The translations under genes were made by a program, and so were the position numbers. The notes beneath the pieces were generated by a model. The model had not been told where the DNA came from. It was given only the letters and a program-made list of their open reading frames with translations, and did no database searches. From a virus, in the IMG/VR virus record IMGVR_UViG_3300028607_001332, positions 1 through 39,801 of that record: a stretch of 39,801 bases of DNA; one strand, given 5' to 3'. Every line of letters starts with the position of its first letter. Within the stretch, counting starts at the first letter, position 1. This document shows positions 1 through 39,801 of the stretch, piece by piece.

Positions 1-42
1 AGATAAAAGTCTTTCTACTCGTTCTTCTGGGGTAAGTTTCAC
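1..42 (-). CDS. Start of an unknown gene running off the left edge
   Basis: A GTG at 42-40 overlaps the TGA stop of the upstream gene (GTGA) and opens a frame that stays open to the edge. It reads MKLTPEERVERLLS, a composition typical of a small helical phage protein. A GAGGG stretch lies just upstream as a weak ribosome site. Only 14 codons are visible, so no function can be given. Confidence 0.5.
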   Translation of the reverse strand, partial: MKLTPEERVERLLS

Positions 43-281
43 AGTACCCTCATATGATAAGCCATTTTGCTTGTAATAATCAAACAAATCTCAGGTCTAT
101 CTTTCATTAGAAAGACCTTTTGATTCGTCTCAGTCTCATAGAATGTAGATAGAAACTTGAATGTAGGTTCGTTGCGATAAGTAGTATATTCTTCAACGAA
201 AGAATCTACTCGATAGACTTGGACAGTTAACTCTGTCTCAGGATGTTGAGCTATGAATACTTTATGTCTTTGGAAATTCAT
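39..281 (-). CDS. Hypothetical 80-aa protein
   Basis: ATG start at 281, TGA stop at 39. The protein starts MNFQRHKVFIAQH and is a mixed beta-like, charged small protein with no recognised motif, signal peptide or membrane segment. It is followed with a 4-base overlap by another reading frame, so it belongs to the run of small early-type genes after the replication block. I do not recognise it; the call rests on tight packing, same-strand order and normal amino acid composition. Confidence 0.65.
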   Translation of the reverse strand: MNFQRHKVFIAQHPETELTVQVYRVDSFVEEYTTYRNEPTFKFLSTFYETETNQKVFLMKDRPEICLIITSKMAYHMRVL

Positions 282-284
282 AAA

Positions 285-416
285 TCACATATTAGAGTAG
301 TCTGGTATTTCCTTATCGTTATTTTCTGCAATCTCTCTTAGTCTAGACATTGCAAAATCATATGTCTCTCTAGAATACTTACGGCAGTCTTCCCAATAAC
401 TTAAGAAGTCCCGCAG
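285..416 (-). CDS. Possible small protein with a non-ATG start
   Basis: The 97-base gap between the genes at 39-281 and 379-756 has one open frame ending in TGA at 285. From a CTG at 416, directly after an in-frame TAG, it would encode 43 aa including WEDCRKYSRETYDFAMSRLR. From the only ATG (350) it would encode 21 aa. The composition looks coding, and the stop lies 4 bases before the ATG of the next gene. There is no clear ribosome site, so the start is unresolved. It overlaps the 3' end of the nuclease gene in another frame. Confidence 0.35.
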   Translation of the reverse strand: MRDFLSYWEDCRKYSRETYDFAMSRLREIAENNDKEIPDYSNM

Positions 417-756
417 CTACTTGTCCATCCGTGCCTACTAATCTAACAATACGTAAAATAGTTCCATCATGTTTCTCAAAATTAAATTCCCACTTCACAT
501 CTTCTTGTTCGATAAACCTAACAATACAAACGTTGGTATTAGCTTCTTCTAACCGTTGTATTATTCTAGCTTGGTGGGGTTGTAGTGGAGTAGTTGGACC
601 TTTAAATTCTATGAACCCATCCCACAACCTACCACAAACAAAAACATCAGGCCACCCTGGGTCTTGCATAGCGGAGCCAGCTATATTAATTACTTCGCAA
701 TTCATTTCACGCCACGACTTGACTAAGCGAGCGGTGAGTTTTGTTTCCGTCAGCAT
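379..756 (-). CDS. VRR-NUC family nuclease
   Basis: A 125-aa protein with the PD-(D/E)XK signature of the VRR-NUC fold. GWPDVFV supplies the catalytic Asp (D37), GFIEFKG supplies Glu and Lys (E50, K52), and LQPHQARII supplies the conserved Gln (Q62). Stand-alone VRR-NUC proteins of this length are common in phages, usually among replication and recombination genes, and are thought to cut branched or flap DNA. Here it follows the primase-helicase by about 0.85 kb in the same direction. The start ATG at 756 is 2 bases after the stop of the upstream gene. The family call is strong; the in vivo substrate is inference. Confidence 0.85.
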   Translation of the reverse strand: MLTETKLTARLVKSWREMNCEVINIAGSAMQDPGWPDVFVCGRLWDGFIEFKGPTTPLQPHQARIIQRLEEANTNVCIVRFIEQEDVKWEFNFEKHDGTILRIVRLVGTDGQVAAGLLKLLGRLP

Positions 757-758
757 TA

Positions 759-989
759 TTAAAAGTATTTCCTCGCATCATCTATAAGTTCTTCTAGATT
801 GTTATTATGTATTCTAGAATGTCTCATACCCGCAATGAAACTTTCTATTCTTTCTTCTTTCATTCTACTCATGATAGCATCAGATAAAGTTTCACCGGGT
901 TGAGGCATAAAGTATTCAGCCAGACGTACAATTATATCTTCTAATTCTCGTAGTCTTATTCGGTCGTGCGAGATTTGCGAATTTGACAT
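759..989 (-). CDS. Hypothetical 76-aa protein
   Basis: An open frame could begin at a TTG at 1001, but the ATG at 989 (MSNSQISHDRIRLRELEDI) has a better upstream GGAA and is preferred. The protein is predicted helical and charged, with no known domain. Its 5' end overlaps the 3' end of the preceding gene by about 34 bases. Function unknown. Confidence 0.6.
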   Translation of the reverse strand: MSNSQISHDRIRLRELEDIIVRLAEYFMPQPGETLSDAIMSRMKEERIESFIAGMRHSRIHNNNLEELIDDARKYF

Positions 990-1246
990 ATGAATTTCCA
1001 ATTTGCTTCTAGAGAGTCATAAGTTATACGTTCAAAGCCTATGCCTTGCGAACAAATATCCCACCATAGTTTGTCTGAGTTAAACTTGGCGTAAAGATCA
1101 AAAGTCTTATTTGTAGATGTGTATCTGTAGACATCATACCCATGAGTCTTATAGACTTCTCTAAGTCTAAACAACTCTAAGATATTGTGGCAGTAGTGTA
1201 TTACTTTAAAATCAAGTGGATGAACTATTAGAAAGAGAATTTTCAT
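956..1246 (-). CDS. Hypothetical 96-aa protein
   Basis: ATG at 1246 overlaps the TAA stop of the upstream gene (TAATG), indicating translational coupling. It starts MKILFLIVHPLDFKVIHYCH. The N terminus is hydrophobic but has a His-Pro-Asp break and reads like a first beta strand rather than a signal peptide. The protein is rich in aromatic residues (Y, F, W). No family recognised. Confidence 0.65.
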   Translation of the reverse strand: MKILFLIVHPLDFKVIHYCHNILELFRLREVYKTHGYDVYRYTSTNKTFDLYAKFNSDKLWWDICSQGIGFERITYDSLEANWKFICQIRKSRTTE

Positions 1247-1542
1247 TACTTCTCTAATCCTATTTCACTATTATAACCTATAAAGTACTTCTTTACTTCT
1301 TCTCTAATTAAAATCCAATCGGCGAAGTGTCCTTTTGTAATTGTTACTCTATACTTTCCAAAATAGTCTAAGAAAGTTATTCCTTCTATTTTTAAAAGTG
1401 CTGTTCTTGATTCTGTAAAATTCAAGATAAAACTAGTGTCTAGTGTCTGAATAAGAGTTGATGTCTCAATCCAATTAAATTTAACTTCGTTGGCATGGAG
1501 TGGAGTAGTCATATAGTTTGGTCCTTGTTGCAAAATTCTCAT
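1246..1542 (-). CDS. Hypothetical 98-aa protein
   Basis: The frame can be opened at TTG 1548 or ATG 1542; the ATG is taken, although neither has a convincing ribosome site. It starts MRILQQGPNYMTTPLHANEV and appears to be mixed alpha/beta. The stop overlaps the start of the next gene, so the two are probably cotranslated. Function unknown. Confidence 0.6.
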   Translation of the reverse strand: MRILQQGPNYMTTPLHANEVKFNWIETSTLIQTLDTSFILNFTESRTALLKIEGITFLDYFGKYRVTITKGHFADWILIREEVKKYFIGYNSEIGLEK

Positions 1543-1610
1543 GATCAAAACATTTTAAAGTAGTAGGGGTTTTCAAATCAGTTAAGTTTCTTCTTTAGGG
1601 TGTACCAGTC

Positions 1611-4406
1611 TCATAACGTATCAAACTTCCCTTCTGGGATAAAGTCAGGTTTATCAACAAGTACACCATTGTCTTGCCATTTCTTTAAACATTCTGTAAA
1701 TTCTGATGTCTTATAGTAAGATCTACCAGCTTGCCCACCACGACGCAGGGCACGGTAGCGTACAAGGAACGAAAGCATCGCTTGAGACTGACTACGATCA
1801 AGGCCACTAGTATCAAGTACCTGTTGTACATCAATATTGTTGGCACGCATGGCACCTTCAACAAAGTCACGAGGGAATGGCAGGATATTAATCTGCTTCA
1901 ACACTATATCAGGTGACTTTAAAGAGTCAAGTTCTCTAACATGATTTGAGTAGGTAGCGTATCCAAACGTTGGTTTTGAGTACATTTTATCGATAAAATC
2001 ATACACAAATTCCACATGACACTTGCGTACTAGTAGTCCACCTTCTTCCTCTATAGAATATGTCCTAGCCGCACAGGCAGCAGCAAGCCTAGCTAATTTT
2101 AATCTCATAGATCCTTTATCTACAAGTGGTACATCTTCAGAGTATTTTTTTGTAAGAGTAACTGAGAGATCTAGTATCTGAGATTCATCTTCAAATTTTA
2201 CGGATTGGATAGTCCATGCCCATAGTAATAACTCATTGCATAGATCAGATGTATAAATATGATCTGCCTTTGGTCGATAAGTTTGTAAAGCATCACCATC
2301 TACTTCTGATTCATTTACTAAGACTGAAAGATCAAAACGTCTTATGTATTGTGGATGTGGTATCAAATCTTTGATAGCATCGATACCATAGTTATAGCTA
2401 GTCATCTTTCCACGAGGGGGATTACTAATACAAATCAATCTTACTCGTGCCTTAGCTCTAGCTTTTTTGATCTTAGTTATTTGTATGACACCACGAGATC
2501 TAGCATCATTCATCTTACCTAACAAATCATCATTTGCTTCACTAAGTTCATCAAGTATCAGAGCCCTCTTATCGTGTTGAGCTAAGATTCCCCAAGTAAT
2601 AAAATGAGTACCACCAATTTTATCTAAGCCACCAAGGATTCCAGCAGAAGTAGTCGAACCGCACTCTACTAATTCACCTAATCTATAATGTTCCATAAGT
2701 GTTCTAGTTACTTCAGACTTACCTTGTGACGAATCACCTATAATTAAACTTGATACCCATCCATTTTGTTCTCTGCCATCAAAATTAAAAAACAATGGAG
2801 AGTGGTAAGTTAGATCAGTAACTAAGTATAGTTCTCTACGCTGGAAAATTCTACTTACATTTGCTTCAAAGTCAGTATAGATGTGATTCAGTTTTTCTTT
2901 CAGTGATTCCGTTGTCCATTCCAAAGGTTGAAAGACTTGTAATGTTTCTAAGTCTTTACATTTGTAAGAGTCTAAAGCACTTTCTGCTAAGTTATAGTTA
3001 GAGATTACAGAAATAGCTTCTTGATTCTTAGGAGAAGGCCAAGTTCTACCTGTGAATATATATGTTTCATTTGAGAGTACAGCTTGATCTTCCTCATCTT
3101 TAACTATGAAAGCAGGTTGCATTTCTCTGTCTACACTTCTTTGTGTTATCTCTAACTCAGGTGATAACCTAACATCTTCGACTGAATATCTTTCTAATAC
3201 TTCATGCTTCCACACTTGGCAACCTTGTGGTATGTCGAGTGCATCACGAACAGCAAAGATTTGTGCAACCTTACTACATCCAGCAGTTTCTAATACAAAT
3301 TGAGACTCAGGGTGCATTATAAATTTACTGTCTTTGCTAGGAAATACATTAAGACATAGCGTACAAGTGTCTTGTTGCTTGTCACACTTGATACAAACAG
3401 TCTTAGGGATATGGTATACGTTCTGTCCTACACAAGAGACAGTACACTTATACTGTGAGCGATTACCTGATTCTTTTGCAGAAAATGCTTGTGAAAGTGT
3501 TACATCCTTTGGAGTATCATCTACTAACTTAGAATCCGGTTCCCATTTCTTTGTCTCTTTCAATACGGTCAGAAGACAACCACCACCAGCAATAAAATCG
3601 TCCGGCCCGCCTTTCTCTACCGTGAATGGCAACTCTACGTCGTAACACGACGAAACTTTGTTTGAGATCATATGACATATTTTTCGTGAAGCTTTGCGTC
3701 CTGCATCGTCTATGTCCATAACTACGTATATGTCTTTGTCTTCTAGGTATTGAACCCATGCTGCCTCTATTTGTCCTTCTCCTGTAGTTCCTGTGATTAC
3801 TCCATACCCATGAGGATTTAAGACAGCCGCACAAGCGATAGCTTTTATTTCACCACCAACTATTACTATCTTGGGAAACTCAATTTGATCATGAGGAAAT
3901 AGAAAGTTTCCTCCATATCCTTTGAGACTAATAAACTTATTTACTTTTGCCCCAGGAGAATACAATCTAAGAGATATGTAAAATCCTGCTATATTAGGAA
4001 TAGGTATTGTAATCCTATTATTTTGATATCCTAATCTATACTTAGAAATAAGTTCATCATTAACAGCACGAGCATGTAACTCTGCAACAAGTTCAGGATG
4101 TTTAAAGATTTCTAAATGACAATCTTCTATCATCCTAGATGGGAGAGTTTTATCTAAAGATATACCATACTTTTGTTGTATGTATTTTCTAGTCTCAGCA
4201 GGTTTTTCATTTCTAACTTTAGATAGAAAGATAAGTGCGGGACCACTAGTTTTACATACAAAACAATGAAAAGTGCCGCTCTTAGTATATACTATAAGAG
4301 AAGGATTATCATCATCATGATATGGACAGAGGGTTTTTAACTTATCATCAGACTGGGATTCAAACTCAATCTTCAGAGAAGTTAATTCGCCTGCTATGTC
4401 TAACAC
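1611..4406 (-). CDS. Primase-helicase: CHC2 zinc finger, Toprim and MCM-like AAA+ domain
   Basis: A 931-aa replication protein. Residues 27-51 form a CHC2 zinc site (CPYH then CFVC). Around 180-240 is a Toprim fold, with E186 in VGGE and D231/D233 in VVMDIDDAG. At 321-351 six cysteines (C321, C325, C338, C341, C348, C351) suggest a second zinc module. From about 540 comes an AAA+ ATPase: Walker A GDSSQGKS (557-564), Walker B ALILDE (D619, E620), sensor-1 Asn in ISNP (N662) and arginine finger RRFD (R690). The layout between Walker B and the finger follows MCM helicases rather than the RecA-like helicases usual in phage primase fusions. Start is a GTG at 4406; the in-frame alternatives lie further inside. 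It probably primes and unwinds phage DNA at the fork. Confidence 0.88.
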   Translation of the reverse strand: MLDIAGELTSLKIEFESQSDDKLKTLCPYHDDDNPSLIVYTKSGTFHCFVCKTSGPALIFLSKVRNEKPAETRKYIQQKYGISLDKTLPSRMIEDCHLEIFKHPELVAELHARAVNDELISKYRLGYQNNRITIPIPNIAGFYISLRLYSPGAKVNKFISLKGYGGNFLFPHDQIEFPKIVIVGGEIKAIACAAVLNPHGYGVITGTTGEGQIEAAWVQYLEDKDIYVVMDIDDAGRKASRKICHMISNKVSSCYDVELPFTVEKGGPDDFIAGGGCLLTVLKETKKWEPDSKLVDDTPKDVTLSQAFSAKESGNRSQYKCTVSCVGQNVYHIPKTVCIKCDKQQDTCTLCLNVFPSKDSKFIMHPESQFVLETAGCSKVAQIFAVRDALDIPQGCQVWKHEVLERYSVEDVRLSPELEITQRSVDREMQPAFIVKDEEDQAVLSNETYIFTGRTWPSPKNQEAISVISNYNLAESALDSYKCKDLETLQVFQPLEWTTESLKEKLNHIYTDFEANVSRIFQRRELYLVTDLTYHSPLFFNFDGREQNGWVSSLIIGDSSQGKSEVTRTLMEHYRLGELVECGSTTSAGILGGLDKIGGTHFITWGILAQHDKRALILDELSEANDDLLGKMNDARSRGVIQITKIKKARAKARVRLICISNPPRGKMTSYNYGIDAIKDLIPHPQYIRRFDLSVLVNESEVDGDALQTYRPKADHIYTSDLCNELLLWAWTIQSVKFEDESQILDLSVTLTKKYSEDVPLVDKGSMRLKLARLAAACAARTYSIEEEGGLLVRKCHVEFVYDFIDKMYSKPTFGYATYSNHVRELDSLKSPDIVLKQINILPFPRDFVEGAMRANNIDVQQVLDTSGLDRSQSQAMLSFLVRYRALRRGGQAGRSYYKTSEFTECLKKWQDNGVLVDKPDFIPEGKFDTL

Positions 4407-4448
4407 ATTCAGACCCTATGATTCTGAGAAGTGGACTAAAAGAAAAGA

Positions 4449-4535
4449 CGGGACTGGTAGGAGTGGTGCCTACTTACTATCTAGGGTAGTAAAAGTATAT
4501 TGATCCGCCAGGGTTACAATGATACTACAGTCCCG
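4449..4535. other. Cloverleaf-like structured spacer
   Basis: The 154-base gap between the primase gene and the gene before it is more GC-rich than its surroundings and highly structured. CGGGACTG (4449-4456) pairs perfectly with CAGTCCCG (4528-4535). Inside are three arms. The first is GTAGG/CCTAC with a 7-base loop (4457-4473). The second is TTACTA/TAGTAA with a 7-base loop (about 4474-4492). The third is ATAC-ATTG-type pairing around 4495-4525 with one bulge. On the minus strand the closing stem is followed by TCTTTTCTTTT. The outline resembles a tRNA, but the T loop (CACCACT) and position 33 of the anticodon-like loop (CCCTAGA) are not canonical and the D-like arm is too long. It could be a terminator or processing element, a tRNA relic or an untyped RNA. 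Confidence 0.5.
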
Positions 4536-4560
4536 CCCGGTCCGCTAAACCGTTAGAAAG

Positions 4561-5391
4561 TTAGAGTGTATCACTTTCAGGTGCTTCATCAGACCTAGAA
4601 TTCTCACCACTCTCTTCTTCAAAGCTTGCCTGAATACGATCTTTATTTACTTTTGCTTCTCTATGCAAAGCAGCAAAACTATTAAAAAGATTCTCATCAG
4701 TAACGTATTGTGAACCACCTTCATCAAAGTAGTCAGCAGTAGGATTACTAATGTCTAATCCTATCCAATTATTACCTTTATTGTTGGTATGCCTAGCTGG
4801 TCTTGCTTCAAAGATATGACCATAGATAGGAATACCACCATTGGTTCTCATTCTTAAAAGATTTAAGAATGCTGAACCAGTTCTAAATTCTCCAATGAAG
4901 AAAGAGACTAAGACTTCTACACCTTTCATTTCTTCCACATCATGGATTGCAATTAAGAAATTAAGATGAGTAACATATTTCATCTTATCAAGTTTCTCAT
5001 CTTCAGGATAAACTTCTTCTACCCTGTCTCTAGATTTAGCTGCAATCTCATGCTTAGGATCAACTGTTCTTTCACGAATGAAAGGTACGCCTTTTGGTCT
5101 ATTGTAAGGGTTGTGCAAGCAAAATTCATCCCAAGTAAAGATAGGAGTGAAGTGAAACCCTTCATCTTTACTACAAATCTTTGAAAGAGTTGGTAGAATT
5201 ATAACATCTCCTGATGGCATATTTTGAAAGACTTCATCGTCATGTTTGTCTTGAATAACTTTGATCCGTGGAGGAACTATGTAGTTCCCCATCTCTTCAA
5301 GACCAGTTTGAAAATCACCACCCTTAGAATAATTTGCTAGATGTGAAGGTAACTTGGTAGCAATCTCATTTTTTGCTTCGTCAGTACTCAT
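4561..5391 (-). CDS. Candidate ssDNA-binding or replication accessory protein
   Basis: A 276-aa soluble protein with an AAGGA ribosome site 8 bases before ATG 5391. The body is a mixed alpha/beta domain with many aromatic and charged residues. The last 25 residues are strongly acidic (ending SDEAPESDTL), the kind of tail that phage and bacterial ssDNA-binding proteins use to recruit partners. It sits directly upstream of the primase-helicase. I recognise no diagnostic OB-fold motif, so the role is inferred from the tail and the neighbourhood. It could instead be a recombination mediator or an unrelated conserved phage protein. Confidence 0.5.
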   Translation of the reverse strand: MSTDEAKNEIATKLPSHLANYSKGGDFQTGLEEMGNYIVPPRIKVIQDKHDDEVFQNMPSGDVIILPTLSKICSKDEGFHFTPIFTWDEFCLHNPYNRPKGVPFIRERTVDPKHEIAAKSRDRVEEVYPEDEKLDKMKYVTHLNFLIAIHDVEEMKGVEVLVSFFIGEFRTGSAFLNLLRMRTNGGIPIYGHIFEARPARHTNNKGNNWIGLDISNPTADYFDEGGSQYVTDENLFNSFAALHREAKVNKDRIQASFEEESGENSRSDEAPESDTL

Positions 5392-5414
5392 TGTAATTTC
5401 CTTGTTAAGTGTTG

Positions 5415-5657
5415 TTAATTGTTAAGTGTTAATTTAAATCTGTTACCTGTCCTTTCTTCAGGCTTAGTTACGATTAAATCTACATTCCAGCCCTTCCAAT
5501 CAAAATCAGGCGGAAGATCCAACGGGACTTTTTTACTTAAATAATATTCTATTGCTTCTGCAATATGAATATTCGGTATTTCTAAAGCAATTCCTTCTAC
5601 GCTTACAAAAGTATGGTGACCAGGAGGATACCAGATTGCTGTTACTTTTACGTTCAT
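5415..5657 (-). CDS. Hypothetical 80-aa protein
   Basis: The frame extends upstream to a TTG at 5681, but the ATG at 5657 overlaps the previous stop as ATGA, which decides the start. The protein begins MNVKVTAIWYPPGHHTFVSV and reads as a compact beta-rich domain with no Cys or membrane segment. It is cotranslated with the preceding CxxC protein. Function unknown. Confidence 0.65.
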   Translation of the reverse strand: MNVKVTAIWYPPGHHTFVSVEGIALEIPNIHIAEAIEYYLSKKVPLDLPPDFDWKGWNVDLIVTKPEERTGNRFKLTLNN

Positions 5658-5875
5658 GATGGTATTTGACAAGCACCACAAGGAATAGTTACATACTCTT
5701 CTCCAGGCGGGAAGATCATAAGTGTACCGTTTGGTTTCTTCCAGACTAGTTGTCGGCTACGGATAGCTATACGAATATACCCTGCATGTTCAGGAGTTAG
5801 TTTTATAACTTCTGTATCACAACACACAATACAATTGAATACAGGGAATGGTCGCATTACATCTAATAGAGACAT
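5654..5875 (-). CDS. Small CxxC protein, possible zinc ribbon
   Basis: A 73-aa protein with an early pair CIVCC (about residues 15-19) and a late pair CGAC (near 67-70). Two such knuckles separated by a beta-rich stretch are consistent with a zinc ribbon. Start ATG 5875 has GAGGA upstream, formed by the end of the preceding gene. It is coupled to the next gene by ATGA. A nucleic-acid binding or regulatory role is plausible but not shown. Confidence 0.6.
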   Translation of the reverse strand: MSLLDVMRPFPVFNCIVCCDTEVIKLTPEHAGYIRIAIRSRQLVWKKPNGTLMIFPPGEEYVTIPCGACQIPS

Positions 5876-5878
5876 AAC

Positions 5879-6388
5879 TTAATCCTCATCTACATCTTTA
5901 AGTTTGCGAGTAGCTAACGTGTACTCGGTATACGTATCATCTACTGTGATACCTTCAGGTAATGGTTCTCCTGCTGCTTGTTTCCTTGAAAAATACTCAG
6001 CGAATCCTTCCCAATTCAAACGTACCGCTTCTATGTTTCTTACTTCTACTGGTACTCCAAGATAGTCCATAAGAAGATCAAATTTCTTAGGATCGTTTCT
6101 ACGTTTGTGAGGAAAGTTAGCAAACTGTTTCATTGTGACTTTGGCATTACAGAAAGTAGTCTTAAGATTATCAATAGCTTCTTGAAAGAAAGCTAGACAA
6201 GCTCTAAGTTCTATCTTCTTTCTAACTTTAGAAAGTTCTTTGCGTATGTCATCAAGTAACTCTTCGGTCTTCTTCAAAGCATACACAGTATCTACTTGTT
6301 CAGCAAGTGTTTCTTTGCCTACTTCAGTAAATAAATGAACAGAGTCTTCATACAGAAGATGATGAATTTGCTTTGTGTCTTTGTACAT
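5879..6388 (-). CDS. Hypothetical coiled-coil protein
   Basis: The open frame reaches back to 6466, but its first 26 residues (very Lys/Arg-rich) overlap a separate small gene in another frame. The likely start is ATG 6388 (MYKDTKQIHHLLYEDS, 169 aa), 14 bases after that gene's stop. A GTG at 6409 overlapping that stop is an alternative. The protein is helical with a probable coiled coil around the stretch TEELLDDIRKELSKVRKK and ends with the acidic DVDED. No family recognised. Confidence 0.65.
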   Translation of the reverse strand: MYKDTKQIHHLLYEDSVHLFTEVGKETLAEQVDTVYALKKTEELLDDIRKELSKVRKKIELRACLAFFQEAIDNLKTTFCNAKVTMKQFANFPHKRRNDPKKFDLLMDYLGVPVEVRNIEAVRLNWEGFAEYFSRKQAAGEPLPEGITVDDTYTEYTLATRKLKDVDED

Positions 6389-6402
6389 TTGCTTTGGTTT
6401 GT

Positions 6403-6579
6403 TTAGCACTCTTTTTCTCTTCTCTCTTTTTCTCTTGCTACAAGTAACACCCAATATTCTAACCAATCAGACAGTTGTTTAAGTTCTATACTATCTGCTT
6501 GTTTCAAAGCAGTTGATTTATCTGAGGCTCTAGCTATCTCATCTAAGTTTTTACCTATACCCATGTGAGTAAATAACAT
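6403..6579 (-). CDS. Small 58-aa helical protein
   Basis: A short gene between its two neighbours. ATG 6579 follows the previous stop by two bases, with GGGGG about 6 bases upstream; TAA at 6403-6405. It encodes MLFTHMGIGKNLDEIARASD onward and ends in a charged helix EKERREKEC. A second ATG six codons in is also possible. Composition, tight coupling and lack of a better frame support it. Function unknown. Confidence 0.6.
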   Translation of the reverse strand: MLFTHMGIGKNLDEIARASDKSTALKQADSIELKQLSDWLEYWVLLVAREKERREKEC

Positions 6580-6581
6580 TC

Positions 6582-6905
6582 CTAACCCCCAACTTTTTTA
6601 AGTCTATATAATTTTTGATCCCGATCAAACATCAGACAGTTGACCGTACCGAACTTTTGAATGAGTGTTGCTAGAGTTATATGACTTAGAGTCATTATAC
6701 CAGACGCCGCAAAAAAGTCAACCTCTGAATTGAAAGAAAGTGAAATTATTCTAGCTTCTATGTCTTTTTGTAAGTTATCATCCCAGATAGAATCGTTAAG
6801 TGTATTTGTATCATAAAATAAATATGCGAGTTCTCCGTATGTATTTAAGTTACAAAGACTTCCCTGTGTCATTCTATGAGTTAGAAAGACTCTACTTCTT
6901 GGCAT
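6582..6905 (-). CDS. Hypothetical 107-aa protein
   Basis: ATG 6905 lies inside the 3' end of the preceding gene. The shared 25-base stretch 6882-6906 encodes both that gene's CQEVESF ending and this protein's MPRSRVFL beginning in different frames. The same stretch recurs at 7106-7130, where it opens only a 12-codon relic. The protein is mixed alpha/beta with no known motif. Function unknown. Confidence 0.65.
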   Translation of the reverse strand: MPRSRVFLTHRMTQGSLCNLNTYGELAYLFYDTNTLNDSIWDDNLQKDIEARIISLSFNSEVDFFAASGIMTLSHITLATLIQKFGTVNCLMFDRDQKLYRLKKVGG

Positions 6906-7063
6906 AACACATCATCCACATAAGATATACTAAAGTCTTCAAATTCTACCTTTAAGATTTGAAGAATACCACTCTTTACGGATTCTATATCTGAAGGTGA
7001 AGGTTCAGTTTCAGTTTGCTTTACTTCACCATCTTCAAAGATATAAATGTACCTAGTTGTCAT
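6881..7063 (-). CDS. Small 60-aa cassette protein ending CQEVESF
   Basis: It starts MTTRYIYIFEDGEVKQ and ends CQEVESF. The core is acidic and beta-like. The leader and start region (7061-7093) nearly copy the end of the helicase gene, and the last seven codons are identical to those of the next upstream small gene, while the cores of the two are unrelated by eye. This suggests gene replacement between fixed flanks. Function unknown. Confidence 0.65.
   Translation of the reverse strand: MTTRYIYIFEDGEVKQTETEPSPSDIESVKSGILQILKVEFEDFSISYVDDVLCQEVESF
6882..6906 (+). repeat. 25-bp direct repeat A, copy 1
   Basis: Exact 25-base match to 7106-7130, beginning TAGAAAGACTCTACTTC on the plus strand. 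On the minus strand it encodes the shared C-terminal CQEVESF and, in another frame, the start of the 107-aa gene. Confidence 0.95.
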
Positions 7064-7093
7064 TGGTTCAATCCTTAATTAATCCACCTGTTA
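7061..7093 (+). repeat. 33-bp direct repeat B, copy 1
   Basis: Matches 7381-7413 at 31 of 33 bases. At 7381-7413 it is the last codons of the helicase gene (TGELIKD, stop) plus the next ATG; here it is a detached copy serving as leader for the 60-aa gene. Confidence 0.95.
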
Positions 7094-7129
7094 GTCCTCA
7101 TCTACTAGAAAGACTCTACTTCTTGGCAT
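7091..7129 (-). pseudogene. 12-codon relic of the 107-aa gene start
   Basis: The second copy of repeat A opens MPRSRVFL as in the 107-aa gene, then runs into VDED and a stop. The GTAGATGAGGA-TAA ending resembles the DVDED ending of the coiled-coil gene at 5879. It looks like a deletion junction left after tandem duplication of the block, not a functional gene. Confidence 0.6.
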
Positions 7130-7383
7130 ATAGTTTTTCTTTGTTTTGATCTAAGATTTATTACGAGTTCTCTAACATGATGTACAGCATCTTCAAAAGA
7201 ACTAAATTCTTGTATAAGAAATATATCAGAGTAACTATTGTTAGATCCTATATATTTCCACCAAAACCAAAACAATTTTCTTTGAATTTTCCACACGGAT
7301 TTACCGTTCCCGTCTATCTGTTCGATAAAACGAAATAAAATTGGTTTAACGTGACTATCATATTTTTTAATTTCAGCACTCAT
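7105..7383 (-). CDS. 92-aa cassette protein ending CQEVESF
   Basis: ATG 7383 lies 4 bases after the helicase stop at 7388. The protein starts MSAEIKKYDSHVKPILF, has an aromatic-rich stretch KLFWFWWKYIG and ends with the same CQEVESF as the next gene downstream. Leader and tail are shared with that gene, the interior is not. No known domain. Confidence 0.65.
   Translation of the reverse strand: MSAEIKKYDSHVKPILFRFIEQIDGNGKSVWKIQRKLFWFWWKYIGSNNSYSDIFLIQEFSSFEDAVHHVRELVINLRSKQRKTICQEVESF
7106..7130 (+). repeat. 25-bp direct repeat A, copy 2
   Basis: Exact copy of 6882-6906; it encodes the last residues of the 92-aa protein and opens the truncated MPRSRVFL relic. Confidence 0.95.
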
Positions 7384-7413
7384 TGTTTCAATCCTTAATT
7401 AATTCACCTGTTA
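7381..7413 (+). repeat. 33-bp direct repeat B, copy 2 (helicase 3' end)
   Basis: The presumed original copy: it contains the last helicase codons, the stop and the start codon of the 92-aa gene. 31 of 33 bases match 7061-7093. Confidence 0.95.
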
Positions 7414-9460
7414 CAATACTATTTAGAATCTTTCGTAGGTCTGCTACTTCCATCGCAGAAATTTGTTTTGCTAGGACAACCATTCTAATCTCTTGGTCAA
7501 TAGAACCTGGAACGACTAGATCAGTGATCCTAACAGGCTTCCGTGTCCCTCGCCTGTGCAGTCTCTTCTCACTCTGTGACCGTGCCGTAGGGGACCAGTT
7601 CTGAGAGTAGTAGATTTCATGGTCTGCGTTGGTCGTCCAGTCGTCAGGTGTCTTACCTGTCTCAGCATAGATAGGATGGCCTTCGGGTGGATACCCTAAT
7701 AGATTTAGACCAGTACCACCAGCAGCGGGGTTGCCGATTAGAACCTTGCAGTTAGGATCACAATTGAATCTATGTTCATTTAAGATTCTATCATCATCTT
7801 TGGTTCCACCATAATATGTAACACAGTCTATACCTTCAAGTTTCAATCTAGCATCGATAGTTTTTATATTTTGAACCCAGCAAGACCATATTACAGTCTT
7901 CTCGTCTGGTCCTTTTGCTTTTAGTATCTCTACTAAAGATTCTAACTTGTTATCAGGATCAAATCTATCTATCCTTGTAGGTTCTATTACTTCTCCTGTC
8001 AAATCATCTAAGACAGGCGACCAACTAATGTATCCTGATGTTATTTGTGCAAGCTTTAACATCTTAACTAATACATTGTTAATAATCATCTTACGATTCT
8101 TACGATTACTAGAAGCTTCTGCACGATCTAAATCAGCTTCAGCTTCTATCGCAAGTTTATCTCTCAAGTCTTCATAGATTCTTTGTTGGTGGGGTGACAT
8201 TTCTGCTTCAACAATATCATATACTCTATCAGGTAAGTCAGGTTGTACATCCTTTTGTTTTACGAAGAAAGTATATCTTGCTAATCGTTCTTTCATGAAA
8301 GGCATATTCTGTAAGCCTACCATAACTTCTCTGCCTGTTGCTTGATCCATTCGATAAGAAGCAAAGAATCTTTTGAATGCTTTAAAAGAATCAAACCCAC
8401 TGTAACCCTTGCCTAGAAACTCAAACTGAGTAAATAAATCTAAAGCAGTATTTGTTATTGGTGTACCTGTAAGAATTGTACGCTTCTTAGAGATATCACG
8501 AAGCTTGACAGAATGTTTGTATCTCAAAGTTCTATTATTCTTAATATAATGAGACTCATCTAACACGGCTAAATCAAATTTTCCACCCCTCATTCTTTCC
8601 ATGATCTTAGAAATTGCATTCCAACTAAGCGTCATGCTTCGGTAAGAACAAATTATTGCAGTATATTTCTCACCCTGCCCATTTTCATTCTTATTACTAT
8701 CCTCAATGAATGCTCTTAGAATTTGTTTAATTCTATTCATCTCTGAACCATGTAGAATAGTAATTCTTCCGCAAGTTGTTGAGAACTTCCTGAATTCATT
8801 CTGCCAATTTGCTCTTACGTTCTTTGGACAAATAATAATTGCTCGATACATTCTTTTTGTCTTAGCAAAATGTTTCTCTGCTGTATTACAAATCTCAGCA
8901 ACGGCAACTGGGGTTTTTCCTGTACCTTGTTCCATGAATAGAGCATATCCAGGGGAGTTGTTAAGATTAAATAATCCTACTTGTTGAAAACAAGCAAGAG
9001 GAAATTCATTATTCAATACAAATTTATGTTTTGGTACTGTCTTATGTTCTTTGTACGCTGCATAAACTTCTGCATTTTTATCTGCTTGTTTTCCTCTAAC
9101 CAAAACAGCTTGCCAAGCTACTTCTGTTTCCATGTCTGAAAAAGTCATATGATCTTTCTCAAAGCAAGAATTAATTCTTTCTACTACCATATCAGTTGCA
9201 GGTAATTCTAATCGAAAGGTATTGTAAGAACCTTGACTATATTTGAATTCAGGAAATTGTTGTGCCCAAGTAATTGTAGATCGACTCGGACCTCTTTTTC
9301 CTTCAGGTGCATCAGGATCAGGACGATAGAAATCTACAATAAAATGAGACAGTGTTTTGTCCAATGATCTTGTAGCATCTATGTATACATGATCTTTTAG
9401 AAAATGTGGACAATCCGGTGGACTAAGATACCTAAGAGTTGCTTCACTGAATGCTTGCAT
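7388..9460 (-). CDS. SNF2-type superfamily 2 helicase/ATPase
   Basis: A 690-aa DNA translocase or helicase. The first lobe has motif I MEQGTGKT (G179-T183), motif II DESH (301-304) and motif III LTGTP (330-334). The second lobe has a YYGG region, then AAGGTGLNL (motif V) and HRRGTRKPVRI (motif VI). The ATP site after an N-terminal region of about 150 residues, the DESH box and the Q-x3-R-x2-R type ending (QSEKRLHRRG) point to the SNF2/DEXH group found in many phage replication modules. It starts at ATG 9460 after a terminator-like hairpin. It probably remodels replication or recombination intermediates; the exact substrate is unknown. Confidence 0.9.
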   Translation of the reverse strand: MQAFSEATLRYLSPPDCPHFLKDHVYIDATRSLDKTLSHFIVDFYRPDPDAPEGKRGPSRSTITWAQQFPEFKYSQGSYNTFRLELPATDMVVERINSCFEKDHMTFSDMETEVAWQAVLVRGKQADKNAEVYAAYKEHKTVPKHKFVLNNEFPLACFQQVGLFNLNNSPGYALFMEQGTGKTPVAVAEICNTAEKHFAKTKRMYRAIIICPKNVRANWQNEFRKFSTTCGRITILHGSEMNRIKQILRAFIEDSNKNENGQGEKYTAIICSYRSMTLSWNAISKIMERMRGGKFDLAVLDESHYIKNNRTLRYKHSVKLRDISKKRTILTGTPITNTALDLFTQFEFLGKGYSGFDSFKAFKRFFASYRMDQATGREVMVGLQNMPFMKERLARYTFFVKQKDVQPDLPDRVYDIVEAEMSPHQQRIYEDLRDKLAIEAEADLDRAEASSNRKNRKMIINNVLVKMLKLAQITSGYISWSPVLDDLTGEVIEPTRIDRFDPDNKLESLVEILKAKGPDEKTVIWSCWVQNIKTIDARLKLEGIDCVTYYGGTKDDDRILNEHRFNCDPNCKVLIGNPAAGGTGLNLLGYPPEGHPIYAETGKTPDDWTTNADHEIYYSQNWSPTARSQSEKRLHRRGTRKPVRITDLVVPGSIDQEIRMVVLAKQISAMEVADLRKILNSIVTGELIKD

Positions 9461-9499
9461 AGATCTTCTCCTATTCCCTCACTATATACTTGAGGGGAG

Positions 9500-9527
9500 A
9501 AAAAGACAACCCCTCCTCTGGGGGAGG
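9500..9527 (-). terminator. Probable intrinsic terminator between modification and replication genes
   Basis: On the minus strand CCTCC (9527-9523) pairs with GGAGG (9516-9512) around a 6-base loop, extended by G/C-rich flanks, and is followed within about 8 bases by TTTTT (9504-9500). It lies just downstream of the small CPGC gene and upstream of the helicase start, so it could separate the accessory operon from the replication genes. Confidence 0.55.
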
Positions 9528-9528
9528 A

Positions 9529-9915
9529 CTAAGATAATTCTTCTTTCTTTGTCACTTCAGAAAGATGTAATTGTACAGCTTCTCTAATCAAAGATTCATA
9601 GTGCCTTAGTCCGAAAATACTTGTATCCACAAAATCCAATATTATAGTCCATTTTTGTTGTTGTGTATTCTTATGCACACGTTCCGCCCACACAGTTAGA
9701 TTATTTAATATCTCTTCTGGTTTAGTTCTATCCATAGCGGCGGCAACAAGATGGCAACCAGGACACGCGCCTACTTTATATCTTTTTGTAAAAATCCATC
9801 TTAATGCCGAACCTGAACCTAAAAGAAGCATATAGTTAAGATTAAGATTAGATTTCTTACTTTCTTTAATGGCTTGTCTTAATTTTAGCTTAGCTCTAAC
9901 TTTATTACAACTCAT
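9529..9915 (-). CDS. Small protein with CPGC motif, last gene of the glycosyltransferase operon
   Basis: A 128-aa protein; ATG 9915 is preferred over the TTG at 9921. After a basic N terminus it carries KVGACPGCHLVAAAMDRTKP (centred near residues 52-62), a Cys-x2-Cys followed by a helix with MD, then NNLTVWAERV. Short phage proteins with a G-C-x-C/C-x2-C box followed by an AAxMN/D helix often accompany phage glycosyltransferase genes in my experience, but I cannot name the family. The Cys pair could bind metal. It follows the GT2-GT32 gene by about 40 bases. Confidence 0.6.
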   Translation of the reverse strand: MSCNKVRAKLKLRQAIKESKKSNLNLNYMLLLGSGSALRWIFTKRYKVGACPGCHLVAAAMDRTKPEEILNNLTVWAERVHKNTQQQKWTIILDFVDTSIFGLRHYESLIREAVQLHLSEVTKKEELS

Positions 9916-9954
9916 AGACAACTTTCATAGAGAACTTATCATAGTAAATACTTA

Positions 9955-11553
9955 TCATAGTAAATACTGAGCATATTTAGTAAAAGTATTCTTGATCTCA
10001 GTTACATTACTAGGAGTGATACTATTATTCATCATCTGACTCTTGGGAGTACCACCAAACCAATGTATACCTATACAATTATTAGGAATAACATTTATTT
10101 CCATCCATATCCTATCTACTTCATTCCATGCCCAAGGATAAAAAGATTTCTCTTGTACTTCTTCGTATTTTAAGCTTTTAAACTTATTTCTAAGCATAGC
10201 CATAGCAACTTCTCCAGGTCGCTTATGCCCAGCCCAACTTCTACCTAAACCACCTGCCCTATAAAATGCTTCTGCTCCTGTATTCTGATAAGCTGCGCCA
10301 TTATAGCCTGATAATGCTTGACATAATACGTGACGAAATAAAAGACTGTTAGGAGTAGATCCAAAGAAACCTATAGACGCATACCCTCTTGAAAGACAAT
10401 ATACTGTATCATTATTTTTCCATTTTTCATATGGTATAGGTTTAAGAAACAAAATATCCATATCTGCATAAAATCCTCCCTCTGTAGAAAGTAGTTCCCA
10501 TTGGAAGAAATCACTTGCATGGGCAGGAGCTAGATTATCAATAGGGGCCTCATAATCTATTATTTCTATATCTAAACTTTCAACTTGGTTCCAGTAATCT
10601 TTACCAGTGTACTCACCACAGTCCTGTATTTCTTTAGACTTCCAACCTTGATTACTACACTTAATATCAGACGTATAAAGTTTAATATCCCAATCTAAGT
10701 TATGTATACGAAAACTCTTAAGTGTCAAATATCTTATCCATGACAGTTTATCTGAAGCCCAATAGAAATTCATACATTTAGGAATACAATTAGGAATACA
10801 TTTAGTCTTATCTTTAAACGGTTCATATTTCCAAGGACCACTAGCAGCTTGCCATACTCCTATACTCCTAGCTTCTTTTACTTTAGAGGCATATAATTTT
10901 CTAGAAGGGGCTTCTTCTACACGTCCAAACTTTACACCCTTATGAGACATATGGTGAGTGATTATATCGCTACTATGTCTAGGTTTTAATTTTAGTCCAT
11001 TCATTATACAATCAGCAAACCAATTATCGTCATAACAAACTGTCTTAAAGTCTTCATCGTTACCCCCTACTGCATACAAATCTTCTCTCAGAATAGAACC
11101 ACAGAAGAAAAAGGGAACAGGTCTTTTATTAGGAGAGCAGTAGTCTCCTATATATCTTATAGATTTACCTTCACCATTATAATGATGGTTCTCAGTTTTA
11201 GATAATAAGAACTCCCCCTCTCTTAGCTCTACTACTAATCTCTCTATAACACCTGGACTTATATGTATAACATCATCACATTGACAAATTATTATATCTC
11301 CTTTAGCTTTACGATAACCTACATTACGAGCAAACACAGGGTTCCTATACTCTGAGTTTCTTGTGTACTCATAGGTAAAATTTAAATACAGCTTTGCATA
11401 CTTTAAGCAGACTTCTACAGTCTTATCAGCAGGACCATCATTAACTACAATAACTTCCCAATCAAAATTAGGTTCTTGTTTATAGATACTAGTAAGAACT
11501 AAATCTAAAGACTCAGGCTTATCGAAAGTTGTTATTACTATAGAACATTTCAT
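9955..11553 (-). CDS. Two-domain glycosyltransferase (GT2 + GT32-like)
   Basis: A 532-aa fusion. Residues 1 to about 240 are a GT-A family 2 domain: VITTFDKPESL start, VVNDGPAD, and CQCDDV (D93/D94) as the metal site. Residues about 258-520 are a GT32-like domain with FYWASDKLSWIRY, then HASDFFQWELLSTEGG and the DXD motif YADMD (D364, D366), typical of enzymes such as mannosyl or alpha-galactosyl transferases with a DXD sugar site. The ATG overlaps the upstream stop (ATGA). One chain with two different sugar-transfer sites suggests it adds two successive sugars. Donor and acceptor are unknown. Confidence 0.85.
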   Translation of the reverse strand: MKCSIVITTFDKPESLDLVLTSIYKQEPNFDWEVIVVNDGPADKTVEVCLKYAKLYLNFTYEYTRNSEYRNPVFARNVGYRKAKGDIIICQCDDVIHISPGVIERLVVELREGEFLLSKTENHHYNGEGKSIRYIGDYCSPNKRPVPFFFCGSILREDLYAVGGNDEDFKTVCYDDNWFADCIMNGLKLKPRHSSDIITHHMSHKGVKFGRVEEAPSRKLYASKVKEARSIGVWQAASGPWKYEPFKDKTKCIPNCIPKCMNFYWASDKLSWIRYLTLKSFRIHNLDWDIKLYTSDIKCSNQGWKSKEIQDCGEYTGKDYWNQVESLDIEIIDYEAPIDNLAPAHASDFFQWELLSTEGGFYADMDILFLKPIPYEKWKNNDTVYCLSRGYASIGFFGSTPNSLLFRHVLCQALSGYNGAAYQNTGAEAFYRAGGLGRSWAGHKRPGEVAMAMLRNKFKSLKYEEVQEKSFYPWAWNEVDRIWMEINVIPNNCIGIHWFGGTPKSQMMNNSITPSNVTEIKNTFTKYAQYLL

Positions 11554-12374
11554 AACTGTTCATCTCTTTCACATATAGGATCATATTGCTTCCATAAAAA
11601 AAGACCCTCTTCACAATAAGGAACTAAATCTTTTGTTTCACGGGGTTTCGGTTTTAAACTTTCCTCAGTTGGCACGCAGTCTATAGGAAAAAGTTCTTTA
11701 GGTACTTTATAACATTCACACTTTGTCTCATTAAACATCCAACTCTTCTTAGATTTCTGTTGGAATTCTTCTTTAGTACAGTGTGAAAATCCTTGTTTCA
11801 TCATACTCTGTTCATAGTTAGAATGCCCGTAATGTATAACTTGAAGATAAGTTCTCTCTACTTTCTTTATAGTAATCGGGTGTATTATATGATGGACACC
11901 TGGTCTAATCAAAAAATGTATCCCCGGATTAACTCTCCATAACCTACAGAACCATCCTGTATCAAAATAAGTATCTACTCTAGCATAATTCTCCCCTCTC
12001 CATAGATTTATTTCATGAAATTCAAAAGCATCTATATCTTTATAATGTCTTGATTCAGTTAATCTACGCAGTCCACCTTCAGTAGCAATTCTATCTAGAA
12101 CTTCATCACAATCAATCCACATTAACCAATCAGGGGAGAATCGAAGTGCGTAATTTAATAAGTCTTGCTTGTTTTGTAATTCAGAATAAAAAGAATTTAT
12201 TCCTACGATTATATTAGGTGTATACTTACTTGCTACTTCTACACTATCATCTGTAGAACCATCATCATAGATAACAATATCATCAGCCCACTGTTTAACA
12301 TTCTCTAAACAACGAACTAAGTTTCCTTTTGACGATTCATTATACATCTGAATGAATGCACATATCTTAGGCAT
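11550..12374 (-). CDS. Family 2 glycosyltransferase
   Basis: A 274-aa soluble GT-A enzyme. It opens KICAFIQMYNES, with IVIYDDGSTDDS (residues 33-44) as the nucleotide-binding strand and WIDCDEVLD (D88-E91) as the metal-binding DXD-like motif. It is similar in style to family 2 enzymes of the SunS/lipopolysaccharide core type (MYNE then DDGSTD then DxDE). No membrane segments. It overlaps the next gene by ATGA and starts one base after the previous stop, so it is part of one operon. Target unknown; the neighbouring radical SAM enzymes suggest a joint pathway. Confidence 0.85.
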   Translation of the reverse strand: MPKICAFIQMYNESSKGNLVRCLENVKQWADDIVIYDDGSTDDSVEVASKYTPNIIVGINSFYSELQNKQDLLNYALRFSPDWLMWIDCDEVLDRIATEGGLRRLTESRHYKDIDAFEFHEINLWRGENYARVDTYFDTGWFCRLWRVNPGIHFLIRPGVHHIIHPITIKKVERTYLQVIHYGHSNYEQSMMKQGFSHCTKEEFQQKSKKSWMFNETKCECYKVPKELFPIDCVPTEESLKPKPRETKDLVPYCEEGLFLWKQYDPICERDEQL

Positions 12375-12375
12375 A

Positions 12376-13821
12376 CTAATTTAATTCCCTATAAGCTTCT
12401 TGATGTATTTCTTCTAACCTTTCTTTAGGGACTACCGTATTTTGCATACTGGCTTGCCGCCAATTAAAAGTATCTGGATTAAAATTAGGGTCTAAGTATC
12501 CTTTATCTATAGCTTCATCATGAAGTTTAGTTCCAGGTAGAGGTATAACTAACATAAAATTAGCACTCTTAGCTCCCGCTGCCATATGACCACGAGCTAT
12601 TTCTATAGTAGTTTGTATCTCTTCTTCAGTCTCATCAGGATACCCAATCATATAGTTACAACCTGAAGATATGCCTCTATCATTTAATTCTCTTATTAAC
12701 CCGTCAATATCGGAGCGAGTTATATCCCATTTACTAGAGGCGTAGTAGTCAATTATACGTTGATTACCAGATTCTATAGGTAAACTTATAGCCCTAAATG
12801 AACAATCACATAGGACATCCAATACTTCAAGATCAGGTAAGAATTTTTTTAATCCTCTATCAAACTTTAATAGATGGGCAATATTGATACCATTAATATC
12901 CCAAAGTTTAAACCCAAACTCTTTTATTTCTTTAAGTAACTGAATACCTCTTCTTTTATGCCCAAATAAGGTATCATCTTCAAGAAAAAGTTCTTCAACA
13001 CCTAAGTCTTTTAATTTTTGAAATTCTACTTTAACTCTATCAATTGACTTAATACGAAAGGTACTCATGTTTCCAGATAGACTACCAGTACCTTCTCCTG
13101 ATATATGGCAGTACTTACACTTAAATACACACCCTAATGAAGTCATCATAGAAGAATATTTAAATATACTACTATTACTATTATTAGCAGAAGGAGCAGG
13201 GGCAGCACCATGAGGTCTACCTATCTTCCAATATCTCTCATTAGGATGGAGTTCCCAAGCGGGTACAGGTAAATCATCTAAATTAAGTACTAGATCAGAA
13301 TTACAGACAGGATTAGTAAAAGTATTACATCTTATTCCAGATATTAAACTTAAATCTTTACCACTAGATATCTCTACTATAGTCTTCTCTGCTTCAGATA
13401 GACAGACTATATCAAACCCAGCCTCTAAGAAATGAGAGGCTCTACTTCTAGCATTAGTTCCCCCTGAAATTAGAGTTATATGAGAAAAGTTTCTCTTTAT
13501 CAATCTAGCACATTCAAGAGCCATAGTCTCTTGTGCTGTAAAGATAGAAGTAATTCCTACTATATCACAATCTGCTACCTCTTCTAATATTCTTTCTTCT
13601 GATACACCTGTTCGCTTTAACCCACTAGGTAAATCAGTAGAATTATAGAAACAATCAAGAGAGTCTTTGTCATTTCCTATACAAGCATCAAATACAAATA
13701 CATCATGATCAGCTTGTATTAATGCTGCACCTAAACTTGGATAAGCTAATGCACCTTCAGGTTTACAATCAACATTAGGGTGTGATTGTTGTGGTGGATA
13801 TAGTAAACAGATTTTACTCAT
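12376..13821 (-). CDS. Radical SAM enzyme with B12-binding-type N-terminal domain
   Basis: A 481-aa protein. Residues 1 to about 150 form a Rossmann-like B12-binding-type domain (ICLLYPPQQSHPN, YPSLGAALIQADHDVFVFDA, SGGTNARS). The radical SAM core follows with the CxxxCxxC cluster site C231, C235, C238 (GCVFKCKYC). After it come ESGNQRII and IGYPDETEEEI, both typical of the BchE/HpnJ-like B12 radical SAM group. Such enzymes methylate or rearrange unreactive carbons of lipids, cofactors or peptides. The classic DxHxxG cobalamin ligand is not evident, as in many members. It is coupled to the neighbouring SAM gene by ATGA. Confidence 0.87.
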   Translation of the reverse strand: MSKICLLYPPQQSHPNVDCKPEGALAYPSLGAALIQADHDVFVFDACIGNDKDSLDCFYNSTDLPSGLKRTGVSEERILEEVADCDIVGITSIFTAQETMALECARLIKRNFSHITLISGGTNARSRASHFLEAGFDIVCLSEAEKTIVEISSGKDLSLISGIRCNTFTNPVCNSDLVLNLDDLPVPAWELHPNERYWKIGRPHGAAPAPSANNSNSSIFKYSSMMTSLGCVFKCKYCHISGEGTGSLSGNMSTFRIKSIDRVKVEFQKLKDLGVEELFLEDDTLFGHKRRGIQLLKEIKEFGFKLWDINGINIAHLLKFDRGLKKFLPDLEVLDVLCDCSFRAISLPIESGNQRIIDYYASSKWDITRSDIDGLIRELNDRGISSGCNYMIGYPDETEEEIQTTIEIARGHMAAGAKSANFMLVIPLPGTKLHDEAIDKGYLDPNFNPDTFNWRQASMQNTVVPKERLEEIHQEAYRELN

Positions 13822-14912
13822 ACAAAGTTCTTATGTTTTGCATCAGAATCAATAGCGTATAAGATTGTTCTATTCTTATCATTATACATACAACGAGGAC
13901 AAGTAGTAGAGTCATAATCTTTCAGTTCATCATATATTTTGTGCCATAAATCATAGAAGGTTTGTTTCTTTAATGATCCAAGCAGACCTTGCAAATTATA
14001 CGCTAGTATACAACAACGATAGAGATTTAAGTCAGCCCCTATATAGGTTTGTACTTTTTGTATATTACACTCACTATAGTCAGGAGATTTTTGTAGTAAA
14101 TCATCTACTCTATTACTAAAGTTATTGAAGACTTTAAAAGAGTCAGTACTTTCTTTAGAAGCTTGATGACAAAGATCAGCAGATTCCTCTAACCAGCCGT
14201 CAAAATAAGCTGGACCTTCTTCTTGAAAAATAGCAGAGATTCTTATATTATCTATACCAGTTTCTTTAGCTTGTATAGTACAATCTATTACTTCAGTCCA
14301 ATTATCTTTAGTAATAACAAAGCCTACTCCTATTATTAAATCACTCTTGACCCTCTCTCTACATTCAACTAAATCGTTAATATTCTCCCATACTCTACCA
14401 TAAACTTCTTCTTTTACTTTGCGTATCTCACTATAGGTCTTAGCTGTTCCAGAATCAATAGAGATTCTTACCCACGAAGCTTGCATAAGAATATCACATA
14501 ACTCTTCATCTATCTTAACTCCATTAGTTACAAGAGCAAGGTCCATATCACGATCAAGACACTCTTGAAAAATCATTTTATGATTAGGATGTACAGTTGG
14601 TTCTCCCCCACCTGTGAACTGCACAGCTTTAGTACCCAATTTTCTACAGTCTTCTAGTATCTCGACGCACTTATCATATTCAATCATTCTATTAGGATTA
14701 ATTCTACCTTTAGAATTAGGTTCACCAAATAATTGATTAGAGGTATAGCCTGTCATACGATAAGCACAGAAACCACAATCTTGATTACACAAATCAGAGA
14801 TAATTAATTGTACATGCAATGGAGGTACAAACTGATTACCTCTAATAGCTTCTATTATTTTAGGATGATGAAGTATTTTTAGTGGTGAATAAGCTGAATT
14901 GTCATTAGACAT
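13818..14912 (-). CDS. Radical SAM enzyme with SPASM-like C terminus
   Basis: A 364-aa protein. The cluster motif is C42, C46, C49 (SDLCNQDCGFC), followed by QFTGGGEPTVHP, the GGE SAM-binding motif. The last 80 residues have CNIQK, RCCILA and STTCPRCMYND, a set of extra cysteines plus the phrase GLLGSLKKQTFYDLWHK typical of SPASM or twitch domains that bind auxiliary Fe-S clusters. Enzymes of this build usually modify peptides or proteins, or act in sugar and cofactor pathways. It overlaps the preceding glycosyltransferase-like gene by 8 bases. The role here is unknown. Confidence 0.87.
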   Translation of the reverse strand: MSNDNSAYSPLKILHHPKIIEAIRGNQFVPPLHVQLIISDLCNQDCGFCAYRMTGYTSNQLFGEPNSKGRINPNRMIEYDKCVEILEDCRKLGTKAVQFTGGGEPTVHPNHKMIFQECLDRDMDLALVTNGVKIDEELCDILMQASWVRISIDSGTAKTYSEIRKVKEEVYGRVWENINDLVECRERVKSDLIIGVGFVITKDNWTEVIDCTIQAKETGIDNIRISAIFQEEGPAYFDGWLEESADLCHQASKESTDSFKVFNNFSNRVDDLLQKSPDYSECNIQKVQTYIGADLNLYRCCILAYNLQGLLGSLKKQTFYDLWHKIYDELKDYDSTTCPRCMYNDKNRTILYAIDSDAKHKNFV

Positions 14913-15651
14913 AAGTATTAGCTCGTCTAAATTTTGTCATAGTTGTAGTTGTATACAAACTACTTACTTCACCTGTATGTTGGCAACGTGATGCATTCAC
15001 TATATTAATTGGAATATGTAAATTATTACAATATATTCCAAATTTAACATCATCTTTTTTATTTTCTGTATTAGTCATTGCTTTCAGGTTAGATCTGAGA
15101 GATAAGAGCATATCTCTATTTAAAATTAAAGCGAGCATTCCAAGGAAAGGTTCTGAGAATCTTAATTTAGAATAAACTTCTTTAGTAGGTACGTATTTAG
15201 CTGAACGATATAAAGAGATAGGACCATTATTACAAGGCCAATTATTTTCTACCCAAGCCCTAGTATCTGGTAGAAAGTCTACATCATCTTGAATAAATAA
15301 AAACTTAGTATTATCTAAGGTATCTAACTCTGAGAAGTAATGAACTCTATTACAAAAATTTCCCCAATTACCTAAGATTTCTTTATTATTAACTTGATGA
15401 TATCCTTCAGGTATATCATTAGATCCAGGTTCAACAAAGAGTATGGCACCTTTGAATCCTGCTTCTTCAACAGACTTTAAAGTTTGTTTGACCCTTGGTA
15501 TTTGTCGGTATGCTACAGTCATACCAACAACCCAATTTTGTGGTCCTATAGAATGTACTTCAGAATACTTAATGGATCTTTCTTCTGCATCAGCCCTTCT
15601 GATTTCATCACGAACTGCTCGGATATGCTTACGTCGTTCGTTACAAGGCAT
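14905..15651 (-). CDS. Glycosyltransferase-like protein
   Basis: A 248-aa protein. After a basic N terminus it has VGMTVAYRQIPRVKQTLKSV (a GT-A type first strand and helix), AILFVEPGS and FIQDDVDFLPDTR (near residues 125-140), where QDDVD matches a metal-binding DXD site. The C-terminal half has CNNLHIPINIVNASRCQHTG, resembling the GT-A acceptor region. It is the first enzyme of the modification operon, 7 bases after the Cys-rich protein. GT assignment is by pattern; donor and acceptor are unknown. Confidence 0.7.
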   Translation of the reverse strand: MPCNERRKHIRAVRDEIRRADAEERSIKYSEVHSIGPQNWVVGMTVAYRQIPRVKQTLKSVEEAGFKGAILFVEPGSNDIPEGYHQVNNKEILGNWGNFCNRVHYFSELDTLDNTKFLFIQDDVDFLPDTRAWVENNWPCNNGPISLYRSAKYVPTKEVYSKLRFSEPFLGMLALILNRDMLLSLRSNLKAMTNTENKKDDVKFGIYCNNLHIPINIVNASRCQHTGEVSSLYTTTTMTKFRRANTYV

Positions 15652-15658
15652 TTACTCT

Positions 15659-15949
15659 TCACGCTGGTATGCAGTCTAAAATAATCTCCTGATTAACAAC
15701 GGTTCCATCTTCTAGCGGTGCCGGTGGACAAACACATAGAGTTCCCCCCAGTGTCGCACAATTTGAGCTAATCAAGTTCCAGCTAATACCATCCCATTTG
15801 TACGTGCATGTGCCGCATTGCGGTTCAGGTGGTGGCGGTGTCCCTCCATCACAACAACAATTAGGAAGATCCCCTTCATTTAGAATAAAATCTGAATTTA
15901 TATCTAGAAGGAATTCATCTTTATACGTTATGAATTCTAAATAAGCCAT
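15659..15949 (-). CDS. Small Cys-rich protein heading the modification operon
   Basis: A 96-aa protein with MAYLEFITYKDEF start, CCCDGG, a short PPPPEP spacer and CGTCTYKWDGISWNLISSNC, then LCVCPPAP near the end: ten cysteines in about 45 residues around one W-rich core. It has no signal peptide. It could be a minor virion protein related to the Cys-rich end of the preceding tail protein, or a substrate for the following radical SAM and glycosyltransferase enzymes. No family name can be assigned. Confidence 0.7.
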   Translation of the reverse strand: MAYLEFITYKDEFLLDINSDFILNEGDLPNCCCDGGTPPPPEPQCGTCTYKWDGISWNLISSNCATLGGTLCVCPPAPLEDGTVVNQEIILDCIPA

Positions 15950-15961
15950 TTTATTATATCA

Positions 15962-18160
15962 TTAAGGCGAAACTTCTGGACATGGATTTCCACATATAAT
16001 CGGATCTCCAGTACCTTCATCACAATCACCAAATGTAGCAAAGGATATAGGAATAAGAACAATACATTTACGTCCTTCTGAATCTGTAGTAGTCTCTGTT
16101 CTATAATAAGCTGTTGATTCTTCTAGTAGTAAATTAGATAAAGTACCAACAGAACCAGTTTCAGGTCCACAAGTTAAAACAGTAATTGCTTTACCTTTAA
16201 GAAGAAGAGAAGGATTTGTGCATACTTCTGAAGGGTCTGATGGATCTTCCCCTGGAACGTACTCAAGATTGAATTCATTATAAGCAGTAGCAGTATCAAA
16301 GTTTGTTCCGCCTAATGGAAAATCAGGTGTAGAATCTCCTGCTGTTGGGAAAGTACAAATAGTTTCAAAATTACCAGTTAATTCATAGTCACAAGTTCCT
16401 GATGAATTAAATGCAGCCCCAGTCATTACACTTTGTTCAGTTAAATCGATTTGATCTTTCCACTCAGGATCTCCACACCACATCATAGAAGTTTTAAATA
16501 ATACATGACCCTCAAGTTTACAATCACCTGACTCTTCGGCAAGTCTAATGAACTTACCGTCTTGTCCTGTACAAAAATCTTCTGGGACTGCTACATGAGT
16601 ACAATGATGCTGAACTGTGACTACATAGAGAATTACTCCTGTAGGAGTTAAATCAATATCGTATCTAACCCAATTTCCAGGAATCTGCGAAGTTCCGCCT
16701 TTACCTGAAGCTCCTGCACGAGTATTGTCTGCTGTAGCAGGTAATTCAATACCCTCACAATATGCTATTTTATCATGAGTTTCTATATCTAATGTTGCTA
16801 CTTTGTCATCAGGACACAAATCTTCAGATAATTGAGCCCATCCAGAAGTGGCTATAGGTTGTGCAAGTATCTTCCAAATATTCTCAAGAAATACTACAGT
16901 TACTACTTCTCCTGAAAAAAGATCTCTTCTACCTTCCTCACCTGGAGTTCCATTACACGCAACAACAGTGCATTCTAACTTTCCGTCACAAGGATTTGTA
17001 CTTTCTGTACTTACTGTACCTTCTGTACTTACTGCGGGAAAGAAATGATTTATAAGAACTACTTGTCCTCCCACACTAAAACAGGGTATATCAACTAATG
17101 GTCTACCTTGACGTGTAAGACCATACGAACCTATGAGTTTAAACTTAGATACACCCTGTTCATCTAAATAGATTACTGCATCAACTACTTCTCCTGGGAA
17201 TAAGAAGAACTTACCAAAATCATCTGTTAAAGTAACAATAACATTAGGAACTTCTTCAAATTTCTCAGTTACTGCGTTCCATTGTAATAGTAAAAAATCT
17301 CCTGTATCATTAGGGTTAAAACATTCTATAGCTTTTACCTTAAAGATAGGATCAGATTCCCCTACCCCTTTTCCTCCTGCTATTATACATAGACCTATTC
17401 CGAGTATAGGTCTAGCGTAGAAGAGATTGTCTTTCTTCAAGACTGTTCCTGTAAGATTAAGAACCTCATCTATCACAAAAGGTATAGCTGGCTCTGCCTT
17501 ATTAGGATCTTTTACTCCAGGATTACTGTCACCTACTTCTTCGTCTTGAACTTCTACTTTACCTCTAAACTTAGGTTGTATATCTTTTACTATTTTAACT
17601 CTTATAAGATGATCATTAGATTTTACAATCCATACTAGTTTCTCATCAGTATCAGGTTCAGCTATTACTACATAACCTGCACGAGTTAAACTAAGTTCTC
17701 CAGTATCTAATGGTCCTATAGGATGACCTATCTTTGGTAATTCATTTTCTACTTTATACCTAATTTGAACTGGTAGCGCACCTATTAATTGGCACCATTC
17801 AGCTTCATTGTTAGCTATAGCTCTATCATAGTTTGTAAAGTAATTAAATCCTGCTGCATGAAAAACAGCTTCAGTACGTACAGGCGGACCCCAAGGGTAG
17901 TTTATAATTAATGACTTATTAGGTGCGACCATAGAGAATGCAGGTATAACTTTACCTGTTCTATTCTCTAGTTGTATACGCTCTCGGAGAGAAGGCAACT
18001 TATTAGCAGTTGCAACTGAGGTAGCAGACTCTGACCCTATTAACCCCGTTATTCTTTTCTTAACACCCCTACGTAAAGCATTAAGTTTACCACGAAACTT
18101 TGGGCCTAAAGGTTCTCCCTTAATAAATGGGGGTATTTCTCTAGGATTGGGATCGGTCAT
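15962..18160 (-). CDS. Large virion (tail tip or minor tail) protein
   Basis: A 732-aa protein starting MTDPNPREIPPFIKGEP. Residues about 70-330 contain ENRTGKVIPAFSMVAPN and beta-rich stretches seen in receptor-side or baseplate hub proteins. The second half is Cys-rich with repeated beta segments (NPCDGKLECTVVACNG, DFCTGQ, CGNPCPE). A short in-frame repeat near 17000-17040 encodes STEGTVSTEST. It follows the tape measure and a 345-aa structural gene (ATGA overlap), which places it at the tail tip. The exact role is inferred from position. Confidence 0.65.
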   Translation of the reverse strand: MTDPNPREIPPFIKGEPLGPKFRGKLNALRRGVKKRITGLIGSESATSVATANKLPSLRERIQLENRTGKVIPAFSMVAPNKSLIINYPWGPPVRTEAVFHAAGFNYFTNYDRAIANNEAEWCQLIGALPVQIRYKVENELPKIGHPIGPLDTGELSLTRAGYVVIAEPDTDEKLVWIVKSNDHLIRVKIVKDIQPKFRGKVEVQDEEVGDSNPGVKDPNKAEPAIPFVIDEVLNLTGTVLKKDNLFYARPILGIGLCIIAGGKGVGESDPIFKVKAIECFNPNDTGDFLLLQWNAVTEKFEEVPNVIVTLTDDFGKFFLFPGEVVDAVIYLDEQGVSKFKLIGSYGLTRQGRPLVDIPCFSVGGQVVLINHFFPAVSTEGTVSTESTNPCDGKLECTVVACNGTPGEEGRRDLFSGEVVTVVFLENIWKILAQPIATSGWAQLSEDLCPDDKVATLDIETHDKIAYCEGIELPATADNTRAGASGKGGTSQIPGNWVRYDIDLTPTGVILYVVTVQHHCTHVAVPEDFCTGQDGKFIRLAEESGDCKLEGHVLFKTSMMWCGDPEWKDQIDLTEQSVMTGAAFNSSGTCDYELTGNFETICTFPTAGDSTPDFPLGGTNFDTATAYNEFNLEYVPGEDPSDPSEVCTNPSLLLKGKAITVLTCGPETGSVGTLSNLLLEESTAYYRTETTTDSEGRKCIVLIPISFATFGDCDEGTGDPIICGNPCPEVSP

Positions 18161-19194
18161 GTCACTGAATTAGGAGTGGCAGCATCTATAAGCCATTGAG
18201 TTTTAATATTGTTATTATATTTAAAAGGTCTATATTCTTTCCAGGGATCTCTAAGATCATATTTTTTAAGCCCAGGTATAGGAACAAGTAATCTATCCCA
18301 ATCCCCATGAAATATATTAGCACCTTCTCCGTAATTTTTAGCTGGACGCCAAAATAAGTTATGAGTATTTATATCTTCTCCTTGAGCATCTCCACCTTCC
18401 TTATAAAGAAACTTTAAAACAACTGAAAATCCTTGTGCTCCAAAGAAATTATGTGGATCAAAATTTTGCATATCAAGAGAAGGACGTAACTCAGGCTCCA
18501 TCATCAAGAGCGTACCTTTTTTAAACGTCTTCCCTAATTGCAAAGAAACATACTCTTCATGATTAACCTTACCTACACATTCTATTAATGTAGATAAATC
18601 AGGAGTTAAAGGAGCAGCATCAGGAAGTGGACTTTTAGGGGCAAGTCCTATAAAATCTCTAGTTAATATAGCAGAGTACAAAGTTGCTATAGGAACTTCC
18701 AACTCTTTAACAAGTCCTTGATCCCAAGTTCCTAAATTTGTTTTCCATTTAAAATCTAATTGAGATTGCGTAATTGCTTCAACATTAAAGTCAATAGATT
18801 CTTGGATATTATAGTGCCTTCCATATTGCACATCAACAAAAGCATTAGTCCTATAATCTAACACCTCTCCATCTGATGCTCTATCTTTTGCTATCTCAGC
18901 CCATGATCTAAATGTTGCAGAAGTAATTCCTATCTTTGACATTGCAGGTGGACCAAGATCACCTAATCCACTACCACCGCCAGGATCAGGCCATACTCGT
19001 GGATTATATCCTGTAGCGGCAAGAGGGGCAAGAGGGCCCCAATTAGAAGTATATAAATCTTGTATTAACTTAAACCTATCCTCCCATACACACATCAATG
19101 TTGCACTTGCAAAGAATCTACCATCACTATCGAACCATTCTCGACGTGTATTATGTACTTCTTGTGCAGGTATAGCAGACCATTTAGCTGCCAT
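18157..19194 (-). CDS. Tail-associated structural protein
   Basis: A 345-aa soluble protein directly after the tape measure gene, where distal tail or baseplate proteins lie in siphoviruses. It starts MAAKWSAIPAQEVHNTRREW with AGG upstream. It is aromatic-rich and has no Cys-pair or enzyme motifs. By position it could be a distal tail protein, but I recognise no family. Confidence 0.55.
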   Translation of the reverse strand: MAAKWSAIPAQEVHNTRREWFDSDGRFFASATLMCVWEDRFKLIQDLYTSNWGPLAPLAATGYNPRVWPDPGGGSGLGDLGPPAMSKIGITSATFRSWAEIAKDRASDGEVLDYRTNAFVDVQYGRHYNIQESIDFNVEAITQSQLDFKWKTNLGTWDQGLVKELEVPIATLYSAILTRDFIGLAPKSPLPDAAPLTPDLSTLIECVGKVNHEEYVSLQLGKTFKKGTLLMMEPELRPSLDMQNFDPHNFFGAQGFSVVLKFLYKEGGDAQGEDINTHNLFWRPAKNYGEGANIFHGDWDRLLVPIPGLKKYDLRDPWKEYRPFKYNNNIKTQWLIDAATPNSVT

Positions 19195-19212
19195 GAGTTA
19201 TGCCTAGTTGAA

Positions 19213-21057
19213 TTATCCTAAATGTCTAAGTGGTACACGAGAATTAACACTTTCAAGGAACTCTCTAAAAGTCTCAGCTTGTTTTTCATTTAATTTAAGA
19301 TCTAGTCTCATTATAGCACTTTGAACGTCTAACGCTCTAATTAAAGGATCTTTACTTGCATCTTTAAGTATACCTTTTTGAATAGTATTACCTATATCCT
19401 CAACAGATTTCATATCAAACTTAGGGGTAAAGATAAAGTTCCTATTCCCAGCGGTTTGATCAGGGGCCCTCATTTTTTCTATCGATCGTGTAAGATTCCT
19501 AATAAAATCATAAAAAGTAACCCTTTGAGTCCCTTCTAACCCTCTTCTATCTTGAAATCCTTGGAATGCTTCCGCAGCATAAGACTCATTTACACTTTTT
19601 TTAAAACTCGCAATTAATTTACTTACTGCTCCTGCGCTCTCTGCTAATGGTCTACCTAAATCAATAAAAGAGCTAGCTGTATTTGCTATATGATCTATCA
19701 TATCATCCCAAGGTAAACTCTCCATAACCTTAAATACTTTAGTTAATTTATCAACTACGGGTGTAAAAGCTTGTTGAGTCTTAACCCCAATTGTTTTTAA
19801 GAACCCTTGAACCTCAAGTTTAAATTTAATTGTTGATCTAGACCAAGCTACTGTTTCTAAATTAGCTTCTTTAGCAGCAGATACTCCTGACTTTAATACT
19901 TTTATAAATCCAGCTAATGCACTAGCTAATAAAGCTAATACAGCTACAGGAGCCCCTAAAGAAAATGCAGAGAAACCTGCACCCATTAAAGTAGCCCCTA
20001 ATTGTGGAGCTATAGGTGCCACTACTGAAGACGCAGCTAACAATGCTGTTGCTGTATTTGTAATGCCTAGAGCTTGTTGTGGAGATATTCTACCCCCTGT
20101 AGCTGTAGTAGTACCACCACCCCTACCACCACTAACTGCTGCTGCACCTGCACCCCCACCACCGAATAATCTACCAAAGAGCCCTGGCTGACGCTGATGT
20201 TGTCTTAAAGCTTCTTGACCTTTCCTCTTATTTGCTTCTGTTCTTTGTTGTTGAGCCCGACTTCTTATATTTTCTAATCTAGATTCATGTTCATCTATTT
20301 GACGTTGTTTAGCTCTACTACCTCTTATCTGTTCTAATTTAGATTTATGTTCATTTATTTGACGTTGTCTTAAAGCTTCTTGTCCTCTTACTATGTTAGC
20401 ATTTGTTCTTTGATCATCTTGTTTTGGTCCTAATACACCTTGCTGTTTTAGTTGTTGTCTTCTAGAAAATTCATCTCTTTTTTTAGCAAACTGAGCTATC
20501 CTCTGTAAAATTGCTTTAGTCTCAGCTTGTATAGCTTTAACTCTTTCTGCTTCTGCTTTAGCTATATTAGTAGCAGCACGAGCAGATTCTCGTGTCTGCA
20601 TCTTACGAATTGCAAGTTCTTGTACTTGAAATGCAATTACATCTTTAGTAGGTAAAGCACCTCCACCTGCTACCGATTGAAATTGACCAAGTTTATTTCT
20701 TATAAGTCCAGATCGTCCTCTTGTAGATCCACCAAAACCAGCTAAAGCTTTTCCAGCAGCAGTTCCACCTAAATTAGAAAATTGAGTTAACTCCCTCTGT
20801 TTAAAACTTAAACCACGAGCAGGTACTTTTCCTCCAGGACCACCAAACATAACTTGACTTAATTTAACCATCTCAGCACGTAGCCGAGATGTATCTGTTA
20901 CAGCTTGCTTAATTCCTAAAGCTCTAGAAAGATCAATTGTCTTAGGATAGAATTGAAATGCTTTTGTTAATGCGGCTCTAGCATCGGTAGAGAGTTTTTG
21001 AATCTCCTTTCTACCTTTACTAGTATCAAATTTTAATTTTAGAAGTATATCAGCCAT
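19213..21057 (-). CDS. Tape measure protein
   Basis: A 614-aa protein. Residues about 150-300 are long charged coiled-coil segments with internal repeats (KQRQIDEHESRLENIR, RQRQINEHKSKLEQIR). A Gly-rich linker follows, then a hydrophobic region at about 330-395 (TALLAASSVVAPIAPQLGA, APVAVLALLASALAGFIKVL) typical of tape measure membrane segments. It lies directly after the G/GT chaperone pair, the standard siphovirus order. At roughly 0.15 nm per residue it implies a tail near 90 nm. No lysozyme or peptidase domain is visible. Confidence 0.85.
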   Translation of the reverse strand: MADILLKLKFDTSKGRKEIQKLSTDARAALTKAFQFYPKTIDLSRALGIKQAVTDTSRLRAEMVKLSQVMFGGPGGKVPARGLSFKQRELTQFSNLGGTAAGKALAGFGGSTRGRSGLIRNKLGQFQSVAGGGALPTKDVIAFQVQELAIRKMQTRESARAATNIAKAEAERVKAIQAETKAILQRIAQFAKKRDEFSRRQQLKQQGVLGPKQDDQRTNANIVRGQEALRQRQINEHKSKLEQIRGSRAKQRQIDEHESRLENIRSRAQQQRTEANKRKGQEALRQHQRQPGLFGRLFGGGGAGAAAVSGGRGGGTTTATGGRISPQQALGITNTATALLAASSVVAPIAPQLGATLMGAGFSAFSLGAPVAVLALLASALAGFIKVLKSGVSAAKEANLETVAWSRSTIKFKLEVQGFLKTIGVKTQQAFTPVVDKLTKVFKVMESLPWDDMIDHIANTASSFIDLGRPLAESAGAVSKLIASFKKSVNESYAAEAFQGFQDRRGLEGTQRVTFYDFIRNLTRSIEKMRAPDQTAGNRNFIFTPKFDMKSVEDIGNTIQKGILKDASKDPLIRALDVQSAIMRLDLKLNEKQAETFREFLESVNSRVPLRHLG

Positions 21058-21059
21058 GA

Positions 21060-21242
21060 TTACTTACTCATCATCCATTCTTGATAAGCTTTCATATCTG
21101 GAAAAGTTTTAGTATTATCTATCACACCACATAATACTAATTGTATAGCAGGTGACATAGAAGCTATTTGTTCGGGGGTAAAATTGTACTTCTCAGCTAA
21201 CCATTGATAACGATTAGCTTTTGTAAACTTACTACCCCTCAC
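21060..21242 (-). CDS. Tail assembly chaperone, T part reached by -1 frameshift
   Basis: A 60-codon frame (RGSKFTKANRYQWLAEKYNF onward) overlapping the end of the upstream gene. It could start at GTG 21242 but is more likely made as the C-terminal part of a G-T fusion: the upstream frame has A AAA AAC (21251-21245 on the minus strand) in the correct phase, and a -1 slip gives K-R-V-R-G-S. Between the tail tube and tape measure genes this matches lambda gpG/gpGT. Such proteins coat the tape measure during tail assembly. Confidence 0.8.
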   Translation of the reverse strand: MRGSKFTKANRYQWLAEKYNFTPEQIASMSPAIQLVLCGVIDNTKTFPDMKAYQEWMMSK

Positions 21243-21751
21243 TCGTTTTTTGATTCATCTTTAACCTCTACCTTAACATCCTTGTCTTTAGTCTCAGATT
21301 CATTAGGATTAAGCTTTGCAAAACCTCTCATTATTTCATTTTGATTCTCTTGATTACGGCAATAAGTAATACACTCTATAAACTTTAAGTCTTTTTGTTT
21401 CTCACGGCACATCATCCATAATATTCTTGCACATCCTTTTGGAGTATTAAGGATACTAGATCCAGTAGATTCATAGATAGAGACTCCAATTGCAGCTCTT
21501 GTTGCTATCTGCATTTCATCTTCATATAGAACTTGTGCTAAAGCAATCTGTTCTTTATCCTCAGATTCTTCAGCTTCTTGAAGACCAAAGCGTAAAGAAT
21601 TTCTCATTATAGAGATAACTTGAGACTGTATCCAAAGATCAAGAGCATCATAATCTTGATCAGAAAATGGTACAGCGAGAAATTCTTTATCCTCCCCCTT
21701 AATATTTAAGGTTAAAGGATACTCAGCATTAGTAAGTAGATGGCTTTCCAT
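21239..21751 (-). CDS. Tail assembly chaperone, G part
   Basis: A 170-aa protein with a charged helical body and a Lys/Asp/Glu-rich C terminus (KDKDVKVEVKDESKNE), located between tail tube and tape measure. The in-frame slippery heptamer A AAA AAC lies two codons before its TGA, allowing a fraction of ribosomes to enter the -1 frame and make a fusion of about 230 aa. Ribosome site GAGGG before ATG 21751. Confidence 0.82.
   Translation of the reverse strand: MESHLLTNAEYPLTLNIKGEDKEFLAVPFSDQDYDALDLWIQSQVISIMRNSLRFGLQEAEESEDKEQIALAQVLYEDEMQIATRAAIGVSIYESTGSSILNTPKGCARILWMMCREKQKDLKFIECITYCRNQENQNEIMRGFAKLNPNESETKDKDVKVEVKDESKNE
21245..21251 (-). promoter_or_regulatory. Programmed -1 frameshift site A AAA AAC
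   Basis: Heptamer AAAAAAC read in the zero frame as TCA AAA AAC GAG TGA. Slipping back one base gives CGA GTG AGG GGT, which continues into the 60-codon downstream frame without a stop. This is the standard signal of lambda-like tail chaperone genes. Confidence 0.85.
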
Positions 21752-21796
21752 GTTACCCTCTAGTTAAGTTTAGGGTTAAGTTACTAAGTAGTTATC

Positions 21797-22702
21797 CTAG
21801 AAAGGATTAGTATCAAGATTAATCTCAGAAGGCCACCACCAAGGATTAGATCCACCATCTTCACCCGGCCTACCAATACGACCACTAGCACCGGTAGCTA
21901 TATTAAAGCCAGTCATAGAGAAATTATTTGTCTGTCCGATAATAGCTCCTGTATCCATATCTACTCTTAAATCAGATACATCAACAAGGTGAGCCCAATA
22001 AAGAGTCCAATAAGTAGTTGCATCTATCCATAATTTTAGAATATTATCTGAGCCTACTTGGGTAGTTAAACAAGCTGCTGTTGTAAGTGCGACATCCGTT
22101 CGATTAGCTTCTTCTGTTACTGAACAAGTAAAGTCAATAATACCTGCTCGTCTTCCAGTTCTACCACTAGTCGAAGAATTAACATAAGAAGGATTAGCTG
22201 CTCTAATGGTTAAAGATGCTGAAACAATATTAGGCCAAACGGTATCAGACACAGTTAAAGTAACTTTAGTTCCACATATAATTTTTGGTACGGGTAAAAC
22301 AGCATCTACTGTTGACCCAGAACCTTCTACTATAATAAGAGGTTCACCAGCAGCAAAAGACATAGCCCAATTAAGAAGTTCACCTGTGGCCCAATTCCAG
22401 TTAATAGTTACTTCTTCACAAATAGCATTAAAAGCTGCTTTGGTAACACCCGCAGTTCCTCTAGCTCCTGTGGCCGGTGCTGTAAATCCAAGGAAGTCGA
22501 AGTATTCTGACGGCATAACTGGGGGCACTCCACCGAATCCTTCGGCGGAGCCCGTGTAATCGTACACACCTTCAGCTCTACCAGTACCGCCAAGCGTGTT
22601 TGAAGCCCGATATTCAGCAGGTGTTGTAACTTCTGACAATACCCAATTTCTTACCGTGTCGTGCGAACCAAGTACACCGTATTTTCCGCTAAAAACTCCA
22701 AT
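21797..22702 (-). CDS. Major tail tube protein, probable ATT start
   Basis: The frame as read from a TTG at 22639 misses the N terminus. Upstream codons continue IGVFSGKYGVLGSHDTVRNW into the known sequence, back to an in-frame TAA just before AGG AGC GCA GTA GCC ATT. AAAGGAG lies 10 bases before ATT 22702-22700, and no ATG, GTG or TTG exists in that interval, so ATT is the only plausible start, giving 301 aa. The protein is beta-rich (ALLPVPKIICGTKVTLTVSD-like strands) and sits just upstream of the chaperone pair, where the tail tube gene belongs. Confidence 0.78.
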   Translation of the reverse strand: MGVFSGKYGVLGSHDTVRNWVLSEVTTPAEYRASNTLGGTGRAEGVYDYTGSAEGFGGVPPVMPSEYFDFLGFTAPATGARGTAGVTKAAFNAICEEVTINWNWATGELLNWAMSFAAGEPLIIVEGSGSTVDAVLPVPKIICGTKVTLTVSDTVWPNIVSASLTIRAANPSYVNSSTSGRTGRRAGIIDFTCSVTEEANRTDVALTTAACLTTQVGSDNILKLWIDATTYWTLYWAHLVDVSDLRVDMDTGAIIGQTNNFSMTGFNIATGASGRIGRPGEDGGSNPWWWPSEINLDTNPF

Positions 22703-22717
22703 GGCTACTGCGCTCCT

Positions 22718-22896
22718 TTAAGATGTCTTCGGAGTTTTGAAGGCAGCTAAAACATGAGGCTTAGTCTCACCATTTAGATACCTTCTCACCTGAGTTTTGC
22801 CTGTCCACTCTAAACAATTACTTTTTGTAGGAATCTCATTAACCCAATTCTAAGAGTAGGTAATACTTCTTTTAACCTATCAGGAGTTTTTATCAT
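22718..22896 (-). pseudogene. 59-aa small gene interrupted by a frameshift
   Basis: ATG 22896 lies one base after the previous stop and encodes MIKTPDRLKEVLPTLR, after which this frame soon ends. The -1 frame continues NWVNEIPTKSNCLEWTGKTQ and ends at TAA 22718, just before the tail tube ribosome site. Joined at CTT AGA the two halves give a single 59-aa protein; the span (179 bases) is one base short of a whole number of codons. Either a 1-base deletion, a sequencing error or an unusual frameshift. Function unknown. Confidence 0.55.
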
Positions 22897-22897
22897 T

Positions 22898-23410
22898 TTA
22901 AGTTTCTAGGTGTGAACCAACAATTGTAGAAGTTGCAAAATGCATCTCAACATAGATCGACCACACAGCAATCCAGCCTTCTACGCCTCTTCGTCTCATG
23001 GCATCTATTTGATTGAAATTAGAGTCATTAAGGTTGCAATTAATAACAAATTGCTGCCCTTCCCATCTTAATGCAGTTAGTCTGTACCGCCATGCCAGCA
23101 TCCCTGTAAAGATCGACCATTCTAGTGGGAAGATTTCTGTATAGCGGTAGTCTCCTGATGATACAACCCAAGAGAAATTTCGTCTAATCATTGAGGTTGA
23201 AGAAGTGTTGCATAAGTTACCACTTATATTTTCTGCCATCAATGCAACTTCTGGATAGTCAGCAGAACTTAAGTTCGTCTTACCTGGGTTTCTATCATTC
23301 TCATTAAACTTAAGTTTATTTCCAGCCTTTACTTCAAATCTCTGATCTTCTTCCATCATTGACCAAAGCTCGTTGTACACTAGCGAAAATGGATCGAGTT
23401 CAGCAGCCAT
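22898..23410 (-). CDS. Tail completion or terminator protein
   Basis: A 170-aa protein beginning MAAELDPFSLVYNELWSMME, with VKAGNKLKF and the phrase SADYPEVALM, typical of phage tail completion/terminator proteins placed just before the tail tube gene. TAATG couples it to the preceding connector gene. It probably caps the tail tube at the head side. Family assignment is from pattern and position. Confidence 0.65.
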   Translation of the reverse strand: MAAELDPFSLVYNELWSMMEEDQRFEVKAGNKLKFNENDRNPGKTNLSSADYPEVALMAENISGNLCNTSSTSMIRRNFSWVVSSGDYRYTEIFPLEWSIFTGMLAWRYRLTALRWEGQQFVINCNLNDSNFNQIDAMRRRGVEGWIAVWSIYVEMHFATSTIVGSHLET

Positions 23411-23991
23411 TATTTTATCTTACTTTGAGCTTCTTTGAACCTCTTTAATATCCAAACAGTAGCTGCTGTTTCCATCTTCTCTAAAGTTCTTTTATTAGGT
23501 TCAACAACTATACGACGAACGGGTATTTCTTTACCTGCTGCGTGTATAGCCGCTATATTCCCTATGGTTCTAGATGTTCTTCTTTTAGTAGGAGGTTCAT
23601 AAGTTGCATTGCCACCAATACCTACTTCAGCACTAAAAGATTCTACGTCAATTACTTTTACTTGTCCGGGTCCACCACCACTTAAGGTAGCACCTAATAG
23701 TTGTAGGGTATCAGCAAGGATACCTCCTTTTGGTTTAGGTCCACCATACTTAACTCTTCTTTTTCTATACTCAATTGTAGCATCAGCTAAAGGTTTCCAT
23801 CGCTGACCTGAGTCTGTTCCACCACCTGTAGATAATGTGTTATGCCTAGCATGAATAGAGATGAAGTAATCTTTAGCCCACCTGTTAAGTAACTCAGTTC
23901 TTTGTGCTGTAGAAGAAGTTACTTTTTGCAAGGCTACTAATCCCGGCATTTTAATGTCTACTGTAGACTTAACAGGTAGTTCTGCTGGCAT
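23410..23991 (-). CDS. Phage virion morphogenesis protein (HK97 gp10 / Mu gpG-like)
   Basis: A 193-aa basic protein. WKPLADATIEYRKRR, then GGILADTLQLLGATL, then IAAIHAAGKEIPVRRIVV follow the order of phage virion morphogenesis and head-tail connector proteins (W-x-P-L-x3-T, ILxDT-x2-L, IHxxG-x3-IPxR). It starts at ATG 23991 with AGGG upstream, just past the capsid terminator. It probably works in head-tail joining or tail completion. Confidence 0.8.
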   Translation of the reverse strand: MPAELPVKSTVDIKMPGLVALQKVTSSTAQRTELLNRWAKDYFISIHARHNTLSTGGGTDSGQRWKPLADATIEYRKRRVKYGGPKPKGGILADTLQLLGATLSGGGPGQVKVIDVESFSAEVGIGGNATYEPPTKRRTSRTIGNIAAIHAAGKEIPVRRIVVEPNKRTLEKMETAATVWILKRFKEAQSKIK

Positions 23992-24000
23992 AGCTAAGCC

Positions 24001-24046
24001 CTAAAAGAAAGGCGTAGTGCAATTAATCCCGAAACTGCACTACGCC
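24001..24046 (-). terminator. Strong intrinsic terminator after the major capsid gene
   Basis: On the minus strand GGCGTAGTGCA (24046-24036) pairs perfectly with TGCACTACGCC (24021-24011), 11 bp with a 14-base loop, followed directly by TTTCTTTTAG (24010-24001). It lies 17 bases after the capsid stop and would set head protein output above that of tail genes. Confidence 0.9.
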
Positions 24047-24062
24047 CGGACGGTGCCATAAG

Positions 24063-25097
24063 TTAAGATTGCGTTCCTCGGATAAGAGCACGAGGACGAG
24101 TAGGAATAATCAGCGGGTTAGATTGAACTTCAATATCAATACCTTTGTCAAACTTCATTCTTTCTTGTTTAACGTAGAAATCCATTCCTTCAGTATTAAC
24201 TGTTTCAATATAATCGGCAGGTGCATCAATCTCTTGGAAGAGTTGAGGAACACCTACCGGGAAGAAACGACATTCAGCTCCTGTAATCCATGAAGTTCCA
24301 CCAAGAGCAGCACGAGAGTTAAAGAAAGTAACTCCCGCATAAGTGAACCCTTCTTGGCCATCAGGTCCAACAAAATAACCTGCACCACCAATTTGAGAAG
24401 TACGGAGCAAACGCCCATCCATCCAACGAGCATAAGCCGATTCAACAGTGGCATGGGTAATAAGATTATCAAACCAAGCATCACCACAAAGTCCAATGAT
24501 CCCACTAAACATAGTCCCGCCTAATGCAGCGTGCATATTGCGGATAACTCCATCTATAATTACTTGTTTAATATCTGTTGTAGCAGTAGTAAATACAAAA
24601 TCTTGAGTTTGTTGAGAAGTACCAAACTCAGTAAAGAAGTTAAAGATTACAGTACCATCTGGATCTGTAGTAACTCCTTCAAGTGCTTTATGACGATGAA
24701 ACTCTTTTGTAGCTTCAATGTCATTACGTAGAGAAACTGCAACATCATTAACTTTTTGAGCTAATGTTTCAACAATACTCTCAGATCCAAACGCACGAAT
24801 ATTTTGAACGTCATCAGCAAGGATACCATCGGTTAAAGCAAGATGGGGAACTGTAAAGTTCCGAGTAATCCTATTAGGTCTATTTTCGGTTTCTGTAACC
24901 GTTCCTCTTGCAGATCTAGGAACAATTGACAACCTACCTTCACGACTTTCAATAACCGCTACGGTAGTAGTAATACCCTTTCGTTGAAAAATACCAAGAT
25001 TTCCTAACCAGTTAGGCTGATAAGGAATTAAGTCAAGTGCAGTAGTTAGTGAGATAACACCAAAACTGTCACTATTAAAAGTGTCAAGAATCGTCAT
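24063..25097 (-). CDS. Major capsid protein (lambda gpE-like)
   Basis: A 344-aa protein of the phage capsid E family. It has TALDLIPYQPNWLGNLGIF, then GITTTVAVIESREGRLSIVP and a GTVTETENRPNRITRNFTVP stretch, all in the order seen in lambda gpE relatives. The E-loop and spine regions follow. The length is normal for the family. GGAG 8 bases before ATG 25097. The gpD-like gene is just upstream and the protease/scaffold before that, the lambda order. A strong terminator follows. Confidence 0.92.
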   Translation of the reverse strand: MTILDTFNSDSFGVISLTTALDLIPYQPNWLGNLGIFQRKGITTTVAVIESREGRLSIVPRSARGTVTETENRPNRITRNFTVPHLALTDGILADDVQNIRAFGSESIVETLAQKVNDVAVSLRNDIEATKEFHRHKALEGVTTDPDGTVIFNFFTEFGTSQQTQDFVFTTATTDIKQVIIDGVIRNMHAALGGTMFSGIIGLCGDAWFDNLITHATVESAYARWMDGRLLRTSQIGGAGYFVGPDGQEGFTYAGVTFFNSRAALGGTSWITGAECRFFPVGVPQLFQEIDAPADYIETVNTEGMDFYVKQERMKFDKGIDIEVQSNPLIIPTRPRALIRGTQS

Positions 25098-25148
25098 CTG
25101 AGTTTCTCCATTACAAATTTAGGTTGACAGCTTAGGTAATTAAGTTTA

Positions 25149-25601
25149 CTAAGTAGTCTGAGTTGAAGTCACAGTCGGCAGAATCTTAGTCTGGATATTC
25201 AATGCTTCAGCGGCAGTTACGTATTCTGAAGAAGTAATCGCATCACCATAAACGTCTAACGCAGGAATCCTACCTTCATTAATAAGAGCAGGACCACGAG
25301 CAAGAATAGCGTATGGTAGAACAGTAATCGCTGCCGCTGCCATTGCAGCCGGGAGTTGTTTAGAATCAACAACAAAACCATCAACATTACCGGCAGTAAC
25401 ATCTGCTGTTGAAGCAAACTGCCATTGAGCACTAACAAGACGTAGAGGTTGACCAATTAGTTCTTGAGTAGCCGCGATGGATGGAGAAGTTCCAGCTACG
25501 GTAGCATCATTCTCTAAAGTTCCACTTTCACGAGTGTAACGCTGATCAACCTCGTAGAAAGCAAACTCGCTAACAGCAAGTCTTCTAGTATTAGACGCCA
25601 T
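25149..25601 (-). CDS. Capsid decoration protein (lambda gpD-like)
   Basis: A 150-aa Ala/Thr-rich protein with no Cys. It resembles the head-stabilising gpD type: an N-terminal disordered segment, GQPLRLVSAQWQFAST, VDGFVVDSKQLPAAM and LPYAILARGPALINEGRI. It lies between the protease/scaffold and the major capsid genes, the usual site of gpD. AAGGA before ATG 25601. It would bind the outside of the capsid at threefold sites. Confidence 0.8.
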   Translation of the reverse strand: MASNTRRLAVSEFAFYEVDQRYTRESGTLENDATVAGTSPSIAATQELIGQPLRLVSAQWQFASTADVTAGNVDGFVVDSKQLPAAMAAAAITVLPYAILARGPALINEGRIPALDVYGDAITSSEYVTAAEALNIQTKILPTVTSTQTT

Positions 25602-25670
25602 GTTTGAAATTCCTTATCTTAAGACTGTACTACGAGGTTAATGTTATACTAATGTTATGCTACTTTTAAC

Positions 25671-26207
25671 TTAGCGAGCAGCAACCATTTTAGCTTCTAT
25701 CTTCTCTTTTTGTTTCATCGCGTTAGCAATAACCGGATTAGTCTCTTTATCTAAGAGAGTTCCAACATCACCACCTTGCGGTCCAGTTGCTTCAGAAAGT
25801 TTGATAGGATCATTGTCTCTTAAAGCATCAACAACTCCATCAAAATTGTCTTCAACATCTTCTGCTAGAGAAAGAGTCAAAGTAGCTTCACCACAAAAGA
25901 TTTTCTCAAGTACATTCTTGACACAAGTAAGAATGTTACCTTTCTCAACAAGATTAGAAAGCTTAAGTTCTCTATTCTCTTTAAGCATCTTAACTTGTGA
26001 TTTTGAAATCTTAACAGGATCTTGAATTGGCGGATGAAGCTTCTTGTACTCAGAGAGTTCAAGAGTTATATTTTTAACTTGCTTACCTGAATCTTCTTTA
26101 AGATCTTTAAAAGATTCTGTAATAGCTTCATAAGCTTTTGTCTCATCAGACAAAATTTCATCACTAAGTTGTAGACCGATACTTGCGGCCAGTTCTTTAA
26201 TCGGCAT
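25671..26207 (-). CDS. Scaffold protein from an internal start
   Basis: ATG 26207 (MPIKELAASIGLQLSD) inside the protease gene, same frame, with AAAAAGGA 8 bases upstream. The encoded 178-aa acidic helical product has the traits of an internal scaffold. A nested scaffold is the rule in lambda C/Nu3-type genes. Confidence 0.65.
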   Translation of the reverse strand: MPIKELAASIGLQLSDEILSDETKAYEAITESFKDLKEDSGKQVKNITLELSEYKKLHPPIQDPVKISKSQVKMLKENRELKLSNLVEKGNILTCVKNVLEKIFCGEATLTLSLAEDVEDNFDGVVDALRDNDPIKLSEATGPQGGDVGTLLDKETNPVIANAMKQKEKIEAKMVAAR

Positions 26208-26756
26208 AATAATTTCCTTTTTGTTAGTCTCAGTCTCAATAACCAAACTGGCTGCAATTGGTGTGAACCCGTCTAAACCAGGGATAGTAGGGGAACCTGT
26301 TAGAGCTACGTGTTTAATAGCACGAACGTATTTATTCTTTATACCGTCTTCGGATGCAGGTGGGATGTAAATACTAGTTTGTGCAGTCCTGGCTAATTTA
26401 GCGGCTTCTTTATCCCGAAACTCTACACGAGAAAATAGACCTAATCTCCCTTTACTATCTTCTTTCGTGAACCATTTAAGGTTAAGACCACGATTAGCTT
26501 CTGTGTCATCAGTATGCTTAGTCGGTAAATTACATGGATTTCCATTATCAATGTATCGTTGACTTTCAGAAGCAATAACCTCAATTGCGTGATCCGTTAG
26601 CTCAAAATCAACTGGTCCTTTAGGAGTTTTCATCCTAAACTTACCAACATAAGCATGTTCTTTTTCAAAGAGAAGATTACTGTCATCAGATAGTGATATC
26701 ACATCACAATCTTTTGGTGCTTCAATAAGACTATATTCTATTGTCTCAACTGTCAT
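25671..26756 (-). CDS. Prohead protease (Mu I-like) with C-terminal scaffold
   Basis: A 361-aa protein. Residues about 30-170 are a herpesvirus-type serine protease fold as in Mu gpI: NLPTKHTDD with H81, TSIYIPP with S128, and VALTGSPTIPGL. Residues 184-361 are charged and helical (scaffold-like). An in-frame ATG at 26207 with AAAGGA 8 bases upstream would make the scaffold alone (178 aa), as in Mu gpZ and lambda Nu3. Ribosome site AGGAGAGGG before ATG 26756. The protease shapes the prohead and is lost on maturation. Confidence 0.85.
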   Translation of the reverse strand: MTVETIEYSLIEAPKDCDVISLSDDSNLLFEKEHAYVGKFRMKTPKGPVDFELTDHAIEVIASESQRYIDNGNPCNLPTKHTDDTEANRGLNLKWFTKEDSKGRLGLFSRVEFRDKEAAKLARTAQTSIYIPPASEDGIKNKYVRAIKHVALTGSPTIPGLDGFTPIAASLVIETETNKKEIIMPIKELAASIGLQLSDEILSDETKAYEAITESFKDLKEDSGKQVKNITLELSEYKKLHPPIQDPVKISKSQVKMLKENRELKLSNLVEKGNILTCVKNVLEKIFCGEATLTLSLAEDVEDNFDGVVDALRDNDPIKLSEATGPQGGDVGTLLDKETNPVIANAMKQKEKIEAKMVAAR

Positions 26757-26777
26757 AGCAACCCTCTCCTAATATAC

Positions 26778-26787
26778 AGTGTACACT
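26778..26787. promoter_or_regulatory. AGTGTACACT palindrome, copy 1
   Basis: Perfect 10-base palindrome about 20 bases upstream of the protease/scaffold start, between its ribosome site and the end of the preceding gene. The same palindrome recurs at 26835, 33145 and 35884. Candidate operator. Confidence 0.5.
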
Positions 26788-26789
26788 AA

Positions 26790-27206
26790 TTAAGCTTCTG
26801 CGTCTATAGCTTGTGGAAAATTTTTCGCTAATTCAGTGTACACTAACAGCTTGACCAAACCGCCATGAATTTTTACTATAGTCTGTTCAACCATTTTACG
26901 ATAGTTCATAACTTCGTCTATATCTTGAATATCTATCAATCTCCTATTATCATATAATAAAACTCCCGTGAGCCTTGCTGATAATGTAACAATAATAGGA
27001 TCATATACAGATTCTACAAGGATAAAAGGTACTGAGTATTTACATCCATAAAGTCTTGCATCAATTTGTTCTTTAGCTTCTAATATCGCCCAAGTAATAC
27101 GAGCAGATATTTCAGTTGCTACTTTATTATTATTTAAATCAGCCCACTTAGATACATTATCTGGACCGAATATATCTTCTGTGTCTGATTGTACTGAGTA
27201 AACCAT
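26790..27206 (-). CDS. Head-tail connector, Mu gp36-like
   Basis: A 138-aa helical protein starting MVYSVQSDTEDIFGPDNVSK with WADLNNN, then EISARITWAILEAKEQID and PIIVTLSARLTGVLLYDNRR. This N-terminal phrase and helical layout resemble the gp36-type connectors (DUF1320) of Mu-like and planctomycete-type phages. Position among head genes fits. The 3' end contains a copy of the AGTGTACACT palindrome. Confidence 0.65.
   Translation of the reverse strand: MVYSVQSDTEDIFGPDNVSKWADLNNNKVATEISARITWAILEAKEQIDARLYGCKYSVPFILVESVYDPIIVTLSARLTGVLLYDNRRLIDIQDIDEVMNYRKMVEQTIVKIHGGLVKLLVYTELAKNFPQAIDAEA
26835..26844. promoter_or_regulatory. AGTGTACACT palindrome, copy 2
   Basis: Inside the 3' end of the connector gene, where it encodes part of VYT, 57 bases from copy 1. 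Copies 1 and 2 share TTAGTGTACACTG on the minus strand. Confidence 0.45.
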
Positions 27207-27209
27207 AAC

Positions 27210-27728
27210 TTAACCTTCTTTACTAAGTTGTTCAGCAGCAATTAAATGAGTCTCTAAATCTCTTCTCATAAGTATTATAGAAGGTCTTATAATCTCAGCT
27301 AATGCTATATCAGAAGGTAACGCCTCATCTAATTTCTTAGACATACTTTCTACTACATCTAAAGATTCAAGAAAACATCTACCTAACGTAACAGTAGAAA
27401 ATCTACTGTTAGGATCATAGTGCATTGCTTCTATTCGTTGAACAACAGCTCCCATCTCTTCTGTTCTTTTTTCTGAAGTCTCAAGTAATGCAGCTACACG
27501 AGTACCTGTTTCTTTTTGTTTCTCAACAGATTCAGATAAAGATTTCTGTAGATCGTTAGTACTTTCAACATACTTAGTTAATAATCCATTCTTCTCATTA
27601 AGTAATCTCTTCCCTATCCACCAAGTAGCTAAAACAAAAAGCACTAACATCACTGTAGTTGCCCCGTACTTCGCAAACATGTCGATAAGCCCTGTTACTT
27701 CAACGACCTCTGCTTGTGCTGGCATCAT
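27210..27728 (-). CDS. Membrane-anchored coiled-coil protein (holin or spanin candidate)
   Basis: A 172-aa protein. Residues about 22-42 are one membrane segment (YGATTVMLVLFVLATWWIGK), followed by a long charged coiled coil (about 50-110) with repeated heptads. One N-terminal membrane anchor plus coiled coil fits an inner-membrane lysis protein or holin-like protein. It is coupled to the adjacent 66-aa two-segment protein by TGATG. The lysis role is an inference from this pair. Confidence 0.6.
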   Translation of the reverse strand: MMPAQAEVVEVTGLIDMFAKYGATTVMLVLFVLATWWIGKRLLNEKNGLLTKYVESTNDLQKSLSESVEKQKETGTRVAALLETSEKRTEEMGAVVQRIEAMHYDPNSRFSTVTLGRCFLESLDVVESMSKKLDEALPSDIALAEIIRPSIILMRRDLETHLIAAEQLSKEG

Positions 27729-27925
27729 TTTCTCTGCCCTCTCAAGTAAAGGATTATTGCTCTCTGAGTAAACTCATAAACTAACATACATACTGCAACT
27801 ATTGCCACCGTTATATGCTCAGTTACATTAAAATCTGAAGCTGTAAACCAAAGAACTATATAGAGTAGACCTAATCCTCCCCATATACGAATCAACATCC
27901 AATAACCGTGAAGAGAATCACTCAT
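27725..27925 (-). CDS. Small membrane protein (holin candidate)
   Basis: A 66-aa protein with two membrane segments (about 12-28, GGLGLLYIVLWF; about 36-58, ITVAIVAVCMLVYEF) and a basic C terminus LRGQRK. This is the class II holin layout. It overlaps its neighbours on both sides (ATGA). No endolysin gene is recognised beside it, so function is inferred from topology. Confidence 0.6.
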   Translation of the reverse strand: MSDSLHGYWMLIRIWGGLGLLYIVLWFTASDFNVTEHITVAIVAVCMLVYEFTQRAIILYLRGQRK

Positions 27926-28860
27926 GGTGCTCCTATAAAACTAGTTATTGTTGAAGTAGATGTATCAGCTATAGTAACTTTAAGAACTGTAGGCTTAGTA
28001 GTACCACGAATTATATGATAAGTAGCAAGTCTAACAAGAGTTAAAGTAGCTATACCACTAGCGTTTGAAGTAGCTGATTGTTTTGCTTTATCAAAAGCTA
28101 TCCCTGTACTATTAAGTGGTATCTCAATTAACTCAGCTTTAACAATTACTCCTTCTTCTATAATACCTAATTCATCTACACATTTAACTGTCACTGTAGA
28201 CAAACTAGGATCAGCAGGTGGAGTAATTACTAATAGTGTCATACTATAAGTAATAGAAGCAATAGCAGTAACTATTACAGTAGTCCCAGCAAAAGTATAA
28301 CCATCTTTAGTAATTGCTACATCATAAGTAGCGTCATCAACATTAAATACAATCACTCCACTTACATTTGTAGTTCCTAAAAATGTATTTGCACCTTCAG
28401 TTAACCTAACAGTTGCATTCTCTAATGGATCAGTTCCATCATCTACAGTTACAGTTATTGTTCTAGCACCAGTTCCAGAATTTACAAATCTATTTTCAAT
28501 GCTAAATGTAGCCAGAACATAGACAACTATTTGACCGTCTATTGTTTCATCACTTGGATCAAGAATGACTGTGTAATCCGCACCCGCTACCCAAAATCCT
28601 GTGTCATTAGTATCATTCGACGTATCTATTGTAAGATGATGTAAACCAGTGATAGAATCAAACGGACTTACTAAAGTCAATCCATCCGTTGCAGTCTTTT
28701 GAGTTGCTGAACCATTTTTATAAATTTTAACATCGTCTGATTCAAATGTCGTCGAAGGAGCAAAAGCCGCACCACTACTGTTCTCAGTTGTAAATGGTAT
28801 TTCAACTGTTGCATCTTCTGCAAAGTCACCTAAGTAGCTTGTAACTGAAACTAAGCTCAT
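27922..28860 (-). CDS. Baseplate or fibre-type structural protein
   Basis: A 312-aa beta-rich protein. Residues 1-125 have FAEDATVEIPFTTENSSGAA, DDVKIYKNGSATQK and the ending ATFSIENRF, a pattern frequent in N-terminal domains of phage BppU-like baseplate proteins. The rest is two carboxypeptidase regulatory-like beta sandwiches (about 130-210 and 215-312) with GVIVFNVDDATYDVAITKDG-type repeats. No enzyme motif. It is AT-rich in contrast to the GC-rich gene pair just upstream. Confidence 0.65.
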   Translation of the reverse strand: MSLVSVTSYLGDFAEDATVEIPFTTENSSGAAFAPSTTFESDDVKIYKNGSATQKTATDGLTLVSPFDSITGLHHLTIDTSNDTNDTGFWVAGADYTVILDPSDETIDGQIVVYVLATFSIENRFVNSGTGARTITVTVDDGTDPLENATVRLTEGANTFLGTTNVSGVIVFNVDDATYDVAITKDGYTFAGTTVIVTAIASITYSMTLLVITPPADPSLSTVTVKCVDELGIIEEGVIVKAELIEIPLNSTGIAFDKAKQSATSNASGIATLTLVRLATYHIIRGTTKPTVLKVTIADTSTSTITSFIGAP

Positions 28861-28878
28861 CCTAATAATCCTACGTTT

Positions 28879-29169
28879 TTATTCTGTCCTTCGTTGTAAT
28901 CCCGTACCGTCTAAAAGGTCTTGAAGTGAATCAAATCGTGGTCCCGAAACTTCTCGCTCGAAAATCGCAACCGTCTCAGCGTCAAAGTGTCGAGTGTCAC
29001 AAGCCCAATGAGTAATCGGTGCGTTTGAATTTGCAGCCAGCGGTATCGTAAATACTTGCGGTTCCGGGCCTGCGCGAAATCCCAGCAACGCTTGCAGCTT
29101 GGTTTCGGTTGCAAGTCGCTGTGGTGCAGCAGCAGAGACAATTTGAGTTATACGTGCTCGCCGTGTCAT
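28879..29169 (-). CDS. Hypothetical 96-aa protein of the GC-rich island
   Basis: ATG 29169 overlaps the stop of the LamG gene (ATGA). It starts MTRRARITQIVSAAAPQRLA and contains QALLGFRAGPEPQVFTIPL. Codon use and GC content match the LamG gene and differ from the rest of the window, so the two were probably acquired together. No domain recognised; it might be a small partner of the adhesin. Confidence 0.6.
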   Translation of the reverse strand: MTRRARITQIVSAAAPQRLATETKLQALLGFRAGPEPQVFTIPLAANSNAPITHWACDTRHFDAETVAIFEREVSGPRFDSLQDLLDGTGLQRRTE

Positions 29170-31382
29170 GTTGCGTACCTGTCTGCATGGTAGGCGGAAT
29201 CGCTCGTACGGCCAGCCGCATCCAGTTCATCTGGATACGTGGCAACGTCCATAATCGTACCCTCGAAGTAGTCAACCGTTGACGTATGCACCAACGCGCC
29301 AAGTGTGTGATTGTCTCTGCCGCTTATGTCTCCGAACCACTTTCCGCTATTGCTACCCGTCGTGACCGTCAGCGATTGAGCCACATCATTTACCCAGATC
29401 AACCACGCCGATCCTGTGGTCACAATGCGGATCGTATAGACCGTAGAGACAGTCAACACGGTATCGCCCGTTACGCGATGCACAGTGCCACTATCGACCG
29501 CCTCCACGTAGACCTTTCCCGCCGAATCGATCCCAAAGCAAAGGAAATTAGACGTTCCCGCTTCATCGCTAGAGGCTCCGAACACTTGATCGGCTGCGAA
29601 CGCCGTCGAACCTGTCTTGAAGTCGAACACGATTTCCGCGTCAGCCGCGTTGGTCAAGATCGTATCAGTTATCATGTAGTTGGTTGTGCCGTTGTACGTC
29701 ACACCCGGTTCACCCTCCGTAACCGATTCTGTCCATGTCGGCGTGTTGCCGGGCGTCGTCTGCTTATACTGGCCAGAGCCTACTTTCGGTTGCCACGTTA
29801 CAACCGCATCACCATCAGTTGGCGTCGTGCTTTGCGGGCCGTCGTCGAGATTCCAGTACCCAATGCGGTTTGCGGTTCCTGGATCGTCGCCAGGAACGCT
29901 CGGAGTGCCTGTGTGGTCTTCAAAAAGAAAGGTTACTTCATCGGCAGTCAGTGCATCATCGTAAAGAATGATCTCGTCAATCAAACCGCCAAACCTAGAT
30001 GATGTGACCCCAGTGGAAAACGATGCGCCAAGCGTGACATTGTCCAGCCCTGTTGGATAGTCGGACCACTTGCCGTCGTCTGCTCCGCTTGCAACATTCA
30101 GCGTTTCTTCAACCCCGTTGAGGTACAGTTTGTAACTTGCACCGTCCGAAACACCGACTGCGTGATACCAAGTATCAGCGATCAGGGTTGTCGAACCCTC
30201 CATTTCGTTTGTTACACCCGCCGTTTTGCGAACGAATAGGGAAATCACCCCCGTACTATCTATGCGCAAAGGCGCCCATGCGTCCGTCGTGTCCGCTTCG
30301 TCACGCGAGACGAACAAATGCTGTGCAGAGGCCACGGCATTAGCTTTGAACCAGAGAGAGACACTACCCTGCGATGTAAGTGTAAAGGCAGAACTGCCGG
30401 CATCTACATAATCAGCCACCCCGTTGAACTTCAAGCTGTTTCCAGTTGCGCCACTCGGAACGTCACTCGACCACATCCCAAGTGCGTTGGTGCTGACCAG
30501 CGTGCCGTCGTTCGATCCCGCAGAGTCAATCGCCTGTTGCGTTGTTGGTCCTCCAGATGTCGCTATGTTCGACCCGACGCGCGTTAAGTCGTGACCGCCC
30601 GTGTGTGCATCAAGCAAGCCAAGCGCGGGGTCTGTCTCGTTACACTGATAATACACTTTCAGATCCGTCAGCAGATCCGAACCGTCATCACCAACTTGAC
30701 CAAGCGAGCCGTAGAACTTGCCGCTGCCTGAGTTGTAAAGCCAAGTTTTCTCTGCTGCTGTCAGCGTTCGTTTCCAGTAGGCAATGCGCGAGACGGCAGC
30801 ATTCAAATACTGACCCGCCGTCAGAGTCGCATCGATTCCAACCGTAAAGTCGCTGCTCGTCGTACCTGGCGTCCCAGTTGTCGATGCGTCGTCGTCAGTT
30901 GCGTCGTCAATGCTGATGAATACTTTGTTTGTTGTGCTGTCGTGTCCGAAGACAAGAAAGTACCAACGTCCAACGGCAGGCGTGACGCCGGAATCAATCG
31001 TCCCGACCGTTGTCGTCACTCCGTCCATCACTCGCCAGTTCCATTTTATGGACAGCCAGGGCGGGATGCCCGTCTCTTCGTATCTCAGTTCATACTCGAA
31101 ATCGCCCGTGTCGTATTTCGCCAGAACAACTCCACCGATCGACGAGCTTAACTTAACCCACCCAGCAAACGTAAAGTCTATGTCGCCCGCTTGCAGATCG
31201 GCATGGCTGGCAATCTCGAAGTGGCTCGCGTCTGATGCAAGCAAAAGCCGAGCGCCTTGCGTGCCGACCTTAGTGTCTGCGCGCATCCAGCGAGTCGTAC
31301 CCGTAAGAGATAACTCACCAATATAACCCATTCCAAGATTCAAACCCATTCCAAGATTCAAACCAATGCCGATGCCTGTCAT
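29166..31382 (-). CDS. LamG/concanavalin-like adhesin, probable receptor-binding protein
   Basis: A 738-aa protein with three LamG-like lectin sandwiches at roughly residues 40-225, 300-485 and 500-735. Typical phrases are DFTFAGWVKLSSSIGG, GRWYFLVFGHD, GSVSLWFKAN, DTWYHAVGVSD, YLNGV and GLIDEIILYDDALTADEV. The N terminus carries the repeat GLNLGMGLNLGMG. It is the best candidate for host surface recognition. ATG 31382 has AGGG 8 bases upstream and is preferred to the TTG before it. The gene is much richer in GC than the head genes around it, indicating transfer. Confidence 0.85.
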   Translation of the reverse strand: MTGIGIGLNLGMGLNLGMGYIGELSLTGTTRWMRADTKVGTQGARLLLASDASHFEIASHADLQAGDIDFTFAGWVKLSSSIGGVVLAKYDTGDFEYELRYEETGIPPWLSIKWNWRVMDGVTTTVGTIDSGVTPAVGRWYFLVFGHDSTTNKVFISIDDATDDDASTTGTPGTTSSDFTVGIDATLTAGQYLNAAVSRIAYWKRTLTAAEKTWLYNSGSGKFYGSLGQVGDDGSDLLTDLKVYYQCNETDPALGLLDAHTGGHDLTRVGSNIATSGGPTTQQAIDSAGSNDGTLVSTNALGMWSSDVPSGATGNSLKFNGVADYVDAGSSAFTLTSQGSVSLWFKANAVASAQHLFVSRDEADTTDAWAPLRIDSTGVISLFVRKTAGVTNEMEGSTTLIADTWYHAVGVSDGASYKLYLNGVEETLNVASGADDGKWSDYPTGLDNVTLGASFSTGVTSSRFGGLIDEIILYDDALTADEVTFLFEDHTGTPSVPGDDPGTANRIGYWNLDDGPQSTTPTDGDAVVTWQPKVGSGQYKQTTPGNTPTWTESVTEGEPGVTYNGTTNYMITDTILTNAADAEIVFDFKTGSTAFAADQVFGASSDEAGTSNFLCFGIDSAGKVYVEAVDSGTVHRVTGDTVLTVSTVYTIRIVTTGSAWLIWVNDVAQSLTVTTGSNSGKWFGDISGRDNHTLGALVHTSTVDYFEGTIMDVATYPDELDAAGRTSDSAYHADRYAT
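31327..31362 (+). repeat. Two copies of an 18-bp tandem repeat
   Basis: CCCATTCCAAGATTCAAA occurs twice in a row and encodes the doubled GLNLGM at the N terminus of the LamG protein. In-frame and therefore length-variable without loss of frame. Confidence 0.9.
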
Positions 31383-31426
31383 CAATAAAGCCCTAGCAGT
31401 AACATTGCAGTTGTAAAGATTAAAAT

Positions 31427-31666
31427 TTAATAGATTCCAACTAAATTAGTTGCAGCAGTGCCAGTAGAATTAACTCTACTACATCTAACAGGAATTATTG
31501 TTCCTGCGACCGCACTTGTAAATGTTACAGTTTCACCTTTCTCGGTTACAAGTGTAATATCACCTACCACGCCTACATAAATACCACGAGCATTAACTGT
31601 AAAATTAGTACTATCACTTGGTGTAATAGCAAAAGCACCTTGACCCGGATCTGACTGTATTGTCAT
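31427..31666 (-). CDS. Small structural protein (decoration-like)
   Basis: A 79-aa beta-rich protein with FAITPSDSTNFTVNARGIYV, GDITLVTEKGETVTFTSA and IIPVRCSRVNSTGT. This small beta-sandwich type, recurrent in phage head regions, is usually annotated as a virion protein of unknown role. AGGA ahead of ATG 31666. It lies between portal and the adhesin. Confidence 0.7.
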   Translation of the reverse strand: MTIQSDPGQGAFAITPSDSTNFTVNARGIYVGVVGDITLVTEKGETVTFTSAVAGTIIPVRCSRVNSTGTAATNLVGIY

Positions 31667-31679
31667 AATTTATTTCCTA

Positions 31680-33125
31680 TTATAACTTAGTTTTCTCACC
31701 CTGAACGGGATTAAGTCCTGTTCCTGATCCTACTGATCCTACTGATCCTACTGATCCTACTGATCCTACTGATCCTACTGGTACTTCAGGAAAATCAAAC
31801 TCGCTATCATCATCTTCACCGTCATTCATCGGCAAGCCTAACTGTTCTTTAACTTCATCAGCATTTATCTTCTTAAGTGCAGTTTCAGGATCATGCTGCA
31901 TAAGAGTTTGAAAGACTTGACGCAGAAATATTTTTAAGTCATCAGCTATAGGTGCAGCCTTCAAAAATACCGTACCTATAGCTTCTCTGCCATAATTATA
32001 TCTAAGTAGATCATTAACTAACTGATAACTAATCTGTTCAGTTAATCTAGCATGACGATAATCTAATATTACTATTGCTAAATCAGAATGAACTTCAGCT
32101 TCAGATTTAGTACCAAACTTACCCTCAAGAATCGCTCTTTCAGGAAAACCTAAAGCTCTAACCTTAAGAGCATCATAGTACTTTAATCTATCAATAAAAG
32201 CTGCTTGTTGACTAGACTGATCAGATAGAAGTTCTATTTTCCAAGCATCAGGAGCATCTTGGTTTAACATCTCAACTGTTTCATCAATTTGACGAGGAAC
32301 AGCAATAGCTCCTGAACTTTCTAAGTTTCTAATAAGATTCCGAGCAATAATAAAATTGTCAGTCTCTATCCCATCTACTTTAGTGTTACCAAGAGGATAA
32401 TGTATAACCCAATGTGATCCAGCTATCTTTCTATCATATCTATCTGCTGAATCATTAACTGTTTTCCATCCATCATAAGGTATAATAGCATCTTCCATGA
32501 TTGCTCTACCATACCAATAAGTCCCCTCTACATTGATATTAGTAAGGATAGTTTCTCTAGCTTTTAAGAAACCTTGTCCAAAAGCTAAATGGCCACCAAC
32601 TCTTATAATCTCAAATTTCTTACCATGAACTGGATTTTGTAAGACTCCTACATACTCGCCAGTATGTACATCTACAAGTATCCTAGTAATATCTTGAAGT
32701 AATGGTTTAACCTTATCTATTACCGTCTTACCGGAATTATCAATAACCCATATCTTCTCAAAAGTTTGCCAACCAAAATCTAGCCAACCAGTAAGAGAAT
32801 GAGTAACTAAATAATTACGTATATTGGTTATATTACGAGTAACAAACTGAACCGCACCTTCAGGTGCATCCTCAGTATGTCCGACCGACCATTTAGAAGA
32901 AACTATTGATCCTACAATAAGATTCCGAACTAAAGAAATAGTCGGATCTTTACGCATCAACCGAACTTTATTTAACCAATCAGCAGGGTAGACTGTATGT
33001 AGTTCGGGTTGCGTTAAACCAAAAGAAGCCGTTGCTACTTGTGGTGCTGATTTTTCTGAAGTTTTTGCTCGTCCATTACGTTTGTCTCGAATGTCTCTTG
33101 TAACTGGATCATTACTTTGTGCCAC
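31680..33125 (-). CDS. Portal protein
   Basis: A 481-aa protein downstream of the large terminase. It has LTQPELHTVYPADWLNKVR, LMRKDPTISLVRNLIVG, SLTGWLDFGWQTFEKI and a crown region with LGFPERAILEGKFGTKSEAE, typical of Mu gp29/DUF935-type portals. The GTG start at 33125 is chosen for AGGAG upstream. The C terminus ends in an unusual sixfold VGS repeat encoded by 9-base units, then GTGLNPVQGEK. The portal forms the DNA channel and binds terminase. Confidence 0.85.
   Translation of the reverse strand: MAQSNDPVTRDIRDKRNGRAKTSEKSAPQVATASFGLTQPELHTVYPADWLNKVRLMRKDPTISLVRNLIVGSIVSSKWSVGHTEDAPEGAVQFVTRNITNIRNYLVTHSLTGWLDFGWQTFEKIWVIDNSGKTVIDKVKPLLQDITRILVDVHTGEYVGVLQNPVHGKKFEIIRVGGHLAFGQGFLKARETILTNINVEGTYWYGRAIMEDAIIPYDGWKTVNDSADRYDRKIAGSHWVIHYPLGNTKVDGIETDNFIIARNLIRNLESSGAIAVPRQIDETVEMLNQDAPDAWKIELLSDQSSQQAAFIDRLKYYDALKVRALGFPERAILEGKFGTKSEAEVHSDLAIVILDYRHARLTEQISYQLVNDLLRYNYGREAIGTVFLKAAPIADDLKIFLRQVFQTLMQHDPETALKKINADEVKEQLGLPMNDGEDDDSEFDFPEVPVGSVGSVGSVGSVGSVGSGTGLNPVQGEKTKL
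31724..31777 (+). repeat. Six copies of a 9-bp tandem repeat in the portal 3' end
   Basis: Unit CTGATCCTA repeated six times without change; the minus-strand translation is (VGS)6. Slippage would change the tail length in steps of three residues. Confidence 0.95.
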
Positions 33126-33144
33126 GGTAAATACTCCTATTTAC

Positions 33145-33154
33145 AGTGTACACT
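33145..33154. promoter_or_regulatory. AGTGTACACT palindrome, copy 3
   Basis: Lies about 20 bases upstream of the portal start, in the spacer after the terminase gene. On the minus strand it shares TTAGTGTACACTGTA with copy 1. Candidate operator or promoter element. Confidence 0.5.
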
Positions 33155-33174
33155 AATGCTCTACTATACTATAG

Positions 33175-34530
33175 CTAGAACGCCTGCATAGCAATACTCT
33201 GTGACTTTGGTTTTCCTACACGCATTGGAAATTGTGAGTACATAAGATAACCTAGAGCATCAGTCATATGCCCTGCATCATCTTGATCATTAGGATCTGA
33301 AGTTCCTTCTTTATATGCTCTATAGTTTAAATCATCAATTAGTCTCTTACACTTTGAATGTACATAGAATCTCACTGTTCCTTCAGCACTTTGTATCACT
33401 GAGTTACAAACAGAGAATCTATCAGCAAGACCCGGATTTTTATTAGGAATAAGAACCTTTCTATCAGTCCAATTAGCAGGTTTAAAATTTACTATATGAA
33501 GATAGTCACTTATAGAAGCTGAAGTTCGACGTTGGTGTGAAGCCGCATCACCACAAAAATATACTCTTTCCTTATGAAAAGCATACTTCTTATATAACAT
33601 ATTCAAAGATTCAGGAGTATTCGTATTCCTTATAAACACTTCATCTAATGCTACAAGTAACTTCTCTCCAGGGCATATCGGATGATTTTCTCTTATTTGA
33701 CAAACTACCCAACACATAGGATCTACATTAAAATCCATCCCGATATATAGAGGTAGGTGTGGTTGATACTGACAAATAGAGTCTTTTATATGAATATGTT
33801 CTTTAAAGGTATAAAATATTAAACCACCAGCTTGTTCCCATGAAGCATTAAACTGCTCATTATAATCTTTTGGGTCCATACTCTTCTTATAACCTTCAAG
33901 CTTGATTGGATCTAAAATATCCGATGAAGGCCATGAATACGTCTCTGTATCAATATTAGCTGGATCATTACCAAAGTCACAAGCTAGTTTGAACTCTCTT
34001 GATCCTATCCCTGTTCTCTTAGGTACTCCTATCCTCCATACCCAACCATCACGCCATGTCAGAGCTGGTTTTATTGAAAGATCAAAAGATCCGGGTTTCT
34101 GATCACAAGCTTCATCAACTACACCACCATCATATTGAGCACCTTCAATCCGTTGAGGCATATCCATTCCGAGTACATATAATTCACTACCAAATATAGT
34201 TTTTATATGCATATCCATAATGTTAGCATGACCGCCGTTCTTAGGATCTATCCAATATTTAGGAATAAGATCCATCAATTCTTTCCACGCAACCCTCTTA
34301 GCTTGATTATATGTTGGAAGTGCATAAAAATAGATTGGCTTTCTCCAAGGTTTTCTTTGCATTAAAGATAGAACTATCTTACGTCTAGCTAGTTCTGTTT
34401 TACCACTTCCACGACCACAAGGTAAGTTAATAAACTTTGTCGTAGAATGGAAAGCCGCCGCCTGTTTAGCATGGTACTTGAGCGGAGTCCAACGTGGGGG
34501 AATTTCTACATATCGTTGTTTTTGGATCAT
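33175..34530 (-). CDS. Terminase large subunit
   Basis: A 451-aa DNA packaging motor. ATPase: Walker A GRGSGKT (39-45), Walker B GGVVDEA (D139, E140) and a VPKRT coupling region. Nuclease: GMDFNVDP with D266, DEVF with D296/E297, and FCGDAASHQRR with D328. Length is normal. It lies between the small gene at 34540 and the portal, the usual order. It would cut and pump phage DNA into the prohead. Confidence 0.93.
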   Translation of the reverse strand: MIQKQRYVEIPPRWTPLKYHAKQAAAFHSTTKFINLPCGRGSGKTELARRKIVLSLMQRKPWRKPIYFYALPTYNQAKRVAWKELMDLIPKYWIDPKNGGHANIMDMHIKTIFGSELYVLGMDMPQRIEGAQYDGGVVDEACDQKPGSFDLSIKPALTWRDGWVWRIGVPKRTGIGSREFKLACDFGNDPANIDTETYSWPSSDILDPIKLEGYKKSMDPKDYNEQFNASWEQAGGLIFYTFKEHIHIKDSICQYQPHLPLYIGMDFNVDPMCWVVCQIRENHPICPGEKLLVALDEVFIRNTNTPESLNMLYKKYAFHKERVYFCGDAASHQRRTSASISDYLHIVNFKPANWTDRKVLIPNKNPGLADRFSVCNSVIQSAEGTVRFYVHSKCKRLIDDLNYRAYKEGTSDPNDQDDAGHMTDALGYLMYSQFPMRVGKPKSQSIAMQAF

Positions 34531-34539
34531 AAGTCATTA

Positions 34540-34797
34540 TCAAATCTCTAATTCAATATCAGATACTATCGCACTAATAGGAATAGTCATGTCCCCACAT
34601 CCTTGAATTCTACAATGATTATTCTCACCTGTCATATGTGGAACTAAAACAACAACTTTTTCATCACGAAAAACTTCAAACCCAATACTAGTATTAATCA
34701 AAGGCTCTACTGATTTTAAATCTTTTAATTTTACCCATGAAGAATTCACACCAAAAGAATCTTCCCATCTAATAAGTTTTATCTTATATTTATTCAT
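34540..34797 (-). CDS. Hypothetical 85-aa protein
   Basis: ATG 34797 overlaps the upstream stop (ATGA). It starts MNKYKIKLIRWEDSFG and is beta-rich, with no Cys pair knuckle or membrane segment. It reads like a small SH3-type domain (strands with conserved W, G, V) but no family is certain. It sits between the putative small and large terminase genes. Confidence 0.65.
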   Translation of the reverse strand: MNKYKIKLIRWEDSFGVNSSWVKLKDLKSVEPLINTSIGFEVFRDEKVVVLVPHMTGENNHCRIQGCGDMTIPISAIVSDIELEI

Positions 34798-35396
34798 CCA
34801 GCCTCTACTGCTCCAGATATCTCAGTACTCGAAGCAACTCCTGGAGCCTGCGGCACAGTTTCTATCATAGCTCCAAATTCATACTCTACAGCAAGTGCTT
34901 GATCATCGGCTTCTTGAAATACTACTCTACTTCTCAACTCATTCTCAAACTTATCCATTATAGTAACAGACTGTTGATCTCCTTCATTAAAATACTCATG
35001 AACCAAAGAAACTACTGCATTCATTAGTAACATAAGCGTGTTCTGAGTCAAAGTCTCTCTTGTCTTAGAATCTGCAACGACAGCGGACATAACAAAATCT
35101 TTTTGACTCTTCATTGTATCTGCCATACGTTCACCTACGATATTTAAGTGAGCGTTAGCGGCTGTAAGAAGATCTTGCATAACTTGATTGTTAGGAGATT
35201 CTTTTAACTTTACTTCTGCACTCTTAACTATACTTCTAGCTTTACTCCAATTTCCTATTGAATCTTTGCACCGTTCTCTATGTACTGCTACTTCTTCATT
35301 AAGACTCAATTGTTCTGAAGTAAGAAGTTTTAATTGTGCAGCTACACTCTCCTGTAGGTCTTCAGTTAGACAGTCTTTATAGAAGTTTTGGGGCAT
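34794..35396 (-). CDS. Possible terminase small subunit
   Basis: A 200-aa helical protein with coiled-coil stretches (KLLTSEQLSLNEEVAVHRER; KARSIVKSAEVKLKES) and a flexible C terminus (VPQAPGVASSTEISGAVEAG). It is the second gene upstream of the large terminase. Small terminases are helical oligomers in this place, but no N-terminal helix-turn-helix is clearly seen. It could be another DNA-packaging or head protein. Confidence 0.45.
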   Translation of the reverse strand: MPQNFYKDCLTEDLQESVAAQLKLLTSEQLSLNEEVAVHRERCKDSIGNWSKARSIVKSAEVKLKESPNNQVMQDLLTAANAHLNIVGERMADTMKSQKDFVMSAVVADSKTRETLTQNTLMLLMNAVVSLVHEYFNEGDQQSVTIMDKFENELRSRVVFQEADDQALAVEYEFGAMIETVPQAPGVASSTEISGAVEAG

Positions 35397-35404
35397 AGAT
35401 TATA

Positions 35405-35830
35405 TCATGGGTAAATAGCTAAACCAACAGTTAGGATAGAAATAACAATATTGTTATCAACATTTCCATAACCTATAATTGTTGGATTAAGACCAGAAAC
35501 TAAAGCTGTGTCACCTGATTCTGTCTGTCCAACATCATCAGATACAAAGTATACCATACCTTGAGTTGCATTAACTCCAAGATAAATGATACCACCAGTT
35601 TGTAAACCAATAACATCATCCTCAACACCTGTATCCAAAGCATAAGCAACAAATGCTGCCGGTGCTGGATCAACAGTATTACCATCAGCTAGATAATACT
35701 TATTATCTGTAGAACTCTTATAAAGAGGTTGCCCTCTGTTCGCAGCTTCCCCAAGAGTACCTGTAGTAAGTTGACCAGATGTTGCTTGTACAGTACGTAC
35801 ACCTATTGAAACATAAGCTAAATTAGCCAT
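35405..35830 (-). CDS. Head-fibre or decoration-type protein
   Basis: A 141-aa beta-rich protein with TGTLGEAANRGQPLYKSSTD, KYYLADGNTVDPAPAAFVAY and GLQTGGIIYLGVNATQGMVY. The GxAxxRGQPLY, KY.LAD and TGG phrases recur in small phage head-fibre and DUF2190-like proteins. A stem (see 35840-35885) lies just before its ribosome site. Its role on the capsid is inferred. Confidence 0.65.
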   Translation of the reverse strand: MANLAYVSIGVRTVQATSGQLTTGTLGEAANRGQPLYKSSTDNKYYLADGNTVDPAPAAFVAYALDTGVEDDVIGLQTGGIIYLGVNATQGMVYFVSDDVGQTESGDTALVSGLNPTIIGYGNVDNNIVISILTVGLAIYP

Positions 35831-35839
35831 TGAAAACTC

Positions 35840-35885
35840 CTAACTAATAACTGGGATACATTGTAAATTACCTTGTATTAGTTAG
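35840..35885 (-). promoter_or_regulatory. Stem-loop before the head-fibre gene
   Basis: CTAACTAATA (plus 35840-35849) and TATTAGTTAG (35876-35885) form a 10-bp inverted repeat. Its downstream edge touches the TTAGGAG ribosome site of the gene starting at 35830. It might modulate its translation. Confidence 0.5.
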
Positions 35886-35893
35886 TGTACACT
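35884..35893. promoter_or_regulatory. AGTGTACACT palindrome, copy 4
   Basis: About 55 bases upstream of the head-fibre gene, next to the stem-loop at 35840-35885, in the spacer after the 86-aa gene. Same perfect palindrome as the three other copies. Confidence 0.5.
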
Positions 35894-35895
35894 AG

Positions 35896-36156
35896 TTAGC
35901 TCCAGTTATCTTCCAGTTCATCAAGAAATTCAGAAACGTCATCTACATCAGCAGATTCAAGTTCTCTCATAGCTTCATTTAACATTTTACGAAGTTCATG
36001 CCTTTTATGTCCTTTTCTACGTAATGCTTTACGTAATCTCCCTCTAGCAATATTAGGATTATCCTTTATTGCTTGAGCACGAGAAACATTATCGTCATCT
36101 CGACATTTCTCAAATAGATCACTAATAAGAGGCAATAATATAATTAACCACTCCAT
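35896..36156 (-). CDS. Hypothetical 86-aa protein with hydrophobic N terminus
   Basis: Starts MEWLIILLPLISDLFEKCRD with AGGAG 7 bases upstream. Residues 3-14 are hydrophobic but short. The middle is very basic (GRLRKALRRKGHKRHELRK), the end acidic (DVDDVSEFLDELEDNWS). It could be membrane-associated. Function unknown. Confidence 0.65.
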   Translation of the reverse strand: MEWLIILLPLISDLFEKCRDDDNVSRAQAIKDNPNIARGRLRKALRRKGHKRHELRKMLNEAMRELESADVDDVSEFLDELEDNWS

Positions 36157-36166
36157 AACTATTCTC

Positions 36167-36976
36167 CTACGGTTTTAATTCAGGAATTGGCATAAACGAA
36201 GGTACTGCTACCTCTAAAATCACATAAAGTGTTAAGTTTCTATAGACTCTTAGACTATCATAACCAATTCCATCGTCACCCCAACTTGGTGACCAGGAAT
36301 TAGCATATGGGACGAATGCATCTCTACCTTCTACTTTTAAACCAACATAAGGAACACAATGTCTTGATCTACCTACTATTCCACAAAAATTATTAGCCAT
36401 TGCGGATTCTATTTCATCTGCACCCCTAGCAGTTGCCCATTTAGTAACTCTATGTTGTATTTTATCTTCCCAACCTGATGGTGGATCAGTTCTATAAGCA
36501 AGCCTGTCCCAAGTTAGATCAAACTTATCTTCATTCTCACTACCCGTCATAGGTAATGTACCTATATTTGCCGCACGTTTCATTCCATCAGAAATCATGG
36601 CTCCACTCATTAGAGTTCTACCAATATACCGATAAATGAACATACCTGAAAGACTAGTATGATTCTCTTCACCAAATCGTCTTGTATATGTTATCTCCAT
36701 AGCTTGTGCTATACCAAAACCTACACAAGCTGAAGTTTGACCTTGACTATATATCTTCTCAATAGTATCGAGTTGTTTATCCCAATTCTTTAAAGCTAAT
36801 TCTCTACGTTCATCTTTAGTTAGCATTAAAGCAGGATATTCTTCTTCAAAACTCTTCATCTCTCCAGTAGCCATCAATACCTGGCTCTCTGTCTCTTCAA
36901 TTAGACCTGTACCTTCTCCATCAGGTACATCACTTAAATCTAAGTCAACAAACTTACGATCAATTGGTAGTGGCAC
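36167..36976 (-). CDS. Papain-like cysteine peptidase (C1 family)
   Basis: A 269-aa protein from GTG 36976, chosen because AAGGAG lies 7 bases upstream; an earlier in-frame start at 37009 lies inside the previous gene. It has YSQGQTSACVGFGIAQAMEI with the oxyanion Gln (Q78) and catalytic Cys (C84), SRHCVPYVGLK with His (H206) and PYANSWSPSWGDDGIGY with Asn (N226), the C/H/N triad and NSWG box of papain. No signal peptide of its own; the preceding gene encodes a secreted protein. It might act on head or tail proteins or on the host envelope. Confidence 0.85.
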   Translation of the reverse strand: MPLPIDRKFVDLDLSDVPDGEGTGLIEETESQVLMATGEMKSFEEEYPALMLTKDERRELALKNWDKQLDTIEKIYSQGQTSACVGFGIAQAMEITYTRRFGEENHTSLSGMFIYRYIGRTLMSGAMISDGMKRAANIGTLPMTGSENEDKFDLTWDRLAYRTDPPSGWEDKIQHRVTKWATARGADEIESAMANNFCGIVGRSRHCVPYVGLKVEGRDAFVPYANSWSPSWGDDGIGYDSLRVYRNLTLYVILEVAVPSFMPIPELKP

Positions 36977-37700
36977 CGTGTATCTCCTTAAGCTTAGAGA
37001 TAAGATCACTTGAACTTAATTCTTTTAATTCGCCCGACCATTTAACGACGGCGTGACCCGAACCATCTAGCTGGACGAAAAAAACGAAAGGGAGCGTGGT
37101 TGCCTTATCAGCGTAAGATTTAACTGTCTTATTAACTGATCCATCTGCATTTTCAGCATCAGGAGGAAACTCAAAATGTGAATAATTCAGCTTACCATCA
37201 ACAAAAGTTCTAAGATCAAAAAGCTTACCTCTTTCACTAGCATTTAATTTAGAAGCTTCAGCAATAATGATCGAAGTTACTTTCCCACTTGTAGGAGTAT
37301 CGTCTATATCTGGCGGATCGTCAGGATCATCAGGATCATCAGGTATAATAGGTGGTGGTCTAGCACCTTCAACAGTTAAAGTAAATATTCTCTCTACAGT
37401 ATCAAATTCTTTTGCTTCCCAATTAATTAACCAAGCATCCAGCATTATTTCGTAAGTTCCTGGTTTAGCCCAAACAGAACACTCGTGTCTATTATTTGTG
37501 GTATGAGGTCTCAAGTCTACTTCAATAGAACGTGTTCTCCATTGAATACGAGCTAATTTAAAACCATCAGGAATTTCTACTCCAGCAGATAGAACTATTG
37601 CTCTATGCTCCTTAAAGGTGAATTTTTCTTCAGTATGTACTGAAAGCTGCTGACCACCGTTAATACCTGAAAATAGAAACAACAGCACTAAAATTTTCAT
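36960..37700 (-). CDS. Secreted protein with acidic Pro-rich linker
   Basis: A 246-aa protein with signal peptide MKILVLLFLFSGINGG. Residues about 20-110 form a beta domain (ending GTYEIMLDAWLINWEA, TVERIFTLTVEG). Then follows a linker PDDPDDPDDPPDID from 9-base repeats. A C-terminal domain (about 140-246) contains SHFEFPPDAENADGSV and ELKELSSSDLISKLKE. Start ATG 37700 overlaps the previous stop (ATGA). It precedes the papain-like gene, with which it may act. Function unknown. Confidence 0.7.
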   Translation of the reverse strand: MKILVLLFLFSGINGGQQLSVHTEEKFTFKEHRAIVLSAGVEIPDGFKLARIQWRTRSIEVDLRPHTTNNRHECSVWAKPGTYEIMLDAWLINWEAKEFDTVERIFTLTVEGARPPPIIPDDPDDPDDPPDIDDTPTSGKVTSIIIAEASKLNASERGKLFDLRTFVDGKLNYSHFEFPPDAENADGSVNKTVKSYADKATTLPFVFFVQLDGSGHAVVKWSGELKELSSSDLISKLKEIHGATTN

Positions 37701-37969
37701 GAGTGATTCCTAATAGTTTGTATATGTTTCCCTGTACTATCAAAAATTTTAATAGTATTGATAGATGCACTAGGCTTATGTATCTCAATACAAGTTGTAC
37801 TTAGTGGTGGATTTACTGTTATAAGCGACTTATCTTGTGAGACACTAACTATATCTTTACCATTAGTATCAATAACTTCTACAAAATTAACAGGTGCATC
37901 TTTACATACACCTATAGAACTTCCTCGATTATGCTGCTTAATCTCAAAAGTTTCTTTATCTATCCCCAT
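37697..37969 (-). CDS. Hypothetical 90-aa protein
   Basis: Starts MGIDKETFEIKQHNRGSSIG; ATG overlaps the upstream TGA (TGATG). It is beta-rich with two Cys (SIGVCKD, TTCIEIH). No signal or membrane segment. It belongs to a run of small coupled genes before the secreted protein. Function unknown. Confidence 0.65.
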   Translation of the reverse strand: MGIDKETFEIKQHNRGSSIGVCKDAPVNFVEVIDTNGKDIVSVSQDKSLITVNPPLSTTCIEIHKPSASINTIKIFDSTGKHIQTIRNHS

Positions 37970-38148
37970 CAGCTATCGCCTTGTCTTTCATCAGCGTAGT
38001 GTTCTTCTAATTCTTCAACTTTAGCTAATAGCTCTTTAATTTTCTCGTATGCGTCAAGGCATATAACAGAATCAAATGAATTATCAGCTAATTCATAAGT
38101 CCGACTTCGCAACTCTCTTAATAATTCTGCTGTGTCTGCTGTGTCCAT
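37969..38148 (-). CDS. Small acidic coiled-coil protein, 59 aa
   Basis: A short gene that fills the gap before 38155. ATG 38148 to TGA 37969-37971 encodes MDTADTAELLRELRSRTYEL, continuing with a helix KIKELLAKVEELEEHYADE. Its stop overlaps the next start (TGATG). The high charge and heptad pattern make a coding frame very likely. Function unknown. Confidence 0.7.
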   Translation of the reverse strand: MDTADTAELLRELRSRTYELADNSFDSVICLDAYEKIKELLAKVEELEEHYADERQGDS

Positions 38149-38154
38149 ATCAGA

Positions 38155-38394
38155 TCAAACCTCAACTTCTTCAATAATAAACTCTTTCCATGGATCAGTA
38201 ATATAAGGATATGAACCCCATATCCTTACAATAACTAAACACGTTTTATCTTCAACAATAATTTCTTCTACCTTTGATCTAAATATCCGTCCAGGTAATG
38301 AAGACTCTGAAAAATTCATCGCATTACTAGCTCGCACTAGATTATGTTTATCTACCCTATAGACTTCTAGATGTCCGGTGTCTTCATTGTCCAT
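38155..38394 (-). CDS. Hypothetical 79-aa protein
   Basis: Starts MDNEDTGHLEVYRVDKHNLV and has beta strands (VEEIIVEDKTCLVIVRIWGS) and an acidic end EFIIEEVEV. No known motif. It is placed tightly between its neighbours on the same strand. Function unknown. Confidence 0.65.
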   Translation of the reverse strand: MDNEDTGHLEVYRVDKHNLVRASNAMNFSESSLPGRIFRSKVEEIIVEDKTCLVIVRIWGSYPYITDPWKEFIIEEVEV

Positions 38395-38403
38395 AATATA
38401 TCA

Positions 38404-38988
38404 CTAGCTTTCCAGTATATCAACCTGACCTTTTAAATCAGCTAGACGTAACTCTAGTTGTTTCTCTACTATTCTACTAAAGTATCGTCGTAGTCTGTTA
38501 CTTACAAATCTACGAAGATTGCAATTATGGAAGTCTGGATTAACAAACTTACTTAAGATACGATCAAGATAGAAATAACATTCTTGAAACGCATCTTCCT
38601 CGCTAAAAAATTGCTGGATTAGTGGCTCTTTGTCGTATAATCTACGAACTTCTTTTTTCATCCATCCATAGTGAGTATTTAGAAATTGCTCAGGAGAAAT
38701 GAATCTAAACACATTATCATCATATACTATCTGATAAGTTTTAGTTCCTCTAGAGTGAAAACTCTTTAGGAGCATTTCACTATTCTCAATAGGATGTATC
38801 TCAACTGTAGACTCAAAAGTTGTAGGTAGACTCTCACAAATAGCACTTTTAAGTGGTCGGATACTCTCCGGTAAAAGAGTAAAAACAGCAATAATATTTG
38901 GGGGTGGAATCGTATTCATATGAAGTAAGACTTTATTAATAACTAAGATAACACTCTTAGTATCACTGATCTTTAGACGTAATATCAC
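38404..38988 (-). CDS. Sigma-70 region 2-like protein (putative)
   Basis: A 194-aa protein; GTG 38988 gives the full frame, ATG 38919 a shorter one, neither with a strong ribosome site. The C-terminal half reads HYGWMKKEVRRLYDKEPLIQ, then FFSEEDAFQECYFYLDRIL, then NLRRFVSNRLRRYFSRIVEK. This resembles the region 2 helices of sigma-70 factors (EDxxQE followed by an R-rich helix). Region 4 is not seen. It might be a phage late-transcription factor of reduced type. Weak but specific pattern. Confidence 0.5.
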   Translation of the reverse strand: MILRLKISDTKSVILVINKVLLHMNTIPPPNIIAVFTLLPESIRPLKSAICESLPTTFESTVEIHPIENSEMLLKSFHSRGTKTYQIVYDDNVFRFISPEQFLNTHYGWMKKEVRRLYDKEPLIQQFFSEEDAFQECYFYLDRILSKFVNPDFHNCNLRRFVSNRLRRYFSRIVEKQLELRLADLKGQVDILES

Positions 38989-39034
38989 CTATCACTTATT
39001 ACTGTTTATTTGTACCTTCGACATCAAGGACAAC

Positions 39035-39196
39035 AAAACGGCAGTCTCGACAATCTAACCTTTCCACGAGGCCAACACGCTAACACAGTTAATAACAAAG
39101 ATGGGCTGCTTCGGTTTCCCGTCCTGACCCGGTGTCTTCACTACTAACTCGCTAACATCGCACCTTAGTACCGGAGCCCGATTGTCGAGACGTTTC
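39035..39196 (-). ncRNA. SRP RNA-like (4.5S/ffs-type) RNA
   Basis: In the gap 38989-39232, minus strand. The apical part (39130-39103) reads GGGTCAGG, then a CGG-GAAA-CCG hairpin, then AAGCAGCCC, the SRP domain IV pattern (GUCAGG ... GNRA loop ... AAGCAGC) that binds Ffh. GGGT pairs with GCCC. Below is a 15-bp helix (39149-39135 with 39101-39087) with four wobble pairs valid only as minus-strand RNA. A 12-bp closing helix follows: GTCTCGACAATC 39191-39180 with 39055-39044, plus GAAAC/GTTTT beyond a bulge. About 160 nt in all. Known SRP RNAs are host genes; this copy lies among phage genes. Confidence 0.8.
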
Positions 39197-39232
39197 GGTG
39201 GCCTTCTGTGACCTCCTAGCCGTGTAAACTAA

Positions 39233-39643
39233 TCACCATCGATAGAAAACTCCACCTGTAGGTGTAGGAACAAACAAACGTATGCTGGATTGCTGCCGAT
39301 TATTACCATAGCTACCGTACCTAGCACGTTGTAAGCTAGCCCTATTCATGCCTCTAGTACCATTGATATAAGCAGCAGAGATCTTAATCCGCTGCCTTCT
39401 AGCTTCAGACTTAGCAATAGAAGCAGTCATGCGTTGACCTCTGAACCAACTTTTTCTAGCTTCTTCTCGTTCCTTCCATTCTTCTCTAGTCTTATGAGGC
39501 ATAGAATACCAATCTGGCAGGCCGTTACTGTCTCCAAAACCACCGGTGTCGCTGCCGATGAAATCAGGTAGCCGTTGTGCCACTGCCTTTGAGGGCGCCT
39601 GACTCAGGCTCATTAGGAGTATCACGATCACGATCATCCTCAC
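39233..39643 (-). CDS. Small secreted basic protein
   Basis: A 136-aa protein with a signal peptide (MRMIVIVILLMSLSQAPSKA, then VAQ|RLP likely cleavage). The mature part is Arg/Lys-rich (RKSWFRGQRMTASIAKSEAR) with a Tyr/Gly end GGVFYRW. GTG 39643 overlaps the previous stop (GTGA); an ATG two codons in is an alternative. No enzyme motif. It lies just upstream of the SRP-like RNA. Function unknown. Confidence 0.65.
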   Translation of the reverse strand: MRMIVIVILLMSLSQAPSKAVAQRLPDFIGSDTGGFGDSNGLPDWYSMPHKTREEWKEREEARKSWFRGQRMTASIAKSEARRQRIKISAAYINGTRGMNRASLQRARYGSYGNNRQQSSIRLFVPTPTGGVFYRW

Positions 39644-39663
39644 TGTCGTTCCTCACTGTCGTT
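39638..39663 (+). repeat. 13-bp tandem duplication at a gene junction
   Basis: CCTCACTGTCGTT occurs twice in a row across the end of the right-edge gene and the start of the secreted protein gene. Confidence 0.9.
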
Positions 39664-39801
39664 TCTCCTATCTATCTCTTCACCAATTATTTTCAAAGCA
39701 TCAGAAGTAAAGACGCCTAAATGCCCAATCTGAAACCCAACTTCAGTTAATGGAGCTAAGTTATCCTCACCAGTAATACCGCTACAATTATTGTTAGTGT
39801 G
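39640..39801 (-). CDS. C-terminal end of a gene entering from the right edge
   Basis: Open to the right edge, ends at TGA 39642-39640. The visible 53 residues include CSGITGEDNLAPLTEVGFQI, then GHLGVFTSDALKIIGEEIDR, then a charged end RRNDSEERQ. Reads as a true coding end, coupled to the next gene by GTGA. Not recognised. Confidence 0.6.
   Translation of the reverse strand, partial: HTNNNCSGITGEDNLAPLTEVGFQIGHLGVFTSDALKIIGEEIDRRNDSEERQ

Follow-up and report, generated by a model that had tools for sequence, protein, structure and literature searches.

The genes at positions 9529-15651 of the window, by which we mean the whole 39,801-base virus record analyzed here, form what we read as a glycan cassette, in which two radical SAM enzymes remodel a sugar and the product is most likely delivered to a late virion protein; we give this reading, taken as a whole, about an even chance. 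The glycan-building role is well supported, and the cassette probably builds an unusual sugar chain, for which the phage's own tail may be the target; a virion acceptor is the most likely one, judging from gene position. The best reading of the cassette is a novel form of phage virion or surface glycosylation and not a peptide natural-product cluster.

A gene block closing the late tail operon

The record, possibly a fragment, comes from a tailed phage, with genes found for terminase, portal, major head, and head-protease proteins. All of the genes discussed lie on the minus strand. Following the tail genes, the features are, in 5' to 3' order:

15962-18160, minus strand: 732-aa late protein of the tail module, directly upstream of the Cys-rich gene
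15659-15949, minus strand: 96-aa Cys-rich protein, whose gene closes the tail module; optional neighbor of the cassette
14905-15651, minus strand: GT-like protein, with homologs carrying a QDD motif and a GT-A-like model
13818-14912, minus strand: twitch-type radical SAM enzyme (Pfam Radical_SAM 5.5e-18, Cys pattern, confident model)
12376-13821, minus strand: B12-binding radical SAM enzyme (Pfam Radical_SAM 9e-16, B12-binding 2.3e-8)
11550-12374, minus strand: GT2 glycosyltransferase (Pfam GT2 1.7e-10)
9955-11553, minus strand: two-domain GT2-GT32 glycosyltransferase (Pfam GT2 2.4e-18, Gly_transf_sug/GT32 7.8e-7)
9529-9921, minus strand: small CPGC protein, last gene of the block
9511-9528, minus strand: terminator-like hairpin with a T-rich tail, directly 3' of the CPGC stop codon

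The seven ORFs from the Cys-rich gene to the CPGC gene are present at the place, in the order, and on the strand given by the earlier note. Starting at the 732-aa gene, the intergenic distances are 12, 7, -8, -4, 1, -4, and 39 bases, the last of which corresponds to an ATG start of the CPGC gene at 9915 and becomes 33 bases with a TTG start at 9921. The overlapping stops and starts that had been described are therefore found at three of the six junctions within the block (-8, -4, -4), but not at the other three (7, 1, and 39 or 33 bases). The Cys-rich gene had also been taken as the first of its unit; since it lies only 12 bases behind the 732-aa gene, the unit must start elsewhere, and the gaps of 12 and 7 bases place the Cys-rich gene about equally near the tail gene and the cassette. 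The seven-gene block forms the final part of the late tail operon, where the label "tail" derives from gene order, gene length and composition, and synteny with the related locus L052, family matches playing no part. The glycosyltransferase genes are located within this structural operon, and their position is comparable in the relatives.

The GC content of the enzyme block is 0.33-0.34, compared to 0.37 for its neighbors. We do not claim that the block was gained recently, because GC3 does not separate it from the other late genes. Ten terminator-like sites were observed against 5.3 expected; the hairpin after the CPGC gene was rejected as a terminator, its stem being no more stable than those of shuffled sequences (z 0.27).

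Three other features of the record lie outside this operon end. A 739-aa LamG/concanavalin-type protein (29166-31385, minus strand; Laminin_G_3 2.7e-32) is encoded by a gene whose GC3 of 0.58, compared to about 0.25 for the pooled non-cassette genes, indicates that it is probably a recent import. A papain-like cysteine protease match (36167-37009, minus strand; Peptidase_C1 9.8e-5) lies close to the packaging genes, and two adjacent small ORFs (6881-7063 and 7105-7383, minus strand) have identical C-terminal residues, CQEVESF.

Enzyme families of the block

The first radical SAM enzyme had been described as SPASM-like. A full SPASM domain has seven auxiliary Cys residues for two clusters, in the arrangement CX9-15GX4C-gap-CX2CX5CX3C-gap-C, whereas CxxxCxxC accompanied by four auxiliary Cys residues, for one extra cluster, defines a twitch domain. 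In an alignment of 39 rows, C42, C46, and C49 (the CxxxCxxC motif), as well as C282, C300, and C341, are invariant, C338 is conserved in at least 90% of the rows, and C301 is also conserved outside the motif. The four auxiliary residues C282, C300, C338, and C341 correspond to the twitch pattern and not to the full seven-Cys SPASM, and the matches to Pfam SPASM (0.0022) and NCBIfam N_Twi_rSAM (1.7e-11) are both below cut-off. In a smaller alignment of the enzyme and its relatives, the final residues read H-x-[NE]-F-[VIP] in nine of ten rows, a sequence feature which suggests that the C-terminus itself may have a role.

The model of the twitch enzyme (pLDDT 93.6) has DesII (Z 26.1 over 334 residues), BlsE (25.8 over 298 residues), and SkfB (25.7) as its best fold matches, which we consider tied at the level of a predicted structure; SuiB is also among the best. 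DesII acts on a sugar. In a profile search of PDB sequences, the first match is BlsE (4.9e-16), described as decarboxylating a glucuronoside (PMC3715490). Unlike these two sugar enzymes, SkfB is a peptide maturase. DesII and BlsE share the fold over most of the twitch enzyme, yet they are 14-16% identical to it, and the likeness is one of fold.

The two Pfam domains of the second radical SAM enzyme support its assignment to the B12 type. Its nearest solved chain is AprD4 (3.9e-8), and the nearest NCBIfam models are HpnJ and P-methyltransferase, with scores far under their cut-offs.

The GT2 and GT2-GT32 assignments are likewise borne out by Pfam. For the GT2 protein, a search of PDB chains at E ≤0.01 returned only GmaR (8.9e-10) and SunS (1.5e-5), which are its nearest solved relatives, with weak sequence similarity; with two relatives of this GT2 as queries, neither was recovered at E 0.001. 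The GT domain of GmaR is described as glycosylating flagellin (PMC9638930). GmaR differs in having TPR and antirepressor parts, for which the 274-aa GT2 is too short. The top solved matches of the GT2-GT32 protein are polysaccharide synthases. The same fusion occurs in L042 (45% identity over 539 aa), and its two parts are encoded by separate, adjacent genes in L014 and others.

The remaining protein had been called GT-like, and no family match was found for it at E ≤0.09 in Pfam, PHROGs, or NCBIfam. Nevertheless, its homologs have an invariant QDD motif, and its low-confidence model (pLDDT 56.6) matches GT-A and nucleotidyltransferase structures (TMq about 0.42), which makes a GT-A fold glycosyltransferase probable on the basis of a prediction. 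A search of PDB sequences with its profile was discarded, as it gave ferritin noise alone (E ≥0.47). In L009, L042, L052 (two copies), and L053, the gene for such a homolog immediately precedes that for the radical SAM enzyme.

GtrB-type glycosyltransferases are membrane-bound through C-terminal transmembrane helices. In no protein of the block does a hydrophobic segment exceed 1.6; these proteins therefore lack the membrane GtrB component of GtrABC serotype conversion, which disfavors a GtrB-type transfer at the membrane. Among the GT2 ORFs of the 66 viral clusters described below, drawn from the best 80 of 451 stretches, only 2 of 92 exceed a hydrophobicity of 1.9.

Recurrence of the cassette in phages and bacteria

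The earlier note held that such gene sets are foreign to typical phages. An alignment-based scan of viral contigs with the twitch enzyme does not bear this out, as 451 of 531 candidate stretches were confirmed as relatives. With the same query, the bacterial and archaeal genomes gave 49 confirmed stretches out of 184 candidates, and six of the 49 have 39-48% identity. The radical SAM family is large and mainly viral, and environmental phages commonly carry the enzyme set. In a tree, the window's enzyme is unplaced inside a mixed, mostly viral group.

The best 80 of the 451 viral stretches were kept for locus analysis, and near-identical copies were collapsed at 90% identity, giving 66 clusters. 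Seven loci (L003, L005, L006, L007, L065, L081, and L082) were dropped before the counts because no ORF called in them matched radical SAM at 1e-30. Within 5 kb, GT2 genes are found in 51 of these 66 clusters, GT32 genes in 15, both in 14, and a B12 radical SAM gene in 5, whereas 13 clusters have neither a GT2 nor a GT32 match anywhere in the locus. Of the 553 ORFs within 3 kb, 86 encode glycosyltransferases, compared to 5 of 285 ORFs beyond 5 kb. Since the GT2 profile was built by iteration over these same loci, it may have drifted; the neighbor counts from Pfam do not depend on it, and in loci from the same best 80 stretches they show Glycos_transf_2 for 19 of 123 downstream neighbors and for 23 of 125 upstream ones. 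Methyltransferases and sugar epimerases are also among the Pfam-matched neighbors, and terminase, portal, and replication genes occur near the relatives as well. By eye and outside the counts, the dropped loci L005 and L006 show a GT2-like gene right behind the radical SAM gene, and L004 and L007 contain other glycosyltransferase-like genes.

The cassette comes after tail-module genes in L009, L042, L052, and L053. In L009/L010, a tail-module protein is followed by a Cys-rich protein, a GT-like protein, the twitch enzyme, a methyltransferase, further radical SAM and glycosyltransferase genes, a GT32 gene, and a B12 enzyme 55% identical to that of the window. L052 has tail-module genes in common with the window, and a 398-aa protein with 46 Cys residues ahead of its two GT-like copies. 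Tail genes are also shared by L042 and L053, the latter with a Cys-rich gene and the former with none. More distant arrangements include longer series of apparent sugar genes in L014 and L015, a podovirus with a distant relative behind the major capsid gene and before the tail genes, accompanied by GT, PhyH, and NodB-like genes, and a 735-kb phage in which the relative lies among what appear by eye to be sugar genes.

In L096, one of the six bacterial loci, the gene is surrounded by those for an STT3/PglB oligosaccharyltransferase, an epimerase, a methyltransferase, and a DegT aminotransferase. Another locus, L095, belongs to Candidatus Laterigemmans baculatus (genome G001), in whose phylum 7 of 392 genomes, including G001, match at 1e-60. 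A beta-lactamase-fold protein (PF00144 2e-15) adjoins the cassette at positions 14643-16343 of L052; its N-terminus resembles the planctomycete LEPR-XLL motif, which we take to be a weak hint of the host, though no LEPR-XLL model matched.

Proposed acceptor of the glycan

We favor a function in sugar chemistry because the gene company, the fold of the twitch enzyme, and the bacterial locus with STT3, epimerase, and DegT genes all agree. A protein-linked virion glycan is preferred because the GT2 matches GmaR and SunS, and because we found no membrane segments, no DNA-modification enzyme of the two families searched, and no PqqD. In the proposed pathway, the soluble GT2 of the GmaR/SunS kind would attach the first sugar to a protein, and the GT-like and GT2-GT32 proteins would lengthen the glycan. 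The twitch and B12 enzymes would remodel the sugar, for instance by deoxygenation, epimerization, or C-methylation, either while it is nucleotide-bound or within the chain as it grows. The acceptor would be a late virion protein, plausibly at the tail tip, and the glycan might alter adsorption or shield the particle. The unusual sugar, the late-gene location by the tail genes, and the possible virion target are points of the earlier reading that are supported. Against this reading stand the tie with SkfB in fold, the 13 of 66 clusters devoid of GT2 and GT32, and the two GT2 relatives that miss GmaR and SunS; moreover, lying next to tail genes is no proof that the acceptor is a tail protein, and the relatives also have terminase, portal, and replication genes as neighbors. 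Neither an oligosaccharyltransferase nor a sugar-nucleotide gene is present among the 20 of about 50 window ORFs scanned with Pfam.

Mycobacteriophages have virion glycosylation loci whose glycosyltransferases are reportedly phage-encoded, a feature shared with the cassette, whereas the virion glycan is here predicted from the genes. The mycobacteriophage glycans are on capsid and tail-tube subunits (Freeman et al. 2023, as cited in PMC12619734), and the description in that citing paper mentions no radical SAM enzymes, which are present in our cassette. Radical SAM and glycosyltransferase genes are described as prominent in marine viral contigs (PMC7150976), and a description of such a cassette was not found in the literature searched, which covered few subscription papers. 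If our reading is right, a mainly viral radical SAM family makes sugars for the phages' own particles or for their hosts, and the cassette offers new sugar-modifying enzymes and a defined gene set to probe virion glycan function beyond mycobacteriophages.

Alternatively, the cassette might change a surface polysaccharide of the host, for superinfection exclusion or receptor change, and not the virion, which we consider possible but rather unlikely. Pelagimyophages, which are marine phages, have glycosyltransferases and radical SAM cassettes in their host-recognition region, among the tail-fiber genes, and the authors favor a change of the host O-chain for the glycosyltransferases (PMC7029224); the comparison is with myophages and concerns gene content. 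The relatives of our enzyme also neighbor nucleotide-sugar epimerases, PHROG "GtrB-like O-antigen conversion" families, GT32, and capsule-type glycosyltransferases. Nevertheless, the enzymes of the window have no membrane segments, no flippase or polymerase is found among the 20 ORFs scanned with Pfam, and co-expression with tail genes would be late for altering the host surface.

The Cys-rich gene is central to a second alternative, which we find improbable, namely that the radical SAM enzymes modify the 96-aa protein (as thioether, epimer, or S-glycoside) into a phage RiPP-like product. The protein has nine Cys residues (9.4%, compared to 1.6% across 50 window ORFs; binomial 2e-5 for a single ORF, before any correction for the 50) and its gene adjoins the enzymes, SkfB and SuiB are among the top fold matches, the second match of the GT2 is SunS, a peptide S-glycosyltransferase, and Cys-rich proteins occur at the corresponding place in L009, L052, and L053. 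A RiPP cluster, however, would have a conserved precursor accompanying the enzymes everywhere, and L042 has the enzymes without the Cys-rich gene, which argues against the earlier view of its product as the likely substrate. Relatives with all of the enzymes and no such gene had been named as an observation that would argue against this substrate; L042 largely provides it, with the GT-like protein, the radical SAM enzyme, and the full GT2-GT32 fusion, but falls short of the whole set as its contig stops before any B12 enzyme could show. Cys-rich ORFs are found in only four sampled loci, the fourth being L076, and the gene is thus optional to the cassette. In addition, the record has no PqqD/RRE match, although divergent RREs could escape detection, and the twitch enzyme has no RRE-sized N-terminal extension ahead of its core. 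No homologs of the 96-aa protein were found in the viral scan or by tblastn in phage records, and when its CxxC-x-Y-x-W-x4-W-x6-C motif was sought as a DNA pattern, the matches listed were apparently chance frames only. L076 also encodes a second radical SAM-like protein (9681-11105), whose sequence after CxxC resembles, by eye, an intein start.

Within the preferred reading of a virion glycan, the Cys-rich protein is itself a possible acceptor. A more specific version, which we regard as quite speculative, has a disulfide-rich tail-tip protein glycosylated on Ser/Thr or even Cys by the GmaR/SunS-like transferase, with a non-host sugar supplied by the twitch and B12 enzymes; viral radical chemistry would then yield a private glycan for receptor binding or shielding. 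In the 732-aa protein, 17 of the 21 cysteines lie in the C-terminal half, and one stretch is similar to part of a protein encoded at the equivalent position of L052 (30% over 92 aa, 1e-8). Hypermodification of the phage DNA with sugars is highly improbable, since, although phage glycosyltransferases can glycosylate DNA (as stated in PMC12619734), no thymidylate-synthase or TET/JBP family match is found in this possibly fragmentary record, the closest solved relatives of one glycosyltransferase act on proteins, and the genes lie by the tail genes.

For the small CPGC protein, no match was found in Pfam, PHROGs, or NCBIfam, and a search for viral relatives of a 345-aa neighbor found none. The CPGC protein was considered as a shared partner domain, given a visual likeness to CxC-type domains of L009 and L052, and was set aside after phmmer gave no support. 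In L052, a CxC-type domain is fused to one of the GT-like copies.

Follow-up and report, generated by a model that had tools for sequence, protein, structure and literature searches.

Does a phage carry its own version of the essential cellular RNA in the signal recognition particle (SRP), the machinery for protein targeting, and is the SRP rebuilt by infection? The question is raised by a locus in the window, the whole stretch of 39,801 nucleotides analysed here, an IMG/VR virus record whose gene products include members of the phage primase/helicase, portal and major head families and a terminase related to those of hundreds of phages. The locus lies in a gap between two minus-strand genes of unassigned family, an upstream 136-aa gene with a signal-peptide-like start (39233-39643) and a downstream 194-aa gene (38404-38988), and the candidate RNA is on the same strand as both. 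Among the open-access papers searched, a set without subscription articles or preprints, we found none that reports a phage-encoded SRP RNA.

A sequence-only reading had described an SRP domain IV signature on the minus strand of this gap, and all of the elements it named can be located there. The likely extent of the RNA is 148 nt (39044-39191, minus strand), with bounds set by the closing helix and ends that are approximate. Read from 5′ to 3′, its outer part consists of a closing helix, interrupted pairing, a 9-bp helix seen in the sequence (39158-39150 with 39085-39077) and a 15-bp helix seen in both fold and sequence (39149-39135 with 39101-39087). The closing helix is the perfect 12-bp pairing that had been claimed (39191-39180 with 39055-39044), and GCCGTTTTG follows its 3′ arm. 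The inner part of the fold continues with an asymmetric loop, CACC on the 5′ side (39131-39134) and A39102 on the 3′ side, a helix GGGU / GCCC and a symmetric loop CAGG / AGCA, and the apex adds an extra A.A step at the symmetric loop before a CGG / CCG stem and a GAAA loop. At the level of sequence, the signature comprises GGGTCAGG (39130-39123), the CGG-GAAA-CCG hairpin (39121-39112, with GAAA at 39118-39115) and AAGCAGCCC (39111-39103), and the domain IV core, which takes in the symmetric loop, the apical stem and the GAAA loop, is the 26-nt GGTCAGGACGGGAAACCGAAGCAGCC (39104-39129). The RNA thus holds the elements that contact the Ffh M domain, that is, the symmetric loop (CAGG / AGCA) and the asymmetric loop (ACC / A), as well as the GNRA tetraloop of SRP RNA domain IV.

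Of the pairs in the 15-bp helix, exactly four are G-U. In plus-strand RNA these would turn into A.C mismatches, so they favour the minus strand. On that strand, positions 39035-39196 fold with -59.9 kcal/mol (z -3.68, equalled in 0 of 200 shuffles), compared with -42.8 kcal/mol (z -2.31) on the plus strand, and in 300 shuffles of the 244-nt gap a perfect inverted repeat of at least 12 bp turned up twice. A chance origin of the structure is excluded. The longest open frame crossing the core has 57 codons, and neither a sigma-70-like promoter nor a standard terminator was matched at the RNA.

Comparison with the Rfam SRP models, proposed earlier as a check, returned a significant match to RF00169 (Bacteria_small_SRP) on the minus strand at 39067-39163, which runs end to end in sequence and structure (model positions 1-97 of 97) with 37.9 bits and an E value of 9e-7 for 331 bases, or 2.5e-8 over the whole record. 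This score is 2.1 bits under the gathering cut-off of 40 bits, and a scan of the window at gathering thresholds reported nothing, the match appearing with the E-value setting only; the RNA is therefore invisible to a default Rfam scan, and we file it as a divergent SRP-type RNA and not as a curated member of RF00169. A covariance model built from 13 other viral SRP RNAs, with the window RNA left out, recovered it as the sole match in 39.8 kb (30.5 bits, E 1.2e-7), a score below the 36-65 bits of the other viral RNAs, nearly all of which are training sequences. By its sequence and predicted fold, the RNA of this phage is genuine and of the SRP type, though divergent.

With RF00169 and 4.5S RNA (clan CL00003; E. 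coli ffs) the window RNA shares the core motifs GGUCAGG and AGCAGCC, the symmetric and asymmetric loops, the GNRA loop and a rod-like hairpin without an Alu domain. Unlike them, it is virus-encoded, scores under the family cut-off, has an A+U-rich arm and, with the 12-bp helix at its base, spans about 148 nt. Its core also differs: whereas the E. coli SRP RNA core and those of the other viral RNAs have 24 nt, with an apical stem of three pairs set directly on a 4x4 symmetric loop, the extra A.A step in the apical stem brings the window core to 26 nt. The exact 26-mer had 0 matches in a collection of 84,980 species genomes, and a degenerate 26-nt core, scanned in one fixed register of the longer stem, occurred at 48 places in the same collection, none of them SRP-RNA-like on inspection.

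As the RNA is found only 0.6 kb from the window end, a phage contig joined to host DNA would be one way to account for it, an artefact that the sequence-only reading had itself named and that we regard as extremely improbable. A second contig, L119 (3300023192_001486), matches window positions 22701-39801 at 99.7%, with 12 substitutions and one 43-nt indel, none inside the RNA, and extends 1,233 bp past the window end. The same-strand genes of that extension include one for an 88-aa crAss001_48-family protein just past the window end (L119 17262-17528; PF21825, 47 bits), which we take to resemble Acb2-type anti-CBASS proteins. The contig of this second strain spans the RNA, has phage genes to either side of it and runs on for 1.2 kb into a phage-family gene, which for practical purposes rules out a join to host DNA. 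Scans for tRNA genes found none in the window or in L119. The terminase and capsid relatives of the window phage, with a best identity of 41% in isolate phages, were too distant for its host to be assigned from them.

We then searched 2.9 million viral contigs for variants of the core pattern, folded the matches and scored them with Rfam. SRP-like RNAs were found in 17 further IMG/VR records (G021, G090-G096 and G098-G106), corresponding to about 14 distinct RNAs, with near-duplicates in the pairs G094/G104, G096/G105 and G100/G106. Seven of the 17 reach the Rfam cut-off for RF00169 (G096, 58.5 bits; G105, 53.3; G092, 49.9; G101, 43.7; G095, 41.9; G099, 41.4; G093, 40.0), and the remaining scores are 38.2 (G021), 36.4 (G090, G091), 33.7 (G094, G104), 33.6 (G100, G106), 31.8 (G103), 29.8 (G098) and 26.4 bits (G102). 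In several of these RNAs the lower helix is only short.

The carriers are mostly large phages. The best case for viral status is made by G099, a 158-kb contig with a terminase, and by G101, which has tail proteins as well as a terminase; G095, G098 and G106 encode phage replication, recombination or nucleotide-metabolism families, G092 encodes RtcB, HNH and exonuclease families, and the CTP synthase of G090 shares 66% identity with its counterpart in a 595-kb uncultured phage. For the short records G096, G102, G103 and G105, the assignment to viruses comes mainly from IMG/VR. Many of the RNAs sit inside tRNA arrays (52 tRNAs in 107 kb in G106, 63 in the 80 kb read of G098 and 25 in 46 kb in G021), with RtcB or GroEL nearby in some, and this company is phage translation cargo. 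The viral SRP RNAs, the window RNA among them, form a recurrent set that is apparently undescribed.

The tRNA content itself varies between contigs. The 46-kb record G021 (L116-L118; 3300035698_028977), for example, has a canonical-core SRP RNA at 17310-17388 between tRNA-Glu and tRNA-Arg, and GroEL-like and RtcB-like reading frames besides its 25 tRNAs. The tRNA genes found in G090 (L297-L300), G093 (L308), G095 (L310-L314), G099 (L316-L318) and G104 (L328-L331), numbering 21, 5, 13, 11 and 11, are only of Leu, Ser, Tyr and Phe isoacceptors, unlike the broad sets of G098 and G106.

The viral set was measured against two controls. A reversed pattern gave 15 matches, 0 with a fully paired apical stem, compared with 39 of 46 for the forward pattern. 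Across the apical stems of 15 distinct viral RNAs with a 24-nt core, 44 of 45 pairs are canonical and include many pair types, whereas shuffled partners give a mean of 23 of 45 and reached 44 in 0 of 10,000 trials; the set was prefiltered for folding of the core and lower helix, with no direct filter on the apical stem, and the statistic ignores kinship. Because the pattern requires the core letters and GNRA loop, we do not count their conservation as independent evidence; most viral SRP RNAs also have A(A/C)C in the asymmetric loop, which the search pattern did not specify.

The expectation that pairing is kept in relatives and that related phages carry the same RNA holds in part. Pairing is kept across the other viral SRP RNAs, and 17 other viral records have an RNA of this type, but no moderately diverged relative with the RNA was found: among terminase relatives of the window phage it occurs in none except the near-identical contig, and the viral 13-RNA model, run on 19 terminase-relative loci, found nothing besides that contig. 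The argument for selection is accordingly made for the viral class and not for the window lineage. The central claim, a phage-encoded SRP-like RNA, is borne out by the Rfam match, the viral model, the strand-specific fold, the second strain's contig and the presence in other viral records of this RNA type with base changes that compensate each other.

Several matches were left out of this count. Records from isolate genomes with the common core GGTCAGGGGAGGAATCC were excluded because their matches are probably SRP genes of the host at the ends of prophages; many of the isolate-derived prophage records L002-L031 have one SRP core, in several about 560 bases from the record end, as if prophages insert beside the host SRP gene in this group. 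Five strong matches (G003, G006, G007, G018 and G032) were left out as records whose viral status is not established; one of them, the 18-kb contig G003 (L120; 3300024309_000099), has two SRP matches, at 2701-2797 and 17055-17148 (77.8 and 33.6 bits), and may be host DNA. Matches to the 26-nt core in L023, L025, L026, L032, L033, L222 and L252 were without an RF00169 match and were treated as chance, and L265, which has the core letters with neither fold nor Rfam match, was rejected. BLASTN searches of 50,697 phage records with the window RNA and with composite queries from viral SRP RNAs gave no convincing match. Nor did RF00169, pattern or R1 searches of named huge and jumbo phages (the LR7565xx and LR7452xx uncultured huge phages, phage G, Atu_ph07, SCTP-2, XacN1, CcrColossus, Lak-A1 and 121Q), where methods varied by phage and the stricter filters may lose weak matches.

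What might such an RNA do in an infected cell? No Ffh or FtsY gene was found in the 19 records tested, where the best sub-threshold matches cover about 30 residues and are probably P-loops, so any action of the RNA would need host Ffh. The steering of export and the titration of Ffh, both suggested by the sequence-only reading, are plausible but putative roles. We lean, with moderate confidence, towards the window segment being a phage SRP RNA gene whose domain IV binds host Ffh to give a working hybrid SRP. The RNA would be transcribed during infection, fold as a hairpin with the 12-bp helix at its base and load host Ffh; the hybrid particle of phage RNA and host Ffh would then dock with host FtsY and could sustain co-translational membrane targeting when host gene expression is disturbed or, as an alternative outcome, bias targeting toward phage membrane and secreted proteins. 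In published structures, the tetraloop and long distal arm act in FtsY docking and GTPase activation (PMC4737761), and both are retained in the window RNA. A hybrid SRP is favoured over Ffh titration because the window RNA keeps this docking loop and arm and because many of the other viral RNAs accompany tRNAs, and some GroEL or RtcB. More tentatively, and short of what we would call probable, viruses of bacteria may repeatedly carry SRP RNA and take over host Ffh, with an infection-specific SRP that alters the choice of proteins directed to the membrane.

Docking with FtsY might suffer from the extra A.A step, and it is here that the main rival begins: with the Ffh-contact loops intact yet the apical stem altered, the RNA might bind host Ffh unproductively with respect to FtsY, tie it up as a decoy and block the insertion of host membrane proteins, for example envelope or defence proteins. 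The short lower helix of several other viral RNAs, which may lack the distal GTPase site, points the same way, as does the moss chloroplast SRP RNA, in which a 10-nt apical loop reduces SRP54 affinity, so that apical changes matter (PMC5115805). Chloroplast SRP RNAs resemble the window RNA in being divergent with an altered apical region, and still bind SRP54-type proteins; they differ in being organelle-encoded, and the moss apical loop is enlarged whereas the window RNA has a GNRA loop on a longer stem (PMC5115805). A pure sponge, however, would need neither the GNRA loop nor the long arm that the window RNA keeps, tRNAs beside many of the other viral RNAs are helpful cargo for translation, and blocking the SRP would also harm the phage's own membrane proteins, for which reasons we think a decoy rather unlikely.

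Less likely again is that an SRP gene was acquired from the host and now has no phage role. Every host has an SRP RNA to offer, prophage ends beside host SRP genes occur in the collection, and no diverged relative of the window phage was found with the RNA, all in keeping with such a passenger; its fold is nevertheless intact although it has diverged from the family consensus, its exact core is absent from the species genomes searched, and the class seems to be under selection, given that such RNAs recur independently in other viruses with compensating changes. We give very little weight to an SRP-resembling untranslated region, processing site or attenuator, to which the intergenic position on the coding strand and a TTTT soon after the closing helix would be suited, since an end-to-end match to the SRP model with all of the Ffh-contact motifs is unexpected in an attenuator and the standard terminator was not matched.

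If phages do bring SRP RNAs of their own, large phages would take over protein targeting as well as decoding and folding, and the data suggest that some viruses provide a component of the host system for membrane-protein targeting or put their own in its place. The closest parallel is the tRNA array of large phages, likewise a case of stable RNA of host type in a phage genome and the home of many of the other viral SRP RNAs, though not of the window RNA. Viral SRP RNA would serve protein targeting and not decoding, and would be the protein-targeting counterpart of phage-encoded tRNAs. Default annotation hides such RNAs, the window case lying just under the Rfam threshold and others standing unannotated in tRNA arrays, and the short and long natural variants among them offer a means to learn which parts of an SRP RNA are required. 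Elsewhere in the window, positions 9955-15651 hold a gene cluster that is unusual phage cargo: a glycosyltransferase whose match is GtrB-like and a pair of radical SAM proteins, of which one has a B12-binding domain.
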